This document shows, piece after piece, positions 1-64,000 of a stretch of 64,000 nt of DNA. The position numbers and the translations under genes are program-made. Each line of letters begins with the position of its first letter. Position 1 is the first letter of the stretch. The notes below the pieces were generated by a model. That model was not told where the DNA came from. It ran no database searches and saw only the letters and a program-made list of their open reading frames with translations. The stretch lies in NCBI RefSeq assembly GCF_005434965.1, contig NZ_SKCI01000001.1:1634955-1698954 (forward strand), given 5' to 3'. The DNA is from Marimonas lutisalis. GTDB taxonomy: Bacteria > Pseudomonadota > Alphaproteobacteria > Rhodobacterales > Rhodobacteraceae.

Positions 1-2061
1 GTCGCCATTGACGTCGATGAAGATCGTCACCGGATCATAACTATCGTCCCAAACTTCGTCGTCGCCGCCGCCAAGACCATCACCATTCATATCCTCGTAC
101 TTGTAGCCCGAGATCTTGAAGTCCTTGAAGTTAAAGAAGTCCGTCGCTTCACTTCCCTCATCACCGTAGATCTCGCCACCAACAACCGTGACCGAATGCC
201 AAGGTGTAGTAGTTGCCTCCCAAGTACCATCGGGACCATCAATGTCTTCCACGACGAAATAATCACCAACGTCGACCTGTTCGAACAGATAGGTGCCACC
301 TTCGCCAGTCGTCGTCGTGTCAACCGGGGTAGCAGAGGCGAGCGCAGCGTCCAGTTCTGCTTCGCTCAAGCTGCCATCATCATTGGTATCGATCGAGGTA
401 TCAAAGAGGTAAACCGTCCAGCCAGAAATCCCAGTATTGGAACCGGCAGCACCATCGCCATCAAGGTCATTGTATTTCTCGCCCGTGATGGAACCGAAAG
501 GCTCATAGTTCCCGAAATCGTACCCCGGCAAAGTCGAGTCGAGATCCTTGCTAGCAGGATCAAAAACGTACCCATTAGGCCCTAGTACTTCGTCTCCCGT
601 ATTCAAGCCTTCGCTCAAAATCGTGGTGCCAATTGGAGCCGACTGCTCCCAGCCATCTTGCATGACTTCGACGATAAGATACTGCGCATCTTCGATCAAG
701 GTGATCGGGTTGCCGTCAGAATCCAGAATTGGAACGCCGTTTTCGTCCGTGAGCTCCCCATTATTGGGCAACACAGCGTCGAGGAAGAAATTGAGTTCGA
801 ACGCGCCATTCACATCCGTGGTCGTCATGGCGTATGCGCCATAATCGTACTCGTACTGGTCAAGCTGACCATCACGATCAATATCGATGTAGGCCCGGAT
901 TTCCCAACCTTCCATCGTCTCATCGCCAGTGTTTTGCGAACCGTCACCGCCATAATCGTTGAATTTCAGACCGGTGACTTCTGCGAATTCGCGCACCGAC
1001 CATTCTTCAAAACCGCCGTTATTGCCCCAGTCTGCGACGAGCTCGCCCGTATCGGGATCAAAGTACAGACCTTCCTCACCAAACTGGCTGTAGAGCGTGA
1101 TGTAATGGTCATCCGCAACATCATCAAAATACTCCAGAGGGACGTACATAATCATGTCGGAAACGCCGGAGCCTGACTCGAGCCCATAGTCGAGCGCAAT
1201 CCAATAGTCTCCTCCGTCGCTATCTAATTCCCATACCTTTTCAGCCTGACCATCGAAGTCGATACCATCGTATCGCTCGCCCTCAATTTGACCCGGGGAC
1301 ACATAGATTTCGATCTCATCCAAAGAGAGGAAGGATGTAGCTCCGCTGTCCGGCTCATTAATATCGAGCTGGAATTCCAAGTACTGCGTCGCATTACCCT
1401 CTTCGTCATAGAGCGTGACAACAGGGATCTCACCGAAAAACAGATCGCGCGTGTACTGCGGGCTCGTGTTTTCGTCGTAGTCCACCGGGCGGTAGGAAGT
1501 ATTGTAACCCTCCTCTACCAGATCATTCGTGTTAATCCGAACAAAGGAATTGATAACACCGGTGCCGGCTCCCTCCGCATCGGTGGAGAAGATCACGCCT
1601 CCCAATTCACCCGAATTACCGTCAATAGTAAGGTCTACATCCGCGCCAGCGTCCGTGCCAATGCTGTCCGTAAAGCTATGATACGCAGTCTCCGCCCCAT
1701 CGTCCGCACTGAGAAGAAACGTCTCATCGAGGCTGTCGTCGGGGTTCACGTACCAGGACGTGACGATGGTGCCGTTCGCCTCGCCATCGAGGTCGCCCTC
1801 ACCACCATCAACGACTATCCAGCTGTCGTGGCCTTCGCCACCGAGCTCTACGATCGTGTCATCTTCGGTTCCATAAAGACCATCTTCGCCGGCGTCCGCG
1901 ACGTGGTCGATCTCCAGCGTTACGGATCCACCGACCGCCAGACCGGTAACGGTAATGATCGCCTCCTCTCCAGGAGCGTAATCCTGTTTGTCAGTCGTGA
2001 CGTCCAGACCAAAAATTTGGTCATCGCTCAAGATTGTTTGATCGGTATCATCCAAAGACAT
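1..2061 (-). CDS. Acidic SdrD-B-repeat / EF-hand surface or secreted protein, C-terminus cut by window edge
   Basis: The frame is open from an ATG at 2061 to the left edge, giving 687 residues with no stop. The start is chosen because GGGGGA lies 6 bases before it; another ATG at 2067 touches that motif. The protein begins MSLDDTDQTILSDDQIFGLD and has no Sec signal, as is common for type I-secreted proteins. It is extremely rich in D, G, E and T. At least three SdrD-B-like blocks are visible, opening with GLKFNDYGGDG (about 960), ITGEKYNDLDGDG (about 475) and ISGYKYEDMNGDG (about 90). Two EF-hand-type loops, DIDRDGQLDQYE and DTNDDGSLSEAE, are also present. Such proteins are usually calcium-stabilised adhesins or biofilm matrix proteins. 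Role here is inferred; the family assignment is fairly secure. A type I secretion signal would be in the missing C-terminus. Confidence 0.85.
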   Translation of the reverse strand, partial: MSLDDTDQTILSDDQIFGLDVTTDKQDYAPGEEAIITVTGLAVGGSVTLEIDHVADAGEDGLYGTEDDTIVELGGEGHDSWIVVDGGEGDLDGEANGTIVTSWYVNPDDSLDETFLLSADDGAETAYHSFTDSIGTDAGADVDLTIDGNSGELGGVIFSTDAEGAGTGVINSFVRINTNDLVEEGYNTSYRPVDYDENTSPQYTRDLFFGEIPVVTLYDEEGNATQYLEFQLDINEPDSGATSFLSLDEIEIYVSPGQIEGERYDGIDFDGQAEKVWELDSDGGDYWIALDYGLESGSGVSDMIMYVPLEYFDDVADDHYITLYSQFGEEGLYFDPDTGELVADWGNNGGFEEWSVREFAEVTGLKFNDYGGDGSQNTGDETMEGWEIRAYIDIDRDGQLDQYEYDYGAYAMTTTDVNGAFELNFFLDAVLPNNGELTDENGVPILDSDGNPITLIEDAQYLIVEVMQDGWEQSAPIGTTILSEGLNTGDEVLGPNGYVFDPASKDLDSTLPGYDFGNYEPFGSITGEKYNDLDGDGAAGSNTGISGWTVYLFDTSIDTNDDGSLSEAELDAALASATPVDTTTTGEGGTYLFEQVDVGDYFVVEDIDGPDGTWEATTTPWHSVTVVGGEIYGDEGSEATDFFNFKDFKISGYKYEDMNGDGLGGGDDEVWDDSYDPVTIFIDVNGD

Positions 2062-2067
2062 CTTCAT

Positions 2068-3072
2068 TCCCCCCGGCTAGAGCCGTTTCCCAGTTTCACC
2101 ATCTGACAGCTGATGGTGAGTTTACTTCCACTCGAAGGCGGCCAGAATGCCACCCTATGAACACCTTGAGCCGACGATCTAAATTTCGCCGGCCACTTCC
2201 CCTCGATAAGCATTTTGCTTTCTTGTTTTTCCGGCTTGGCGCTGCCTCACGCCACATGGGTGCAACCCCAGTAATTCTCTCTTCACCAAAACACCTTAAT
2301 CCTTATAACGAAGACAAAATTCCACCTTAATGATGCCACATTTATGACAGAATGCTACTTTCGGGGCTGGAAACAGTCAATTCACATTTCGGAAACAGTT
2401 GCCTGACCCAAGGTAAAGAGAACACGTCCCAAGGAACCTCGCCCACCCCCCCCTCAATTAACGCGCGAAATTTTCAACCAAATCTTATTTTAAGAAAACT
2501 CCTCAACTCGGGTAGCGCCGATCGTATCTACCCAGGAGAACTCGCCCCATTGCCCGAGGAATGCTTTTAACTAGAGCCTCCTCCCTACGGCTTACAAAAC
2601 ACCAAATTATTGGCGCCTCGCTATAAACAAGAGCCACCGTATCAGGCCGATCTCCTGAACCGTTCCTTAATCAATCCTCGTTGAAGCTTTCTGTCGTGCG
2701 CACATCTCTTCTCGAAGACTTGCTTACGCAAAGACACGCCGACACATCACGAAGTTTGAACAACGGACCGCAAGCCAGCACCGTTCCCGTCAAGTGAGCT
2801 CGCTGCAACCGGGCGAAGAGTGAGCATGCCCCTCTAAGAAACGGCGCAATTCTTAGTTCTCAGAATTCTGCCCTCAACCCACACGCCCAAGCGAAAACAA
2901 AGGATACGAATGCTATAAGGCCAAATGAACCGAAGCTGGCCCTCATTCCGCTCATCCACGAGAGCCCATCGGATGAATTTAAAATGCATTCATATACTTA
3001 CGCAAATCTCTTCCAGCGAAAAACTCGCATAGGTTGAAATCTGGGTTCGTTTTGAAAACAGCCCCGACATGA
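2068..3072. other. Long intergenic region, no gene recognised
   Basis: About 1 kb between the upstream end of the surface-protein gene and the end of the unknown module at 3073. Short open frames exist (for example 2034-2330 and 2352-2570 on plus), but they lack ribosome-binding sites, typical codon choice and recognisable sequence. The promoter of the surface-protein gene should lie in the part nearest 2068. No repeat, RNA gene or insertion-sequence end was recognised. Confidence 0.6.
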
Positions 3073-3630
3073 TCACTCCGCCCCACTCGTGCGTTCAGCC
3101 ATCCAAGCATCGAAGGCTCGCCTCCTCCTGTTTCGGGCAATACCAACGTAGGCCCGCAACGACTTGTGCCGCTGACCGCCAATGGCCGTTTCCTCCAGGA
3201 TTTCACGACGAATTCTATGCAAAAGCTTGAAGCCCTTACCCATCTCCACCTCAGACATCTCGAAAGCATCTAATGCTTCAAGAACATGATACTCGTCATT
3301 TTGAAATGCCTTCCCAATTTCACTCGGTTCAGCCTTCCCGGCCTCGAACTCAGCCAGGGCGTTTTCAGCCTGCCGCAAGCTGGCCTCTGCGTTGGCGAGT
3401 TCTACCGCCAGCCTCACCTCCCGATCCCCATCCAAGAGATCGGACGGCGCCACATCCGGATCATCTAGTATGACCCTCAACCACATCGCAACGCTTTCCG
3501 GGTCTGGCTTCGCCGTCGCTCCGTGTTTTCGAGCATTCTGCGATGAGCGTGCCTTTCCTAGCTTCGTCTTCGGCCCTGTGCTCTTCTTGGCATTGGCTCG
3601 GTTTCGGTTGATGATAGATCGCCTCTTCAC
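3073..3630 (-). CDS. Conserved hypothetical protein with N-terminal NRxNAKKSTGPKT motif
   Basis: The 185-residue product starts at GTG 3630 and overlaps the stop of the upstream gene by four bases (GTGA), so the two are probably translationally coupled. Its N-terminus, INRNRANAKKSTGPKTKLGK followed by ARSSQNARKHGA, is a signature I recognise from many uncharacterised alphaproteobacterial and planctomycete proteins. It is basic and looks suited to nucleic-acid binding. The rest (residues about 60-170) is helical, charged and coiled-coil-like. No catalytic motif is visible. Function is unknown; the signature and the coupling make it a real gene. Confidence 0.8.
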   Translation of the reverse strand: MKRRSIINRNRANAKKSTGPKTKLGKARSSQNARKHGATAKPDPESVAMWLRVILDDPDVAPSDLLDGDREVRLAVELANAEASLRQAENALAEFEAGKAEPSEIGKAFQNDEYHVLEALDAFEMSEVEMGKGFKLLHRIRREILEETAIGGQRHKSLRAYVGIARNRRRRAFDAWMAERTSGAE

Positions 3631-4274
3631 CTTTCTACGACCTCACCTTCAAATGGCCGACACCGAACAAGGGCTTCGTACTCTCGCCTGATGGTATGGC
3701 GGAGTTTTTCGAGCTCACGCATCTTGTTTTCATGAAAAGAAATCGCGGGAGCACGTTCATGGTAGGCTTGTGCCATCAATTCAAGAGGATGCAGACCGAG
3801 CTCTTCGATTTCCTCACAAGCTTTTTCCCGCACGTGTTGGTCATGCGCCACTGCTCTTTTCGCGAGATCTGCCCCCTCCTTTTCGGCGGCATCGCGCTCG
3901 AATATGGAACCCTCCCAATCCGACCAACTTCCACCGGAAGCGTAATGTTCCCGCTTTGCCTCCGCTTCTTCCCTTTCATGTTCAGCCTTTCGTTTATTCG
4001 CGACGGCTTCGCAGATCTCTTCGCGGATGATCCTCCTTACGCCGGCGTCGCGCATGCGACGGTGCTGCAGGAGTTCCCACTCTATTGCGATCAGGTTTTC
4101 CGCGATCACGAATTCATAGGGCGTCGCCGGAGCAAGGGCAGAAATCATGGCATCGCGAAAGGCATCGAAGGCCCATAAATCTTCGCCAATGATCGGATCT
4201 CGCTTTGGCAGGATGTCTGAAAAGCTGGAGAGATTGAACCGCTCTGGGTCAGGCAGAGAGATGTTCTTCGACAT
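3627..4274 (-). CDS. Hypothetical helical protein, partner of the NRxNAKKSTGPKT gene
   Basis: The 215-residue product starts at ATG 4274 with AGGAG seven bases upstream. No family is recognised. Residues about 85-135 are a charged, probably coiled-coil segment rich in K, E, R and A. The C-terminal part (about 170-205) contains ENKMRELEKLRHTIRREYEA, also strongly helical. Its stop overlaps the start of the next gene, so the two products are made together and may act together. No signal peptide or membrane segment is seen. Function unknown. Confidence 0.75.
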   Translation of the reverse strand: MSKNISLPDPERFNLSSFSDILPKRDPIIGEDLWAFDAFRDAMISALAPATPYEFVIAENLIAIEWELLQHRRMRDAGVRRIIREEICEAVANKRKAEHEREEAEAKREHYASGGSWSDWEGSIFERDAAEKEGADLAKRAVAHDQHVREKACEEIEELGLHPLELMAQAYHERAPAISFHENKMRELEKLRHTIRREYEALVRCRPFEGEVVER

Positions 4275-4375
4275 GTGTCAACTCCTGAATGCCCCTGCCT
4301 CAAGGTGTTGATTTCGCCTGGCGTACTATACCAGTATCCCGCGCTTCGTGCGTTCTTGTTACGTTCTACTTTGCA

Positions 4376-4561
4376 TCAATATTCGTATTCGATCAACACC
4401 TCGGCCCACAAAAGAACGAACCTCGGGTCCGCAGCGAATGGCACTCCGCCACGATTTCTAAGGTCGGGACGCAGTTGAAACATTCTGCCGGAGAATTCGT
4501 TCAACCTTCGCGCCCACAGTTCAGGTATCTGTAAAGGGGAAAAAGAGTGAAGAGCTCCCAT
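4376..4561 (-). CDS. Small hypothetical protein (61 aa) with a strong ribosome-binding site
   Basis: This short gene is supported by an excellent AGGAGG eight bases before its ATG at 4561 and by balanced codon use. It lies about 100 bases upstream of, and in the same direction as, the two coupled unknown genes at 3627-4274 and 3073-3630. The product ends DPRFVLLWAEVLIEYEY and contains several aromatic residues. No family or signal is recognised. It may be the first gene of a three-gene module. It could still be a chance frame, since only the start signal and context support it. Confidence 0.5.
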   Translation of the reverse strand: MGALHSFSPLQIPELWARRLNEFSGRMFQLRPDLRNRGGVPFAADPRFVLLWAEVLIEYEY

Positions 4562-4923
4562 GAACGCCCCCTCCTATTCGCCCTGGTCAGAAATGCCGGC
4601 ATGTCACCTCATACTGTGCCAGCCGACTGAACGAAGTGAGCAAGATACACATACGTAGCGTTAACACGGCACGACGAAGAAGCGCCCTACCCTCCGGAAT
4701 GCCTTCAAAAGCAAGACGCTTAGCAACATTTGAGGCGTACTCATTCTACGAGGAACGCCAGCCGAGTGCGCGACATTGCTCGGTTCGAGTTCACGTCAAT
4801 GCCTTCGAAACAGTAAGTTTATAAGAAACGGTTAGGCTTCACCGACGTCGAAAGATATCTTACACCTTGTTCATGGAGATGAACTGGGAATGATTTTCTC
4901 GGCGGAAAGGACGCGGTGGGACA
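4562..4923. other. Intergenic region between divergent units
   Basis: This 360-base stretch separates the minus-strand unknown module from the plus-strand Tad-associated ATPase, so it should hold two divergent promoters. No convincing gene, repeat or hairpin terminator was recognised. The short plus-strand frame at 4636-4824 has no ribosome-binding site. Confidence 0.5.
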
Positions 4924-6456
4924 GTGAAACTTTTTGGCAAATCAAAGAAAGATGACAACCCGGTTACGAAGATCGAGGAGCAGCCCGCCAAGGTCAAGGC
5001 CCCCGAGATCGAGGCCGAAACAGTAGCCGCCACTGAAACAGTTGAGGCTGGTGAAGCTGTCGAAATCCCGTCTGAGAGGACTGCGAACGCACCGGAGGCA
5101 GACAGTCTTTCGGAAACTGATGCCACACCGTCAGAAACGGACCGTGTTGAACAGGCAACTGAGACTGGTGCAAACGCGCGTCAGCATGTGTTTTCTGCGG
5201 GAGTACCGCCAAAGACAATCGCTGAAACTGGTTTGACGGATAGTTTCCTGATCAATCTCGTCTGCAAGATCATGCATGCCGGCGGGACGATGACGCCCGC
5301 GGAAATCTCTGAGGTTATCAAGCTTCCAAAGATTGTTTGCCGACAACTCATCAAGCAGATGACGTCCCTGGCCCTGGTTGAATCACAAGGGTTGGAAAGC
5401 GAGAACATCAAGTCTGATATTCGCTACTCGCTTACGGATCTGGGCAAGAAATGGGCCCTCGACGCCATGATGGTCTCGCAATACGTCGGCCCGGCTCCCG
5501 TGACTTTGAAGTCCTTTGAGGAACAAATTCGCAAGCAGTCCATTAGCCACGAAGTGGTGCTTCGCGATGAACTTGATGAGGCATTCTCTCACCTTGTCAT
5601 TCCCGATATTCTGAAAGCGCAACTGGGACCGGCCGTAAACTCGGGCCGCTCAATGCTGCTCTACGGTGAGCCAGGCAACGGAAAGACGTCATTGGCAGAA
5701 GCACTGGGCAAATCCTTTCTTGATCTGGTCAGCTTTCCTTATGCGATCCTCGTTGGGAACCAAATCATACGGTTCTATGACGAGACACTTCACGAGCTGG
5801 CCGATCCTCCACAAGACCAGAACTCCAGCGACCCGCGTTGGGTGCTCTGCCACCGCCCCGTTGTCATCGTTGGCGGGGAAATGTCACTGCCCATGCTTGA
5901 CCTCCGCTTCGACGAGATCGCTAGGTTCTACGAGGCGCCGATGCATCTGAAGGCTCTAGGGGGAGTTTTCGTACTTGATGACTTTGGACGTCAGTTGGAA
6001 CCGCCTCAGGCCTACCTTAACCGCTGGATCGTCCCCCTTGAGAAAGGCTTCGATATCCTGTCACTGCACACAGGCAAGAAATTTGCCGTCCCGTTCGATC
6101 AACTCGTGGTGTTCTCATCGAACCTCATGCCGGAAGAATTGGGCGACGACGCAGCTTTGCGGAGGATTTACTTTAAAATTCATGTCCCCAGCCCGACCAG
6201 AGAGGACTATTTTAAGATTTTTCACGACGTGTGTGACGACCTTCAGATCGATTGGGACCAGGACGTTATGAATGAGTTTTTTGACAGAAAATACGAGAAG
6301 GCTCGCTTCATCACTTCGGGCGCGCATCCACGGTTCCTGATGAGCCACATCCTCGCCGCTTGTCGTTACCTGGAGAGAACACCGTCACTGAACCTCGACC
6401 TGCTCGAACTGGCTTGGCGCAATGTTGCTGCAAGCCAACGCCGAACTGACACTTGA
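4924..6456 (+). CDS. AAA-family ATPase associated with the Tad locus
   Basis: The 510-residue protein starts at GTG 4924, after AAAGGA. Residues 1-90 are low-complexity, rich in E, T, A and V, and probably disordered. Residues about 105-185 look like a winged-helix module (SEVIKLPKIVCRQLIKQM). The ATPase core follows, with Walker A GEPGNGKT at 248-255, a Walker B-like GGVFVLDDFGRQ near 350 and a sensor-like VVFSSNL further on. The AAA lid region ends the protein. Similar ATPases often sit in or near alphaproteobacterial pilus loci, but their role is not established. The neighbours (TPR lipoprotein, prepilin peptidase, Flp pilin) suggest a part in pilus assembly or its control. It is not the CpaF secretion ATPase, which is encoded separately at 16399. 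Confidence 0.8.
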   Translation: MKLFGKSKKDDNPVTKIEEQPAKVKAPEIEAETVAATETVEAGEAVEIPSERTANAPEADSLSETDATPSETDRVEQATETGANARQHVFSAGVPPKTIAETGLTDSFLINLVCKIMHAGGTMTPAEISEVIKLPKIVCRQLIKQMTSLALVESQGLESENIKSDIRYSLTDLGKKWALDAMMVSQYVGPAPVTLKSFEEQIRKQSISHEVVLRDELDEAFSHLVIPDILKAQLGPAVNSGRSMLLYGEPGNGKTSLAEALGKSFLDLVSFPYAILVGNQIIRFYDETLHELADPPQDQNSSDPRWVLCHRPVVIVGGEMSLPMLDLRFDEIARFYEAPMHLKALGGVFVLDDFGRQLEPPQAYLNRWIVPLEKGFDILSLHTGKKFAVPFDQLVVFSSNLMPEELGDDAALRRIYFKIHVPSPTREDYFKIFHDVCDDLQIDWDQDVMNEFFDRKYEKARFITSGAHPRFLMSHILAACRYLERTPSLNLDLLELAWRNVAASQRRTDT

Positions 6457-6760
6457 GGACATACGTTTTGCTAAACCGGCTTCAGAGGCATGGACGTTGA
6501 AGAACCGCCTCCAATTAATGGCTTGCGCCGATACGCCCTCGAGAACCGGTAAGATTATCTGCGAACGCTAACGGCTTGGTAGGTTGTTTTTTCAGAACAC
6601 CCCGCCGTGTGTGTCAGGTATGTTCTGTGTGGGAATGCTGCAACTAACAAGGCATCGGGAAAACTTTCTGGCTAGCCCTCGATACCCCCTGCGGTGTACC
6701 TTCCACGAAATACTCCGAACGTAAGGCACCGGAAAGGTGCGAGCTAATGGGGCACAGTGC
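6457..6760. other. Intergenic region before the TPR lipoprotein gene
   Basis: About 300 bases with no convincing gene. The minus-strand frame at 6592-6873 overlaps the lipoprotein coding sequence and is a shadow. A promoter for the 6761 gene is expected here, but no clear -35/-10 pair stands out. Confidence 0.45.
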
Positions 6761-7285
6761 ATGAAACATGGCGTTATTGCTTTCGCGATCGTCCTTGGCG
6801 TGGCAGGCTGCGAAAATGTAGATCTCGGTGAATTCGCTGGGTTCAGTGACCGTAAAGTGTCATTGCGGGACACGTCGAACCTTGCTTACTATCCGGATGA
6901 CGAGATTTTGGTTGCGGCCAAGGCACAATTCAAAGCCGGCAACTACGGGAAGTCATTTCGCATGTTCAAGCGCGCCCTGGACGTGACGCCTGAAGACCCC
7001 GCTGCATGGTTGGGGTTCGCTGCAAGTGCCGACATGCTTCGGAAATTTGACCGCTCGGATTTCGCCTACAAGAAGCTCCAGCCGACGATCGGCAACAGGA
7101 TCGAATACCTCAACAACTACGGTTATTCGATGCTTCTGCGCGGAGAACTGGTTCAAGCGCGCGCGTATTTCTTGAGGGCATACGAAATGGACCCGTCCAA
7201 TCCAGTGACGGCGAACAATCTCGAGCTCTTGCGCAACTCGGTCGAATTCCCGAAACGCGGCCCTGGTCAACTCAAGGGGATTTGA
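6761..7285 (+). CDS. TadD-like TPR lipoprotein of the Flp pilus system
   Basis: The start is placed at ATG 6761, because this gives a clean lipoprotein signal (MKHGVIAFAIVLGVAGC) with lipobox VAGC. A GTG at 6737 would add eight hydrophilic residues and has poor spacing from its GGAAAG. The mature 158-residue protein carries tetratricopeptide-type helices: AQFKAGNYGKSFRMFKRALD, then a NNYGYSMLLRGELVQARAYF block and an AYEMDPSNPVTANNLELL block. TadD proteins are outer-membrane TPR lipoproteins needed for secretin or pilus assembly. The position just before the prepilin peptidase supports that role. Assignment is by architecture and context. Confidence 0.75.
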   Translation: MKHGVIAFAIVLGVAGCENVDLGEFAGFSDRKVSLRDTSNLAYYPDDEILVAAKAQFKAGNYGKSFRMFKRALDVTPEDPAAWLGFAASADMLRKFDRSDFAYKKLQPTIGNRIEYLNNYGYSMLLRGELVQARAYFLRAYEMDPSNPVTANNLELLRNSVEFPKRGPGQLKGI

Positions 7286-7349
7286 CGCCCTGACGAGTGA
7301 AACGCTTCACTTCCTCGCAAAATTATCTGCGTTTGCCAGTGCTTTTTTA

Positions 7350-7781
7350 TTGGTTGCGATAGCTTGGTATGATGCGAAGCATCTGAAGGTGCGCAACAAG
7401 GCTGTTCTGGCCATGTTGCTTCTCTACCTCCCCTCTCAAGGCCTCATGGGCTTTCCGACGTGGCCTCACGACGTGTTCGCGGGAGTTCTTCTTTTCGGGC
7501 TCGGCTTCGCCATGTGGGGTCTTCGTATGATGGGCGCCGGGGATGCAAAACTTATGCTGCCGTTGGGAATGCACATAGGCTACGTTGGCCTTGCATCGTT
7601 CGCTGCGATTTTGACAGCCTTCTCCATCCTCTTTTTCGCGGCGATACAGATAGCTCCTCGTTTCAAGAGAGAAACGGGTCTGTTGGGCTGGCTCAGCAAG
7701 CTGAAGACCGAAGGTCGAGTGCCTTATGCAATACCGCTGTGCATAGCCTCGGTTCCCGCGATGTTGATGCGAGTGGCATAG
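7350..7781 (+). CDS. cpaA: Prepilin peptidase CpaA/TadV (A24 family)
   Basis: A polytopic inner-membrane aspartyl protease that trims Flp prepilin and TadE-type pseudopilins after glycine. Conserved aspartates are visible in AWYDAKHLKVRN near the N-terminus and in the GxGD-type motif GAGDAKLM. The first standard start is TTG 7350, but this removes most of the expected first membrane helix. The frame stays open upstream to 7209 and encodes HFLAKLSAFASAFLLVAIA before the TTG. A CTG at 7290 has AAGGGGA nine bases upstream and would restore the helix (163 residues). The gene directly follows the TPR lipoprotein gene. Family assignment is secure; the start is not. Confidence 0.8.
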   Translation: MVAIAWYDAKHLKVRNKAVLAMLLLYLPSQGLMGFPTWPHDVFAGVLLFGLGFAMWGLRMMGAGDAKLMLPLGMHIGYVGLASFAAILTAFSILFFAAIQIAPRFKRETGLLGWLSKLKTEGRVPYAIPLCIASVPAMLMRVA

Positions 7782-8013
7782 TACCTGCTATGTTAATCTC
7801 AAGCTCGTTCACAAAAGTCCCGAAGCGCGGCCTGGCGCATGTGGCAGGCTCGACGCATACAGCAACCGTGTTCGCAAAACTGAGCAAGTTGCATGCACTC
7901 TCGTTGGACTAAGACTGGTACTTGAGTACTTCCAATTGTTATCATTATAAAAAGAGTATTAAAGGCGCCATCGAAACCAACGCAATCTACGGCGCATACC
8001 TCCTGGAGGGATC

Positions 8014-9606
8014 ATGGCTTTCCTGCGTGACTTAGAGGACGGGTTTGTCCTTGTTATGTCCTTGCTCATTCTACCGGTGTTTCTCGCATTTGGCCTCATC
8101 TTGATTGACATAGGCCGAGGCAATAATGCGCAAAGCGACCTGCAAGCTGCGGCGGATGCTCTGGCTCTCGCTGGGGCTGCCGAACTCGACGGAGAACCTG
8201 GAGCCATTGCAGACGCTCACGCTGCGATGGAGCAAATTTCCAATAGCGTAAGTATGCTTTTGCGCGACGCTTCACAGTCGCCGATCACGCTGGACTATGA
8301 TGAAAGTAGTAATACTGACGCTTTCTATGTTGCATTCCTGAGCGATATTCCCGCGGATGATACGACGCCCATCGATGCAGCTTGGAGAACAGCTTACAGC
8401 ACAACTGAAGATGCAGAGGCTGCCTATGTGTATGTCGCAGCGCGATCAAGTGACCTTCAACCGGTCTTCCAACGCATCCTGAACTTAACAGGCGATATCC
8501 CTATCAGAGCCGTGGCCGTGGCGACATATTCCAGAGCAGCCTGCCAGGTTGTGCCAATCATGATTTGCAATCCTTTTGAGGAAGAGGGTACCGAATATGA
8601 GGTGCTTTTGGACGCTTTCAATGAGGGTCGCATGCATGGGCGTATGATCCGCCTCATCAAGCAAATGGGCGGCGGCGCAGCCGACCCCGTCGCGCCAGGA
8701 AATTGGGGCTACCTTGAAACCTTCGGGACCGGTGCAGATGTGCTCCGCGCTGCCTTGGCTGGCTACAACCCCCAGTGCTACTCAGGCAACACTGTGGATA
8801 CAAAGCCAGGTGCGACCACAAGCGTTAGCCAAGGCTTTAATACTCGATATGATATCTATTCCGGCTCCTACAATAATACTGAGGATGAATTCCCGCCCGA
8901 TGAAAACATTTCCAATTTTTCGAGCAATACGTCACTGGATGGTGCTTGGGAAAACGAAGTCATGGTAACACCTGTGGATGGTGTGGCGGGATCGTTTATT
9001 GGTGAGGACAGCAACTGGAACCTGCGCGGCGAGTGTCAGGATGTCGATGGTAACATCCTTTTTCGCGGCACTAATGGAAACCCAGACGAAAACATAACGG
9101 AAACCGTAACCGGGGGGACCTGTAGGGTTGATACGGATACCGGCACGGGAATTGAGACGGAAACGGGTACCTGGATGCCAGGGTATTGGGAAGTCAAACA
9201 TGGAGATCCTTGGGATTCATACCTGGATACCAGCGGGCTCAGCAACGCGACTATACGGCGACAATATCCCGATGAACTTGGCGTACTGAACAGTAACACG
9301 CTCCCCTCTCGCTTCGATATCTATGAGCATGAAATAGATGAGGGCCTGGTCGTTGATACCCCGGAAAACGGGGTCGGGACGACTGGCCGCCGTGAACTGT
9401 TCACGGCCATTGTCAACTGCGCCGCAAATCCTTGGACAGGAGCTGGCGATGACATCCCTGTATTGACCTACGCCACGGTCTTTACGCTGTCACCGATGGA
9501 AGGCTCGCAAGACGCGCTTGACTTTGAACTCACCGACCTAGTTGGCTTCACAGGAAGCACAGCCCTGAACGAAAAATTCCGGGAGGACTCCTTTCTGGTG
9601 CGTTAA
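8014..9606 (+). CDS. tadG: TadG-like pilus assembly protein
   Basis: The 530-residue protein starts at ATG 8014 with GGAGGG five bases upstream. Its N-terminus is a short cytoplasmic piece, then one membrane segment (VLVMSLLILPVFLAFGLILIDI), then GRGNNAQSDLQAAADALALAGA. That last block is the TadG/TadE-like N-terminal signature. The large remainder is exported, acidic and rich in D, T, S and N, and contains several cysteines. TadG proteins are minor pilus-associated or envelope-anchored components of the Tad machine. The gene stands alone between the prepilin peptidase and flp, preceded by an AT-rich stretch (7920-7970) that may be its promoter. Confidence 0.8.
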   Translation: MAFLRDLEDGFVLVMSLLILPVFLAFGLILIDIGRGNNAQSDLQAAADALALAGAAELDGEPGAIADAHAAMEQISNSVSMLLRDASQSPITLDYDESSNTDAFYVAFLSDIPADDTTPIDAAWRTAYSTTEDAEAAYVYVAARSSDLQPVFQRILNLTGDIPIRAVAVATYSRAACQVVPIMICNPFEEEGTEYEVLLDAFNEGRMHGRMIRLIKQMGGGAADPVAPGNWGYLETFGTGADVLRAALAGYNPQCYSGNTVDTKPGATTSVSQGFNTRYDIYSGSYNNTEDEFPPDENISNFSSNTSLDGAWENEVMVTPVDGVAGSFIGEDSNWNLRGECQDVDGNILFRGTNGNPDENITETVTGGTCRVDTDTGTGIETETGTWMPGYWEVKHGDPWDSYLDTSGLSNATIRRQYPDELGVLNSNTLPSRFDIYEHEIDEGLVVDTPENGVGTTGRRELFTAIVNCAANPWTGAGDDIPVLTYATVFTLSPMEGSQDALDFELTDLVGFTGSTALNEKFREDSFLVR

Positions 9607-10111
9607 AGGCGAAGAGTTCCCCTAAGTTCCTGAGCTGGCTTGAAGGGTTTATTCATGCGCATCCTAAACTGAGAATACCAGAAACTAGAAAAAACTTTCA
9701 AACTGCACTCCAAGGGCAGTTCTCGAGGGCGGTAGAGAAAGTACTCCCACTTTAACTCGAAGTAATATCCTCGTGCGAATCAGGCGCGCTTGCCCCCGCC
9801 TGGAAAAACAACCCCAAAGAGATGCACGATGGGAAAATGCAACCCAAGCGATATTTCCTCTCTACACTCGCCTCTCCTTTTTCTCACTTTTGTTTCGCAA
9901 GGATCTCCAATAGCGTGTAAGAAGTGGCATTGAGTACTCAATAGAGGCAAATGTGTCGGAAAATGGACTAACCCGGTTTTTATCTAGCCCTTTTTGTGTC
10001 ACGAATATGGCGTGTGGGCTGCTAATCGAAGACTTAGAAGCCATCTCGTATCTTGGAGCTTTCTAAGGTGAAAGAAGAGACGGTTTCGAACTTGTAGGAA
10101 TGGAGAACGTA
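9607..10111. other. Intergenic region upstream of flp
   Basis: About 500 bases with no gene recognised; small minus-strand frames at 9862-10324 oppose flp and look like shadows. The strong, independently terminated flp gene downstream implies that its own promoter lies in the last 150 bases or so, which are AT-rich. Confidence 0.5.
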
Positions 10112-10318
10112 ATGAAATTTGGCACTTTTCTGACTAACGTCGCGAAGCGCTTCCACAAAGAAGAGGAAGGCATCGCACTCAGCGAATACCTCGTTTTGCT
10201 CGGTCTTTTGATCGGCGGCGTGATCACAGCGGTTCTTCTTTTCGGAACTGAGCTGGGCGACGCGTGGGACGCTTGGGCAACCTGGGTTGGCTCGCTTGGC
10301 GACAATGCCCCGTCGTAA
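10112..10318 (+). CDS. flp: Flp/Fap-type major pilin prepilin
   Basis: The start is set at ATG 10112, because GGAG lies six bases upstream; the ATG at 10100 abuts its AGGA. The 68-residue prepilin has a basic 20-residue leader ending EEEG, then IALSEYLVLLGLLIGGVITA. This fits prepilin peptidase cleavage after G20, with the conserved E and Y at mature positions 5 and 6. The mature pilin would be 48 residues: one hydrophobic helix and a short tail, GTELGDAWDAWATWVGSLGD. Such pilins polymerise into adhesive Tad pili. A strong terminator follows directly, so flp is probably transcribed at high level on its own. Confidence 0.93.
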   Translation: MKFGTFLTNVAKRFHKEEEGIALSEYLVLLGLLIGGVITAVLLFGTELGDAWDAWATWVGSLGDNAPS

Positions 10319-10374
10319 ATTCAACGCTTGGCGAGACGCTGTCTAAAGCATTCGCTAACAGACGACAGAGTTAA

Positions 10375-10408
10375 TCACCCCGGCTCTGCGCCGGGGTGAC
10401 CCTTTTTT
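10375..10408 (+). terminator. Rho-independent terminator after flp
   Basis: A perfect nine-base-pair stem, TCACCCCGG (10375-10383) with CCGGGGTGA (10391-10399), encloses a seven-base loop. It is followed by TTTTTT at 10403-10408. It separates flp transcription from the cpaB operon. Confidence 0.92.
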
Positions 10409-10624
10409 AGGGGGCGGAATTCTGAGCATGTTGAAATGATGTCTCAGTCTCAGACTTTGTCATTGTTTAGAGCGGCGTGTCGTGTCTAGCAGGTTGACCT
10501 TGCCTGACGGCCTTACCATGTTGTGTTTGGATAGCAGCGGTGTGTCGTTAAGGCACTGAGGCAAGCTGCAACTAAGCAACGAAATTGCCCCGATAGGTGG
10601 CCTACTGCATTTTGGAGCATGTGA

Positions 10625-11749
10625 ATGCGGTTTTCTATGATCCTTAGTCTGGTGGTGGCAGTAATCCTTGCCGGTCTCGCTGTCTATGGGACGCAGGACT
10701 GGCTGGCAGAGCAACGCCAGGTGCTATCGACCCAAGTCTCCGAAACGACGACCTCGGACAAAGAAGTCGAAAAACCGACGTTGGTCGTCGCCGCCGAGGG
10801 GCTCACATTTGGCGAGCGCCTAACACCGGTGAAATTACGTGAAATCGAGTGGGCGGGCGCCATCAGACCTGAAGGATCATTTGAAAAGATCTCCGATCTT
10901 GTCGTCGACGACACTGAAGAGAACGCTCGTTTCGCATTGGCAAACATGGCAACCGGCGAGCCGATACTGGCGAGCCGAATTACTCTTCCAGGTGTGCGCG
11001 CCAAGCTGTCAACACAATTAACGCCCGGCATGAAAGCCATCTCGATTCGCGTAAACGACGTGCTCGGCGTGGCCGGATTTGTTTTGCCAGGGGACAGAGT
11101 TGACGTGCTCCTGACTCGCGGGGGACGCGAAAACTCGTATGTCGATGTGCTTCTCCAGGGCGTTAAAGTGCTGGCAATCGACCAAATCGCAGACGATCGC
11201 AAGGACAAGCCAAGCGTTGTACGAACCGTAACCTTCGAGGTGAATACGCAGGAAGCTCAAAAATTGGTGCTTGCAGCCAATGTCGGAACACTGTCGCTTG
11301 CTCTTCGCAATGTTGCCTCGACCGACGTGGATCCGATGGAGCGTGTAACTCTGAACGACCTCAGTGATCCGGATGTAGCGGACGATCTTACACCGAAGCT
11401 CGAAGAAGAGACCGAACTGCCCGCCGAAAACGCACGGCTTGACGAACTTGAAGCGCTACTAAAGGACATGTCGCAAGGCATAACGAGCCGGCTGAACAGT
11501 GTTGAGGAAAAAATCGAGACACCTGAACCGAAGGTGATAGAGAAGGTTGTCGAAATCGAGAAAGTTGTCAGTCCCCCACCGGCCCCAAGACCCGAGAAGT
11601 CGACTATCGGAGTGATCCGGAATGGAAAGCGCGCAGAATACAAAGTTGAGCACGGTGAGCCTCAAGGTGAACCAAATCGCGCACCCGAAACACCAGGGGT
11701 GAATGGCAATAACGCAACACCACAGCCGGCTGCTGATGCAACAGAATGA
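10625..11749 (+). CDS. cpaB: Flp pilus assembly protein CpaB/RcpC
   Basis: The 374-residue protein starts at ATG 10625 with GGAG about seven bases upstream. An N-terminal membrane anchor (MILSLVVAVILAGLAVYG) is followed by an SAF-type domain at about 55-120 (LVVAAEGLTFGERLTPVKLR and GEPILASRITLPG). Next comes the CpaB/RcpC core with GMKAISIRVNDVLGVAGFVLPGDRVDVLLTR (given in part). The C-terminal 110 residues are low-complexity, with a coiled coil and a proline-rich tail. CpaB is a periplasmic partner of the CpaC secretin. Its stop overlaps the cpaC start (ATGA), showing coupling. First gene of the long operon 10625-19722. Confidence 0.9.
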   Translation: MRFSMILSLVVAVILAGLAVYGTQDWLAEQRQVLSTQVSETTTSDKEVEKPTLVVAAEGLTFGERLTPVKLREIEWAGAIRPEGSFEKISDLVVDDTEENARFALANMATGEPILASRITLPGVRAKLSTQLTPGMKAISIRVNDVLGVAGFVLPGDRVDVLLTRGGRENSYVDVLLQGVKVLAIDQIADDRKDKPSVVRTVTFEVNTQEAQKLVLAANVGTLSLALRNVASTDVDPMERVTLNDLSDPDVADDLTPKLEEETELPAENARLDELEALLKDMSQGITSRLNSVEEKIETPEPKVIEKVVEIEKVVSPPPAPRPEKSTIGVIRNGKRAEYKVEHGEPQGEPNRAPETPGVNGNNATPQPAADATE

Positions 11750-13263
11750 ACAAAATGGCGCTCTTTGCCGGAAACTGTTACAAAGCCGTTGAGCAACAAA
11801 ACAGGCAGGTTGAGATGATGAGCAGTGAAAACTCGACTGAAAAAGACAGGCAGTTCTTTCCTTTTCTTCAGCTAATGGCGTTGTCGGTAATTGCGGCTTT
11901 TTCGCTCGTTGCTGCTGGCAAAGCGTTGAGTCAGGTTCGTGACATTATCGTTGATGACGGCGTCGTTACAAAAGTAGAAATTGCTCCTGGTCATACGCTG
12001 ACAATCTCGACAGATCAGCCCTTTGCGGACGTCCTGATCGGAAACACTGATGTGATCGACGTTTTTCCTCTGACGGACAACTCTCTCTACATCCAATCAA
12101 AATCCCTGGGCGTGACCAACGTAACGCTCTATTCTACGGACAAAAAACTGATTGAGGTCATCGATGTGCGCGTACGTATCGATTACACAGAGCTTGAGAG
12201 GGTGATTTCCCGCACCGTGCCTAGTGCCAATGTTGACGTTCTGAACGTCAACAATCGCATCCGGGTATCCGGTGTTGTGAAAGACAATGTCGACAAGCAA
12301 CGCGTTCTCGAAATCGCGGGACAGTTTTCGTCGGAGCCAGTTATCGATGCTCTGCAGGTCAAAGCCGCTCAGCAAGTTGAGCTCGACGTTCGGATCCTGG
12401 AGGTTGAGCGGCAATCAAGCCGTGGCTTGGGGGTCGATTTGACTGGCACACGCGGTGATCGCACTGGCAACATGTTCAATACCGGCAATTCAGCCGCTGG
12501 CTTCCCGACGGCGGGGACCGGGCTTCCATTCGGTAACGCGGTGGGTCAGCTGCTTTCCATATCGGGCGTTCAGATCGACTACGTCATCAACGCGCTCGAG
12601 GCCAAAGGCTTGGCAAGGCGACTAGCCAACCCCAAGTTGGTCACCACAAGCGGAATTGAAGCCAATTTCGTCGTTGGCGGTGAGGTCGCTGTACCTGTGG
12701 CCGTGCAGGGAGAGAATGGAATTGTTCAGGATACGGAGTTCAAGGAATACGGTGTGCGCCTTAATTTCACGCCAGTGGTCTTGGACGACGAGCTGATCAG
12801 TCTGCGCATCATTCCAGAGGTCTCAGATGTCGATTTCCTGGACGACGTTCCAGCTTTCAACACGCGGCGTGCAGAAACCACTGTTTCGTTGCGCAACGGA
12901 CAAAGTTTTGCAATCGCAGGACTATTGCAAGCCAGGAACGAACGGAACACCGATCAAGTTCCGTGGCTGGGTCAGGTTCCGATCCTCGGTACACTTTTCA
13001 GTTCTCGTTCGTTCCTGAAAAACGAAACGGATCTCGTCATCCTGGTTACTCCGCGTCTCGTAGCGCCAGTTGGGCCAGACCAGCCGTTAAAGACGCCCCT
13101 TGACACAACTCGCTCCTCAAACGACGTTGAGCTCTTTCTCTTGGGGATGACGGAGGTTGACCGCGACTTGCTTCGGCGGTTCAGAGAAGGCGCAGGGATT
13201 GTCGGGCCCTATGGTCACATGATAGATTTGGAGTTTGAAGATGGCGTTATCGAGAAAAAATAA
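11746..13263 (+). CDS. cpaC: Outer-membrane secretin CpaC/RcpA
   Basis: The 505-residue protein starts at ATG 11746 inside the cpaB stop (ATGA). An ATG at 11815 would give a shorter leader. The signal peptide is LQLMALSVIAAFSLVAAGKA followed by LSQ. An N-terminal pilus/secretin domain (about 65-140) includes TDVIDVFPLTDNSLYIQSKS. A BON-like segment follows (RVSGVVKDNVDKQRVLEIAG). The C-terminal secretin domain (about 260-450) shows ALEAKGLARRLANPKLVT, VGGEVAVPV and VPWLGQVPILGTLFSS. It should form the outer-membrane channel through which the Flp pilus is extruded. Confidence 0.92.
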   Translation: MNKMALFAGNCYKAVEQQNRQVEMMSSENSTEKDRQFFPFLQLMALSVIAAFSLVAAGKALSQVRDIIVDDGVVTKVEIAPGHTLTISTDQPFADVLIGNTDVIDVFPLTDNSLYIQSKSLGVTNVTLYSTDKKLIEVIDVRVRIDYTELERVISRTVPSANVDVLNVNNRIRVSGVVKDNVDKQRVLEIAGQFSSEPVIDALQVKAAQQVELDVRILEVERQSSRGLGVDLTGTRGDRTGNMFNTGNSAAGFPTAGTGLPFGNAVGQLLSISGVQIDYVINALEAKGLARRLANPKLVTTSGIEANFVVGGEVAVPVAVQGENGIVQDTEFKEYGVRLNFTPVVLDDELISLRIIPEVSDVDFLDDVPAFNTRRAETTVSLRNGQSFAIAGLLQARNERNTDQVPWLGQVPILGTLFSSRSFLKNETDLVILVTPRLVAPVGPDQPLKTPLDTTRSSNDVELFLLGMTEVDRDLLRRFREGAGIVGPYGHMIDLEFEDGVIEKK

Positions 13264-13447
13264 ACGTGCGCTAATCGTTGCAGGCATACTTACGCTATTG
13301 GCAAGTTGTGGTACGCCGGATTACCTAAATAACTGGGATACTTCATCAGCCCGTACGGGTGATGCGGGGGCGGCTAATACATCGATCCAAGAGATACAGA
13401 CCTGGCCACCTTCGGCGTACAAAACGACTGTCGGTTCAGGGGGCTGA
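13241..13447 (+). CDS. Small lipoprotein in the Tad operon
   Basis: The start at ATG 13241 is preferred (GGAG eight bases before). It lies inside the end of cpaC in another frame, giving a 23-base overlap. The 68-residue protein has a lipoprotein signal ending LTLLASC, then GTPDYLNNWDTSSARTGDAG and a WPPSAY segment. The 'NxxDT...GDA.AN' pattern resembles small lipoproteins found in pilus and secretion loci, but I cannot name a family. It occupies the position where many Tad loci encode the larger CpaD lipoprotein, which I do not find in this locus. Confidence 0.75.
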   Translation: MALSRKNKRALIVAGILTLLASCGTPDYLNNWDTSSARTGDAGAANTSIQEIQTWPPSAYKTTVGSGG

Positions 13448-13467
13448 TCGCCCTGTACGGGGTGCTT

Positions 13468-13496
13468 AGGGGAGGTTCGCTAAGGCTACCTTCCCT
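13468..13496 (+). terminator. Possible attenuator hairpin inside the Tad operon
   Basis: AGGGGAGGT (13468-13476) can pair with ACCTTCCCT (13488-13496), giving nine pairs with one G-T wobble and an 11-base loop. Only a broken T-run (TATTTTCT) follows. It lies in the gap between the small lipoprotein and the first TadE-like gene and may reduce rather than stop transcription, or stabilise upstream mRNA. Confidence 0.4.
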
Positions 13497-13545
13497 GCCC
13501 TATTTTCTGTTTTGGACCCGGTAAAACGCTCAGTGAGAGGCTGAA

Positions 13546-14028
13546 ATGTCGAGGCAGAAAGACCCCGGATTTGCTGGTTGTGAGCGCGGGTCAGTTTTAA
13601 TTGAAGCGCTAATAGCCTTTCCTATCCTGACGATTGTTTCTTTTGGCCTGCTCGAATTCGGTAACTTGATGTGGCAACGAGAACAGCTTCAAGCCGGTGT
13701 TCGTGACGCTGCCAGGTATTGGTCGCGCTGTAGACCCGCAACAGCAACCTATGCGTCGACTTGCGACGAACAAACGGCGCGAAATATAGCCTTTTATGGC
13801 CATCCTCTTGGCGCAGGCTACGGTCAACTTCGCGTTCCTGGATGGGACCAACCAGGCGAGATTGTATTTTCGCCAGACAAAAGTCTGCTGTCGAGTGTTC
13901 CAGACCCCGAAAACACTGTTGTTGTGACTGGAAGTGTCGTTTACCAAGGGTCTCCTGCTTTTGGCCTCATTCTCTCTGATGAAGTAACCATCAATTCCAC
14001 GACCGAAATGAGGTCAATCGGATGGTGA
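13546..14028 (+). CDS. tadE: TadE-like pseudopilin 1
   Basis: The 160-residue protein starts at ATG 13546 with GAGG five bases upstream. Its N-terminus ends in a prepilin-type site, CERG followed by SVLIEALIAFPILTIVSFGL, with glutamate at mature position 5. Residues to about 65 match the TadE-like domain (LQAGVRDAARYWSRC). TadE proteins are processed by CpaA and act as minor pilins or initiators. The soluble part contains three cysteines. The stop overlaps the next gene by seven bases. Confidence 0.85.
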   Translation: MSRQKDPGFAGCERGSVLIEALIAFPILTIVSFGLLEFGNLMWQREQLQAGVRDAARYWSRCRPATATYASTCDEQTARNIAFYGHPLGAGYGQLRVPGWDQPGEIVFSPDKSLLSSVPDPENTVVVTGSVVYQGSPAFGLILSDEVTINSTTEMRSIGW

Positions 14029-14666
14029 AAGGAAAACCGAGAAAAAGCTCTTTTGCGCATGACATCTCAGGGCTGGCGATGACAGAGGCTCTTATCGTCG
14101 TTCCCGTGCTGATTTTGATCTTCGGTGCCATGGTCGAATTCAGCATTATGGTTTTCCAGTGGAGCCAAACAGTCAAAGCGCTGGAAGTAGGTGCTCGTCG
14201 AGTTGTCGTATCAACGCCTCTCACCGACATCACCCCATTGAGTGATTATGATACGATCCCGACTGGGGATCCCCTACCAATTAGCTCTTATACGTCAGTG
14301 AGTTGTGGTGCTGATGCTTCGGCTTGCGACACTACACAGTTCAATCGTCTTTATTATGGCGCGGATGGAACTTGCGGCGGTTTAGACACGAGTGGAGTGG
14401 TCGGAATATGCGACGTCGCACCTTTCATTCGCCAGTCCAATGTGCGAATTACATATCATCGGGCAAATCTGGGGTATGCTGGAAGGCCAAACGGTCCAGT
14501 TCTGACGGTCACTGTGGAAGTTCGGAATCTCTACTTTGACTTCTTTGTGCTTGATACCATATTCACGGCGTTCCAATCAGCCGGCCTACCTTCCAGTATT
14601 CAGATTCCGGCACACCCGGTCTCAATGACGAGCGAAGACTTATGTAATGGAAGATCGTGCTCTTGA
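14022..14666 (+). CDS. TadE/TadF-like pseudopilin 2
   Basis: The 214-residue protein starts at ATG 14022 within the end of the preceding tadE. Its N-terminus has HDISG followed by LAMTEALIVVPVLILIFGAM, again a prepilin cleavage pattern with glutamate at position 5. The TadE-like signature continues as WSQTVKALEVGARRVVVSTP. The larger exported part has six or more cysteines (for example SCGADASACDTTQF and GTCGGL). It is probably TadF, the second minor pseudopilin of Tad loci; the family does not let me fix E versus F by eye. Confidence 0.8.
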   Translation: MVKGKPRKSSFAHDISGLAMTEALIVVPVLILIFGAMVEFSIMVFQWSQTVKALEVGARRVVVSTPLTDITPLSDYDTIPTGDPLPISSYTSVSCGADASACDTTQFNRLYYGADGTCGGLDTSGVVGICDVAPFIRQSNVRITYHRANLGYAGRPNGPVLTVTVEVRNLYFDFFVLDTIFTAFQSAGLPSSIQIPAHPVSMTSEDLCNGRSCS

Positions 14667-15823
14667 ACATGTACATGGACAACCAAACTGAAAGCCGCAT
14701 GCCGAAAGTGTTAATACTTTCCGGCGACGGGGTCAGCGATTCCGAAATAGAGAACTTGCTCGGGACATCAAACAGGCTGATTCTGTCACAGCTCAATAAA
14801 AACAATCTGAAAGAGGTACTTACGCCTACATTTGGCGATATTCTTGTTATCAATGTTATGCATCTGTCGGAAAAGGAGATAGAGCTGTTGTCAGATGTCA
14901 GGGCGATGGTTCCTGACCTACCTCTTATTGTGGTTTCCCCGCAATTGAGCGCCGAAGAAACAAGACGCCTATTTAAATTCAACATTCATGATTGGATGCC
15001 GAAACCGGTTTCGAGTAAGGACTTGATCGAGAGCGTGTTCAAGGGTATCCGCACGCGGAAGGTCTACAACAACCGTGTGCACGCAATTGTATCAGCTGTT
15101 GGCGGCTCTGGAGCTACAACGCTCGCAGTTTCTATGACTGACCTAGCCGCAACGAAATTATTTCGAAAGCAATCCGTTGCTCTTTTCGATCTCGATTTTT
15201 CCCTCGGAAATTGCGGATACACGGTAAATCTGAAAAACAATTACAAATTGGCAAACGTTGCTTCTACGCCGCATCGTGTGGACGCTGAGTTTATTCGAGT
15301 GATCCAAAAAAGGCATGAACACCAGTTCTATCTTTATTCATTTAAAGAGCCTGAATTGAATACCGAAGTTAATGGCTATGAACTGGTGCTCAGGATGCTC
15401 GATGCTGTAAGCGTAGAACATGAGCATACATTCCTGGACATTCCTTACTACGAAACCGAATGGAAAGACGACGTTCTGTCAGCTGTCAATACTTGCACGC
15501 TGGTTTCCGAGTTGAACCTACCTGCAATCAAACACACTATTGACCTTATTGAACGCATTCAAGAATTGCGTGGCAAGGATTTTCCTCTGCACGTGGTCTT
15601 CAATAAATGGGAGCCCAGCCTTTTTGGGCAACGTATTGGACGAAAAAAAATTCGTGAACTATTCGGCGAAGTCCCCTTCTCTTACATTCCTCTAGCGAAA
15701 ACCCAAATAGGTGAAGCCGTTGACCGCGGTGTTACCCCAAGTGACATTTCAAAGAGTTCTAAGTTTTTGCGGGCACTCCTCAAGTATATGAAAACCCTCG
15801 AACTTGTGGAGGCGAAGGTATGA
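14657..15823 (+). CDS. cpaE: Pilus localisation ATPase-like protein CpaE/TadZ
   Basis: The 388-residue product starts at GTG 14657 (GGAAG four bases upstream); ATGs at 14669 and 14675 are alternatives. Residues about 15-130 form a receiver-like domain without a clear phosphoacceptor (ends FNIHDWMPKPVSSKDLI). Residues 140 onward are a ParA/MinD-like fold. Its P-loop reads AVGGSGATTLAVS (148-159), lacking the usual lysine, as is typical of TadZ. FDLDFSLGN and HTFLDIPYYETEW mark later ATPase motifs. TadZ proteins mark the polar site of pilus assembly. The gene overlaps the upstream TadE-like gene by ten bases and the L,D-transpeptidase by four. Confidence 0.88.
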   Translation: MLLNMYMDNQTESRMPKVLILSGDGVSDSEIENLLGTSNRLILSQLNKNNLKEVLTPTFGDILVINVMHLSEKEIELLSDVRAMVPDLPLIVVSPQLSAEETRRLFKFNIHDWMPKPVSSKDLIESVFKGIRTRKVYNNRVHAIVSAVGGSGATTLAVSMTDLAATKLFRKQSVALFDLDFSLGNCGYTVNLKNNYKLANVASTPHRVDAEFIRVIQKRHEHQFYLYSFKEPELNTEVNGYELVLRMLDAVSVEHEHTFLDIPYYETEWKDDVLSAVNTCTLVSELNLPAIKHTIDLIERIQELRGKDFPLHVVFNKWEPSLFGQRIGRKKIRELFGEVPFSYIPLAKTQIGEAVDRGVTPSDISKSSKFLRALLKYMKTLELVEAKV

Positions 15824-16377
15824 GCCAAGAGCTCATGAGACGACAAGCCGTTTTGGGCGCGGCGGCGCTCATTGCCTTTCCGTCTATCTTGAACGCCAAA
15901 TCTAAGCGAGTTCCTCGAAGCCACGGTGAGCGAACTATTGAAATCGTCGACTACCCCAGCAGCGAACCTCGCGGTACAATAATTATATCAAACAATGCCA
16001 GGACGCTTCATCGTATTCTCGGCGGTGGCAAAGCCGAGCGATACCGTATTTCAGTTGGTCGCGATGGTTTCACTTGGACGGGGACCACTTATGTTGGAAG
16101 TAAGAAACAATGGCCTGGCTGGCGACCACCACAAGACATGCGCCGTCGCGACCCCTCCTTGCCGGAATACGTCCCTCCAGGACCGTACAACCCGCTTGGA
16201 GCACGTGCGCTATATCTCTACAAGAATGGTCGGGATACGCTGTATCGAATTCATGGAACGAACAGCGCTGAAACCATAGGCGGCTACGAAACATCCGGAT
16301 GCTTTCGATTGACGAATGCTGACATTCTCGACCTTTTCAACAAGGTAGCCCCCGGAACCAAAGTGATTGTTCGATGA
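15820..16377 (+). CDS. L,D-transpeptidase (YkuD family) inside the Tad operon
   Basis: The 185-residue protein starts at ATG 15820 inside the cpaE stop (ATGA), so it is co-translated with a pilus gene. The N-terminus MRRQAVLGAAALIAFPSILNA is a signal with a twin-arginine look (RRxxxLG). Residues about 50-185 form the YkuD catalytic domain. The signature is IHGTNSAETIGGYETSGC followed by FRLTN, with His145 and nucleophile Cys161. Such enzymes make 3-3 peptidoglycan cross-links or attach proteins to the wall; some act as carboxypeptidases. The operon position suggests local wall remodelling to let the pilus pass, or anchoring. That role is inferred. Confidence 0.9.
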   Translation: MSQELMRRQAVLGAAALIAFPSILNAKSKRVPRSHGERTIEIVDYPSSEPRGTIIISNNARTLHRILGGGKAERYRISVGRDGFTWTGTTYVGSKKQWPGWRPPQDMRRRDPSLPEYVPPGPYNPLGARALYLYKNGRDTLYRIHGTNSAETIGGYETSGCFRLTNADILDLFNKVAPGTKVIVR

Positions 16378-16398
16378 ACATCGAGAAAGGATAGCCAA

Positions 16399-17808
16399 AT
16401 GGCCGGGCGATTTTTCAGGAAAGAAAAAGCGATACCCATCGAAAAAGAGCAGGACCACGAGCTTTTAACTCTTGATGGTAAGCTTGAAAAACCGCTGGAC
16501 ATTAACGAGGAGCGACGACCGCCGGAAAGCCATGATGCTCCTGATTTCGTCAATGAACGGGTCACGTTACACCGCTACCTGATCGATAAGATCAATCTGT
16601 CTATTTTGGATACCATGGAGGAGGACGAAATCCTCGATGAGTTGCGTCCACTCGTTCGAGCTTATTCAAAGGACCACAACTTCCCACTCAGTTCTAGTGA
16701 ACTGGAGAGCTTGGTCAAAGACATTGGCGACGAGATGTTAGGGCTTGGCCCGATTGAGCCGCTACTGGATGACGATACGGTATCCGACATTCTGATCGTT
16801 GGACCGAGGACAGTTTACGTGGAGCGATTTGGTAAACTGGAAAACACGAAAGTCCGTTTCAAGGACGAAGACCACTTGATGCGGATCATCAACAAGATCG
16901 TTGCCTCAGTTGGACGGCGTGTCGACGAGAGTTCACCGCTAGTCGACGCGCGCCTTGCCGATGGGTCGCGCGTGAATGTTGCTATTCGGCCGGTAGCAGT
17001 GGATGGACCACAAGTATCGATCCGAAAATTCGCCAAACGCCCGTATTCACTGGATAAACTTGTCCAAAACAATACCTTGGCGCATGGTATGGCCCAACTT
17101 CTTTCAGCAGCGGTTGAGGGTAAGATTTCGATTGTTGTTTCAGGAGGCACAGGCTCAGGTAAAACAACGCTGCTAAACGCACTCTCGTCCTTTATTCCTC
17201 ATGACGAACGCATGGTTACAATCGAAGACGCTGCTGAACTTCAGTTACAGCAGCCACACGTCGTGAGACTGGAAACCCGGCCTCCCACAGTTGATGGGCG
17301 AAACGAAATCATGCAGCGGGATCTCGTAAAAAATGCGCTCAGGATGCGTCCAGACCGTATTATCGTCGGCGAGGTCCGGGGAGGAGAGGCTTTCGACATG
17401 CTTCAAGCAATGAACACGGGCCACGAAGGTTCAATGTCGACAATCCACGCAAACAGCCCACGCGACGCCATCTCACGTATGGAACAGATGGTCGGTATGG
17501 CAGGTATGCCTATGAGCCAGACTGCGATCCGCTCGCAGATCACTTCCGCGATCGATCTCATCATACAGCTCGACCGCTTGCGCGATGGCACTCGAAAAAT
17601 CACTTCGATCTCCGAGATCACAGGAATGGAAGGTGATGTTGTGCAACTTCAGGAAATCATGCGTTTCAAACGCACGGGGGTCGATGATACAGGCCGCGTT
17701 ACGGGCGAATTCCGCGCAACCGGTATTAGGCCGACTTTCCTCGACGACCTCGCGACGATGGGTTTGCCCGTACCACTCGAGTATTTTGATCCCTCCAAGG
17801 AACTTTGA
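16399..17808 (+). CDS. cpaF: Secretion/assembly ATPase CpaF/TadA
   Basis: The 469-residue hexameric ATPase starts at ATG 16399 with AAAGGA seven bases before. An N-terminal helical region is followed by the linker [20 protein letters not shown] (about 113-132). The catalytic core has Walker A GGTGSGKT at 249-256, the Asp box IEDAAELQL, Walker [20 protein letters not shown] and the His box [14 protein letters not shown]. It powers Flp pilin assembly, and possibly retraction, at the inner membrane with TadB and TadC. The length fits the family. Confidence 0.95.
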
Positions 17809-17811
17809 AGA

Positions 17812-18774
17812 ATGTTCAGTTCGCCCATAATAATCTATGGCCTAGTATTTGCAGCAGTGCTGCTTCTCACTGACACGCTGCTAAGGCTCTTGTTTTCCTC
17901 AAGACGTAGTTCTGCAGAGGTTAAGAACCGGTTAGAGTCATTGAAAGTCGATAAGGGCGCCGACATCGCCTACACAGACTTACTATTGCGGAGAGGGATT
18001 TCTGGAGGAATCGGAGGTGAAAGCCTTGCACAAAGAATTCAGCGTTACTATGCGCAGACGGGACTCGAAATAAGCAAATCGCGGCGCGTTCTATACTTTC
18101 TTGCCCTTCTATTTCTTGGCTATGCCGTCGCTGAAATTGTTTTCAACTTAAACCTTATTTTTTCTACAATTTTTTCTATGATCTTCACTATCGTTGTATC
18201 TAGTTTGACCATATATATTCTTCGGTCGAAAAGAATAAAAAAATTCAATCAACAGCTGCCTCCTGGTATCGATATCATCGTACGCAGCCTAAATGCCGGA
18301 CACCCTCTAAATGCAGCCATTGCACTCCTAGCGCGGGAAATGCCAGATCCGATCGGATCTGAGTTCGGCATCTTGAACGACCAAATGACTTTTGGATCGG
18401 ATCTTGATCAAGCAATGCAAAATATGATTGAACGCGTCGGTGCGCCGGAGTTAAATCTTCTCGCTGTAACGGTTAGCGTGCAACGCAACACCGGAGGCAA
18501 TTTGTCCGAAATCTTGGAAAACTTGGCACAGATGATGCGAGATCGGTTGATGATCAAAGCCAAGATCCGTGCCATATCCGCAGAAGGTCGCTTTACTTCC
18601 TGGCTAATGATGCTGTTCCCCTTCTTTCTTTTCGCGATGATCTACTCACTTGTACCGACCTATTTCGATGAGGTTTGGGAAAGCGGTTATGGCGAGGTGC
18701 TTGTAATCGGCTGTCTCGTTTTCATGGCCTTCGGCATGATTGTCATTCGGCGTTTGGTAAATTTCGACTTCTGA
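17812..18774 (+). CDS. tadB: Tad inner-membrane platform protein TadB
   Basis: The 320-residue protein starts at ATG 17812, three bases after cpaF, with AAGGAA upstream. Membrane segments are visible near residues 3-25, 85-140 (two), 265-285 and 295-315. Between them lies a type II secretion F-type domain (FNQQLPPGIDIIVRSLNAGH, then VSVQRNTGGNLSEILENLAQ). It pairs with TadC to form the platform driven by CpaF. Confidence 0.92.
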   Translation: MFSSPIIIYGLVFAAVLLLTDTLLRLLFSSRRSSAEVKNRLESLKVDKGADIAYTDLLLRRGISGGIGGESLAQRIQRYYAQTGLEISKSRRVLYFLALLFLGYAVAEIVFNLNLIFSTIFSMIFTIVVSSLTIYILRSKRIKKFNQQLPPGIDIIVRSLNAGHPLNAAIALLAREMPDPIGSEFGILNDQMTFGSDLDQAMQNMIERVGAPELNLLAVTVSVQRNTGGNLSEILENLAQMMRDRLMIKAKIRAISAEGRFTSWLMMLFPFFLFAMIYSLVPTYFDEVWESGYGEVLVIGCLVFMAFGMIVIRRLVNFDF

Positions 18775-18801
18775 CGGGTCCAAGAAAGGCTACAATACCT
18801 C

Positions 18802-19722
18802 ATGAACGAACAGCTTATCCTGATAGCGGTTTTTGTGGCAGTTTTAATTTTTGTGTTCACGGTATTCTCGGCATTTCTCAGCCGCCGTGACGTGCAGCGT
18901 AATATCAGCGCAGCACGGGGAAGAAAAAAGAACGAAGACGAAATCGATAGTATTTTAGGCACTGGAAATGAACAGCTTCGTTACTACCTCGACGTAGTAA
19001 AAAATGAAAGCCCAGACAGTCTTCGCATGCGACTCGTTCAGGCAGGATTCTTTTCCAAATCCGCTATCCGGATATTCAACCTGATCCGATTGACAGCGGT
19101 AGCGGCTGTTTTCTTCCTCGTGCAACTAATCTTACCCAACTTGGCCAAGGACGCATCTACCACCGCTGTTTATGCTTTTGCGGGTATCGCTGGAGGCCTA
19201 ACGTTTATTGTGTGCTCTATCGTCCTGGAGCGTATTGGCCTTAAGCGAATGCGCGAATACAAGAAACTTTTTCCAGACTTTATGGATCTACTTCTTGTGT
19301 GTACCGACGCGGGCCTTAGCATTAATGCCGCATTGGATAGAGTTACTCGGGAATTCTTACAAACAGTTCCAGATTTCGGAATTCAACTTTCCATTGTAAA
19401 CTTAGAACTTCGGGCAGGACGCCCACTAGACGAAGCTCTCAGCAATTTTTCAGAGAGGGTCCGCGTGGAAGAAGCGAGGACACTAGCAGTATTGTTTCGC
19501 CAGTCTCAAGAACTTGGTTCCGATGTGAGCCGCACGCTACGAAGTTTTGCTCGTGAGATGCGACAAATGCGGATCATTCGTGCGGAAGAAAAAGCGAATG
19601 CCCTTCCAATCAAGATGCTTTTCCCAATGGCTTTTTTCATGTTCCCGGTCAGCCTGATTATCGTACTAGTACCGATCATGATGACGATCATCAAAATATT
19701 CTTGCAAATGTCGCCAGGATAG
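18802..19722 (+). CDS. tadC: Tad inner-membrane platform protein TadC
   Basis: The 306-residue protein starts at ATG 18802. It has an N-terminal membrane helix, two central helices (about 90-140) and a C-terminal helix (LFPMAFFMFPVSLIIVLVPI). The F-type domain between shows LFPDFMDLLLVCTDAGLSIN and RQSQELGSDVSRTLRSFA. It is the last gene of the operon that begins with cpaB. No clear terminator follows. Confidence 0.92.
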   Translation: MNEQLILIAVFVAVLIFVFTVFSAFLSRRDVQRNISAARGRKKNEDEIDSILGTGNEQLRYYLDVVKNESPDSLRMRLVQAGFFSKSAIRIFNLIRLTAVAAVFFLVQLILPNLAKDASTTAVYAFAGIAGGLTFIVCSIVLERIGLKRMREYKKLFPDFMDLLLVCTDAGLSINAALDRVTREFLQTVPDFGIQLSIVNLELRAGRPLDEALSNFSERVRVEEARTLAVLFRQSQELGSDVSRTLRSFAREMRQMRIIRAEEKANALPIKMLFPMAFFMFPVSLIIVLVPIMMTIIKIFLQMSPG

Positions 19723-19920
19723 CGCGAAACCTATTCTTCAGAAAGAACGAACGAGCGTATTGTCTCAATCCAATTAGAAACACAACTTAATATTGTGGTT
19801 GCACTCCGAGTAGCGGCGTCGCCAATTAGCAGCCCAAGCGGGAACTAGGTGGGTAGAAACACACTTTTCCCCGAGTTTTTCTTAACCACCTTTCAACAAG
19901 AAAACATGTTCTTCGACACA

Positions 19921-21165
19921 TCATGGACCAAACTCTTGTTTCACCAGGCGCGCCTGAAACATCGAATCGTTTACATAATCGACTGGTCGAAAATTTGTTA
20001 GCGTTTGCACTTGAACATAACAGTCTCCATGACAGTAAATTGGTACATTCCAAGAGAAAATATACACAAAAGTGATCCAACTCGGCACATTCAACATAAC
20101 AACTTTTGTGACATACGACCGTGAAAGGACGTAAAGGTACAAAACAGAGGATGAAAGCACAACCCATCTCCCCCAATCAGTTGCAATGAAGTATATTGGA
20201 GTAAAAAAAACAAACAGAGCGACCCCAACGAGAAGAAATTCCCTTCTCCTATTGAAAAGTGCCACTGGAAACAATGCCAAAACAAAACACAAGAGATATG
20301 CAATTAAAAAGTTCTCTAAGTTATATGTGTATCTTTGCGTGTAGGCACTGGTTGGTTGCGCAATAGAAAGCACGGCTCCTTGGCAGTACTCACTGCTAAA
20401 TCCCATTTCGATGATTCTACGGCAGATTTGGAACGTGTCTGAAAAGCTTGCCGAAAATCCTAAACCTAGAAAAATCCCTATGGCGGCAGAAATTGTCATC
20501 GGAATAGTATATATCAGTACTTCCGCAAATTTTAGTCGCCCAACCCACCAAAAGCTAGCAACTACGAACACCACTACTGGAAGAGAAAGTGCTACTATTT
20601 CATGAGATAAAGCTCCAACGGTGTATATGGTAGTAGCGATTATCCAACTCAGGATCATTGGAAGTTTGAGACTTCCCCTCGCGCAGATCAATGCTACAAC
20701 GGCAATTACGGCTATTTCTTTTCGAAAATACCCGCCTTGGAAAACAGACCAAAAGGGAAAAGCGAGAAACGCTGGCGAGCAAAACAGCATCAGCCACGGC
20801 CACGAGCGTTCACGACACACAAACAAAAGAAAACAGCAAACAACGAGCAATAGATAAAGCGAAAATAGAAAAGAAGGAAAGATAAGCCTTGCACTAAACC
20901 CAAATCTATCGAGACTACTAAATAGTTCTCCTGCGAATCCTCGCCTAACAATACCCGCTTCATAATTAATTAGCCAGTCACCCAACGGCCAATGAATTGA
21001 AACCTCCGTGCCAAAAACAGCGACAAAAATCGAAACAACAAGCAAAACACAGCAGAAAACAAATGCAGTAATTGCAACGCCAAAGGACGCTCGAACTTCG
21101 AGGAGCTCAGGAGCCTTCTGCCCATCATCAAAATAGCGACCGAATTTCACTGTTTCATGTTTCAT
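19921..21165 (-). CDS. Polytopic membrane protein, possible GT-C-type envelope enzyme
   Basis: The 414-residue protein starts at ATG 21165. I count about ten hydrophobic segments, the first near residues 30-50. A conserved-looking loop follows: WPLGDWLINYEAGIVRRGFAGE. I have the impression that such 'NYExGxxRRGxxGE' loops occur in unassigned membrane proteins of polysaccharide loci, but I cannot name a family. It is AT-rich compared with the tad genes and convergent with tadC. A neighbouring HAD-UbiA gene on the same strand, which should make a polyprenyl-phosphate sugar, makes a lipid-linked-sugar glycosyltransferase role plausible but unproven. Confidence 0.65.
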   Translation of the reverse strand: MKHETVKFGRYFDDGQKAPELLEVRASFGVAITAFVFCCVLLVVSIFVAVFGTEVSIHWPLGDWLINYEAGIVRRGFAGELFSSLDRFGFSARLIFPSFLFSLYLLLVVCCFLLFVCRERSWPWLMLFCSPAFLAFPFWSVFQGGYFRKEIAVIAVVALICARGSLKLPMILSWIIATTIYTVGALSHEIVALSLPVVVFVVASFWWVGRLKFAEVLIYTIPMTISAAIGIFLGLGFSASFSDTFQICRRIIEMGFSSEYCQGAVLSIAQPTSAYTQRYTYNLENFLIAYLLCFVLALFPVALFNRRREFLLVGVALFVFFTPIYFIATDWGRWVVLSSSVLYLYVLSRSYVTKVVMLNVPSWITFVYIFSWNVPIYCHGDCYVQVQTLTNFRPVDYVNDSMFQARLVKQEFGP

Positions 21166-21383
21166 CAGTCTATCATACGTCCTTTAGTCTAGGCATTCCA
21201 ACATTTGCACCTTGGCTCAAAGAAAACTGACCAGGGAGAAGAATACTCGCGAATCTGTTAAGAAAATATGCTATTACCACCCGCAAACATTTTCTTTCTC
21301 GACGTAAAGTTATCATGTCATGTTTAGGTCGGTTAGTTTTCTGCAGTCATATTCTGGTCAAACACTATGTAGTCACTCCACTT

Positions 21384-22832
21384 TCAAACACCTAGAAGCA
21401 GGAATACGGCAAACAAAGCTCCACAAAAATAACTGACGCGATCCCGAACAGCGAAGATTAACGGGTCCTCATGCATTTGCCCTCTTTGAGCTAGAAACAC
21501 CAAACGACAAAGCCAGTACAAAAGAACTGCACAAAGGCCCCAGAATACCTCGGGATTTTTATACAAAACGAGGATTTCGGGAGAATTAATATAGAGCGCT
21601 AGAACTAGAACTGATATGAAACCAGAACTTAGTGCCATTTGTGCAACGAGCGCGAGATCTGGTGCAAAATAACCTCTACCGGCCACCTCATGTCTTCCGT
21701 GCTCTCCTACGCTTACCAATTCAGCTTGACGCTTGACAGAAGCAAGCGACAAGAAAAAGAACATTGAGAATGCCATCAACCAAACAGAAATTTCGATGCC
21801 CGTGGCGGCTGAGCCCGCAACAATTCTAAGGGAATACAGCACCGAAAGCGCACCAATATCAATTATAATGTAGCGCTTGAGAACGAGTGAATATGTACAT
21901 GTCAAAACAAAATATGCTGTGGCTATAACTGCGAAATCCCTACCAAGAAAAAAGGAAAGAACTGCCCCTAGGAAAAGCAGCAGCATTGCCACGACACTTC
22001 CATGTAGCAAATTCGCATCTCCAGCAGCGAAAGGGCGTTGCATTTTCTTCGGATGCATACGATCGGATCGCAAGTCTAAAAGATCATTGATAAGGTAAAC
22101 CGAAAATGCTATCAGACTAAATGCAAAAAAAGCAATTACCGCGCGCCCCATTGCAGGCGCCTGCCACATTTGCGAAGTCAGTAAAGGGACAAAAATTAGT
22201 ATGTTCTTGAGAGCATGATGCGGCCGAACTGCGCGTATGATGTCCGCCACGCTTGCTCTTCGAGTTTTTAATAACCGAGTTGGTGTACCTGTCTTCTTAG
22301 CCCTTTCCTTCAAACGGGTATCAGCACCGACAACGAAAGCTTCTGCAGCCTCGTTCCAAACAGGGATATCGGCGTTGCTATCACCCACATAGATAAAGTT
22401 TTTTGCACCAAACCTTTCTACCAGGAATTCGGCCTTAATCCGGCCCTTTAAGTTTCGCTGTTCAGTACTTCCATGGACCTCATCAAAAAGGCCTGTTTCT
22501 TCGGAAATCCGTTTTGCTATCTGCTCATCTGCAGCAGTCACCAGAGCCGTTTTGCCCCCATTTTCACGATGCTTTCTTATTAAATCCAGAACTGCTTTTT
22601 CAAATGGAAGAGAGGCAAAGTCGATTTGGCTGTGCCTTGCCAAAATTGCTTTCGCTATTTGTTTTCCCCGGACCGCTGCAATCGCACCACAAATAGCTTT
22701 AAACGGGTGCGTGCTTAAACAAGACCAAAACGTTTCCACCAGCATGTCAGTACGAATAAGTGTTCCATCCAGGTCGACCACCAACACAGGCAGAACACCA
22801 GAACTCCTTGCTCGAAAAGATATCTGCGACAC
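21384..22832 (-). CDS. HAD phosphatase-UbiA prenyltransferase fusion (polyprenyl-phosphate phosphoribosyltransferase type)
   Basis: The 482-residue protein starts at GTG 22832. Residues about 15-190 are a HAD hydrolase: motif I VVDLDGTLIRTD, motif II VTAAD, motif IV VGDSNADIPVWNEA. Residues about 205-482 are a UbiA-type membrane domain with INDLLDLRSDRMHPKKMQRP (NDxxDxxxD plus HPxKxxRP). That motif is typical of decaprenyl-phosphate phosphoribosyltransferases. The fusion could transfer phosphoribose from PRPP to a polyprenyl phosphate and then remove the 5-phosphate, two consecutive steps to polyprenyl-phosphoryl ribose. Family level is secure; the lipid and sugar are inferred. It is about 220 bases downstream of nothing recognisable and upstream of the membrane protein at 19921. 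Confidence 0.82.
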   Translation of the reverse strand: MSQISFRARSSGVLPVLVVDLDGTLIRTDMLVETFWSCLSTHPFKAICGAIAAVRGKQIAKAILARHSQIDFASLPFEKAVLDLIRKHRENGGKTALVTAADEQIAKRISEETGLFDEVHGSTEQRNLKGRIKAEFLVERFGAKNFIYVGDSNADIPVWNEAAEAFVVGADTRLKERAKKTGTPTRLLKTRRASVADIIRAVRPHHALKNILIFVPLLTSQMWQAPAMGRAVIAFFAFSLIAFSVYLINDLLDLRSDRMHPKKMQRPFAAGDANLLHGSVVAMLLLFLGAVLSFFLGRDFAVIATAYFVLTCTYSLVLKRYIIIDIGALSVLYSLRIVAGSAATGIEISVWLMAFSMFFFLSLASVKRQAELVSVGEHGRHEVAGRGYFAPDLALVAQMALSSGFISVLVLALYINSPEILVLYKNPEVFWGLCAVLLYWLCRLVFLAQRGQMHEDPLIFAVRDRVSYFCGALFAVFLLLGV

Positions 22833-23710
22833 TTGAAAAATTCCCGTTAACGCTTTAGCGTGTTATCAGCATACAGATACAGCAATTTGGCATAATAATG
22901 GCCAAAGTTTTTTCTTTCTGGGCTCAAAATTGATACGGTGTCTTCTAGACGACACAGTTCTTAAGTCAACAGCCTGTAACGTATTGTTTTGGCGATTCAT
23001 GCAAACGCTCCTCCCCGCTTTTAGGGTGATCTTCCGTCACCTTAGTTAAGTAAAAGGAGAGACGAAGTAGCGACGAAGCGTCTTGACCTAGAAGAAGTAA
23101 ATACGGAGCTTTGGCCAATTGAAGTGCGTGTTGGACGTCCGGTATTGCACTGGCACGGAGTACGACGCGCCACTGTCAAACAATCGCTCAAGTCTGTCGG
23201 CGCAAGCACTGGGTCACACCGAACTCGGTTCAACGTGGGATGCAGAATCTCGAAAGCCTTAACGCCCGATTTCACTACGAGCGGTTAAAACCGGGCCCTC
23301 CGTGCGACTGTGCTTGATCCTAAAAATCTATTGCTTTCGGTGAAAAACTACAAAGCAATACGACCACATAGCGCTCCAGGACATCGCCGGCCTGCCCCAG
23401 ATCCGTGCGATGCATCACGCAGTTTGGCTGATCACACAAACTCTTCATCTTTCCCCTTGCCTGATCTGCTTGCCTGGCAAGATGCCTTAACGTAGCCGAT
23501 GCAAAATCCGGGTCGTTTCGTTAATCAAGTCAGAGAGTCCTTGCTTGTATTGCGAGCAGATAAGGCTTTAGACTATAGGCTAGAGTGGATGAGAGTCGGC
23601 TCTTCAAGTGCCAAAGCACTTTATTACACTCCCACTTCATATCACAATAAACTGCGGCTTGGAAGATACGTAAATTGCACATCGACACTAAATTATTGAA
23701 GAACGCGTCT
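22833..23710. other. Gene-poor, AT-rich divergent region with a possible IS remnant
   Basis: About 880 bases between the divergent HAD-UbiA and OpgB-like genes. Apart from the short transposase-like fragment near 23340 (listed separately), I see no gene. Frames at 23042-23275 (minus) and 23499-23699 (plus) lack start signals and known motifs. The promoters of both flanking genes should be here. Confidence 0.5.
23340..23450 (+). pseudogene. Probable IS3-family transposase C-terminal remnant
   Basis: The plus frame encodes VKNYKAIRPHSAPGHRRPAP followed by DPCDAS. This resembles the conserved end of IS3-family ORFB proteins (pattern YNxxRPHSxLGxRxPA). Nothing upstream in the same frame continues the integrase core, so only a scar would remain. 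The match is about 20 residues and could be fortuitous. Confidence 0.4.
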
Positions 23711-25297
23711 GTGAGAACCCTTCCTATTCTTTTTGCAGCTGCATTTTTTTATTTTGCCTCTCCGGCATTAATGCTTCCATCAACTTCGCGTGCGGCTCTA
23801 GTTGCTCTAATTTTCATTCATTGTTTGATAATGTTTTTGACGTCACTGAAAGGGCTAACTGAGAATAACGTTAAGCCATTTGGGCCAGTCGCATTACTGG
23901 GTCTCGGTCTTCTCCTGACACTTCCATTCGGATTTATGCAAACATCTTTCGGAACGAAGGACTTTGGGTCTCTTTTGCTCACACTAAAGGAAAACCAAGT
24001 AGAGCGTCTTGTAGCTGTTGGTATAGAAGGCTTTTTGCCGCAATTAGTTTCTTATGTTCTTGCTTGTGCCTTTCTTTTGGTTTGCGCTTGGATGCTGTCT
24101 CGATATTTCTTGCTTGGGAGGAGCACGGTTTACGCGTTCTCAACATTTTTGCTATTTTTTAATCCCGTGACCCATCACATATTTCGCGTTATTTATCCAA
24201 ACCCGGCGCATGAAAAAATTGATGTGAATAATGTCGTGAGAAATTTTGAAATTATTAACTACCCAAAACGCAAAAGAAACCTAGTAGTTTTGTATTTGGA
24301 GAGTCTTGAACGCACCTATCGATATTTACCTGAAACCAAAAGCGAATTCGTGCCCTTTTCTTCCCTTGAAGATCGGGGCCTCTCCTTTCGAAACATACTA
24401 CAGGCAAAGAGTGCTTTCTCGACTATTGGGGGTTTGGTTGCCTCGCAATGCGGTGTACCCCTTCTTCCGAGAGGCGCTTTCAATCCTCAAAAAAGGCAAA
24501 TAAGTGCGAGTGACCAACACAATAAAACTGTCTTTATGCAAGGTGTGGATTGCCTAGGCGACATTCTAGCTGAAGATGGCTATACTCTCAGTTACATAAA
24601 CGGCTCAGATTTATCAGTTTTTTCCAAGGGCGATTTTTTTCGTAGTCACGGTTATCAGCGTGTCAAAGGACTAAAGTCCTGGCCTGATTGGGAAAACGAG
24701 CCCCGCCTAAATGTGTGGGGAATGGACGACGATCTTTTGTTTGAACGGGTCACAAGCGAACTACGCGACCTTGCGTCAGAAAATTCTCCTTTTGTACTTT
24801 CTGCGCTGACTATCGCAACACATGGCCCAGACGCTTATCCTGACAAGTCTTGTCCAGTGGTCGGGACATCCTCAAGCCAATTACCTAGGGCAATTTCCTG
24901 TACAGCGCATCATGTCGAAAGCCTTATCAATGAGGTTGTTCGCCTAGGTATTGCAGAAGATACATTGATTGTTTTGCTGTCTGACCATTTGGCTTTTCGC
25001 AATACGCTTGAGAATTCTTTGCAAGACAGGCGAGATAGGCGAAGAAATTTCGCTGTCGTATTGGGCTTATCGAATGAGACCAATTCACGGCCTGGTACAA
25101 TGTTTGATGTATTTCCGACACTTCTCGAGCTTCTTGGCTATCAGCTGAAGGACGGACGGGCAGGGCTTGGACAATCACTCGTAAATGAAAATCCAACCTT
25201 CGTCGAACGTGAGAGCCTAGACACTCTCAATGCGGCAATAAAGTACAATTCGGAACTACAAAAGGCGCTTTGGGAAATCGGAACAACCAGCGACTAA
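23711..25297 (+). CDS. OpgB/MdoB-like phosphoglycerol transferase (sulfatase fold)
   Basis: The start is uncertain: GTG 23711 gives MRTLPILFAAAFFYF, while TTG 23675 or 23696 would add a few residues. Four or so membrane helices occupy the first 165 residues. The alkaline-phosphatase-like domain follows, with metal motif NLVVLYLESLERTY, nucleophile region STIGGLVASQCGVPL (threonine), SHGYQRVKGL and LIVLLSDHLAFRN. These align by eye with E. coli OpgB, which moves phosphoglycerol from phosphatidylglycerol to periplasmic glucans. LTA-synthase-type enzymes are relatives. The neighbours suggest decoration of an envelope glycan. The family call is strong, the acceptor unknown. Confidence 0.78.
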   Translation: MRTLPILFAAAFFYFASPALMLPSTSRAALVALIFIHCLIMFLTSLKGLTENNVKPFGPVALLGLGLLLTLPFGFMQTSFGTKDFGSLLLTLKENQVERLVAVGIEGFLPQLVSYVLACAFLLVCAWMLSRYFLLGRSTVYAFSTFLLFFNPVTHHIFRVIYPNPAHEKIDVNNVVRNFEIINYPKRKRNLVVLYLESLERTYRYLPETKSEFVPFSSLEDRGLSFRNILQAKSAFSTIGGLVASQCGVPLLPRGAFNPQKRQISASDQHNKTVFMQGVDCLGDILAEDGYTLSYINGSDLSVFSKGDFFRSHGYQRVKGLKSWPDWENEPRLNVWGMDDDLLFERVTSELRDLASENSPFVLSALTIATHGPDAYPDKSCPVVGTSSSQLPRAISCTAHHVESLINEVVRLGIAEDTLIVLLSDHLAFRNTLENSLQDRRDRRRNFAVVLGLSNETNSRPGTMFDVFPTLLELLGYQLKDGRAGLGQSLVNENPTFVERESLDTLNAAIKYNSELQKALWEIGTTSD

Positions 25298-25344
25298 TAT
25301 CCCACTTCTCGTTGTGTGCTTAGTTCATGAGTAAGTGCTACCAG

Positions 25345-26428
25345 AGTGTGTGTTTCGAAAGTGAACGCTATTTGGCCGGGACAGTGGCGCTGTCCCTTAA
25401 GCCTTGCGGAAACCACGCCACTTGGTCAGCACTGCGTCATTCGCGACCGTTCAAAAGAAGCTGCTAACTTGTAGTTGGTTTTCTAATGAACTTCCGCGTA
25501 GGAAAAGGGCGCTGTTGCCGCTGTATTTGGGCTACGTGACTACAAGCTCAGCACACGCAGATCAAATGGGGCTAGGTGTTGATACGAACGATTGTCACAT
25601 TATTTCTTGTCGTTGCAGTCGTGCTTAGGACCTACAGGGTTTGGAGCATTTATACGGGAAAAAAATGGCAGTTGCCCGAGATCATGGGCATGGGTGTTGG
25701 TTCGATACTAGGAGGCTTCGGGAGGGTACTTTGCAGAGCCTGGGGGGTGCTGACGGGTTGTCAGTTACCGTCGTGCTCACATTGTTTGCGCCAGCAAACT
25801 TAGGTCTGTTTCCGAATGCGAATCTCGCGGATCGGCTCAACCCGCGACATTGCCCGCCAGACACGTATCTCAACCTACTGGAGATTCGTGAAAGTTTCTT
25901 TGGGCTTGCATCGTTTCGTAGCCAATCTGAATTTGCGTGTTTCTTATTCGACGACAGGGGCCATGCATTCCCGGATCAGTCCGTCGGTTAAGCAGAGAAG
26001 GCGGAACCAGCGGCTATCTGACAGTGCCTCCGACACGCAATTCAGACTCCATCTCTGTTTCGGCCCTTGCGAGATCGCGATGGGTAGTCTGGAGCCGATC
26101 GCGTGCTTGCCACCGCTTCGTTTGCGACCCGGTAGAGCTTCTTCTGGTTCACGACCCAGCCTTCCCGCTTGAGCAGGATGCGCAGGCGGCGATATCGGAA
26201 CCGGCGCCGGGCAGCCGACATTTCGAGCAGCCGTCCGGCGCAGTTCCTTGTCCTCTGGCCGGGTCGACTTGCGCCGGTAACCTCAAAGTGCGGACACTTC
26301 ATGCAGCCGTTCGCCAGGCGGATAATGTCGTGACTGATCTTGAAGTGTTTCGAAGTCGAGCGGTTGGTGATCTGGAAGACCTAGGAAAGCCCACTGGCTA
26401 ACTTCAGCCATATTAATCTCACAAGACC
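25345..26428 (-). mobile_element. Degenerate IS6-family element with foreign sequence inside
   Basis: Both ends of an IS6-type element can be traced in the same orientation as the better copies at 27723, 38857 and 41229. On the left, 25378-25440 encodes on the minus strand ANDAVLTKWRGFRKA and a stop, matching NRTAVLAEWRDLCAV of the copy at 27777. On the right, 26300-26400 encodes ITNRSTSKHFKISHDIIRLA, matching the transposase N-terminus, and TCACAAGACC at about 26428 matches the terminal repeat. The middle is replaced by other sequence, including an IS3-type fragment. The left boundary is approximate. Confidence 0.6.
26042..26302 (-). pseudogene. IS3-family transposase (ORFB) fragment
   Basis: The minus frame encodes EMSAARRRFRYRRLRILLKR followed by EGWVVNQKKLYR. 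This is the classic N-terminal HTH_21-like segment of IS3-family ORFB (RRRFGYRRLxxLLxREGxxVNxKxxxRLY). The frame then drifts away from the family after LYR and stops, so the gene is broken. It is fused in frame with the decayed IS6 N-terminus to its right. Confidence 0.65.
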
Positions 26429-26457
26429 TCCGTCAGTTTCACTGGAGCCGAGAGACG

Positions 26458-27567
26458 CTACTTTTCACGGTGCGCATGTTTTGCTTTTCTAAGAAGCTTC
26501 TTATGCCATGCGTCGTTCGCGCCCAAGCCGCCTTCCATCTCTTTCCTCAGCAGCCTGTCATATGTTCTCTGCTCTATCCGTCTCTGGTCATTGGAAAGAA
26601 GGCGTGTCGTGATCAGGCGCTTTGAAACAGCAACAACGTCTTTCTTGGACGCGTATCTTTGCTCGACGTTTTCCACGGCATACGAAAGGCTCGAGAGGGC
26701 TTCCTCTTCTGAAGATAGCGTTTGGGATATTTGTTCTCCAACAAATAGCTTTAGCGTCTGCAATTCCTCAGGCGTGTGAGCGCTATGGAGTTGTTCTCGA
26801 AGCAGGTCTTCGAGTTTGTGTTGTGATGCCGCGAGCCGTTTCTCGTTTATGCACAAGAACGTTCCATCCCCACGATAACAAAGCAAGCCTTCAGGTCCTA
26901 GTAGAGCCTGCTTCACAACCGTGGCTACGCCCCTAAGAAGGTCAACAAACTCTTCCGACGTGCAACCAGCATAGACGCGATCAATTGATCCTATTTTGAC
27001 AGCGAATACAGTAACTCTCTTGGCTGAGCAGCGTGACAACTGGAGGACGTAATTCTCGAGTTCTCGATAGTCGATCGCCGACTCAACACCCTCGAGTCTA
27101 ACAGGATCGGACAGCCTGATAGCCTTTGCCTCCCCTGCAGTATCTTTCAACTCTCCCTCGACAAAAGGTCGGTCTCGCATCGCGGCCTTTTCGCGAGCGA
27201 TCTTGCGGGCTTCATGAATGCGAGTGCGAAGGTCCAGTATGTCGAAAGGCTTGGAAATGTAATCGGTCGCGCCGGCGTTGAATGCCTTGTCCAGATATTT
27301 CTTCTCATGCATCGCGGTCAGCATGACAACCGGTTGGTAGAGGTATCCGGGCGTTTGCCTGATCATGCTCACCAAGCTTACACCATCCAATTCTGGCATC
27401 TGTATATCAACGAGGAAACAGTCGAAGGGGAGATTGGTCGCCGCGATGAACTCGAGCGCTTCCTTGCCAGAACGAGCTGTGGTCACGTCATGATATCCGG
27501 TATTCGTCAAAGCCTCATAGAGGAGGCACAGAATACTTTCGTCATCATCTACAACTAGTATTTTCAT
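26458..27567 (-). CDS. Response regulator with degenerate GGDEF-like output domain
   Basis: The start is set at ATG 27567, with GGGGG about five bases upstream, giving 369 residues; an upstream start at 27642 would add a non-homologous leader. Residues 1-115 are a receiver domain with all key sites: D7-D9, phosphoacceptor D54 in LVDIQMPELDG, T84 and K106 in SKPFD. Residues about 165-310 look like a GGDEF domain, but the signature reads YRGDGTFLC (230-238) instead of GGDEF, so cyclase activity is unlikely. The basic C-terminal 60 residues may be a regulatory tail. No histidine kinase is adjacent. Role unknown; flanked on both sides by insertion-sequence debris. Confidence 0.8.
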   Translation of the reverse strand: MKILVVDDDESILCLLYEALTNTGYHDVTTARSGKEALEFIAATNLPFDCFLVDIQMPELDGVSLVSMIRQTPGYLYQPVVMLTAMHEKKYLDKAFNAGATDYISKPFDILDLRTRIHEARKIAREKAAMRDRPFVEGELKDTAGEAKAIRLSDPVRLEGVESAIDYRELENYVLQLSRCSAKRVTVFAVKIGSIDRVYAGCTSEEFVDLLRGVATVVKQALLGPEGLLCYRGDGTFLCINEKRLAASQHKLEDLLREQLHSAHTPEELQTLKLFVGEQISQTLSSEEEALSSLSYAVENVEQRYASKKDVVAVSKRLITTRLLSNDQRRIEQRTYDRLLRKEMEGGLGANDAWHKKLLRKAKHAHREK

Positions 27568-27722
27568 ACGTACCCCCGAAGTCACGAACGAACAGAAATG
27601 TTGAACAAAGATCTCAAACAAACACATCGAATCCGCGGCCAAAATTGGGAAAAATCATGACATTCAGTTACAATTAAAAGAAGGCTGGATCCGCAGGTGG
27701 CAGCCGACAGCCGACCGCACCC

Positions 27723-28541
27723 AGTGGCGTCAGACCAATTCGAACTCGTCTCTGTTGGGGCAGTGAGGCTGTCCCTTTATACCGCGCAGAGATCGCGCCA
27801 CTCTGCCAGAACAGCGGTCCGGTTCTGCTTGAAGTGATCTCGTTTGGAGAGGCTGCGATCCTGGTTGAAGTGATTGAAAATGGAGGAGTGCACGGCCACG
27901 AATTTCTGCAAACTTCGCATCCGCCGAAAGCGCTGCATCCCCCTTTCTCGTCTTCGGAATGGCAGATGCGAGTTCTCGACGCTGTTGTTAAGCCAACGGC
28001 CACAGAGTTGGAAATGATCGCAAACCAGATCGCGAAGCGCGGCTTTGTAGGAGGCGAAGCGGTCGGTAACCAGCGCCTCCGGCTGACCGTCGCGACGCAT
28101 CAATTTCCTAAACATTTTCAATGCAGCGCGCTTTTTGCGCCGCTTCGTGACGACGCTTTCCAGCACCTCGTCCTCGTGATCGACGGCCCGCCAGAGATAG
28201 TGGCGCTCGCCGTTGATCTTCACAAAGACCTCGTCCACATGCCACTGCCATCGCGAATAGGCACGAAGCTGTTGAACACGCCGGCGGCGGATCTCGGAGG
28301 CAAACAACGATCCGATACTATTCCACTAGAACCGGATGGTTTCATGGCTTACGTCGATGCCTCGTTCGTGCGGCAGGTTCTCGACGTTGCGGAGTGATCG
28401 CGGCAACCGGACATAGAGCATCACCGCCAGGCGGATGACCTCGGGGCTGGTTTTGAAATACTTGAACGGAGAGCGTTTGGTCGTCTTAAGAGGCTGCGAA
28501 AGCCCCCTGCCCGCCTCGATCCAGGTTATCCTGACAAGACC
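27723..28541 (-). mobile_element. IS6-family insertion sequence, copy 1 (inactive)
   Basis: This 819-base element has imperfect terminal repeats. The left end AGTGGCGTCAGACCAATTCG resembles GGTGCTGTCAGACTAATTCG of copy 2; the right end reads CCTGACAAGACC. It contains one disrupted transposase reading leftwards. No matching 8-base target duplication is seen. It has the same orientation and length as copies 2 and 3. Confidence 0.85.
27777..28484 (-). pseudogene. IS6-family transposase, broken (copy 1)
   Basis: The frame aligns along all 235 codons with the intact transposases at 38910 and 41282. The start codon position holds ACG instead of ATG. Codon 53, tryptophan in the intact copies (RFWWN), is TAG here (RF-stop-WN). 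The DDE region downstream is still open (WHVDEVFVKI, LVTDRFASYKAAL, NNSVENSHLPFRRRER). Only the C-terminal 176 residues could be translated, from an internal TTG. Confidence 0.85.
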
Positions 28542-28609
28542 GTCAGTAATCTACAGCCTCGTTACGATTCATACATATCTATTGGATGCACAAGATAGGG
28601 CAGATTCCT

Positions 28610-29341
28610 TTAGCTTGGAGGACTTGAACGACTGTGATCTTCAGTCAGTACTGAAGGGGTATTTATAGCACCAAGCGCTTGAGACATGGCAATCACACGG
28701 GCCATCAAATGGGAACGCATAGCATCCCGCGCAGCGTCGGCATCGCCTGCCTCGATGGCTGAAACGATTGAGATATGCTGTGCGTGTGTCTCCTGCAAAG
28801 ACCGGTCGGAGCGGGCTCTTGCGCGCAAGCCCTGCCAGTCTTGCGTGGCACGGGTATCGTCAAGAAGTGCGAAGGCCGTTTGCAGGGGGCGATTGCGGGA
28901 ACACTGCGCAATCAACCTGTGCAGTGCACTGTCCCATAGCTCGATCATTTCGTCGTCCTCAGCCTGGTGGAGATGTCGCGCCAGTGTCCACATGCGTGTG
29001 ACTTCATCAGGGGTTGCGCGGGTGGCGCACAAGCCGGCGATCTCTGGTTCCAGGCACAGACGCGCTTCCATCACCTCAATGGGTTCGGCGGCGCGGGTGA
29101 TCTCGGCGGCCAGCGTGCTCACAGGTTCGGCGGGTTGTCCGGCGAAAGTGCCCTTGCCCTGCCTCCGCCAGATAATCCCCTCGGCTTCAAGCGAGGCAAG
29201 CGCCCTGCGCACTAGCCTACGCGAGGCGCTGGTAGTTTCACTCAATTCCCGCTCGGTCGGCAAACGCCCCCCCGGCCCAAGGCTGCCATAGTTGATCAGC
29301 CTGAGCAGGTGACTGCGGACGTCGAATACCGTTGGCTGCAT
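28610..29341 (-). CDS. GntR-family (FCD/FadR subfamily) transcriptional regulator
   Basis: The 243-residue protein starts at ATG 29341 with AGGAGG eleven bases upstream. Residues about 5-70 form the GntR winged helix (GPGGRLPTERELSETTSASR followed by RLVRRALASLEAEGII). Residues about 85-225 are an FCD ligand-binding domain (EVMEARLCLEPEIAGLCATR; WDSALHRLIAQCS; HAQHISIVSAIEAGDADAAR). It is the last gene of the ABC importer operon, 21 bases after the DppC-like gene, and most likely controls that operon in response to the imported substrate or a product. Confidence 0.88.
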   Translation of the reverse strand: MQPTVFDVRSHLLRLINYGSLGPGGRLPTERELSETTSASRRLVRRALASLEAEGIIWRRQGKGTFAGQPAEPVSTLAAEITRAAEPIEVMEARLCLEPEIAGLCATRATPDEVTRMWTLARHLHQAEDDEMIELWDSALHRLIAQCSRNRPLQTAFALLDDTRATQDWQGLRARARSDRSLQETHAQHISIVSAIEAGDADAARDAMRSHLMARVIAMSQALGAINTPSVLTEDHSRSSPPS

Positions 29342-29362
29342 TACTATTTGCGCCTCCTGCTC

Positions 29363-30250
29363 TCAGATATCGGTTTCGCGCACGTCGAGCGCGTCCCTCA
29401 GAGCATCGCCGATGAAGTTGATCGACAGCACAACCAGCATGATTGCAAGGCCAGGGAACACTCCCAGCCACCACGCCCGGCTGATGAAGCTACGCCCGTC
29501 GGACAGGATCAGACCCCATGTAGGTGTATCCACACTGACGCCGAGACCGAGGAAGGAAAGCGAAGCCTCTCCTAGGATCGCGTAGGAGACCGACACGGTT
29601 GCCTGAACGATAATCGGCGCCATCGCGTTGGGTAGTATGTGCCGAAGCATGATGCGCATGTCCGAAAAACCCTGCACGCGGGCAGCATCGACGAACTGCT
29701 CTTCCTTGAGGGTGAGAACCATCGACCGTGCAATGCGCGCGAAATCATCGAGGAACGCAAGCGCTATTGCCACGATCACGTTCAGAAGGCCGGTGCCGAA
29801 CACCGCAACGAGGTAAACTGCGATGATGAAATTCGGGAATGCCCATTGCAGGTCGATATAGCGCATGATGATCATGTCGATCCATCCGCCATAATAACCC
29901 GCCAGCACGCCGAGCAGCACGCCGAACACCAGCGCGAGCCCCACGGTGGCGACCCCGACGAAAAGCGATATCTGAGTCCCCCAAAGGATTCGCGAAAACA
30001 GGTCGCGGCCCAGGTCGTCGGTGCCGAGCAGGTTTTCGCCCGACGGCCCGCTCATCATGTTGAGGGTCATTTCGTTGGGATCGTAGGGCGAAAGAAACGG
30101 AGCGAGGATCGCGCCAAGAATGAACAGGCCCAGCACCGCGAGGCCGAATTGCGCCTTGCGGTCCCGCGCGAAGACCGTTCGGAAGCGGCTCTTGCGCTTT
30201 GGGGCGACGGTCTCTGCCGTCGGGGGCGGATCGAGGGTCACGTCGCTCAT
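29363..30250 (-). CDS. Oligopeptide-type ABC transporter permease (DppC-like)
   Basis: The 295-residue inner-membrane protein starts at ATG 30250, overlapping the stop of the DppB-like gene by one base (TGATG). The N-terminal tail is followed by a first helix (FGLAVLGLFILGAILAPFLS), the OppC_N feature SPYDPNEM and GTDDLGRDLFSRILWG. Five more helices follow. The EAA loop reads RVQGFSDMRIMLRHILPNAM. It pairs with the 30250-31197 product to form the channel of a peptide or glutathione-type importer. Confidence 0.9.
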   Translation of the reverse strand: MSDVTLDPPPTAETVAPKRKSRFRTVFARDRKAQFGLAVLGLFILGAILAPFLSPYDPNEMTLNMMSGPSGENLLGTDDLGRDLFSRILWGTQISLFVGVATVGLALVFGVLLGVLAGYYGGWIDMIIMRYIDLQWAFPNFIIAVYLVAVFGTGLLNVIVAIALAFLDDFARIARSMVLTLKEEQFVDAARVQGFSDMRIMLRHILPNAMAPIIVQATVSVSYAILGEASLSFLGLGVSVDTPTWGLILSDGRSFISRAWWLGVFPGLAIMLVVLSINFIGDALRDALDVRETDI

Positions 30251-31197
30251 CAGGAATACCGGATGCGGGGGTCGATCACCGCGTAGAGCAGGTCGACGAT
30301 GAGATTGGAGAGAACGAAGAAGGCCGAGACCAGCAGCACCGCCCCCTGCACCACCGGGTAGTCACGGTTCTGGATGCCCTGGATCAGGACTCGGCCCAGC
30401 CCCTTGATCGAGAACACGTTCTCGACCACCACGGCGCCGGATATGAGCAGCGCAAAGGCGATCCCGATCACAGTGATCACCGGGATCAGCGCATTCGGCA
30501 GCGCATGGCGCAGCAGCATCACGTTCTGTGTCAGGCCTTTCGAGGCCGCCGTGCGCATGTAGTCGGCCTGCAAGACCTCGAGCATGGACGAACGGATCAT
30601 CCGGGCAATGATCGCGGAAAAGCCCGTGCCGATGGCGATGGCGGGCATGATCAGGTGGCTGAACCATTCCCAGACCCCGTCGGAGAGCGGCGCATAGCCG
30701 ATGGCAGGCAGCCATTGAAGATTGGCGGCGAAGATGATGATCAGGATGATCGCCAACCAGAAATCCGGCATCGACAGACCGAGGAAGGCGAAAAACGACA
30801 CGCCGACATCCGCGGCAGAATTCTTGCGTGTGGCCGAGATGATCCCGGCGGGTACCGCGATCACGATGGCGATGATGAACGACAACAGCGCAAGCGACAG
30901 CGTCTTCGGAATCGCGTTCATCAGGATATCAGCGACCGGCTGGTTCGACCCGTAGATCGAAGCGCCAAAATCGCCCTGCAACACGCCGGTGAACCATTTC
31001 CAGAACTGCACGATCAGCGGTTGATCCAGCCCCAACCGGCGGATCAATGCCTCGCGTGCTTCGGGGCTTCCGCTGTCGGCGAGCATCGCACCGATGGGAT
31101 CACCGGGCACAAGCCGGATCATGAAAAACACCAGTGTCGCAACCGCCAGCATCACCAGTGCCGCTCCAACAAGCCGTCGTGTCACATATGCAAGCAT
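30250..31197 (-). CDS. Oligopeptide-type ABC transporter permease (DppB-like)
   Basis: The start is set at ATG 31197 (MLAYVTRRLVGAALVMLAVA), typical of DppB/GsiC proteins; a TTG at 31203 would add two residues. The roughly 315-residue protein has six membrane segments, the periplasmic FMIRLVPGDPIGAML block and an EAA loop (AASKGLTQNVMLLRHALPNA). It is coupled to the DppC-like gene by a TGATG overlap and lies 44 bases after the substrate-binding protein gene. Confidence 0.9.
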   Translation of the reverse strand: MLAYVTRRLVGAALVMLAVATLVFFMIRLVPGDPIGAMLADSGSPEAREALIRRLGLDQPLIVQFWKWFTGVLQGDFGASIYGSNQPVADILMNAIPKTLSLALLSFIIAIVIAVPAGIISATRKNSAADVGVSFFAFLGLSMPDFWLAIILIIIFAANLQWLPAIGYAPLSDGVWEWFSHLIMPAIAIGTGFSAIIARMIRSSMLEVLQADYMRTAASKGLTQNVMLLRHALPNALIPVITVIGIAFALLISGAVVVENVFSIKGLGRVLIQGIQNRDYPVVQGAVLLVSAFFVLSNLIVDLLYAVIDPRIRYS

Positions 31198-31240
31198 GGG
31201 CAATGGGCGGGCCTTGCGAGGCCCGCCCCCTCTCTTGGGT

Positions 31241-33019
31241 TTACGAGGACAGAGTCATACGGTCGAAATCGTGCAGGCCCGGGATACGGCTCTCGGGGGG
31301 CACGTTGACCTTCTTGGAATGCACGAGGATATCCACCGGGTGATAGAGGAACCCGCAGGCCACCTTGTCCGAGGTGATCTTGTTGGCCTTCTGCACCAGC
31401 GCCTTGCGGTCTGCCGGATTCGCGGTCACCGCCTGCTGATCGGTCAGGGCATCAGCCTCGGATTCTGAGAAGAAGCCGAAGGGCATCTCGTCCTTGTTGC
31501 GTGTCGGGCCGTTGAACTTCGACGCCGTCTGCATCCAGTCCACCAGTCCGTCATCCGGGTCATAGTCGCCCCCCGAGCCGCCAAGACGCAGGTCGAAATC
31601 CATCTTTTGGAATTCCTCGATCCCAACGGAAAATTCCTTCGGATCGACTTCGACATTGATGCCAAGCACCTGCTTATAGATGTTGGCCACGACCAGGCCG
31701 GCGCGCCGCGTGTTGGGCGTGGTCTGCAGTTTGAGCGTCGGAAAGCCTTCTCCGCCCGGATAGCCTGCTTCGGCCAGAAGCTGCGCGGCGCCTTCCGGGT
31801 CATAGGCCTGCTCGGACGTCTCCGCGAGAGACTCGTCGAAATAGTAGCCCATGGCGGCATTTATCGAGCCATAGGCCGGCACGCCGTTGCCGAACAGGGC
31901 TTGCTGGATAAACAGATCTCGGTTCAACGCTTTGGCCAGTGCCAGGCGCACCTTGAAGCCGTTCTCGGCCTTCAACTCGTCGAGCGGCTTGTTGAAATCG
32001 GTGACCTTCATCGCCTCGCGCCACGGGTTCATCCAGATCGACTGGAAGCCGGGCCCAGGCTTGATGTCGACGACCAGATCCCCGTTCGACTTGAACCGGT
32101 CGACCAGTTCACCCGGCAACGGGTTGCCACCAATGTAATCCACGTCGCCCGCCTCGATGGCCGCGGCCAGCGGTTCGGTCCCGTCGACCGGCGTGATGAT
32201 CACGCGATCGAGAGCGGGACGCTCGGGATCCCAGTAATTTTCGTTCTTCTCCAGAACGACGCGGCCGCCGAGCTCGTGCTCGGTGATCTTGAAGGGACCG
32301 GTGCCGACCGGTTTGAGGCCGTATTGCGCAAGCCCCATCTGCTCAAGCGCACCACGCGACACGATGGTCATGGCCCGGCCAGATGCGCGCTCGAGCGCCT
32401 TGGTCAGGAACGACGCCTGAGGTTGCTTGAGGGTGAACTTCACCTCGTAATCGTTCAGTTTTTCCAAGCTGGCAACGTTGCCGATCACGCGGCTGTGGCG
32501 CGATTGCTCGGGGTCAGAAGAACGATTGAAGGTGAAGATAACGTCTTCCGCGTCGAATTTGTCACCATTGTGGAAGGTCACGCCCTCGCGCAGCTTGATC
32601 GTGTAGACCAGCCCGTCCTCGGACACGTCCCAGGTCTCGGCCAGGTCACCCTCAGCCACCAGTTCGTTGTTGATGTGCATCAGGCCGGACAGCACGTTCG
32701 ACGTGATCTGGAATTGCAGCACCTGCCCGATCTGGGCAGGGTCGAGCGTGGTGATCTCGGCAACGCCGGCCCAGGCGCAGCGCAGCTCGCCACCGCCGCT
32801 ATGACTGGCGGCGAGTGCCGAAGTTGCACGCAAACCGGGCAGGACTTGCGCCATGCTTAGCGCACCGCCCGCGGCGAGCAGCCGCAGCGTGGCGCGCCGC
32901 GACAGTTTCGGGCCGCTCATCTCGGCCCGGCTGAGGCCGAACATCGGATCATGCGGATCGTAGTCATACGCTTCCTTCAATTCCGCCTGCGCCTTCTTGA
33001 TCAGGTCATCATCGTTCAT
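31241..33019 (-). CDS. Family 5 extracellular solute-binding protein, Tat-exported
   Basis: The 592-residue protein starts at ATG 33019, overlapping the stop of the ATPase gene (ATGA). A 39-residue leader precedes a twin-arginine signal, SRRATLRLLAAGG (40-52), and ALAASHS; the leader makes it longer than typical members. The mature part shows the DppA/GsiB pattern: LAETWDVSEDGLVYTIKLRE, GVTFHNGDKFDAEDVIFTFN and LKPVGTGPFKI. It should bind peptides, glutathione or a similar solute in the periplasm for the adjacent permeases. The specific ligand cannot be read from the sequence. Confidence 0.9.
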   Translation of the reverse strand: MNDDDLIKKAQAELKEAYDYDPHDPMFGLSRAEMSGPKLSRRATLRLLAAGGALSMAQVLPGLRATSALAASHSGGGELRCAWAGVAEITTLDPAQIGQVLQFQITSNVLSGLMHINNELVAEGDLAETWDVSEDGLVYTIKLREGVTFHNGDKFDAEDVIFTFNRSSDPEQSRHSRVIGNVASLEKLNDYEVKFTLKQPQASFLTKALERASGRAMTIVSRGALEQMGLAQYGLKPVGTGPFKITEHELGGRVVLEKNENYWDPERPALDRVIITPVDGTEPLAAAIEAGDVDYIGGNPLPGELVDRFKSNGDLVVDIKPGPGFQSIWMNPWREAMKVTDFNKPLDELKAENGFKVRLALAKALNRDLFIQQALFGNGVPAYGSINAAMGYYFDESLAETSEQAYDPEGAAQLLAEAGYPGGEGFPTLKLQTTPNTRRAGLVVANIYKQVLGINVEVDPKEFSVGIEEFQKMDFDLRLGGSGGDYDPDDGLVDWMQTASKFNGPTRNKDEMPFGFFSESEADALTDQQAVTANPADRKALVQKANKITSDKVACGFLYHPVDILVHSKKVNVPPESRIPGLHDFDRMTLSS

Positions 33020-34029
33020 TGGAGGTCTCCCTTGCTGGTTTTAGTTGGATTGGGTGCTCTGACGTTTTCGAGCGCGAAACAGGCCGCGGCATGGTGTCCA
33101 CCCAGCTGTGTGAGCGGCGGCACGTTGGTGCGACACTGGTCCATGGCAATCGGGCAGCGGGTGTGGAACACGCAACCACTGGGCGGGTTGAGCGGGCTTG
33201 GAATTTCGCCGGCAAGCGCCACGTGCTCGCGCATCCCCTCGCCGTCCGGGTCGGGCGCGGGCACCGCGTCGATCAGCGCCTTTGTGTAGGGGTGGCGCGG
33301 CGAACCGAACAGTTCTTCCGATGTGCCGGTTTCCATGATCCGGCCCAGGTACATCACGGCCAGCCGATCGCACAGGTGCCGCACGACAGACAGGTCATGC
33401 CCGATGAAGAGGTAAGTCAGTCCGAACTTTACGCGCAGTTCTTCCAGAAGGTTGATGATCTGCGCCTGGATCGACACGTCGAGGGCACTGACCGCTTCAT
33501 CGCAAACAATCAGCTCGGGATCGAGCGCCAGCGCCCGGGCGATTCCGACGCGCTGCCGCTGCCCGCCCGACATCTCGTGCGGATAGAGATCGGCAAAGCG
33601 CGGCGCGAGGCCACAGATCGACAAGAGCTCGGCCACGCGGTCGCGGATATTCCCTTCGTAGCGGTGCACATGCAGCACCTCCGACAGGATTTGCCCGGCG
33701 GTCATGCGCGGGTTGAGCGACGAGAACGGGTCCTGGAAGATCGCAGCCACCTGCTTGCGATAGGGCGCCAGCGCCTTGCCCTTAAGCGCGCTGACGTTCT
33801 TGCCGTCGAACCAGATCGCACCCGAGGTCGGATCAACCAGCCGCAGCACCGTGCGCGCCAGCGTGGTCTTGCCGCAGCCGCTCTCCCCCACAAGCCCGAA
33901 GGCCTCGCCACGGTTCAGTGACAGCGTAACGCTCTCGACCGCTCTCACTTCGGCGACTTGCCGTTGAAGCAGTCCCTTGCGCACCGGAAAATGAACTGAC
34001 AGATCTTCGATGCGTAGCAGGGCTCCCAT
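33016..34029 (-). CDS. Oligopeptide-type ABC transporter ATP-binding protein (DppF-like)
   Basis: The start at ATG 34029 ([20 protein letters not shown]) is chosen because GGGAGG lies seven bases upstream and it overlaps the upstream stop as TGATG. Motifs are complete: Walker [11 protein letters not shown]-loop [10 protein letters not shown], signature MSGGQRQR, Walker [13 protein letters not shown] and the switch histidine in FIGHD. The C-terminal oligopeptide-transporter domain carries the cysteine cluster [14 protein letters not shown], often an iron-sulfur-like motif in this subfamily. It forms a heterodimer with the product of 34029-34997. Confidence 0.92.
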
Positions 34030-34997
34030 CACACGGCCTCCCGGGTGTTGGCTGAAAGGGGGAAGTGACACGCCAGACCGTCCTTAAAGAGCGGCACCTC
34101 GGTGCGGCAGACCTGCGCGGCATAAGGGCAGCGCGGGTGGAACCGGCAACCTGAAATCGACGCAAAGGGATCCGCCGGGCTGCCCTGGATGGGCTTGAGT
34201 GGTATGCTGCGATCTTGGTCGAGGCGCGGCACGGATCGCAGTAAACCTTCAGTATAGGGGTGGCGGGGTGCGTTGTAGATCGCCCGTGCGGCGCCCGATT
34301 CGACGATTCGCCCGCCGTACATCACGTTCACCCGCTGCGCATAGCGCGCGACGATACCAAGGTTGTGGGTGATGAGGATCAGTGCGGTGCCGTGGTCGCG
34401 GCAGATGCGCGCCATCAGATCGAGAATCTGCGCCTGAATGGTCACATCGAGCGCAGTAGTCGGTTCATCGGCGATAATGAGCTTGGGATCAGCGGCAAGC
34501 GCGATGGCGATCATCACGCGCTGCCGCATCCCGCCCGAGAAATGATGCGGATACTGCTTGATCCGCTGCTCGGCATCGGCCACGCCCACCTCTTTCAACA
34601 GGTCGATCGCGCGCGCCCTCGCCTGCGCGCGGGTCAGACCAAGGTTTTCCTCGATGCTTTCCATGATCTGTGCACCGATGCTGCGCACCGGGTTGAGAGA
34701 GGTCATGGGCTCCTGAAAGACCATCGATATGTCGCGCCCGCGCAGCTTTCGCATTTCTTCCGCGCTGAGCGACAGCAAATCGCGCCCATCGAATTTGATC
34801 GTGCCGGAGGTGACGCGCAGTGCCTTGGACAGCAATCCCATCACGGCCAGGGAAGACACCGACTTGCCCGACCCGCTTTCGCCGACCAGCGCCAGCGTCT
34901 CCCCGGGCTCGATGCTGTAGGACACATCGCGCACGAGCGGCGTTTCAGTTCCATCCTGAAACAGTGAGACGGTCAGATTGTCGATCTCGAGCAGCGG
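34029..34997 (-). CDS. Oligopeptide-type ABC transporter ATP-binding protein (DppD-like)
   Basis: The likely start is GTG 34997 ([17 protein letters not shown]), with GGAAGG about eleven bases upstream; the frame also opens at TTG 35063. Walker A is GESGSGKS, the Q-loop [11 protein letters not shown], the signature FSGGMRQR and Walker [13 protein letters not shown]. The C-terminus has the peptide-importer domain ([14 protein letters not shown]). It is the first gene of the importer operon; the 260-base gap to the divergent DUF1028 gene should hold both promoters. Confidence 0.9.
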
Positions 34998-35257
34998 CAC
35001 TTGGAAACAGGCCTTCCGTTTGTTGCGTCCTTGGCAGGTCGGTCTATCCGAACGGGCCACCAAGGGGAGGGAAATCCCAGATTATTCGTCGCGTCTCCTT
35101 CGATTTGCGCACCAATTAGACTTTGGTTCGCTCCACCCTAGCCTTTTGCGCAAAATTTGTGCAAGTATTGTCTGAAGGTCGAGGCGTATGAATGTCGCCT
35201 ATTGCGTCCGGCCCGCAGACCCGGCACGGCCCAATGAGACATTTGGAGGAAAGCACC

Positions 35258-36007
35258 ATGACTTTTTCAATCGTTGCACGCGATCCGGACTCAGGGGCGA
35301 TCGGAATTGCCGTCGCCAGCCGTTTTTTTGCCGTGGGTGCGATGGTTCCGAATGTGTCTGCGCACGCCGCCGTCGCCAGCCAGGCGTTCGTCAACCCGCT
35401 CTGGGGGCTCGAGGGCTTGCGCCGGCTTGATGGCGGGGAAGCCCCGGCCGACATACTGGCCGATCTCGTGGCGCGCGATAAGGGGCAGGCCAACCGGCAG
35501 GCGCACATGATTGCCCCGGACGGGCAGATCGCACAGCATACGGGCGCCGATTGCGTGGACTGGGCCGGGCATTGCATGGCCGAGAACGTATCGATCGCAG
35601 GCAACATGCTCGCCGGTCCGCAGGTGATCGAGGCGATGATGGACGCCTGGCAGGCGGCCGGGAACCTCAACATGGTGGAACGACTGTTGGCCGCAATGGA
35701 CGCCGGAGAGGCTGCAGGCGGCGACAAACGCGGCCGCCAGTCCGCCGCGCTTGTCCTTCACGAGGGCCAACCCTACCCGGCGCTTGATATACGCGCCGAT
35801 GATCACGCGGAACCGCTGACCGAATTGCGGCGGCTGCTGGCGGTTTCGCAAGAACGTTTCGCGTTGTTCAGCAAGGCCATGCCGACCGTCGAGAACTTCT
35901 CGGGCATGCTGGATCGCACGCCGCTCGACGAAGCGATTGCCGAAAAGGAACGCCAGATGGCGCAGAACGGCATCGCTTCAAGCTCTTACGCCACATCGAT
36001 TGTCTGA
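35258..36007 (+). CDS. DUF1028-family protein
   Basis: The start at ATG 35258 has GGAGGA eight bases upstream. The 249-residue product begins TFSIVARDPDSGAIGIAVAS and continues FFAVGAMVPNVSAHAAVASQ, the DUF1028 hallmark (N-terminal Ntn-hydrolase-like pattern). The family is uncharacterised but often sits beside peptide or gamma-glutamyl hydrolases and their transporters, as here. It lies 15 bases before the gamma-glutamyltranspeptidase gene and is surely co-transcribed with it. A hydrolase acting on an imported amide or peptide is a reasonable inference. Confidence 0.88.
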   Translation: MTFSIVARDPDSGAIGIAVASRFFAVGAMVPNVSAHAAVASQAFVNPLWGLEGLRRLDGGEAPADILADLVARDKGQANRQAHMIAPDGQIAQHTGADCVDWAGHCMAENVSIAGNMLAGPQVIEAMMDAWQAAGNLNMVERLLAAMDAGEAAGGDKRGRQSAALVLHEGQPYPALDIRADDHAEPLTELRRLLAVSQERFALFSKAMPTVENFSGMLDRTPLDEAIAEKERQMAQNGIASSSYATSIV

Positions 36008-36022
36008 CCGAAAGGAAGGTTC

Positions 36023-37618
36023 ATGCAGTTGCGTCCGCATCATGCTTATCCGTCGCGCCGTTCTCCGGTCGTTGCCCGCAACATGGTTAGCACCTCTCAA
36101 CCTCTGGCCGCACAGGCCGGGCTATCCATGCTCGCGCGGGGCGGTAACGCCGCCGATGCGGCGCTGGCCGCGGCGATCACGCTCACGGTGGTCGAGCCCA
36201 CAGGCAACGGGCTGGGTTCGGATGCGTTCTGCATCCTGTGGGACGGCACCGAATTGCATGGGCTGAACGCCTCGGGGCGCGCGCCCGCGGCCTGGAGCAC
36301 CGAGTACTTCAAGGGCCACGACGCAGTGCCCTTCCGCGGCTGGGACAGCGTGACCGTGCCCGGTGCGGTCTCCGGCTGGGTCGCCGTGTCCGAGAGGTTC
36401 GGCACACTGCCTTTCGAGACCCTGTTCGAGCCGGCAATCGGCTATGCCGAAAGCGGCTTCCCGGTGTCCCCCATAATCGCGACGCTCTGGGCGCGCGGCG
36501 GTGCGCAGCTGGCCGATCAGCCCGGGTTCGCCGAGAATTTCCTGCCGCATCGGCGCGCCCCGGCAGCGGGCGAAATCTATGCGAATAAGAACCTGGCACG
36601 CAGCCTGCGCTTGATCGCCGAAACCAGGGGCCGCGCCTTCTACGAGGGCGAATTGGCGGAACAGATCGAAGCCTTTGCCAAGGCCCATGGCGCGGCGATG
36701 CGGGTCTCGGACCTGGCCGCGCACCGGGCCGACTGGTGCGGCACGATCCAACAGGGTTTCGACGATGTTGCCCTGCACGAGATTCCGCCTAACGGACAAG
36801 GGATCGCTGGGCTGATGGCGCTCGGCATGCTCGACCATACGCCGATCCGCGATCTCGATGCCGATGATCCCCGCGCGCTGCATCTGCAGATCGAGGCCAT
36901 GAAACTCGCTCTGAAAGATACCGAAGCCTACGTGGGCGATCTCGACCACATGACCCGCGTAACCCCGCAGGGCATGCTCGACCCCGGTTATCTGGCCGAA
37001 CGCGCCAAGCTGATCGATCCCGACCGCGCCACCGATTTCCAGACCGGTACACCGCCTGAGCGCGGCACCGTGTATCTCTCGGCGGCGGATGCCTCAGGCA
37101 TGATGGTGTCCTTCATCCAGTCGAACTATGCCGGTTTCGGCTCTGGCGTGACCGTACCTGGCACGGGCATCCACCTGCAGAACCGCGGCGCGGGGTTCTC
37201 GCTCGACCCCGGCAGCCAGAACGTCGTCGCGCCCGGCAAACGCCCGTTCCACACGATCATCCCGGCCTTCCTGATGAAGGGCGGCGCACCGCTGATGAGC
37301 TTTGGCGTGATGGGCGGCCCTATGCAGGCGCAAGGCCATCTGCAGATGACGCTGCGCACGCAGCTGTGGGGACAGGACGTGCAAATGGCGGTAGACGCGC
37401 CGCGCTGGCGCTGCACCGGCAGCCTCGGGCTCGCCTGCGAGACGGCCTTCCCTGAGACCACGCTGCAAAGCCTTGCTGACATGGGCCACATGGTGGAGCG
37501 CGAAGCCCCCGACAATGCGTTCGGGTTCGGCGGCGCGCAACTAATTGCCCAGCTGGATAATGGCGCGTATGCAGCCGGATCGGACCCCCGCAAGGACGGT
37601 CAGGCAGTTGGTTTCTGA
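36023..37618 (+). CDS. Gamma-glutamyltranspeptidase-family Ntn hydrolase
   Basis: The 531-residue protein starts at ATG 36023 with GGAAGG upstream. The large-subunit features are VVARNMVSTSQPLAAQAGLS, MLARGGNAADAALAAAITL and TGNGLGSDAFCILWDG. The autocleavage and nucleophile region reads RGTVYLSAADASGMMVSFIQ, with the threonine of GTVYLS as probable nucleophile. The small subunit carries SNYAGFGSGVTVPGTGIHLQ. No signal peptide is evident, suggesting a cytoplasmic enzyme. It would cleave gamma-glutamyl compounds or similar amides brought in by the divergent importer. The substrate is inferred; acylase-type relatives exist. Confidence 0.9.
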   Translation: MQLRPHHAYPSRRSPVVARNMVSTSQPLAAQAGLSMLARGGNAADAALAAAITLTVVEPTGNGLGSDAFCILWDGTELHGLNASGRAPAAWSTEYFKGHDAVPFRGWDSVTVPGAVSGWVAVSERFGTLPFETLFEPAIGYAESGFPVSPIIATLWARGGAQLADQPGFAENFLPHRRAPAAGEIYANKNLARSLRLIAETRGRAFYEGELAEQIEAFAKAHGAAMRVSDLAAHRADWCGTIQQGFDDVALHEIPPNGQGIAGLMALGMLDHTPIRDLDADDPRALHLQIEAMKLALKDTEAYVGDLDHMTRVTPQGMLDPGYLAERAKLIDPDRATDFQTGTPPERGTVYLSAADASGMMVSFIQSNYAGFGSGVTVPGTGIHLQNRGAGFSLDPGSQNVVAPGKRPFHTIIPAFLMKGGAPLMSFGVMGGPMQAQGHLQMTLRTQLWGQDVQMAVDAPRWRCTGSLGLACETAFPETTLQSLADMGHMVEREAPDNAFGFGGAQLIAQLDNGAYAAGSDPRKDGQAVGF

Positions 37619-37840
37619 ACTCTGCCGGCGGCATCAGGACGGCGCTTATGGATATTGACAAGCCATTTTCATATAAACCGTGTCTGGCCACCACTGACAG
37701 ACCTCTTTCTTTTGAAGAGGATACGAAAATTGTTCCGCAAGGAAATAGACCTTTCACAGCATCGCGGAGCGGGGAAAAAAAGCTTGGACAACCCATATGA
37801 TCAGTTCAATCTGACAAAAACCCTCCGCTTTCTCTTAGCC

Positions 37841-38710
37841 CTAGCGCCAAGAAAACACCGGCTCATAGCCAAGAACGTCGCGGGCTTTCTCAATCGATAG
37901 CAGCGTCTCGTGTTGTTCAATTTCGGAGCGGATCTCGGTGCCCGGAAAAACCTCAGCCATCAGTTCGGCGCTTCGCTTGGTCATGACGGTGTCGGCATTG
38001 GCAATAATGAAATGATCTGCGCCGACGAAATCCGCATGTAGCGACTTGCGCACGGCTTGAGCGCAGTCGCGCGCGTCAATATAACCCCAAAGGTTCCATT
38101 GGCGCAGGTTCGGGTTGTCTTGCCAGCCAGAAAAGCGCTCATAGTCCACTTCTTCCATCACGTTGGACAGCCGCAGACCGATAAAGGTGGAGTCGGGATT
38201 CCAGCGTTGCATTTGTCGCGCAATCTCCTCGCCGAGATCCTTGGACAGAGAGTACGCGCTTTCGGGCCGCATCGGATGATTTTCATCTACCGGTACATAT
38301 GCCGGCGGATTGTCCGGGCCGAACGGCAAACCAAGTGTAGTCTCGCTCGAGGCCCAGACGATGCGCTTGACCCCAACGCGAAGGGCTGCGTCGAAAACAT
38401 TATATGTCGACATGATGTTGTTTCGGAAGGTCACATCCTCCGGTTCCAGGTCGGGCGCTCGGATCGCAGCAAGGTGCACCACGCCATCAGGCGTACCGAA
38501 CCTGCGGAACGGGTGGTCCCTGCCGCCTGTCCATTGCATGGCATCCATAACCTGCCCGCGATCATTCAAGTCGACCTTATAGAAAGGGCACACCGGATCG
38601 GACGACGGCATCATATCTACGTTTAAAACCTCATAGCCTTGTTCTACGAGGTGCCTGCAAACGGCGCGCCCCGCTTTGCCACTTCCGCCCGTTACAACAA
38701 TATTCTTCAC
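37841..38710 (-). CDS. NAD(P)-dependent epimerase/dehydratase (extended SDR)
   Basis: The 289-residue protein starts at GTG 38710 with AGGAA upstream. The Rossmann glycine motif is GGSGKAG (8-14). Further motifs are HLAAIRAPD, ASSETTLG (catalytic serine region), and YSLSK with the catalytic Tyr and Lys. The substrate-binding half lacks any obvious sugar-specific signature. It is transcribed toward the end of the gamma-glutamyltranspeptidase gene, with no operon partner. Its upstream region is only about 145 bases from IS6 copy 2. Substrate unknown. Confidence 0.85.
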   Translation of the reverse strand: MKNIVVTGGSGKAGRAVCRHLVEQGYEVLNVDMMPSSDPVCPFYKVDLNDRGQVMDAMQWTGGRDHPFRRFGTPDGVVHLAAIRAPDLEPEDVTFRNNIMSTYNVFDAALRVGVKRIVWASSETTLGLPFGPDNPPAYVPVDENHPMRPESAYSLSKDLGEEIARQMQRWNPDSTFIGLRLSNVMEEVDYERFSGWQDNPNLRQWNLWGYIDARDCAQAVRKSLHADFVGADHFIIANADTVMTKRSAELMAEVFPGTEIRSEIEQHETLLSIEKARDVLGYEPVFSWR

Positions 38711-38856
38711 TGCTGTTTTTCCTTTTCAAAATTTGCAGGCCGCGCCTATGAGCCTATCCCATATGTCTATAGCAACGTTCCTCTAACGAAACCATCGGGG
38801 CCCGGCGAAGGCGAAGTCAGTGATACTGCCGCGGACGGCAATTCTGAGCCCAAAAT

Positions 38857-39674
38857 GGTGCTGTCAGACTAATTCGAACTCGTCTCTACCAAGACAGTAA
38901 CGCTGTCCCTTATGCCGCGCAGAGACCGCGCCACTCGGCCAGAGCAGCAGTTCTGTTCTGCTTGAAATGGTCCCGTTTGGAGAGGCTGCGATCATGGTTG
39001 AAGTGATTGAAAATGGAGGAATGGACGGCGACGAATTTCTGCAGACTTCGCATCCGCCGGAAGCGCTGCATCGCCCTTTCTCGTCGTCGGAATGGCAGAT
39101 GCGAGTTCTCAACGCGGTTGTTGAGCCAACGGCCACATGATTGGAGATGATCGCAACCCAGATCGCGAAGCGCGGCTTTGTAAGATGGAAACCGATCGGT
39201 GACCAAGACTTCCGGTGGACCATAGCGCCGCATCAATTTCCGGAGCATTTTCAATGCAGCGCGTTTGTTTCTTCGCTTTGTGACGACGCTCTCAAGCACC
39301 TCGCCTTCGTGATCGACAGCTCGCCAAAGGTAGTGCCGCTCACCATTGATCTTCACGAAGACCTCGTCGACATGCCATTGCCATCGCGAGAAGGCACGCA
39401 GCTGCTGCACACGCCGCCCACGGATCTCAGATGCAAACATCGGGCCAAACCGGTTCCACCAGAACCGGATGGTCTCGTGGCTGACGTCGATGCCTCGCTC
39501 GTGCAACAGGTCCTCGACATTCCTGAGTGACAACGGGAAACGCACATAGAGCATCACTGCCAGGCGGATGATCTCGGGGCTGGTTTTGAAGTACTTGAAT
39601 GGAGAGCGTTTGGTCATGGCCAGAGGCTATGCAAGCCCCCTGCCCGGCTCAAGCCAAGTTCCTCTGACAAGACC
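38857..39674 (-). mobile_element. IS6-family insertion sequence, copy 2
   Basis: The 818-base element runs from GGTGCTGTCAGA (38857-38868) to TCTGACAAGACC (39663-39674), which form imperfect terminal inverted repeats. It encodes one intact transposase. The right end is followed at once by a partial repeat of the terminal motif (CTGACAAGACC). No 8-base target duplication flanks it, as expected after IS26-like recombination. Confidence 0.88.
38910..39617 (-). CDS. IS6-family transposase (copy 2, intact)
   Basis: The 235-residue protein starts at ATG 39617. An N-terminal helix-turn-helix region (EIIRLAVMLYVRFPLSLRNV) precedes the DDE core. WHVDEVFVKINGERHYLWRA holds D84, VTDRFPSYKAALRDLG holds D141, and NNRVENSHLPFRRRER holds the probable catalytic E170. 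The length fits the family. It differs from copy 3 at roughly a dozen positions. Confidence 0.93.
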   Translation of the reverse strand: MTKRSPFKYFKTSPEIIRLAVMLYVRFPLSLRNVEDLLHERGIDVSHETIRFWWNRFGPMFASEIRGRRVQQLRAFSRWQWHVDEVFVKINGERHYLWRAVDHEGEVLESVVTKRRNKRAALKMLRKLMRRYGPPEVLVTDRFPSYKAALRDLGCDHLQSCGRWLNNRVENSHLPFRRRERAMQRFRRMRSLQKFVAVHSSIFNHFNHDRSLSKRDHFKQNRTAALAEWRGLCAA

Positions 39675-39751
39675 CTGACAAGACCATCACGCCGGTTTAA
39701 TCTGACAAAACCACCAAGACAACTGCTTCGAACTGTGTGCTTTTTCATTCC

Positions 39752-40384
39752 ATGAAATCAACTCAATCTGCAAAGCTGCTGCGCCAAACCAAGAAAACGA
39801 AGCGGCGAGAAGAAACTAGAGAAAAGTTACTCACCGCTGCTAACCAGCTTTTTTCGCAGTACGGCTACAAGGAAGTCTCTGTCACGGAAATCAGTCAGGC
39901 TGTTGGCGTTACCCACAGTATGATCAACGTCCATTTCGGAGGAAAACCAGGGCTTCTTTGCGAAATAGTCAAAAAGAAAAATGAGTCCAAATACAAGCGA
40001 AGCTTGGAAATTTATAAGTCAAATTTTTCCGCACTCGAGCGTCTTTACTCTATGCTTTTTTATTGGCTTCAAGCGGACACAGAGAATCCAGAATTTCTTT
40101 CAATTATTCAGTCTTACTCTTGGGTTTGGCCCGAAAAAATGGAGAAAGAGGACACGGCGAATCGAGATCGTTTCAAAGCACTTCTCACTGAAATTATTCG
40201 GGAAGGCCAAACTTTGGATAACATACCTAAAAGCATCGTTCCCGAAATCGGAGCGGATGCGATCTTTGCTATCTACACTTTGGGCCTTCGGTGCCCCGTA
40301 TTCGAAGGACTCAATACGATTGAGTCCCATGAACGTACGATGCGAGAAGCTTTCATGGTGCTCGGAATTTCAGCACCTCAGTAG
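39752..40384 (+). CDS. TetR-family transcriptional regulator
   Basis: The start is taken as ATG 39752; a GTG at 39737 would add five residues, and neither has a clear ribosome-binding site. Residues about 20-70 are the TetR DNA-binding domain (REKLLTAANQLFSQYGYKEV, SVTEISQAVGVTHSMINVHF, GGKPGLL). The C-terminal ligand domain has no recognised type. An inverted repeat, TTTCAT-TCC-ATGAAA (39743-39757), overlaps the start codon and could be its own operator. The gene is more AT-rich than the catabolic genes and is enclosed by IS6 copies 2 and 3. Confidence 0.85.
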   Translation: MKSTQSAKLLRQTKKTKRREETREKLLTAANQLFSQYGYKEVSVTEISQAVGVTHSMINVHFGGKPGLLCEIVKKKNESKYKRSLEIYKSNFSALERLYSMLFYWLQADTENPEFLSIIQSYSWVWPEKMEKEDTANRDRFKALLTEIIREGQTLDNIPKSIVPEIGADAIFAIYTLGLRCPVFEGLNTIESHERTMREAFMVLGISAPQ

Positions 40385-40582
40385 GAAAAATTACCTCCGT
40401 ATACCGTCAGAAATGGCCTTGCTGCCAAGCTGACACAAAACTGGGTCATCTCCCCGGACAGATGACTTTAGGATTATCTCATCGAAATTGAATAGTTGTC
40501 TTTTTCTCAAGAGAAAAACGAAAAGAACCCATTCCTTTCAGTCGATTTCTTTAGATATGTGGTTTAACACTTGAAACTTCAC

Positions 40583-41228
40583 TTATGTTTCAAAGTTTAG
40601 GCAATTTTTCAAAACTAAATGGCCTTGCGAAACCACTTCATACTCAGAGGGGTTTGGCTGGTACCCGAGCGGAAATACCGGTGAAGGAATAGGCTGAAAA
40701 TTCAAATCTTCGCTTATCGTGCGTGCAGATGGATCTGCGATAGGAACGGCGCGAAGAAGCGCACGTGTATACTCATGCTGTGGATTTTCAAAAACCTGGG
40801 CACGGTCACCGATTTCAACAAGTCGGCCCAAGTACATGACACCCACGCGATGTGATACCCGCTCGACCACCGCCATATCGTGGCTAATGAACAGGAACGA
40901 CAACCCCAGATCGGCTTGAAGTTCCATCATCAGGTTCAGAACCTGCGCCTGCACGCTCACATCCAGCGCGCTCACCGCTTCGTCGGCAATGATAAGCTTT
41001 GGGTTCACTGCGAGCGCGCGGGCGATCGCGATCCTTTGACGCTGCCCGCCCGACAATTCATGCGGGAACCGGGTCATGAAGCTGCGCGGTAGCTCGACCC
41101 GGTCAAACAACTGCGCTACCCGTTCGCGAACCTCTGCCCCAGTACCGAGACCGTAATTAGTGATCGGCTCGGCCACCTGCTCGCCCAGCCGCATATAGGG
41201 ATTGAGCGAGGCAAAGGGATCTTGAAAC
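40583..41228 (-). pseudogene. Oligopeptide ABC transporter ATPase (DppF-like), 5' part lost at an IS6 junction
   Basis: The frame keeps the Q-loop onward: FQDPFASLNPYMRLGEQVAE, signature LSGGQRQR, Walker [13 protein letters not shown], switch FISHD and the C-terminal region. The first roughly 95 residues, including Walker A, are missing. The coding sequence stops exactly at base 41228, where IS6 copy 3 begins. The missing 5' part is not on the far side of the element (42047 onward is another IS fragment and an unrelated gene), so it was deleted. An open frame extends a few codons into the insertion sequence but cannot restore function. No cognate permease genes are nearby. Confidence 0.88.
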
Positions 41229-42046
41229 GGTGCTGTCAGACGAATTCGAACTCGTCTCTGCAAAGACAGTAGCGCTGTCCCTTATGCCGCGCAGAGACCG
41301 CGCCACTCAGCCAGAGCAGCGGTTCGGTTGCGTTTGAAATGATCTCGTTTGGAGAGGCTGCGATTCTGGTTGAAGTGGTTGAAGACGGAGGAATGGACGG
41401 CGACGAATTTCTGTAAACTTCGCATTCTTCGAAAGCGCTGCATTGCCCTTTCTCGTCGTCGGAATGGCAGATGCGAGTTCTCAACGCGGTTGTTGAGCCA
41501 GCGCCCACACGATTGCAGATTGCCGCATCCCAGATCGCGAAGTGCAGCCTTGTATGAAGCGAACCGATCGGTGACCAAGACGTCCGGTGGACCATACCGC
41601 CGCATCAATTTCCTGAGCATTTTCAATGCAGCATGCGTGTTGCGCCGCTTGGTGACAACGCTTTCCAGCACCTCACCTTCGTGGTCAACGGCTCGCCAGA
41701 GGTAGTGCCGCTCGCCGTTGATCTTCACGCAGACCTCGTCGACATGCCATTGCCATCGCGAAAAAGCGCGCAACTGCTGAACACGCCGCCTGCGGATCTC
41801 AGATGCAAACATCGGGCCAAACCGGTTCCACCAGAACCGGATGGTCTCGTGGCTGACGTCGATGCCTCGCTCGTGCAGCAGGTCCTCGACATTTCTGAGC
41901 GACAACGGGAACCGCACATAAAGCATCACTGCCAGGCGGATGATCTCGGGGCTGGTCTTGAAGTACTTGAAGGGGGAGAGCTTAGTCATCTTGAAAGGCT
42001 ACGAGAGCCCCCTGCCCTCCTCAAGCCAAGTTAATCTGACAAAGCC
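41229..42046 (-). mobile_element. IS6-family insertion sequence, copy 3
   Basis: The 818-base element runs from GGTGCTGTCAGACGAATTCG (41229) to TTAATCTGACAAAGCC (ending 42046). It carries an intact transposase, in the same orientation as copies 1 and 2. The left end truncates an ABC ATPase gene; the right end abuts a fragment of a further IS6 copy. The flanking octamers CTTGAAAC and CTCGGGGC differ. Confidence 0.88.
41282..41989 (-). CDS. IS6-family transposase (copy 3, intact)
   Basis: The 235-residue protein starts at ATG 41989 and matches the copy 2 protein throughout. The DDE residues are kept (WHVDEVCVKI, VTDRFASYKAAL, NNRVENSHLPFRRRER). Visible changes include F to C beside the first catalytic Asp (DEVCVK) and KR to TH at 118-119. 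It is presumably active, but this is untested. Confidence 0.92.
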   Translation of the reverse strand: MTKLSPFKYFKTSPEIIRLAVMLYVRFPLSLRNVEDLLHERGIDVSHETIRFWWNRFGPMFASEIRRRRVQQLRAFSRWQWHVDEVCVKINGERHYLWRAVDHEGEVLESVVTKRRNTHAALKMLRKLMRRYGPPDVLVTDRFASYKAALRDLGCGNLQSCGRWLNNRVENSHLPFRRRERAMQRFRRMRSLQKFVAVHSSVFNHFNQNRSLSKRDHFKRNRTAALAEWRGLCAA

Positions 42047-42146
42047 CTCGGGGCTGATTTTGAAGTACTTGAAGGGAGAACGCTTGGTCATCTGGAAACG
42101 CTACGAAAGCCCCCGGCCCGGCTCAACCCCAGTTCCTCTGACATGA
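42047..42146 (-). mobile_element. Right-end fragment of a fourth IS6-family copy
   Basis: The 100-base piece encodes on the minus strand only the first codons of the transposase (MTKRSPFKYFKISPE). The sequence then runs to the terminal repeat CTCTGACATGACC at 42146. It is joined directly to the end of copy 3 and lies five bases from the stop of the DMGDH-like gene. It is the relic of recombination between IS6 copies. Confidence 0.8.
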
Positions 42147-42151
42147 CCAGC

Positions 42152-44611
42152 TCAACATTTCACGCGCTGCATATCAGGGTCGAACAACGGCTTGAGTGAT
42201 GCCTTCGCTTTGATGCGTTTCCCGGCGACGTCGATCTCCCACTCCCCTTCCGACACGATGGCCGCTGTCAACGGCGCACCTATATCCGCAAAACCAATTC
42301 CCACCGCGCCACCAAGAGTATGGCCATAGGCGCCGACTTGAATATAGCCGACAGGCTCTCCGTTCAGATAAATGATCTCGTTTGCCCAGAGAAGGGGCTC
42401 GGGGTCCTCCAACAGAAAGTGCAGCATGCGATTGCTCGGCACGCCTGCCGCCTTGATCTCGGCCAGCGCGTCAAGGCCGATAAACCCGCCCGGCTTATCG
42501 AGTTTCACCGCGAAACCAAGTCCTGCTTCGATCGGATTATCTGTGTTGTCAACGTCGACGCCGAAATCGCGATAGGCCTTTTCCAGCCGCAAGGAGGACA
42601 GCGTTTGCATCCCGGCGTTTCGCAACCCGAAATCGGCCCCCACGTCCACCAAGAGGTCATAGACCTGAACGGCATGCAGTGAAGGGACGTGAAGCTCCCA
42701 GCCCAGTTCACCGACATAGGTCACACGCAGCGCCAGAACATCGAAATAGCCGACATCGATCTGCCGGGCCGTCATGAACGGGAACCCTACGTTCGATAGA
42801 TCCGCTTCGCTCACTTTCTGCATCAGCTCGCGCGCTTTTGGACCATGCACGTTGATCTGGGTGATCCCGGGCGTCACGTCGGTGATCGTCACACTCTCAT
42901 CTTGCGCAATGTGGCGGCGCATCCAGGTTTCCGTGTGGCCGTGCGAATTCTCACCCACCACGACAAGGAACTTCTCGGCTTCAAGCCGGGTCACGGTCAG
43001 GTCCGCCTCGAACCCGCCGACAGCATTCGTCCAAGCCGTGTAAACCACGCGACCCAGCGCGACATCGACGTCATTGCAGCTGATGCGGCTCAGCAGCTTG
43101 CAGGCGTCGCGCCCCTGGACCAGGAACTTGGTCATCGAGGACATGTCCATGATGATCGCGTCCTCACGCGCGGCGCGATGTTCTTCGGCGTGCCAGTCCC
43201 ACCAGTTCTGGCGCCCCCAGCTATATTCCTCGATTTTCGCTTGTTCCGGTCCGGGCGCGAAACAATCCGGCAACTCCCATCCGTGACTTTCCGTAAAATA
43301 GGCGCCGGCCGCCTTGAGACGATCATAAAGCACGGATTGCTTCAGCCCGCGCGCCGATTTGAAACAGTCGTTCGGGAAATGCGACGAAAAACTCTTGGCC
43401 AAAAGCTCGGGCGTCCGCGCGCGGCGAAAGGCGGGGGTATTGTGGCTGCCATCGGCGAAACGATCGACATTGAAACCGGTGTGATCGACCGGGCAATGCC
43501 CGTTGACGATCCAATGGGCCAGCGCCATGCCTATACCCGGCCCATTGAGAATGCCCAACGAATTCAGACCCGCGGCCACCCAGCAATTGCGCAAACTCGG
43601 TGCCTCCCCCACGAGCGGCGCAAGATCGGGAGTAAAGCTTTCCGGACCACAAAAAAGCTTACGAATTCCCGCACCTGCGGCGGCCGGCACCCGCTGGAAC
43701 GCCGTCTCAAGATGTGGGGCCACACGATCCCAATCCGGCTCGATCTCGCCGAATGAAAAGTTTTCGGGAATCGCATCAATATGCCAGGGCGCGGCATCCG
43801 GCTCGAACAGACCAACCAGCAGACCGCCGGTTTCCTCGCGGAAATATGCCCAGCTATGTGCATCTTCCAAAAGCGGTAGGTCTCGCCCCACCCCCTCCAT
43901 CTTTTCGGTGATCAGGTAATAGTGTTCGGCGGCTTGCAGCGGCAGGTTGATACCTGCACGCGCGCCAATCTGACGCGACCACATCCCGGCCGCGATGACC
44001 ACATGCTCGGCTGCGATCTCCCCTTTGTCGGTGCGCACACCGATCACCTTTCGATCCCGCGTCAGAATTTCCTCAACACTGGTTTCCTCGATAATCGTCG
44101 CACCGCGGTTACGGGCGCCTCGCGCCAACGCCATCGTGGTGTCGACCGGGTTGGTCCGCCCCTCGTTCGGGTACCAAAATGCCGCGATCGTCTTGGAGAA
44201 ATCGCCAATGGGAAAACGTTCGGCCGCCTCGGCCGGCGTGATCTCGTGCACCTCGATGCCGAACCGGTTCATGAACGCAGCCCCGCGCCGCATCTCTTCC
44301 AGCCGCTCGGGCGAGTCGGCGGGCTGGATGTACCCCACCTGCCGCCAGCCTGTGGCCTGCCCTGTTTCTGCTTCCAGCCTGGCAATCAGGTTGCGACCAT
44401 AGGTGTAGAGTTCGCATTCCCATTCGCTGCCCAGCACCGCCGGCACAATTTCGCCTGCCGCATGCCAGGTGGTGCCCGAAGTAAGCTTGTCGCGTTCCAG
44501 AACCACAACATCGGTCATGCCCAGTTGAGTCAGTTGATAGGCTAGGTTGCACCCGATTGATCCGCCCCCGACGATTACACATTGGGCTTGGCTGGGAAGA
44601 GATTGGCTCAT
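42152..44611 (-). CDS. FAD-dependent dimethylglycine/sarcosine dehydrogenase-like protein with C-terminal GcvT domain
   Basis: The 819-residue protein starts at ATG 44611 with GGAG about six bases upstream. Residues about 8-390 are a DAO-type FAD domain (VIVGGGSIGCNLAYQL). The motif SGTTWHAAGEIVPA includes His50, which aligns with the histidine that binds FAD covalently in DMGDH and sarcosine dehydrogenase. An FAO_M linker follows (LLAKSFSSHFPNDCFKSARG). The GcvT and GcvT_C domains (about 450-810) should pass the methylene group to tetrahydrofolate. It would oxidatively demethylate an N-methylated glycine-type compound. A TetR-type operator lies 68 bases upstream. Substrate not fixed by sequence. 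Confidence 0.88.
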   Translation of the reverse strand: MSQSLPSQAQCVIVGGGSIGCNLAYQLTQLGMTDVVVLERDKLTSGTTWHAAGEIVPAVLGSEWECELYTYGRNLIARLEAETGQATGWRQVGYIQPADSPERLEEMRRGAAFMNRFGIEVHEITPAEAAERFPIGDFSKTIAAFWYPNEGRTNPVDTTMALARGARNRGATIIEETSVEEILTRDRKVIGVRTDKGEIAAEHVVIAAGMWSRQIGARAGINLPLQAAEHYYLITEKMEGVGRDLPLLEDAHSWAYFREETGGLLVGLFEPDAAPWHIDAIPENFSFGEIEPDWDRVAPHLETAFQRVPAAAGAGIRKLFCGPESFTPDLAPLVGEAPSLRNCWVAAGLNSLGILNGPGIGMALAHWIVNGHCPVDHTGFNVDRFADGSHNTPAFRRARTPELLAKSFSSHFPNDCFKSARGLKQSVLYDRLKAAGAYFTESHGWELPDCFAPGPEQAKIEEYSWGRQNWWDWHAEEHRAAREDAIIMDMSSMTKFLVQGRDACKLLSRISCNDVDVALGRVVYTAWTNAVGGFEADLTVTRLEAEKFLVVVGENSHGHTETWMRRHIAQDESVTITDVTPGITQINVHGPKARELMQKVSEADLSNVGFPFMTARQIDVGYFDVLALRVTYVGELGWELHVPSLHAVQVYDLLVDVGADFGLRNAGMQTLSSLRLEKAYRDFGVDVDNTDNPIEAGLGFAVKLDKPGGFIGLDALAEIKAAGVPSNRMLHFLLEDPEPLLWANEIIYLNGEPVGYIQVGAYGHTLGGAVGIGFADIGAPLTAAIVSEGEWEIDVAGKRIKAKASLKPLFDPDMQRVKC

Positions 44612-44678
44612 GCTTCACTCCGCGTTTTGTGATGCTCGCTCGTCAATGCCGTTGCAAGACGTGAAAATCAATTCATTA

Positions 44679-44696
44679 ATTGAATGAGTATTCAAT
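44679..44696. promoter_or_regulatory. Operator-like inverted repeat, site 1 (BetI-type pattern)
   Basis: ATTGAATGAGTATTCAAT has perfect seven-base arms ATTGAAT/ATTCAAT around GAGT. It lies 68 bases upstream of the DMGDH-like gene. Near-identical sites occur at 52002 and 61961. The likely regulator is the BetI-like TetR encoded at 47091-47759. Confidence 0.7.
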
Positions 44697-44743
44697 CAGG
44701 TTTTCTTCCGCATTTAGACAGCCGCGCTTTGATTGCGGACAGC

Positions 44744-44968
44744 TCATTCCTCCATCTCTGGCAAAGGCGTTAGTGACGCGCCCTTGCTGCTTGTTTTCTC
44801 CGCCTCAGCGGGTTTCGGCGGCAGGTCTTGTTTTTGGATCGCCTGTAGTCTCTGCATCGCCTGGTGACGCGCAGTGCAACTGGTGCATTCCATGGGCTCC
44901 GGCGGATCCGATGTGTCGGCTGCGACAGCACCGGCACCCAGCAGAAAAACCAACATGACTCGCACCAT
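44744..44968 (-). CDS. Small exported protein with CxxC motif
   Basis: The start is set at ATG 44968, four bases after the stop of the TMADH-like gene; a longer frame to 45082 overlaps that gene and is unlikely. The 74-residue product begins with a signal-like VRVMLVFLLGAGAVAA, then DTSDPPEPMECTSCTARHQA. The mature part is about 55 residues, polar and proline-rich. The CTSC pair could bind metal or form a disulfide, but it is not a heme motif. It is the last gene of the operon. Function unknown. Confidence 0.6.
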   Translation of the reverse strand: MVRVMLVFLLGAGAVAADTSDPPEPMECTSCTARHQAMQRLQAIQKQDLPPKPAEAEKTSSKGASLTPLPEMEE

Positions 44969-44972
44969 AGCT

Positions 44973-47066
44973 CTACCCCGCGCCACTGCCACCGCGCCCG
45001 ACCGGTCCATCCAACCCGACATCGACCCGGTCAAAAACGAGCGGCTGATCTTTATCCACCTCTTCTTCCAATTCCTGCGCATAGCGGTGTCCGGCCAACA
45101 CAGCCGCTGCGATGATTGCGGGGGCCTCGCAATCGCCGATCCGGCTCAAGGTGAACGGCAAAGCCTCCTCCCCTGCACGTTCGCGAAGCTCTTGATAGAG
45201 CCCGTCATTGGGCTTGCGCGCGGTTACCATCACCACGTTTTGCGCCGCGATGCTGCGTTCTTCCCCACTGTAGACACATTCAAGTGTTGCCTGCTCCCCG
45301 TAAAACCGGGTCAGGGTCTGACTGGTTTCGATCCCGATCCCCAATCCCATCATATGCGTCCTGATCCGCCAACGCTCGGAGGTATGACCCGCCCAATGCG
45401 AGACGCTATCCGAATTGGTAACGTAGATCACCTCGGCTCCCGCGGCCCGCACACGTTCGGCAATCACCCCGCCCAGATAGTAACCGTCGCTATCGAACAC
45501 CACAGTCGGGCCATCGGGTACACGACCATCCATGATGTCATCCGGCGTAAAGACCCGCCGCAATGCCTCGCCGTCGGCCACAGGCAGGAACAGTTCGTCG
45601 TCGAACCTCTCGCGGCGCCAGTGCGACCCGGTCGCGATGACGACGTTATCGGCACCGACATCGAACACGTCATCCGCAGTTAAACAGCTTTCCCGGAAAA
45701 TCTCGACATTCGCCATCTCGGCAAGCTGCTGTTCGCGGTGGTCGCGCACCCTGGCGTATTCGCTCATCCCCGGCAGCGATGCCTCGCGCGTCACCCGCCC
45801 GCCAAGCTCGCGCCGCGCCTCGGCCAGCATCACGTCGTAACCGCGCGCACCCAATGCCCGGGCTGCCTCGAGGCCGGCCGGACCCGCCCCAACCACCAGA
45901 ACCCGTGCATCAGAAGCTTTCCCTTTGATCTTCTCCGGGTGCCATCCACGCCGCCATTCTTCGCCCATAGTCGGGTTCTGCGTGCAGCGGATCGGCACCC
46001 CCAGCGTGTCGCCCGCGTAGCAAATGTTGCAGCCGATACATTCCCGGATCGCATTCAGCCGCCCCTCCTTGATCTTGTTTGGCAGAAATGGATCCGCAAT
46101 CGACGGGCGCGCCGCACCGATGAAATCGACGATCCCGCGCCGGACCTGGCTTGCCATTGTATCGGGTGATGTGAAACGCCCGACTGTCACCACCGGCTTT
46201 TCAGTGACCGTTTTCACCCACGACATATAGGGCTCTAGTGGCGCTTCCTTCACGAAGCGCGACACGCCCATTTCCAGCGAGTAGTCCGCGATATTGATGT
46301 CCCACAAATCCGGTAGATCGGCGAGCATCTCAAACATGTCCCGCCGCTCTCCAAAGATAGGCGCGCCATCTTCGCCGATCTTTTCATCCGCCGAGAACCG
46401 CACCGCCACCGCGCAACGATCGCCTACCGCATCTTTCGTCTCTTCGATCAATTCGCGCACAAGACGCACGCGGTTTTCAAGCCGCCCGCCATATTCGTCA
46501 CCGCGCGTGTTGATTCGCGGATTCAGAAAGTTTGACAGCAGGTAGGTATGGGTCGCGTAGACATAAACGATATCGAAGCCCGCATCCCGGGCACGCAGCG
46601 CGGCGTTTCGATGCCATTGACGCAAGGTTCGGATATCCTGTCGGTCCATCATTTTTGTCTGGAACGGATGTCCGGCCAGGTTGGGATAACTGTCCAGGTC
46701 CATAGAGGGCAGGCGCGTCATCAGGTTGGTCGACCGCGCGCCGCCATACCACAACTCCGCCCCGGCCAGGCTACCATGCTCATGCACCGCATCGGTCATC
46801 AGCCGATGCGCCCTCACATCACTGTCATCCCAGAGCGACGCGTAGGGATGCGGCATGTCATCCGAACTTGGATGGATCGAGTTGTACTCGGTGCAAACCA
46901 CGCCCCAACCGCCCTGTGCCTTGACCCCGCGCATCGCGGCCAGCGTGCGCGGGAACTGCCAGCCCATGCCAGTGCAATGCGGCACCTGGTAAAACCGGTT
47001 GGGCGCAGTGACCGGCCCGATTTTCACCGGTTCGAACAGGATGTCATAGCGTGGATCACAGCTCAT
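44973..47066 (-). CDS. Trimethylamine-dehydrogenase-like FMN/4Fe-4S oxidoreductase
   Basis: The 697-residue protein starts at ATG 47066 (GAGAGG five bases upstream). It follows trimethylamine dehydrogenase (TMADH) closely. The N-terminus FEPVKIGPVTAPNRFYQVPH precedes Cys31, equal to the flavin-binding Cys30 of TMADH. Tyr61 and Tyr170/His173 (VYVYATHTYLL) match catalytic or pocket residues. The 4Fe-4S cysteines are C343, C346, C349 and C361. The ADP-binding domain begins VLVVGAGPAGLEAARALGAR near residue 390. At the position of TMADH Trp355 stands Asp353 (CYAGDTLG), so the amine pocket differs. Oxidative N-demethylation of a methylated amine is likely. It is co-transcribed with the TetR and importer genes. 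Confidence 0.87.
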   Translation of the reverse strand: MSCDPRYDILFEPVKIGPVTAPNRFYQVPHCTGMGWQFPRTLAAMRGVKAQGGWGVVCTEYNSIHPSSDDMPHPYASLWDDSDVRAHRLMTDAVHEHGSLAGAELWYGGARSTNLMTRLPSMDLDSYPNLAGHPFQTKMMDRQDIRTLRQWHRNAALRARDAGFDIVYVYATHTYLLSNFLNPRINTRGDEYGGRLENRVRLVRELIEETKDAVGDRCAVAVRFSADEKIGEDGAPIFGERRDMFEMLADLPDLWDINIADYSLEMGVSRFVKEAPLEPYMSWVKTVTEKPVVTVGRFTSPDTMASQVRRGIVDFIGAARPSIADPFLPNKIKEGRLNAIRECIGCNICYAGDTLGVPIRCTQNPTMGEEWRRGWHPEKIKGKASDARVLVVGAGPAGLEAARALGARGYDVMLAEARRELGGRVTREASLPGMSEYARVRDHREQQLAEMANVEIFRESCLTADDVFDVGADNVVIATGSHWRRERFDDELFLPVADGEALRRVFTPDDIMDGRVPDGPTVVFDSDGYYLGGVIAERVRAAGAEVIYVTNSDSVSHWAGHTSERWRIRTHMMGLGIGIETSQTLTRFYGEQATLECVYSGEERSIAAQNVVMVTARKPNDGLYQELRERAGEEALPFTLSRIGDCEAPAIIAAAVLAGHRYAQELEEEVDKDQPLVFDRVDVGLDGPVGRGGSGAG

Positions 47067-47090
47067 ATTGGCCTCTCGTGGCGTTTCGCG

Positions 47091-47759
47091 TCAGAACGCG
47101 GGTTGCGTGAAATGCCTCGGAAAGACCGAGGCCAGATAGGCATGCACCTGCGCCTTCGACCCTTGGCGATCAAACTCGTTCGGATACATCAGGATATTAA
47201 GCCAAAGACCGTCATAGAGGCCCTGAAGCGCGCAAGAGATATGATGCGGCGGCGGGCCAGTATATTGCCCTTTTTCCGCGATCTCGGACAAAAGCTCGGT
47301 CGAAAGCTTGAAACGCTGTTCGTCAATCCCATCGATCAAAGACCGATAAATCGCACGCCGCTTGCCCTCACCAAAGAAGGCAAACCAGACGGCCAATTTC
47401 TTGCGCGTGCAGATCTTCGGGTGGAAATGCGAATCCACAATGGCCAGCAGTTTGTCCTGCGGCGAAAGCCCTGCATCTTCATACGCCTTCAGCCAATGCG
47501 CGTGGTGTTCGCGCGCGAGGAAGACAAGCGTTTCCTCAAGCAGATTCTGCTTGCTCTTGAAGTGAAAATTCACGATGCCGATCGATAGCCCCGCATCCGC
47601 GGTGACGGTTGACATGGTGGTTCCAGCAATGCCGTGTTCGGCAATCGAATTGATCGTGGACTCGATCAGTTGCTGCCGGCGCACCTGTTTGGGTTCTGTC
47701 CGCCGTCCTGTTTTCTTTGAGGGTTTTGCCTGTTTCACTTGGCTGGCCGTTTTACTCAT
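47091..47759 (-). CDS. BetI-like TetR-family repressor
   Basis: The 222-residue protein starts at ATG 47759, 40 bases after the importer ATPase gene and 24 before the TMADH-like gene. After a basic tail, residues about 28-75 form the DNA-binding domain (RRQQLIESTINSIAEHGIAG, TTMSTVTADAGLSIGIVNFH, FKSKQNLLEET). The C-terminal part (KKLAVWFAFFGEGKRRAIYR) resembles BetI_C. BetI-type repressors answer to choline or related quaternary amines. It probably binds the TTGAATG-type sites at 44679, 52002 and 61961, and so represses its own operon. Confidence 0.87.
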   Translation of the reverse strand: MSKTASQVKQAKPSKKTGRRTEPKQVRRQQLIESTINSIAEHGIAGTTMSTVTADAGLSIGIVNFHFKSKQNLLEETLVFLAREHHAHWLKAYEDAGLSPQDKLLAIVDSHFHPKICTRKKLAVWFAFFGEGKRRAIYRSLIDGIDEQRFKLSTELLSEIAEKGQYTGPPPHHISCALQGLYDGLWLNILMYPNEFDRQGSKAQVHAYLASVFPRHFTQPAF

Positions 47760-47798
47760 GGTTCAATCTCTTTTCCCGGCCCCTCGACCGAGTTCTCC

Positions 47799-48905
47799 TC
47801 ACTCTGGATCAAGCACGACAATCGCATCTGAGGACCACGACAGCCAAACTTCGGTACCGGAGGGGGCCTGATTAGCGGCATTGAACCGGCTTGTATTCGG
47901 TTGCGACACGGCAACGGGCTCGTCCCTGCCCTCGAGGTTCACATAGAAATGACTGCGTTCCCCCAGATAAGCCGAGGTATCAAGCCGGGCCGAAACGGCA
48001 TGCTCAGCCGCGTCAGGCCGGGTCGCGGAAAGCGCGATCTTCTCGGGCCGCAGCGCGACCTGAACCGCCGCACCATCGGGCTTGTCCAGATCGGCTACTG
48101 GCACCTGAATGGTGCCAAGCCCTTCGGTTTCGATGGCCGCCGCGGCAGCACCGTTGCGACGCACGGTTCCGTCAAAGAAGTTCATGTTGCCGATGAACCG
48201 GGCGACCACACTGGTTTTCGGCGTCTCGTAAAGCCCGGTGGGCGTATCCACTTGCAACACCTTGCCACCCGACATCACTGCGATCCGGTCGGACAGGGTC
48301 AGCGCCTCTTCCTGGTCGTGGGTTACGAAAACGAAGGTAATCCCGATCTGACGCTGCAGCGCCCGCAATTCGAGCTGCATCTGCTCGCGCAGTTGCTTAT
48401 CAAGAGCGCCAAGCGGTTCGTCCAGCAGAAGCACCTTGGGTCGCAGGATCAGCGCCCGCGCCAGCGCGATCCGCTGCCTCTGCCCGCCCGAAAGCTCTGT
48501 CGCCTTGCGTGTGCCATAATCCGGTAACTTGATCATCTCGAGCATTTCTTCCGCCATCTCGTAGCGCTTCGAACGTGAAAGCTTCTGTTTGCGCAAGCCG
48601 TAGGTAATGTTGTCGCGCACGTTCAGATGCGGAAAGATCGCGTAGTTTTGAAACACCATGTTGACGGGCCGGTGATGCGGCGGCACGTCCGACGTCGGTT
48701 GATTGTCGATGAAAATCTCGCCCGCCGTGGTGCTTTCAAAACCCGCCAGCATGCGCAGAAGCGTGGTCTTGCCACAGCCGGACGGGCCAAGCAGCGAAAA
48801 GAACTCACCCCGCCCGATATCCATCGAGATATCGTCGATGGCCCGGAATGTTCCGAAGAATTTGCTGACGTTCTGGATCGAGATGAACGCATCGGTCTTG
48901 GTCAT
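47799..48905 (-). CDS. PotA-like ABC transporter ATP-binding protein
   Basis: The start is taken at ATG 48905 (MTKTDAFISIQNVSKFFGTF); a TTG at 48923 overlaps the PotC-like stop and is an alternative. Motifs are Walker A GPSGCGKTT, Q-loop VFQNYAIFPH, signature LSGGQRQR, Walker B LLLDEPLGALD and switch FVTHD. A C-terminal TOBE region (VALRPEKIALS) follows. The family energises spermidine/putrescine, betaine-like or other compatible-solute uptake. It forms an operon with two permeases and a binding protein upstream. Confidence 0.9.
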   Translation of the reverse strand: MTKTDAFISIQNVSKFFGTFRAIDDISMDIGRGEFFSLLGPSGCGKTTLLRMLAGFESTTAGEIFIDNQPTSDVPPHHRPVNMVFQNYAIFPHLNVRDNITYGLRKQKLSRSKRYEMAEEMLEMIKLPDYGTRKATELSGGQRQRIALARALILRPKVLLLDEPLGALDKQLREQMQLELRALQRQIGITFVFVTHDQEEALTLSDRIAVMSGGKVLQVDTPTGLYETPKTSVVARFIGNMNFFDGTVRRNGAAAAAIETEGLGTIQVPVADLDKPDGAAVQVALRPEKIALSATRPDAAEHAVSARLDTSAYLGERSHFYVNLEGRDEPVAVSQPNTSRFNAANQAPSGTEVWLSWSSDAIVVLDPE

Positions 48906-48919
48906 ATCAGGGACGTCCT

Positions 48920-49723
48920 TCAATTTTCATTCTCCAGACCCTTTCGGCCCACCCATTGCGCAATGAAGACAAGCACGAAAGACACGAGGAGGATCAGCGC
49001 CGACAGCGCCAGAACCGAGGGGAATTCTTTCGGAAACCGCAGTTGACCCCAGATGTACATGGGCAGTGTGGGGTCAGTGCCCGTCAGGAAAAATGCCATG
49101 ATGAATTCATCGAACGAGATGGTAAAAGAAAGCAGCAGGCTGGCCACCACGCCGGGAAAGACCATCGGGAAAGTCACCCGCCAGAACGTCCACCACCCGT
49201 TCTCGCCCAAATCGGCGGAAGCTTCCTCCATCGACGGATCGAAGCCTTCGAAACGCGGCAAAAGCGTGGCCACCGCGAAAGGCATGCAGACGATCAGATG
49301 GCCAAGCCCGACTGTATAGAGCGACAGCGGCACGCCCATCCGGCTCATCAGAACCAACAGCGCGACGCCGAAAATGATACCGGGAATAACCAGTGGCATC
49401 ATGATGAAGGTCACCAATGCGCTCCTGCCCGGCATCCGGTAGCGCGTTATTGCCCGTGCCGCCACCATGCCAAGGATCGTCGAGATCACCGATACTGCTG
49501 CCCCGACGCGCACACTGTTCCACATCGCATTCCACAGAGGCTCCCGCAACCATAGCTCGTGATACCATTTCAGCGTCATTCCCTGCATCGGGAACCGGAC
49601 GTAGAGCGAGTCATTAAAGCTGAACAGCGGAATAAACAGGACCGGCACGTATAGTACTATCAGGAAAAGCACCGCATAGACCTGCAAAGGTCGGTTACGG
49701 CGCTTGATATAGGTGCCTTCCAT
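48920..49723 (-). CDS. PotC-like ABC transporter permease
   Basis: The start is set at ATG 49723 with a GGGAAAG upstream; GTG 49744, overlapping the PotB-like stop, is possible. The roughly 267-residue protein has six membrane helices, the first LQVYAVLFLIVLYVPVLFIP. The EAA-type loop reads ASADLGENGWWTFWRVTFPM. It pairs with the PotB-like permease. The pattern (short N-terminus, SFNDS after helix 1) is typical of PotC/YdcV proteins. Confidence 0.9.
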   Translation of the reverse strand: MEGTYIKRRNRPLQVYAVLFLIVLYVPVLFIPLFSFNDSLYVRFPMQGMTLKWYHELWLREPLWNAMWNSVRVGAAVSVISTILGMVAARAITRYRMPGRSALVTFIMMPLVIPGIIFGVALLVLMSRMGVPLSLYTVGLGHLIVCMPFAVATLLPRFEGFDPSMEEASADLGENGWWTFWRVTFPMVFPGVVASLLLSFTISFDEFIMAFFLTGTDPTLPMYIWGQLRFPKEFPSVLALSALILLVSFVLVFIAQWVGRKGLENEN

Positions 49724-49740
49724 AGGCTTTCCCTGCCCCC

Positions 49741-50676
49741 TCACGCGATTTTCTCCTGCGCCTTGCGGGTGACAAAAAGAAACACCGCCGCGATCGCCGC
49801 GATCCAGAGCATCAGCACGATCGCCAAGGTCGCCCCCATCGGCCAGTTATTGACCGCACCGAATTGCAACTGGATGAAGTTTCCGATCATCGCCCCATCC
49901 GGCCCACCCAGCAGCGCCGGGGTGATGTAGTCGCCTGTGGTCGGAATGAAAATCAGAAAGGTCGCCGCGATTATCCCCGGCATCGACAGGGGCAAGGTAA
50001 TCCTCAGGAACCGTGCCACCGGCCCATCGCCCAAATCCGTTGCTGCCTCGATCAGTGACTTGTCGATTTTCTCAAGCGAGACGTAAAGCGGCAGGATTGC
50101 AAAAGCCGCCCAGGCATGTGCGAGCGTGATGATAACTGCTGTCTTGGAATAGAGAAGGAATTCCAATGGCTTGTCGATCCAACCTAAAGTCATCAATCCA
50201 GAATTGATAACCCCCTCGTACCCGAGGATAACCTTCCAGGCGAAAACCCGAAGCAGGTAGCTCGTCCAGAATGGCAAGGTCATCAGGATCAGCCACATCA
50301 TCTTTCTATGATGCACGTGGAAAGCCACGTAATAGGCCATCGGATAACACAGCAGAACGGTCGCCACCGTGGCCACGCCGGACACCCAGAACGACCGGCT
50401 CAAAAGTGCTCCGAATATCGGCTCATTCCATGTGCGCTCGTAGTTGGCCAGCGTGAAGGTCGTATCGAAATCGAACCCCTGCCGTGTCCATGTGCTCATC
50501 GCCAACAGGATGACGAACGGCGCCACGATCCCCAGGATCATGATCAATAATGTCGGCGACATCAGAAGGTAGCCGCGCAAGGCCTCGCTTCGATGTAAGA
50601 GCGCGGAAACGCGCGACGGCCGGCGCAGAGGCGCCGCCGCCTCGCCGTCTCGGTGCTGCAAAGACGTATCAGCCAT
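49741..50676 (-). CDS. PotB-like ABC transporter permease
   Basis: The start at ATG 50676 (MADTSLQHRDGEAAAPLRRP) is preferred to a longer frame from 50721. The 311-residue protein has a hydrophilic leader, then six helices (first YLLMSPTLLIMILGIVAPFV), and an EAA loop (ATDLGDGPVARFLRITLPLS). It is the first permease gene after the binding protein, 69 bases downstream of it. Confidence 0.9.
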   Translation of the reverse strand: MADTSLQHRDGEAAAPLRRPSRVSALLHRSEALRGYLLMSPTLLIMILGIVAPFVILLAMSTWTRQGFDFDTTFTLANYERTWNEPIFGALLSRSFWVSGVATVATVLLCYPMAYYVAFHVHHRKMMWLILMTLPFWTSYLLRVFAWKVILGYEGVINSGLMTLGWIDKPLEFLLYSKTAVIITLAHAWAAFAILPLYVSLEKIDKSLIEAATDLGDGPVARFLRITLPLSMPGIIAATFLIFIPTTGDYITPALLGGPDGAMIGNFIQLQFGAVNNWPMGATLAIVLMLWIAAIAAVFLFVTRKAQEKIA

Positions 50677-50745
50677 ATGGGAACGGTATCCTGGGGCAAG
50701 GGCTCCGGGACTACCGGTCATCCCGGTAGACCCGGCTGCTTAAGA

Positions 50746-51870
50746 TCAGAAACCTGCTTTGATCTGTTCGAACAGTTCGTTCATCCGGGTTTCCCATTCC
50801 TGCGACTGCGGACGTTGGAAATGCCCGGCCTGCAGGATTTCGATCGGGTTCTTCGACAGCCCCAGCCCGACCAGCGTTTCCTCGTCGAACGCATCGAACG
50901 CCTTCCTGTTCGAGTGGCCATAGCCGTAATCGTTGATCATGAACTTGCCCGACTCGACACTCAGCAGCGAGTCGATCACGTCATAGGCCCTGTCGAGATG
51001 CGGTGCATCCTTGTGGATCATGAGGCCACAGACCCAGGTCAGGGCCCCCTCTTTCGGCTTAGCGAACTTCACCGGCACACCTTCGGCCTTGAGCGTCACC
51101 GCCGAGCTATTCCAAGTCATTGCCGCAACCATCTCGCCCGCCGCCAGCGCCTGCTCAAGCGTTGTAGTGTCGTCGGTATAAACCCGGATCAGCGGCCGCT
51201 GTTCACGCATTACCGCGGCGATCTTCTCGAAGGCGTCGTCGCTGTCTAGCGTGTCGAAATCGACCCCCGCCTTGATCGCGCCGCACCACCAAGCATCGCC
51301 GCCCGAGGCGAGCGAACCAAGCCGCCCGGCATACCGCTGGTCCCACAGCATGTCCCAGCTTTCTTCGCCTTCCAGCTCGAACAGGTCGGTACGATAGGTA
51401 ACCGAGGTCTGCCCCCAATCGAACGGCGCCATCCAGACGTTTCCACCCTCGGCCGTGTTCCCCGGCAGGTCAACCAGTTCCGGCATGACGTCGGACCAGT
51501 TCGACAACCGTGTCACGTCGACCGGCTGGAACAACCCGGTGTTCACCCAGCGCGGCATCCCCGAGTTACACGGATGCGATACATCGACCACATAACCGCC
51601 GCGCATCTTGGTCAGCGCCTCTTCCGAACCACCAAAGACCGCGAAGTTCGGCAATTCGCCATTCTTTTCCTGGTAGGCCCCGAACAGTTCGGGAATGTCA
51701 TAACCGCCCCAGGTGAAAAATGTCGCCTGGTCTTCGGCCGCCGCCATCGCCTTGCGGCTGGCCATTGGCGTCACTGCGATCGCTACACCTGCGGAAAGTA
51801 GATTCTTCGTAAATTTCCTGCGGCTGAGCTTACCTTCTTGCAGTTCGCCGAGTTGATCGAGAACGTCCAT
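50746..51870 (-). CDS. PotD/PotF-like extracellular binding protein, Tat-type signal
   Basis: The start is set at ATG 51870 (GGGAGA about ten bases upstream). Residues 16-24, SRRKFTKNL, form a twin-arginine motif, followed by LSAGVAIAVTPMASRKAMAA. The mature protein shows the polyamine-binding-family pattern (FFTWGGYDIPELFGAYQEKN; WMAPFDWGQTSVTYRTDLFE; GMPRWVNTGLFQPVDVTRLS). It should capture a polyamine or a methylated amine for the PotABC-like importer. An operator-like repeat lies about 130 bases upstream, and this gene leads the operon that ends with the TetR, TMADH-like and small exported protein genes. Confidence 0.88.
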   Translation of the reverse strand: MDVLDQLGELQEGKLSRRKFTKNLLSAGVAIAVTPMASRKAMAAAEDQATFFTWGGYDIPELFGAYQEKNGELPNFAVFGGSEEALTKMRGGYVVDVSHPCNSGMPRWVNTGLFQPVDVTRLSNWSDVMPELVDLPGNTAEGGNVWMAPFDWGQTSVTYRTDLFELEGEESWDMLWDQRYAGRLGSLASGGDAWWCGAIKAGVDFDTLDSDDAFEKIAAVMREQRPLIRVYTDDTTTLEQALAAGEMVAAMTWNSSAVTLKAEGVPVKFAKPKEGALTWVCGLMIHKDAPHLDRAYDVIDSLLSVESGKFMINDYGYGHSNRKAFDAFDEETLVGLGLSKNPIEILQAGHFQRPQSQEWETRMNELFEQIKAGF

Positions 51871-52278
51871 GAGTGTTGTGTCTCCCGTGTTGAACGTGGT
51901 TCGCGCCACCTAGGCGCGACCTCCGTAGGTTGATCATTCTCCGGTTCCCCGGCGCTGGGACCAGGTCATTTTTAATGACTTCGTATTGCGGCCCAGCTTT
52001 CTCTGAATGACCATTCAATCATTCAAACTGACACGAATCGAGTCAACCCTTTTGCCTCTGAAAGCGCAAAGAACCCGGGAAACGCCCAATAATCGATCAA
52101 TCCCCGCCGGCCATCACCCGGACCGTCCGAAAAACGCACTCACCCCGATGAAACCCGTGCAATGCACTGAAGTTCATTGCAAATCATCCGACACAACGCT
52201 CCAGAAATCGACGGGTCCGGACAAACGAAGACCAAATTTTCGATTTCAAACGTCATCCCACAACATAAAGATGCGGTC
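51871..52278. other. Divergent regulatory region between the importer operon and the oxidase operon
   Basis: About 400 bases without a convincing gene. It contains the operator-like repeat at 52002-52019 (listed separately) and must hold the promoter of the binding-protein operon on the minus strand and of the oxidase operon on the plus strand. Other short frames here lack support. Confidence 0.6.
52002..52019. promoter_or_regulatory. Operator-like inverted repeat, site 2 (BetI-type pattern)
   Basis: TCTGAATGACCATTCAAT shares 14 of 18 bases with site 1 at 44679 and keeps the arms TGAAT/ATTCA around GACC. It lies upstream of the importer-TetR-TMADH-like operon, giving that TetR gene an autoregulatory arrangement. 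A further half-site, ATTCAAA, follows at about 52021. Confidence 0.68.
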
Positions 52279-52536
52279 ATGTACCAACACCAATACGGCG
52301 CGATGCGGCTCGGCAAAAGTCTGCGTTTACGCCTAGATCTCCGCCCACGCGACATCGGCTTGCCACTGGTCGCGGAATACATCGAGGGCCAAAACTGCCT
52401 GTTGCCGGGCCGCATTGACATCTTCTCGGGCGACACCGGTTTTCAGATCGAAATTGCTCCGAAGCTGCCTCATCGCACGGTCTGGCTGATGCATCTGCCG
52501 CAACGCGACTTCTCCCATTTCAAAACCAAAGCCTAA
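52279..52536 (+). CDS. Small hypothetical protein (85 aa) upstream of the amine oxidase
   Basis: The frame from ATG 52279 shows the strong G/C third-position preference of its neighbours and ends nine bases before the oxidase gene, so an operon is likely. The product begins MYQHQYGAMRLGKSLRLRLD and is mostly beta-type, with no signal or known motif. The ribosome-binding site is weak. No family recognised. Confidence 0.5.
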   Translation: MYQHQYGAMRLGKSLRLRLDLRPRDIGLPLVAEYIEGQNCLLPGRIDIFSGDTGFQIEIAPKLPHRTVWLMHLPQRDFSHFKTKA

Positions 52537-52545
52537 GCAGCCGCC

Positions 52546-53838
52546 ATGATTCAGAATGAACGCCCCGCCTTGTCGAACAGCCTCTGGACAGCGACAGCCA
52601 ACCAACTTGCGGACTATGCCCCGCTCGATGGTGATACCCAGACAGATGTGGCCATCATCGGTGGCGGCTACACAGGGCTTTCCGCCGCATTGCATCTAGC
52701 CGAGACCGGCGCGAATGTTGTCCTCCTCGAAACCCGGCAGCCCGGTTGGGGCGCATCAGGACGCAATGGCGGGCAGATCAATCCCGGTCTCAAGGACGGC
52801 CCCGCGCAGATCCTCGCCAGGTTCGGCACCGCGATGGGGGAGCGCATGATCGCACTGTCCGGAGGGGCGGCTGATCTGGTGTTCGATCTCATCGACCGCC
52901 ACAGCATCGACTGCGCCGCCAGCCGACAGGGCTGGCTGCGCGCCGCGCATAATGACAGCACCCTTGGAGACCTGCATGATTTGGCCCGGTCCTGGCAAAG
53001 CCACGGTGGAGGTATGGACCCGCTCGACCGCGATGGAATGGCACGCATGACCGGCACGGACGCCTACTATGGCGGCGCGATCGACCGACGCGGCGGCACC
53101 CTTCATCCGCTGAACTACGCGCTCGGCCTGGCACGGAGCGCGGCTGGTGCCGGTGCGCAGATTCATGGAGAAACGCCCGTCACAGAAGCTAATAAACAGG
53201 GCGCGGCATGGCGCCTTCGAACACCGCGCGGCACGCTTTCTGCGGAACGAGTTCTGATCTGCACCAACGCCTATACAGACGCACCACATCGGGATCTGGC
53301 CCGTTCCTTCATTCCCGTCTGCTCGGTTCAGGTCGCGACCGAGCGATTGCCCGACGACATCGCTGCAACCGTGCTGCCCGGCGGACAGCATGTGTCGGAC
53401 AGCCGCCGGTTACTGCTCTATTACCGAAAGGACGCCGAGGGACGGTTCCTGATGGGCGGACGCGGCACCTTGCGCGACAGCTCGACCCAAGGGCAGATGA
53501 CGCGACTGCGGCAGGTGACGATCGAGCTTTATCCGCACCTATCTGGCTTGCGTTGGGAGTATGCCTGGGGCGGATATGTCGCCGTGACCCGCGACCACAC
53601 CCCGCATCTCCACGAACTTGCCCCGGGCCTCTTGGCCGGGCTCGGTTACAACGGGCGCGGGGTCGCGATGGCAACCGCCATGGGGCGCGAAATGGCCCTG
53701 TGGGCGGCCGGCGCGGACATCGCTTCCCTGTCCTTTCCCGTCACGGCCCTTACCCCTCTGCCATTTGCGTTCGCGCGCAATATCGCGTTGGAGATGGAAG
53801 TCCTGCGCCTTCGCCTGCTCGACCGACTGGGAATTTGA
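52546..53838 (+). CDS. FAD-dependent amine oxidase, PuuB-like (DAO family)
   Basis: The 430-residue protein starts at ATG 52546. The FAD-binding motif VAIIGGGYTGLSAALHLAE lies at about 36-54, with E61 in LLETRQPGWGASGRNGGQ. That motif, followed by INPG, is typical of gamma-glutamylputrescine oxidase and related enzymes. The C-terminal WGGYVAVTRDHTPHLHELAP and GYNGRGVAMATAMGREMALW complete the fold. It should oxidise a secondary or primary amine. The divergent polyamine-type importer fits this. No gamma-glutamylputrescine synthetase is seen in the window, so the exact substrate is open. Confidence 0.85.
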   Translation: MIQNERPALSNSLWTATANQLADYAPLDGDTQTDVAIIGGGYTGLSAALHLAETGANVVLLETRQPGWGASGRNGGQINPGLKDGPAQILARFGTAMGERMIALSGGAADLVFDLIDRHSIDCAASRQGWLRAAHNDSTLGDLHDLARSWQSHGGGMDPLDRDGMARMTGTDAYYGGAIDRRGGTLHPLNYALGLARSAAGAGAQIHGETPVTEANKQGAAWRLRTPRGTLSAERVLICTNAYTDAPHRDLARSFIPVCSVQVATERLPDDIAATVLPGGQHVSDSRRLLLYYRKDAEGRFLMGGRGTLRDSSTQGQMTRLRQVTIELYPHLSGLRWEYAWGGYVAVTRDHTPHLHELAPGLLAGLGYNGRGVAMATAMGREMALWAAGADIASLSFPVTALTPLPFAFARNIALEMEVLRLRLLDRLGI

Positions 53839-53868
53839 CTTTCGTTCTGACTGGCACCCTGTGACGGC

Positions 53869-54519
53869 TCACGCGTTTCGGCCCTTCACTTCGGACTGCA
53901 TCAGCGCCAAGATCATCTTCGTGGCTTCGCGTGCCTTCTCGCGGTCGAACCCCCCGGGGGACAGATGCAGCCGCTGCCAGTATCCGTCGGTTAGCGTGTC
54001 CATCCATTCGGCCATTTGCCACGCCTCGCCATCGTCATCGCCACCAAGAAGTTGATTCCATAATGCAACCATCATTGTTTGACGCCGGGCATCGAAATCC
54101 TCCGCAACCTCGTCATATTGCGACTGAAAATGCAGCTCACCCCAGAACGCGAACCACAGCGGCAAAACCTCGGGCCCACAGGCGCGGGCGTCGAAATCGG
54201 CCTCGATGATAGCTTCCAGCCGCCTCCGCGGATCGTCACCCGCCTTTTTAAGCGCCTGCATCCAAAGCGTCTCGTAACTTTGATAAAGATCGCGCAGCGT
54301 CTCGGTTAGCAGGCCCCCTTTGGATTTGAAATAGAAGACCGCAACCCCCTGACTCAACCCGGCCTCGTCGGCCACCGTCGCCAGTGTTGTCTTCGCCAAC
54401 CCATGCCGCAGAATCGACCGCCGTGCCGCATCCAGCAACTGCCGTCGTCTGCGATCGGCGTTTTCCTTGCGCTCCTTACGCGGCTTTTGGGTTGTTGTCC
54501 GGCTCACACGTTCCTCCAA
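53869..54519 (-). CDS. TetR-family repressor, probable regulator of the PYROXD2-like operon
   Basis: The 216-residue protein starts at ATG 54519 and is divergent from the operon at 54632. After a basic tail, residues about 25-75 form the DNA-binding domain (RRRQLLDAARRSILRHGLAK, TTLATVADEAGLSQGVAVFY, FKSKGGLLTETL). The C-terminal half (VLPLWFAFWGELHFQSQYDE) resembles BetI_C, as in the other TetR at 47091. The palindrome at 54578 between the divergent genes is the obvious operator. Confidence 0.86.
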   Translation of the reverse strand: MEERVSRTTTQKPRKERKENADRRRRQLLDAARRSILRHGLAKTTLATVADEAGLSQGVAVFYFKSKGGLLTETLRDLYQSYETLWMQALKKAGDDPRRRLEAIIEADFDARACGPEVLPLWFAFWGELHFQSQYDEVAEDFDARRQTMMVALWNQLLGGDDDGEAWQMAEWMDTLTDGYWQRLHLSPGGFDREKAREATKMILALMQSEVKGRNA

Positions 54520-54577
54520 AGTGCCTTCAATACAAGCATTGCCACAGGAATATACCGGTGCAACAGCAAAACATTTG

Positions 54578-54591
54578 TTTGAGCGCTCAAA
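54578..54591. promoter_or_regulatory. Perfect palindromic operator candidate TTTGAGCGCTCAAA
   Basis: This 14-base perfect palindrome extends, after one mismatch each side, to TTT/AAA arms. It lies 59 bases upstream of the TetR start at 54519 and about 40 bases upstream of the ATG at 54632, where a repressor could block both divergent promoters. It differs from the TTGAATG-type sites, which suggests a separate circuit. Confidence 0.65.
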
Positions 54592-54631
54592 AAAACTTTA
54601 CGCCCTTCACTTCGCGCCCTACCCTTTTCGC

Positions 54632-56269
54632 ATGACGCTGAAACCCGACTATGACGTGATCGTCGCCGGCGCCGGCCACAACGGCCTGACCACTGCCGCC
54701 TACCTGGCCCGCGCCGGGCTTCAGGTGCTTGTCGTCGAAAAAAACGACTGGATCGGCGGCGCCGCGGTCAGCCGCGAATTGCACCCGGGATGGACCTATT
54801 CGAACTGCTCCTATGTGTGCTCGCTGCTCCGGCGCGAGATCGTGCGCGATCTCGACCTGCCGAAATACGGGCTTCAGGTCATTCCCTATGAAGGTGGCGC
54901 CAGCTTCACGCGTGACGGCAACTATTTCGCCTACTATTCCGATCATGACGCGCTGCGACGCGAGATGGCACGCTATTCCCCACGCGATGCCGATGCTTAT
55001 CAACGATATTCACAGGCAATCATGCGGCAATGCCGGTTCATTCGGCCGTTTCTCTTGCGCGACGCGCCCGACCCGGCCTCTTTGCGCCCGCGCGATCTGG
55101 GCGAAATGGCATACTTGGTGAAAAAGGCCCACGGACTCGGGGCGCGCGAACTCGGCGAAACTCTCCGCTTCTGGACCATGTCGATCGGAGATTTTCTCAA
55201 CGAGCATTTCGAGAACGACCTGATCAAGGCGCATCTTGCGGGTTCCGGCATCATCGGCACCGGGCTTGGCGTCTATTCCCCCGGCACGGCTTACGTCCTT
55301 CTGCATCACTACATGGGCGATATAGACGGCGGCATTGGCGCCTGGGGCTTTGCGCGCGGCGGTATGGGGGCGATCTCGGCCGCGCTCGCCGCATCGTTTG
55401 AAACGCATGGCGGCACCATCCACACAGGCGCCGGCGTCGCGGAAATCCTGACGCAAAATGGTCGTGTCACTGGCGTCGCGCTGGAAGACGGTAAAGTCTT
55501 CAACGCGCCTGTTGTGGCCTCGAACATGGACATCAAGCGCACCATCCTTCGCCATGTCGACCGCGACGTGCTGCCAGAGGATTATGTCCGCGCGGTCGAT
55601 CGGTTCAAGATTCGCGGTTCTTCGGCCAAGCTCAACATTGCCCTCGACAGCTTGCCGCAATTTCCCGCCGCTCCTGACCATGCAAGCTTCCTGCGCGGCG
55701 ACATGCACACCTCGGAAAGCCTGCCCGAACTGGAACGCGCCTATGATGACTGGAAGATCGGTCGATGGTCGGAAAAACCCTATATCGACATGCTGATCCC
55801 CAGCCAGATCGACCCGACAATGGCACCGCCCGGCAGCCACATGATGACGGTCTTCGTGCAATATGCCCCCTATGACCTTGCGGTGGGTGGCACCCGCTCG
55901 GGTGAAAACTGGGACGAAGCGCAACGCAAGGCAATGGCCGAAACGGTGGTCAACCAGATCGAGATCGCCTGCCCGGACATCCGCAACCACATCCTTCACA
56001 TGGAGGTGCGCTCGCCGGCCGAGCTTGAGCGCGAGGTCGGTCTGACCGAAGGCAATATCTTCCAGGGTGAACTGACCTTCGACCAGCTCTTTTTCAACCG
56101 CCCGATCCCCGGCTATTCCGATTACAGCACGCCGCTAAAGGGGCTTTATATCTGCGGATCCTCTGCGCATCCCGGCGGCGGCGTCATGGGCGCGCCGGGG
56201 GCCAATGCCGCGCGCAACATCCTGCGCCGCGAAACCCGGGCAGGACGGATGAAGGGATACGCGGCATGA
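54632..56269 (+). CDS. PYROXD2-like FAD-dependent oxidoreductase 1
   Basis: The start at ATG 54632 (MTLKPDYDVIVAGAGHNGLT) is chosen because the FAD motif follows at once; upstream open sequence has no homology and contains the operator. The 545-residue protein has the dinucleotide motif GAGHNGLTTAAYLARAG and VVEKNDWIGGAAVSRELHPG. The C-terminal signature SSAHPGGGVMGAPGANAARN closes it. This is the phytoene-desaturase-like PYROXD2 group, whose substrates are mostly unknown. No clear ribosome-binding site precedes the start. Its stop overlaps the next gene (ATGA). Confidence 0.82.
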   Translation: MTLKPDYDVIVAGAGHNGLTTAAYLARAGLQVLVVEKNDWIGGAAVSRELHPGWTYSNCSYVCSLLRREIVRDLDLPKYGLQVIPYEGGASFTRDGNYFAYYSDHDALRREMARYSPRDADAYQRYSQAIMRQCRFIRPFLLRDAPDPASLRPRDLGEMAYLVKKAHGLGARELGETLRFWTMSIGDFLNEHFENDLIKAHLAGSGIIGTGLGVYSPGTAYVLLHHYMGDIDGGIGAWGFARGGMGAISAALAASFETHGGTIHTGAGVAEILTQNGRVTGVALEDGKVFNAPVVASNMDIKRTILRHVDRDVLPEDYVRAVDRFKIRGSSAKLNIALDSLPQFPAAPDHASFLRGDMHTSESLPELERAYDDWKIGRWSEKPYIDMLIPSQIDPTMAPPGSHMMTVFVQYAPYDLAVGGTRSGENWDEAQRKAMAETVVNQIEIACPDIRNHILHMEVRSPAELEREVGLTEGNIFQGELTFDQLFFNRPIPGYSDYSTPLKGLYICGSSAHPGGGVMGAPGANAARNILRRETRAGRMKGYAA

Positions 56270-57795
56270 GCCAGTTCGACACCATAGTGATCGGTGCGGG
56301 CGTGAACGGCCTCGTGGCGGGCGCGGTTCTGGCCCGGCGCGGAAAATCCGTTTGCATCCTTGAACAGGGCGATACCGTCGGCGGCATGGCCGGCCTGACT
56401 TCCAGCGACGGCCCCGCTCTGGCGCATCTCATCTACAACCTCAACTCACGCGTTCGCCGCGACATTGGCTTGGGGGGAAAAGACTGGCCTTTCAAAAGCA
56501 AAGCGCTCCCCACAGTATCCCTGTCCGAGGATGGCAAACACGTTGTTGTCGATGGCGCCGCGGTCCGCTTTGCCGATGGCTCGGACCACCCCCAGGCCAC
56601 AGCCTGTAGCGATCTCATTCGGCGCCTCACGCGCTATGGCGACCTACTTCGGCAATTGGCCGAAGCGCCGCCCCCAGGTGGCGACAGCCCAGTGTCGCGC
56701 GCGGGCCTCAAACAACTCTGGTGGCTTGGCCGGTTCGGGCTCGGCGTGAAGCGGCTGGGAAAATCCGAGATGCGCGCCTTCCTGCAGGTGCTCTTGTCAA
56801 ATGCCTATGACTTCATCCTCGATGAACTTCCAGACGGGCGCCTCTCCGGCATCCTCGCAGCCGATGCAGTGCGCGGCGCGGCGACGGGTCCGCGCTCACC
56901 TGGCACGGTGTTCAGCCTTATCTACCGCATGGGCCATGGCGGCGACGTCACCCTGCCACAGGGTGGAACCGCCGCCGTCATGGAAACACTCTCGAACGCT
57001 GCGAAACAGGCCGGATGCACATTGAAAACCGGCGCCCCGGTGGTCCGTATCCTGACCGACAACGACCATGTCACCGGCATCGAAACCGCATCCGGTGATC
57101 GTGTCTACGCCAAGCAAGTGCTCAGCTCGGTCGCTCCATTGCCGACCGCGCGCCTGGCCGGGCTTCATCACTTCGACATTGAAGCCACCCGTCGCATCCG
57201 CAATATCCGCGCCCGCGGCACGACCGCCAAGGTCAATCTGCGGCTTTCGCGGGCACCAGTCATTCCCGGCCTGCCGGGAAACCTGCTAGGCGCCCGGCTT
57301 CTCTTCGCCCCTTCCGCCGATTACGTGGAACAGGCTTTCAATCCCGCGAAATACGGTGACATGTCCAGCGCCCCGGTTATCGAGGCGGTACTCCCCGCGC
57401 CACAGATGGACCGCCCGTGGCTCTCGACGATCGTGCAATACGCACCTTCCGACCTGTCAGGCGGCTGGACAGACGCCGCCCGAGAGGAACTTCTTCAAAC
57501 CACGCTCGCCACACTGGCGCGCATATCCCCGACACTACCTGAACTCGTGGAAGAAGCGCAGGTCATAACTCCCGACCTCATCGAACAGGCCACCGGCGCA
57601 CCAGGCGGCCATTGGCACCATGCCGAAATGAGCCTCGATCAGCTTCTGACGATCCGCCCCGCCAACCTTCTGGGTCGCTATGCGATAGGGCCGAAAGGTC
57701 TCTTTCTGTGCGGCGCGGCCACCCATCCCGGCGGCGACATCATGGGCCTTTCCGGGCGCAACGCCGCGCTCATGGCCCTGGAGAAGACGGGATGA
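56266..57795 (+). CDS. PYROXD2-like FAD-dependent oxidoreductase 2
   Basis: The 509-residue protein starts at ATG 56266 inside the preceding stop and its own stop overlaps the GcvT-like gene (ATGA), so three proteins are translationally coupled. The FAD motif is GAGVNGLVAGAVLARRG with LEQGDTVGGMAGL. The C-terminal signature is GAATHPGGDIMGLSGRNAAL. It is a diverged paralogue of the preceding protein, about 35 residues shorter. The two may form a heteromer or act on successive intermediates; that is inference. Confidence 0.82.
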   Translation: MSQFDTIVIGAGVNGLVAGAVLARRGKSVCILEQGDTVGGMAGLTSSDGPALAHLIYNLNSRVRRDIGLGGKDWPFKSKALPTVSLSEDGKHVVVDGAAVRFADGSDHPQATACSDLIRRLTRYGDLLRQLAEAPPPGGDSPVSRAGLKQLWWLGRFGLGVKRLGKSEMRAFLQVLLSNAYDFILDELPDGRLSGILAADAVRGAATGPRSPGTVFSLIYRMGHGGDVTLPQGGTAAVMETLSNAAKQAGCTLKTGAPVVRILTDNDHVTGIETASGDRVYAKQVLSSVAPLPTARLAGLHHFDIEATRRIRNIRARGTTAKVNLRLSRAPVIPGLPGNLLGARLLFAPSADYVEQAFNPAKYGDMSSAPVIEAVLPAPQMDRPWLSTIVQYAPSDLSGGWTDAAREELLQTTLATLARISPTLPELVEEAQVITPDLIEQATGAPGGHWHHAEMSLDQLLTIRPANLLGRYAIGPKGLFLCGAATHPGGDIMGLSGRNAALMALEKTG

Positions 57796-58970
57796 CCATT
57801 TCCCCCGACCTCACTCTCGGCCTTGTCCTCGGCCCGGTCCATGACCGTCTCGAAGCGCTAAGCCGCACCCGTAACTGGTATGGCTGGGCGGGCTACGCGG
57901 CGCCCGCGTCGGTCGAAAGCGTCGAGTTCGAATATTTCGCCCTGCGCAACCAGGCCTCTCTCTTCGATATCTCGCCAATGCACAAGTACCGCCTGCGCGG
58001 GCGGCAGGCGGAGGCGGTTCTGAACCGCTTGGTAACACGCGATGCTTCCAAACTGCGTCCGGGCCGTGTCGGCTATGCAGTCTGGTGCGACGAGGAAGGC
58101 ATGGTCATCGATGACGGCACCCTCTTCCGCCTGGCCGATGACGATTGGCGGCTCTGCTGTCAGGAACCGATGCTCGACTGGCTGGCGGAGGCAGCCTGGG
58201 GCTTCGATGTCGAAATCGCAGACGAAAGCTACAGCTTGGCCGGCCTTGCCCTTCAAGGCCCAACCTCCTTTGCCATTCTCGACGCCGCCGGGCTGGATGT
58301 CGCCCATCTGAAATCCTTTGACCATGCCGCGGCTGAACCCGATCTTATGATCTCGCGTACCGGATTCACCGGGGATCTTGGATATGAACTCTGGATGCCC
58401 TGGGACGACGCCACTGCGGTCTGGGACCGTATCTGGACCGCTGGAGCGCATCTCGGCCTTAGGGCCATCGGCTACGAGGCGGTTAACATCGCCCGGATAG
58501 AGGCCGGGTTTCTGACGGCAGGGGTCGATTTCCAACCAGTCCAAGCGACGGAGCGGCTGAACCGTGGCCTCACCCCCTTTGAATTGGGCCTCGGCCACAT
58601 GGTCGATTTCTCGAAGGGCCATTTCAATGGCCGCCGTGCGCTTCTTTCTGCCAGGGAGGCCCCGCGCAGTCTGTTGATGCGTGTCGATGTCGAAGGCTTC
58701 AAACCAGCGCAGGGCGCTCTGGTCTATCATCGCAAGCGGCGCGAGGTCGGGCATATCACGTCTGGCATCTGGTCGCCCACCGCGAAACGCAACATCGCGC
58801 TGGCCCATGTCGCCACGCCCTACGCAACCCGGTCCCCAACCCAGTTGTGGGCCGAGGTCTATACCCAGGAAGAGGGCCGGTGGGAAGCCCGCATGGCGCG
58901 GCTGACCCCCGTAGAGGGCGCCTTCTTCGCCCCACCGCGCGCCCGCGCCACTCCCCCGGCTCGCAGATAG
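57792..58970 (+). CDS. GcvT-like tetrahydrofolate-dependent aminomethyltransferase
   Basis: The start at ATG 57792 overlaps the upstream stop. The 392-residue protein shows GcvT-fold features: [20 protein letters not shown] near the N-terminus, [20 protein letters not shown], then [15 protein letters not shown] (GcvT YTGExGxE-type region). The C-terminal GcvT_C domain contains [20 protein letters not shown]. Such proteins accept a one-carbon unit from a demethylation onto tetrahydrofolate. Together with two flavoproteins it points to an N- (or S-) methylated substrate for this operon. It is not a glycine-cleavage locus, since gcvH and gcvP are absent. Confidence 0.83.
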
Positions 58971-58983
58971 CAAAGGATACGAG

Positions 58984-60354
58984 ATGAGCACGCTCCCCAA
59001 CGCACCCAGTCCCGAGGCCCTAACTGAGTGGGACCGCGATCATCACCTGCACCCCTGGGCCGGGACCGAGGGCTTCGGAACCGACGAATACATGCGCGTC
59101 AACACCGCCGACGGGATTTATGTCTGGGACGGAGACGGCAAGAAATATATCGACGGGCCCGGCGGCATGTGGTGCGTCCAGATCGGCTATGGCCGTCAGG
59201 ACATGGCCGATGCCATCGCCAAGCAGGTGATGGAGATGCCCTATGCCTCGCCCTGGTCCTTCACTTCGGAGCCCGCCGCCGTGTTGGCCCGGATGATTGC
59301 CGAACGCGCTCCGGGCGATCTCAACACCGTGCACTTCACCACCGGCGGTTCCACCGCCGTCGACACCGCCTTGCGTACTGCCCTCTTTCTCAACGAACGC
59401 CTCGGCCGGCCCGAGAAAAAACTGATCCTCTCGCGCGAAAAAGCCTATCATGGTTCGACCTATCTCGCGGCCTCTGTCACCGGCAAGGAACGCTTCGAAA
59501 CCAGCTTCGACAAAGCCGATTCCCTGGTTCACTTTCTGCCGGACGTGAACCCTTATCACCGTCCCGAGGGTATGAGCATTGAGGCTTGGTGCGATGCCAA
59601 GGTCGCCGATCTGGAAAATGCCATCTCGGTCTTTGGCGCCGATCGCATCGCGGCATTCATCGCCGAACCGATCCTTTGCTCAGGCGGCGTCATCATCCCG
59701 CCCGAAGGCTACCATCAGCGCACCTTCGAAATCTGCCGCAAGCACGACATTCTCTATATCTCGGATGAGGTCGTTACCGGCTTCGGCCGCCTTGGCCACT
59801 GGTTCGCGTCGCAAGACGTTTTCGGGATCAAGCCCGATATGATCACCTGCGCCAAGGGGCTGACCTCGGGCTACCTGCCTCTCGGGGCCTGCATCCTGTC
59901 TGACGAAGTGATCGAACGCTTGTCAGATGCCGAAGGCGAAGACGTATTCTACAACGGCTATACCTATTCCGGCCACCCGGTCAGCTGTGCCGCAGCAATC
60001 AAGAATATCGAAATCATGGAAAGCGAAAATATCCTCAGCCATGTACGCCGCGTCACCCCACATTTCCAATCGCGCCTGAAGTCAATTCAGGAAAAATTCG
60101 AAATCGTCGGCGAGACCCGCGGCATGGGCCTCTTGGGTTGCGTCGAATGCCGCCCGGCTTTGGATGAAAAATCCTACGAAGCCTATTCCCGTTTCGGGCA
60201 GAAACTCGATGACGCCTGCGAAGCCCGCGGCCTTCTCCTGCGCCCCTTCGGCAATATGGCAGTGTTTTCGCCGCCGCTGATCATGAGCGAAAAGCAGATC
60301 GACGACATGTTCGACATCATGGAGGCCGGGCTCGAAGAGCTCAGTGCCGAATAA
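58984..60354 (+). CDS. Class III (omega) aminotransferase, PLP-dependent
   Basis: The 456-residue protein starts at ATG 58984 with AAAGGA six bases upstream. It begins with the omega-transaminase pattern [11 protein letters not shown] and continues [20 protein letters not shown]. The PLP-binding region has [12 protein letters not shown] (Asp) and [15 protein letters not shown], with the Schiff-base lysine in CAKG. These are close to diamine/polyamine and beta-alanine:pyruvate transaminases. It should remove a terminal amino group from the compound processed by the two flavoproteins and the GcvT-like protein. Confidence 0.88.
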
Positions 60355-61147
60355 AATGGTTGAGATCAAGCGCCTCCCGAACGATGCAGCCCCGGTGGCC
60401 CAAACGCTTTTGTCCGACGGGGCGGTTATCGTCGAAAATGTTGCTACCGAAACGCTGCTTGATCAGGTCCTAGCCGACTTTCGCAAGCCTTTCGATGAAC
60501 AGGGATTGAAATTTGCAAACGATTTCAACGGCTACAAGACACGGCGCCTAGGCGGCATTCTCGCCCTCTCCCGTGCTGCCGCGGATATCCTGGCCCATCC
60601 GCTGGTGCTTGGCGTGGCCGACCGGGTGTTGAAACGGCACTGCACCAATTACCGCATCGGCTCGTCCACGGCGATCGAGATAATGCCGGGCGAAGGCGAT
60701 CAGGTGCTTCATCGCGACGATGATTTCTACCCGATCCGCATCCCCGGCGTCGAGTTCCAGATTTCAGCCATGTGGGCTCTTACCGATTTCACGCTGGAAA
60801 ACGGCGCAACCCGGGTTGTCCCCTTTTCAAAGGATTTGCGCCCCATCGATGGCATTGGCGACGACGAGATTGTTCAGGCGGCAATGCCGCGAGGTTCGGT
60901 ATTGTTCTACCTCGGCGGCGCCGTACATGCCGGCGGGCAGAACCGCTCGGACAGCCCTCGCACCGGACTTATCACCACCTATTCTCTGGGCTGGCTCCGG
61001 CAAGAAGAGAACCACTATCTCACCATCCCGCGTGAGGTGGCTGACAGCTATCCCGAGCCAATCCGGCGCCTGATGGGCTACCAATCGCACGGCCCCTATC
61101 TCGGGGTCTGGCCCGGTGACCCGGACGGCCATTGGTACGACGCCTGA
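60344..61147 (+). CDS. PhyH-family Fe(II)/2-oxoglutarate dioxygenase
   Basis: Two starts are possible: GTG 60344, which overlaps the aminotransferase end and has GAAGAG before it, or ATG 60356. The protein of about 265 residues has the iron ligands H-x-D in [12 protein letters not shown] and the distal His in [20 protein letters not shown], whose Arg should bind 2-oxoglutarate. [20 protein letters not shown] is typical of the phytanoyl-CoA dioxygenase group, which includes ectoine hydroxylase. It is the last gene of the operon and would hydroxylate the substrate or a product. Confidence 0.85.
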
Positions 61148-61166
61148 GATCGTCCCGCCTAGCAGA

Positions 61167-61946
61167 TCACACCGGTCTGCGACCTCGGATGTGATGCGGA
61201 CAATGCTCGCCACTTTCCAAAACGCCAACCAGCTTGGTCCAGGTATTGATCTGCGCTGCGATGAACTCCTCGCCATAGCGCGCCTCAAGCCCCGGCCGAC
61301 GCTCACCGACCAGCCATGCCAGTTCCTCCGCTGCAACCTCGCGATACCACGGGTTACGGTCCACCAGTTCGACATCGACGAACCCCGCGGCTTCCATCGC
61401 TTTGGCATAGGTGGCCGGCGACGACATGGCAAAATCCAGGTCTTCGGCCTTGATGTATTCGGTCATCTGCGCACTCGGCGCCCCGTCATGCGAGATGAGC
61501 CAGTCGGAGGCCGCAAACCACCCGTTCGGCTTCAGAACACGGAAAGATTCTGCGGCCATCGCAGCCTTGTCAGGGATGTGGATGATGGAATCCTTCGAGA
61601 ACACGATATCAAAGGTTTGGTCCGGAAACGGAAATGGTCCCGGCTCGACTTTCACGATGCTGATCTTGTCGGTCAGGCCCGCGTCATCCACACGTCGCCG
61701 CGCCGCGTCGCAAACCGGGTCTTCTACATCGATCCCGGTCACATGTGCGGCTCCGTATTCACCAGCAAGAAGAACCGCACAGGCGCCCGAGCCAGAGCCG
61801 ATATCCATCACGTGCTTGCCCGCCACGTCGACCCCTCGCAACACCCGCGCCACTTCGTCCGCACCTCCGGGAGAAAGAAAACCCTCGCCCCACATTTCCT
61901 CGAGAAAGTCGATATGAAGATTGTCGTAAAGGATGTCGTCGGTCAT
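61167..61946 (-). CDS. SAM-dependent methyltransferase, phosphoethanolamine N-methyltransferase-like
   Basis: The 259-residue protein starts at ATG 61946. It resembles plant/Plasmodium-type phosphoethanolamine N-methyltransferases: FLEEMWGEGFLSPGGADEVA, motif I HVMDIGSGSGACAVLL, then GIDVEDPVCDAA, FDIVFSKDSIIHIPDKAAMA and VLKPNGWFAASDW. It could make phosphocholine or methylate another amine. An operator-like repeat lies 15 bases upstream of its start, tying it to the methylated-amine genes. A catabolic methyl-acceptor role is an alternative. It is convergent with the PhyH gene. Confidence 0.78.
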   Translation of the reverse strand: MTDDILYDNLHIDFLEEMWGEGFLSPGGADEVARVLRGVDVAGKHVMDIGSGSGACAVLLAGEYGAAHVTGIDVEDPVCDAARRRVDDAGLTDKISIVKVEPGPFPFPDQTFDIVFSKDSIIHIPDKAAMAAESFRVLKPNGWFAASDWLISHDGAPSAQMTEYIKAEDLDFAMSSPATYAKAMEAAGFVDVELVDRNPWYREVAAEELAWLVGERRPGLEARYGEEFIAAQINTWTKLVGVLESGEHCPHHIRGRRPV

Positions 61947-61960
61947 CTTCGCTTCCAGTC

Positions 61961-61978
61961 ATTGAATGTCCGTTCAAT
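61961..61978. promoter_or_regulatory. Operator-like inverted repeat, site 3 (BetI-type pattern)
   Basis: ATTGAATGTCCGTTCAAT has arms ATTGAA/TTCAAT and matches site 1 (44679) at 14 of 18 positions. It lies between the divergent methyltransferase (61946) and DMT-transporter (62128) genes and is close enough to affect both. Confidence 0.68.
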
Positions 61979-62127
61979 TCCAGTGAGCCCTGAAACTCGC
62001 CGCACCTCAAGACTTTCCGACATTTTCTTGGGCGAAACCCGATCCTTTCGACCCGTCAAGCGCTCAGAGACGGGAAATGAGGCAATTGAGAACCCAGCGC
62101 GCGCTTGCGATCTTTCCGGAGGCGAAC

Positions 62128-63027
62128 TTGAACGTCCCGAATGAAAGAGCCCTTCAATTCGTTCTTCTGATCATCGTCGGCGCGACTTGGGGAATGACAA
62201 ACCCACTGGCGAAAATTTCCGTTTCGACTGGGTACAGCCCCCTCGGCATCATGTTCTGGCAGTTGGTGATCGTCATCTCTTTCGCGGGATTTGTCCTAGT
62301 CATGCGCGGACACAGGCTTCCGCTACATAGAAAAGCGCTGGTTCTTTATGCTGTGATCGCCCTGACCGGCACGCTAATCCCTGATTTCCTGCTCTACACA
62401 TCGGCCGCACATATTCCGGCCGGAATCCTGTCGATCATCATGGCGGTCTCACCCATGATCGCCCTCCCCATGGCGCTGCTCATCGGGATCGAAAGGTTCG
62501 ACATGCGGCGCACCATCGGTACCGTTCTCGGGCTCGGCGCCGTTGTCCTGATGGTGGGGCCAAAGGACGGGCTGGCAGGTCCCACCGAAACGGTCTTTGC
62601 CCTTGTCGCGCTATGCTCGGCTGCCTTCTATGCGGTGCAGGGCAATTTCATCATTTGGTATAGCCAGACCGACATCGGCCCGATGCGCATGCTGGTCGGC
62701 TCCTCGGCCTTGGGCCTGCTGGTTATCACGCCCTTTGTTGTTGCGACCGACCAGTTCATCGATCCACGCGGCATCTGGACAAGCGTCGAATGGGCGATCG
62801 TCGGGACCGGCGGCCTGCACGCACTTGCATATGCCGGCTATCTCGCGCTTATCGCGCAGTCCGGACCGGTGTTTGCATCCCAGGTGGCGTATGTTGTCAC
62901 AGCCACAGGTATGCTCTGGTCAATTCTCTTGCTGTCCGAGGGATATTCGAATTGGGTCTGGCTATCCTTCGTTCTCGTCATGATTGCAATCAGACTTGTC
63001 CAGCCTCGGCGGACACGCCCCCTCTAA
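62128..63027 (+). CDS. EamA/DMT-family transporter
   Basis: The start is set at TTG 62128, because a GGAGG (62118-62122) lies five bases before it; the ATG at 62077 lacks a spaced ribosome-binding site and adds a hydrophilic leader. The 299-residue protein begins NVPNERALQFVLLIIVGATW followed by GMTNPLAK and has about ten membrane helices in two EamA halves. Members export amino acids, amines or metabolites. The shared upstream region with the methyltransferase and operator site 3 suggests export of a methylated-amine-related compound. Confidence 0.85.
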   Translation: MNVPNERALQFVLLIIVGATWGMTNPLAKISVSTGYSPLGIMFWQLVIVISFAGFVLVMRGHRLPLHRKALVLYAVIALTGTLIPDFLLYTSAAHIPAGILSIIMAVSPMIALPMALLIGIERFDMRRTIGTVLGLGAVVLMVGPKDGLAGPTETVFALVALCSAAFYAVQGNFIIWYSQTDIGPMRMLVGSSALGLLVITPFVVATDQFIDPRGIWTSVEWAIVGTGGLHALAYAGYLALIAQSGPVFASQVAYVVTATGMLWSILLLSEGYSNWVWLSFVLVMIAIRLVQPRRTRPL

Positions 63028-63068
63028 GAGGCAGAACCTAGTTTCACATGTCGAGGGCGCCGACGCGC

Positions 63069-63094
63069 GCAGCGAACGGCAGCTTCGAGCCCAG
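63069..63094. repeat. Short dispersed repeat, copy A
   Basis: A 26-base segment beginning GCAGCGAACGGCAGCTTCGA recurs at 63802-63827 with three mismatches. It lies just after the DMT-transporter gene and before the end of the DsrE-like gene. Roseobacter-type intergenic repeats of this look are familiar to me, but their role is unknown. Confidence 0.5.
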
Positions 63095-63103
63095 CAGACT
63101 ATT

Positions 63104-63607
63104 TTACGCGAGGCAAAAAAAGGGCGGCAGTGCCGCCCTCTTTCTCTTCAGAAGAAAATCTAACCAAGAGAGCGTCTTCACGTTTGGATCGAACAACCAG
63201 CTTTCGACAAGCGGGAAGTTCCCCATTTGCACGCCGTCGATATAGTCGCCCTCGGTCAAACCCGCCGCTGCAGAACAAGCTTTGCACATAATGACGACAC
63301 CGCCATCCGCCATGAACGCAGACAACATGTCTTGGATAGATGCACCCTTCTCTGCCATGAGGCCATGAATGTGGCTCGGGCGTTTCTTGTCAGCGAGATA
63401 AACCGCCCGAACGTTCATCCAGATCGCGGTTTTATGCCCATTCTTCAGAGACTTCTCATGAGCGAACATAATAGCCTTCGCGGCCGCCCAGGTATCATCA
63501 GTTGTCAAGTTTACGAACAGACCTGGCTTGCTATCTTCCGCACTCGCAGCGATCGGTGAAAGCAGCATCGAAACTGCCAGCATCAGCTTCAAAATAAATA
63601 GTCGCAT
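63104..63607 (-). CDS. DsrE-family exported protein
   Basis: The 167-residue protein starts at ATG 63607 with AGGAGG six bases upstream. A Sec signal (LFILKLMLAVSMLLSPIAAS followed by AE) precedes a DsrE/DsrF-like fold. VVIMCKACSAAAGLTEGDYI and DGVQMGNFPLVESWLF form the usual cysteine loop and following helix. Periplasmic DsrE-like proteins are linked to sulfur or redox handling. The last 14 residues (KRKRAALPPFFCLA) are encoded by the transcription terminator, suggesting a recent frame change near 63155. Transcribed alone. Confidence 0.8.
   Translation of the reverse strand: MRLFILKLMLAVSMLLSPIAASAEDSKPGLFVNLTTDDTWAAAKAIMFAHEKSLKNGHKTAIWMNVRAVYLADKKRPSHIHGLMAEKGASIQDMLSAFMADGGVVIMCKACSAAAGLTEGDYIDGVQMGNFPLVESWLFDPNVKTLSWLDFLLKRKRAALPPFFCLA
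63114..63139 (-). terminator. Rho-independent terminator overlapping the 3' end of the DsrE-like gene
   Basis: On the minus strand AGGGCGGC pairs with GCCGCCCT (63121-63139, loop ACT) and is followed by seven T residues (63120-63114). It is a strong terminator in the direction of the DsrE-like gene but lies before that gene's stop codon at 63104. It may also terminate plus-strand transcripts weakly. Confidence 0.8.
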
Positions 63608-64000
63608 TTGTGTCCTCCTACGAAACTGAGGGAAACATCGCAGAAACCGAATGCGTGAGAATGATACGGATCAATTAGTGGCAGTTTTTCATGTAAGAGG
63701 TCGTAAGCTAGTTTGGGTAGGATGCTGCTTCGAGAAGCAAAGTGACTTCGTCACTAGAAAAAAAGGCGGTTTTGTCCGCATAGCGGCCATTTAACCCGTT
63801 CGCAGCGAACGGCGGCTCCAAGCCCAGAGCGAATGGCGCAAACCGCTACGGCGCACGGTGCCGGAGGGTTTCCATCCAAATGAACAAAACGCTCACAGTG
63901 ACGAGGATATACGAGACAAAAAACTCTGAAGCCCAATAAAACAACTATATCACCCGCATGTCCGTGCCGGGCCCCAAAAGCTATCGCGGGTACGGAGTGG
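63608..64000. other. Terminal intergenic region, no gene recognised
   Basis: The last 390 bases hold the promoter region of the DsrE-like gene at their left and a second copy of the short repeat at 63802. The minus-strand frame at 63754-63936 crosses the repeat and has no ribosome-binding site. Nothing else was recognised. Confidence 0.5.
63802..63827. repeat. Short dispersed repeat, copy B
   Basis: A 26-base segment beginning GCAGCGAACGGCGGCTCCAA matches the segment at 63069-63094 at 23 positions, in the same orientation. It lies in the gene-free right end of the window. Confidence 0.5.

Follow-up and report, generated by a model that had tools for sequence, protein, structure and literature searches.

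The window, 64,000 nucleotides of DNA from Marimonas lutisalis, raises the question of what an enzyme that acts on peptidoglycan does inside an operon for a Tad (type IVc) pilus. The preliminary description placed a YkuD enzyme with intact His and Cys between cpaE and cpaF, with its start inside the cpaE stop, and each of these points was confirmed by Pfam, alignment and sequence. The features of the region are listed below by window position and strand, with the basis of the assignment in brackets where one applies.

4924-6456, + strand: AAA ATPase, which accompanies the subtype described below and matches the AAA protein of the Rhizobium cluster at 45% (sequence comparison)
6737-7285, + strand: TPR lipoprotein, TadD-like, a pilotin candidate
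7350-7781, + strand: prepilin peptidase, CpaA/TadV (Pfam Peptidase_A24)
8014-9606, + strand: TadG-like protein
10100-10318, + strand: Flp pilin candidate, 72 aa (sequence and position; no Pfam match)
10625-11749, + strand: cpaB/rcpC (Pfam/NCBIfam)
11746-13263, + strand: cpaC secretin (Pfam Secretin and T2SS-T3SS_pil_N)
13219-13260, + strand: C-terminal extension of CpaC past GPYGH, 14 residues ending in EKK
13241-13447, + strand: short lipoprotein, 68 aa, in the position of CpaD, lacking an OmpA domain and overlapping the end of cpaC
13546-14028, + strand: tadE pseudopilin (Pfam/NCBIfam)
14022-14666, + strand: tadF pseudopilin
14657-15823, + strand: cpaE, receiver-like/ParA-like docking protein (weak NCBIfam matches; position between tadF and ldt)
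15820-16377, + strand: ldt, YkuD L,D-transpeptidase (LDT), predicted to be exported, 185 aa (open reading frame, Pfam, alignment, AlphaFold model)
15820-15823, + strand: ATGA, shared by the ldt start and the cpaE stop as a 4-nt overlap (sequence)
16252-16302, + strand: codons from catalytic His145 (16252-16254) to catalytic Cys161 (16300-16302) (alignment; positions computed from the start of the open reading frame)
16399-17808, + strand: cpaF motor ATPase, subtype-specific
17812-18774, + strand: tadB platform protein
18802-19722, + strand: tadC platform protein

This cluster is a complete Tad/type IVc operon, in which the identities of the Flp pilin and of CpaE were deduced from their sequences and positions. 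The genes run in the order TPR lipoprotein, prepilin peptidase, TadG, Flp, CpaB, CpaC, short lipoprotein, TadE, TadF, CpaE, LDT, CpaF, TadB, TadC, and the AAA ATPase gene lies upstream. Among the neighbors of ldt, Pfam and NCBIfam recognized RcpC/CpaB, secretin, TadE, T2SSE and T2SSF; CpaE had no Pfam match, and its NCBIfam receiver and CpaE-like matches were weak. A second, ordinary Tad operon is located elsewhere in the M. lutisalis genome. In the Pfam scans, ldt was the sole gene of the window cluster with a peptidoglycan-acting domain. LDTs are known to cross-link or to attach. Since these are the known activities and no hydrolase domain was found in the cluster proteins scanned, the earlier suggestion that the enzyme opens the wall for the pilus is unsupported; the proposed tie to the Tad machine stood, and the other role suggested, that of anchoring a component, fits best.

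The ldt open reading frame starts with ATG and gives a product of 185 residues, the export signal of which was predicted to be either of the RR type or Sec. The Pfam family YkuD (PF03734) was matched at 87.1 bits against a cut-off of 23.4, and His145 and Ser159-Gly160-Cys161-x-Arg163 were invariant in 16/16 rows of the alignment. The motif HGTN...SGCFR was present in all 26 Tad-linked LDTs. An AlphaFold model of the protein (pLDDT 83) had its best fold match in YkuD of Bacillus subtilis (Z of 17.8, rmsd of 2.1 over 111 residues), and a Klebsiella LDT structure was matched with a Z of 15.7. Among solved structures, the top sequence match was 6v45, a YkuD-like protein of Brucella melitensis listed under the name "carnitine operon oxidoreductase," in our view a misnomer. 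The LdtE model obtained the top NCBIfam score and the LDT models PRK10190 and PRK10260 were also matched, all far below their cut-offs, and the match to the carboxypeptidase model ElsL was weak. By profile, active site and predicted fold, then, the product is a YkuD L,D-transpeptidase, for which transpeptidation would be the expected activity. The genome contains seven further YkuD genes. A phage origin and a defense function were considered for ldt and set aside: the peptide patterns used retrieved no relative from viral_contigs, and PADLOC gave no match.

Since ATGA contains both the ldt start and the cpaE stop, the two genes overlap by 4 nt. The same overlap was found in 14 of the 16 Rhodobacterales loci containing cpaE and in 6/6 annotated plasmid loci (see below), a recurrence that suggests putative translational coupling of ldt to cpaE, although the ldt start in the window also has a GGAGG of its own directly 5' of it.

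The distribution of the gene was studied in 394 genomes of the family, one per genus (for the genus of the source strain, as for that of genome G344, a genus-level search covered one genome), in which LDT and CpaF were searched separately. CpaF matched 10 genomes at E ≤ 3.3e-208 (≥70% identity), the next one being at 1.5e-156 (58%), and LDT matched 11 genomes at E ≤ 3.4e-75, followed by one at 2.0e-45. Ten of the 11 genomes with an LDT ortholog were the 10 genomes with the subtype cpaF; the eleventh, G344, had no subtype motor. The cpaE-ldt-cpaF arrangement was present in 10/10 subtype-cpaF genomes (in G287, the contig begins inside cpaE), and each of these 10 carried at least one further, ordinary cpaF. 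The window cpaF was 69 to 81% identical to those of other Rhodobacterales loci of the LDT type and at most 59% identical to ordinary ones in the family. In agreement with the statement of the preliminary description that the enzyme lies outside the standard Tad gene set, no LDT was encoded in any of 50 ordinary Tad loci of the family.

A scan of named genomes yielded nine loci with at least 65% LDT identity (Thalassovita aquimarina, Gemmobacter aestuarii, three Aliiroseovarius, Pseudothioclava arenosa and three further Rhodobacterales), and the cpaE-ldt-cpaF order was found in 9/9; the flanking DNA examined around the other 71 loci of the scan (≤55% identity) contained no tad gene match. Among the Rhodobacterales loci, identity to the window was 64 to 74% for LDT, above the 44 to 58% for cpaE. 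At the level of the class, a survey of 385 genomes from 277 genera at E ≤ 1e-55 gave nine matches; eight of them lie outside the Tad locus of the source genome, and no tad gene match was found within up to about 1.5 kb on each side of these eight. No further Tad-linked LDT appeared in that draw, so that the subtype is rare in the class; the draw is no census, given that the best eight candidates at most were scored per genome and that Rhizobiaceae were possibly few.

The LDT-type operon was also found on plasmids, including five annotated loci on Rhizobium plasmids, with most genes in the same order and the same 4-nt overlap, one on a Salipiger plasmid, and further ones, detected by tblastn, on plasmids of Sinorhizobium chiapasense and S. 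fredii; in S. fredii CCBAU 25509, the operon is full and not a remnant. The rhizobial form differs in that TadG comes after the short lipoprotein and before TadE, the prepilin peptidase gene lies upstream on the opposite strand, and the gene for the TPR protein is found downstream. Of the records in PLSDB, 68 contained the LDT (57 Rhizobium, 9 Sinorhizobium, 1 Ensifer and 1 Salipiger) and 69 contained the subtype CpaC, so that the rhizobial count refers to plasmid records only. For Rhizobium etli CFN42, the extent of the operon seen was an LDT gene adjoining a pilus-assembly gene. A tree of 107 LDTs, built by maximum likelihood, placed the 24 Tad-linked proteins in one clade (100/98 support), separate from the 83 other LDTs and composed of a Rhodobacterales and a rhizobial branch. 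The LDT marks a distinct Tad (type IVc) subtype that extends beyond one strain; the arrangement, which the preliminary description allowed might be unique to this strain, recurs across Rhodobacterales genomes and on Rhizobium and Sinorhizobium plasmids.

The two types of locus differed in what they encode next to the secretin. An OmpA-like (peptidoglycan-binding) lipoprotein was encoded in 32/32 ordinary loci with cpaC, none of which had an LDT; the 18 of the 50 ordinary loci without CpaC in the stretch examined were left out of this count and of that of the CpaC tails. Conversely, all 26 LDT-type loci encoded an LDT plus a short lipoprotein, and none encoded an OmpA-like protein at E ≤ 1e-10. 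Six of the 32 OmpA-like proteins had seeded the search model, so 26 of them are independent of it, and Pfam confirmed OmpA in 6/6 of the seed proteins scanned. Locus L256, a repeat of the source-genome locus L182, was counted once, as were L066, L068 and L070, which repeat G330, G272 and G016; L054, which begins inside cpaE, stands outside the set of 26. Since the loci within each group share descent, the counts are not independent. The short lipoprotein comprises 42 to 91 mature residues and its gene overlaps the end of cpaC; no significant domain was found in the four examples scanned.

The available text on Caulobacter describes a related situation (PMC13170226). There, the gene after cpaC likewise encodes a lipoprotein, CpaD, which is indispensable. 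An OmpA-like fold predicted for CpaD is the proposed anchor of the secretin to peptidoglycan. Unlike the LDT-type lipoprotein, which is short and accompanied by an LDT, CpaD has 225 aa and its OmpA-like grip is non-covalent.

The secretin itself also differed. Ordinary CpaC proteins stop shortly past a short Gly-rich motif (e.g., GSYGY or GPxGF), usually with Glu or Asp as the last residue, and none of 60 intact tails (31 in the family and 29 further ones, leaving out that of L190, a broken frame that stops early) had Lys in its last two residues. LDT-type CpaC proteins extend 13 to 15 residues beyond GPYGH, and Lys occupied one of the last two positions in 26/26, being terminal in 17 and penultimate in 9 (KR-, KN- and KQ-type ends). 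Elsewhere in the operon, Lys occurred in the last two residues of 1/17 CpaB, 0/20 TadG, 0/21 TadE, 0/23 TadF, 0/24 Flp, 0/25 TadD, 1/23 short lipoprotein and 10/26 LDT sequences. The cpaC gene overlaps the lipoprotein gene in all 26 LDT-type loci, and the positively charged start of the lipoprotein favors AAA or AAG codons at the end of cpaC. With the lipoprotein residues alone conserved and synonymous codons taken as equal, recoding predicts Lys in the last two CpaC positions in about 9.8 of 26 cases, versus the 26 seen; thus, overlap of the two genes accounts for some of the Lys signal but not for all of it. The AlphaFold model of CpaC is weak (pLDDT 59.5, with residues 452 to 505 under 50) and uninformative on the location of the tail.

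Two precedents bear on the function of such a tail. According to the accessible part of a study on Dickeya dadantii, LDTs attach Lpp through a C-terminal Lys and, in this organism, also OutB, a scaffold of the type II secretion system secretin; a Lys-bearing box was reported to be necessary and sufficient for attachment (PMC12274547). On the other hand, the last four residues of the Pseudomonas Tad secretin RcpA bind the pilotin TadD, as stated in the available portion of PMC10499894, so the LDT-type CpaC tail may serve as a pilotin tip. That the short lipoprotein is attached in the manner of Lpp, by way of a conserved Lys, was rejected, as 13 of the 26 mature forms lack any Lys.

Loci without a motor indicated which component the LDT accompanies. 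Genome G344 retains TadD, the prepilin peptidase, a pilin-like match, CpaC (ending in LLVQK), the short lipoprotein and the LDT. This remnant lies far from both ends of its contig (171 kb, with the locus in the middle), and no match to the subtype TadG, CpaB, TadE, TadF, CpaE, CpaF, TadB or TadC was found there; the only CpaF of this genome belongs to its ordinary operon. In Sinorhizobium, within the stretch around the locus, S. meliloti plasmid pB retains CpaC (ending in SKK), the lipoprotein, the LDT, a TPR protein and a small conserved protein, and S. terangae retains CpaC (ending in SKK), the lipoprotein, the LDT and the small protein, no TadD being found within the stretch examined. In the LDT tree, G344 and G287 form one pair, and the two Sinorhizobium remnants form another inside the full-operon branch, positions which indicate that the motor was lost at least twice. 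The dN/dS values between these two remnants were about 0.10 for cpaC and about 0.17 for the LDT, in accordance with selection on both genes without the motor, provided that motor loss predates their split. Since the remnants keep the secretin and the LDT, the enzyme follows the outer-membrane secretin rather than the motor. S. mexicanum retains CpaC (ending in LSKK), the lipoprotein, the small protein and the TPR protein, and the LDT is absent from the locus; a tail without an LDT means that an obligatory coupling of the two fails, though a different LDT may take its place there.

The linkage of the gene to one subtype, its exchange with the OmpA-like lipoprotein, the proposed role of CpaD in Caulobacter, the Lys tail, the OutB precedent and the retention of the LDT with the secretin in the remnants favor the reading that the LDT anchors the outer-membrane secretin module, i.e., CpaC and the short CpaD-like lipoprotein, to peptidoglycan through a transpeptidation bond, to which we assign a probability of about one half. 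About two thirds of this confidence is placed in the CpaC tail being the acceptor; we propose only tentatively the specific version in which the secretin ring is bolted to the wall subunit by subunit via the C-terminal lysines of CpaC, enzymatic attachment replacing OmpA binding. From the computed family, active site, slot and overlap, subtype, OmpA exchange, Lys tail and retention after motor loss, we infer the reaction, its acceptor and its consequence for the anchoring of the pilus as follows. The LDT would be exported to the periplasm and would pick up a tetrapeptide stem, forming an acyl-enzyme at Cys161, from which the acyl group would be handed to an amine. The likeliest acceptor would be the Lys at or beside the C terminus of CpaC, which would be joined to the meso-DAP of the stem peptide, as in Lpp and OutB. 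With each secretin subunit tied to meso-DAP, the ring would be held against the pull of the pilus, and the covalent bond would substitute for the grip of the OmpA-like lipoprotein of ordinary Tad machines. Counting against anchoring are the S. mexicanum tail without an LDT, the overlap of cpaC with the lipoprotein gene, the binding of RcpA to TadD, the 9 of 26 tails with only a penultimate Lys, the seven other YkuD genes in the genome, and the shared descent of the loci.

Among the alternatives, the LDT might form 3-3 (mDAP-mDAP) cross-links where the pilus is sited, so that the wall around the trans-envelope channel is reinforced or remodeled and no protein is attached. The accessible part of a review describes this as the most frequent LDT activity (PMC12729407), and LdtE, the model with the best NCBIfam score, is named as a cross-linker in the text available of an Agrobacterium paper (PMC11527210). 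However, cross-linking leaves the OmpA exchange, the secretin Lys tail and the retention with the secretin unexplained, and seven other YkuD genes are available to the host for general cross-linking; we regard this account as doubtful. That the LDT anchors some other partner, such as the N terminus of CpaC or another envelope protein, while the CpaC tail binds TadD and its Lys is incidental, seems unlikely to us. The binding of TadD by the last four residues of RcpA (PMC10499894), the presence of TadD in the G344, S. meliloti pB and S. mexicanum remnants, the share of the Lys signal due to gene overlap, and the attachment by alphaproteobacterial LDTs of the N termini of outer-membrane proteins, at Ala-Asp in Brucella (in the part available of PMC12729407), would all accord with it. 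Yet ordinary CpaC has no such tail even though TadD-like TPR proteins match in 8 of 10 ordinary clusters, the predicted N termini of CpaC begin, by eye, around Gln and not Ala-Asp, and the lack of Lys in half of the mature short lipoproteins speaks against that protein as an Lpp-like partner.

The remaining two accounts fare worse. Many LDTs exist in Alphaproteobacteria and ordinary Tad operons lack the gene, as would be expected if ldt were a housekeeping-like passenger fallen into the operon with no role in the pilus. Such a passenger is very improbable, considering the single clade, the same slot and the 4-nt overlap across two orders, the higher identity to the window of LDT than of cpaE, and the purifying selection on the LDT between the two remnants; a random passenger was rejected on the conserved slot, overlap and clade. 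Equally slight is the chance that the enzyme tunes an anchor rather than making it, as an L,D-carboxypeptidase, a D-amino-acid exchanger or a detacher of wall-bound protein. YkuD proteins do include detaching amidases (DpaA/LdtF) and exchange enzymes, as reported in the available text of PMC12729407, but the intact HGTN...SGCFR motif and the weak ElsL match are against it, and it leaves the OmpA exchange unexplained.

The anchoring of the secretin module would resemble known systems in part. Like the window LDT, D. dadantii Ldt03 and Ldt84 are YkuD LDTs, and they attach the secretin-associated OutB to peptidoglycan via a C-terminal Lys; unlike it, they also attach Lpp, and no membership of a secretion operon is described for them in the text available, whereas the window LDT lies within the operon, and OutB is an inner-membrane scaffold, whereas the window candidate is the secretin itself (PMC12274547). 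The alphaproteobacterial LDTs that tether beta-barrels belong to the same enzyme family and host class and form outer membrane-wall tethers, but in the accessible texts they have no link to a pilus operon, and the acceptors for Brucella Omp25 are N-terminal (PMC11527210 and PMC12729407). Ordinary Tad operons of the same Rhodobacterales genomes share homologs of Flp, CpaA, CpaB, CpaC, CpaE, CpaF, TadB and TadC and differ in having an OmpA-like lipoprotein and neither LDT nor Lys tail on CpaC. No description of a transpeptidase or YkuD gene in a Tad operon was found in the portions available of the open-licence literature, bioRxiv excluded, which does not prove its absence; a paper on the type IVc pilus of S. 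meliloti GR4 does not mention transpeptidase, YkuD or peptidoglycan in the text available (PMC10934763), nor does that of a paper on Rhodobacterales Tad pili mention transpeptidase or OmpA (PMC8383342). LDTs and Tad pili are both known; the novelty lies in a dedicated pairing of the two and in the swap with OmpA.

To our knowledge, little has been established about what keeps retractile pili in place in the envelope when they are under load. In the subtype described here, a non-covalent grip on the wall by an OmpA-like lipoprotein has seemingly been swapped for an enzyme. Were the secretin module anchored in this manner, the secretin would be a specific new member of the wall-bound proteins, and one LDT out of many would have a role of its own; what pins the Tad machine to peptidoglycan would thereby become a direct question for mass spectrometry. 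Single genes of the LDT-type operon could moreover be deleted in model rhizobia, e.g., R. etli CFN42 and S. fredii NGR234. A wall-linking enzyme stands where related Tad machines have a wall-gripping protein, and the pili of these bacteria may be chemically bolted to the wall instead of just adhering to it.

Two further genes accompany the Tad operon type that carries the L,D-transpeptidase gene, one of them in the window and the other in the Rhizobium locus L194:

window 4924-6456, AAA ATPase associated with this operon type
L194 13300-13860, small conserved protein with a length of 186 aa in Rhizobium

The position of the ATPase gene relative to the operon varies, being upstream in the window and downstream in Rhizobium and several relatives. 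The small protein, which gave no significant match in a Pfam scan, goes with the rhizobial form of the operon, with matches in L193, L199 to L201 and L286, and it is still present in the motor-less remnants of that form. Elsewhere in the window, two minus-strand ORFs were judged by eye to be candidates for an IS6-type transposase (27777-28307) and for a fusion of a phosphatase-type domain with a membrane prenyltransferase (21384-22832, 482 aa).

Among the ordinary CpaF loci, 18 of 50 lacked a match to the secretin CpaC within the stretch fetched for each locus. At least two of these, L187 and L189, contain TadE, TadF, TadG, CpaB, CpaE and CpaF and resemble a third Tad arrangement, with no secretin found in the fetched stretch.

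Four motor-less remnants retain the Tad secretin together with its lipoprotein:

L061 9485-13544, remnant with secretin and lipoprotein
L193 3809-7974, remnant with secretin and lipoprotein
L200 6173-9185, remnant with secretin and lipoprotein
L286 8953-11985, remnant with secretin and lipoprotein

The transpeptidase gene is present in three of them, the exception being that of S. mexicanum. Several transpeptidase genes on Hyphomicrobiales plasmids, unrelated to Tad, lie close to copper, arsenic or other metal genes (L202 4413-8558 and L205 7986-13258). For its part, an outer-membrane secretin left without its own motor may be used by the other Tad system of the genome or by another secretion route.
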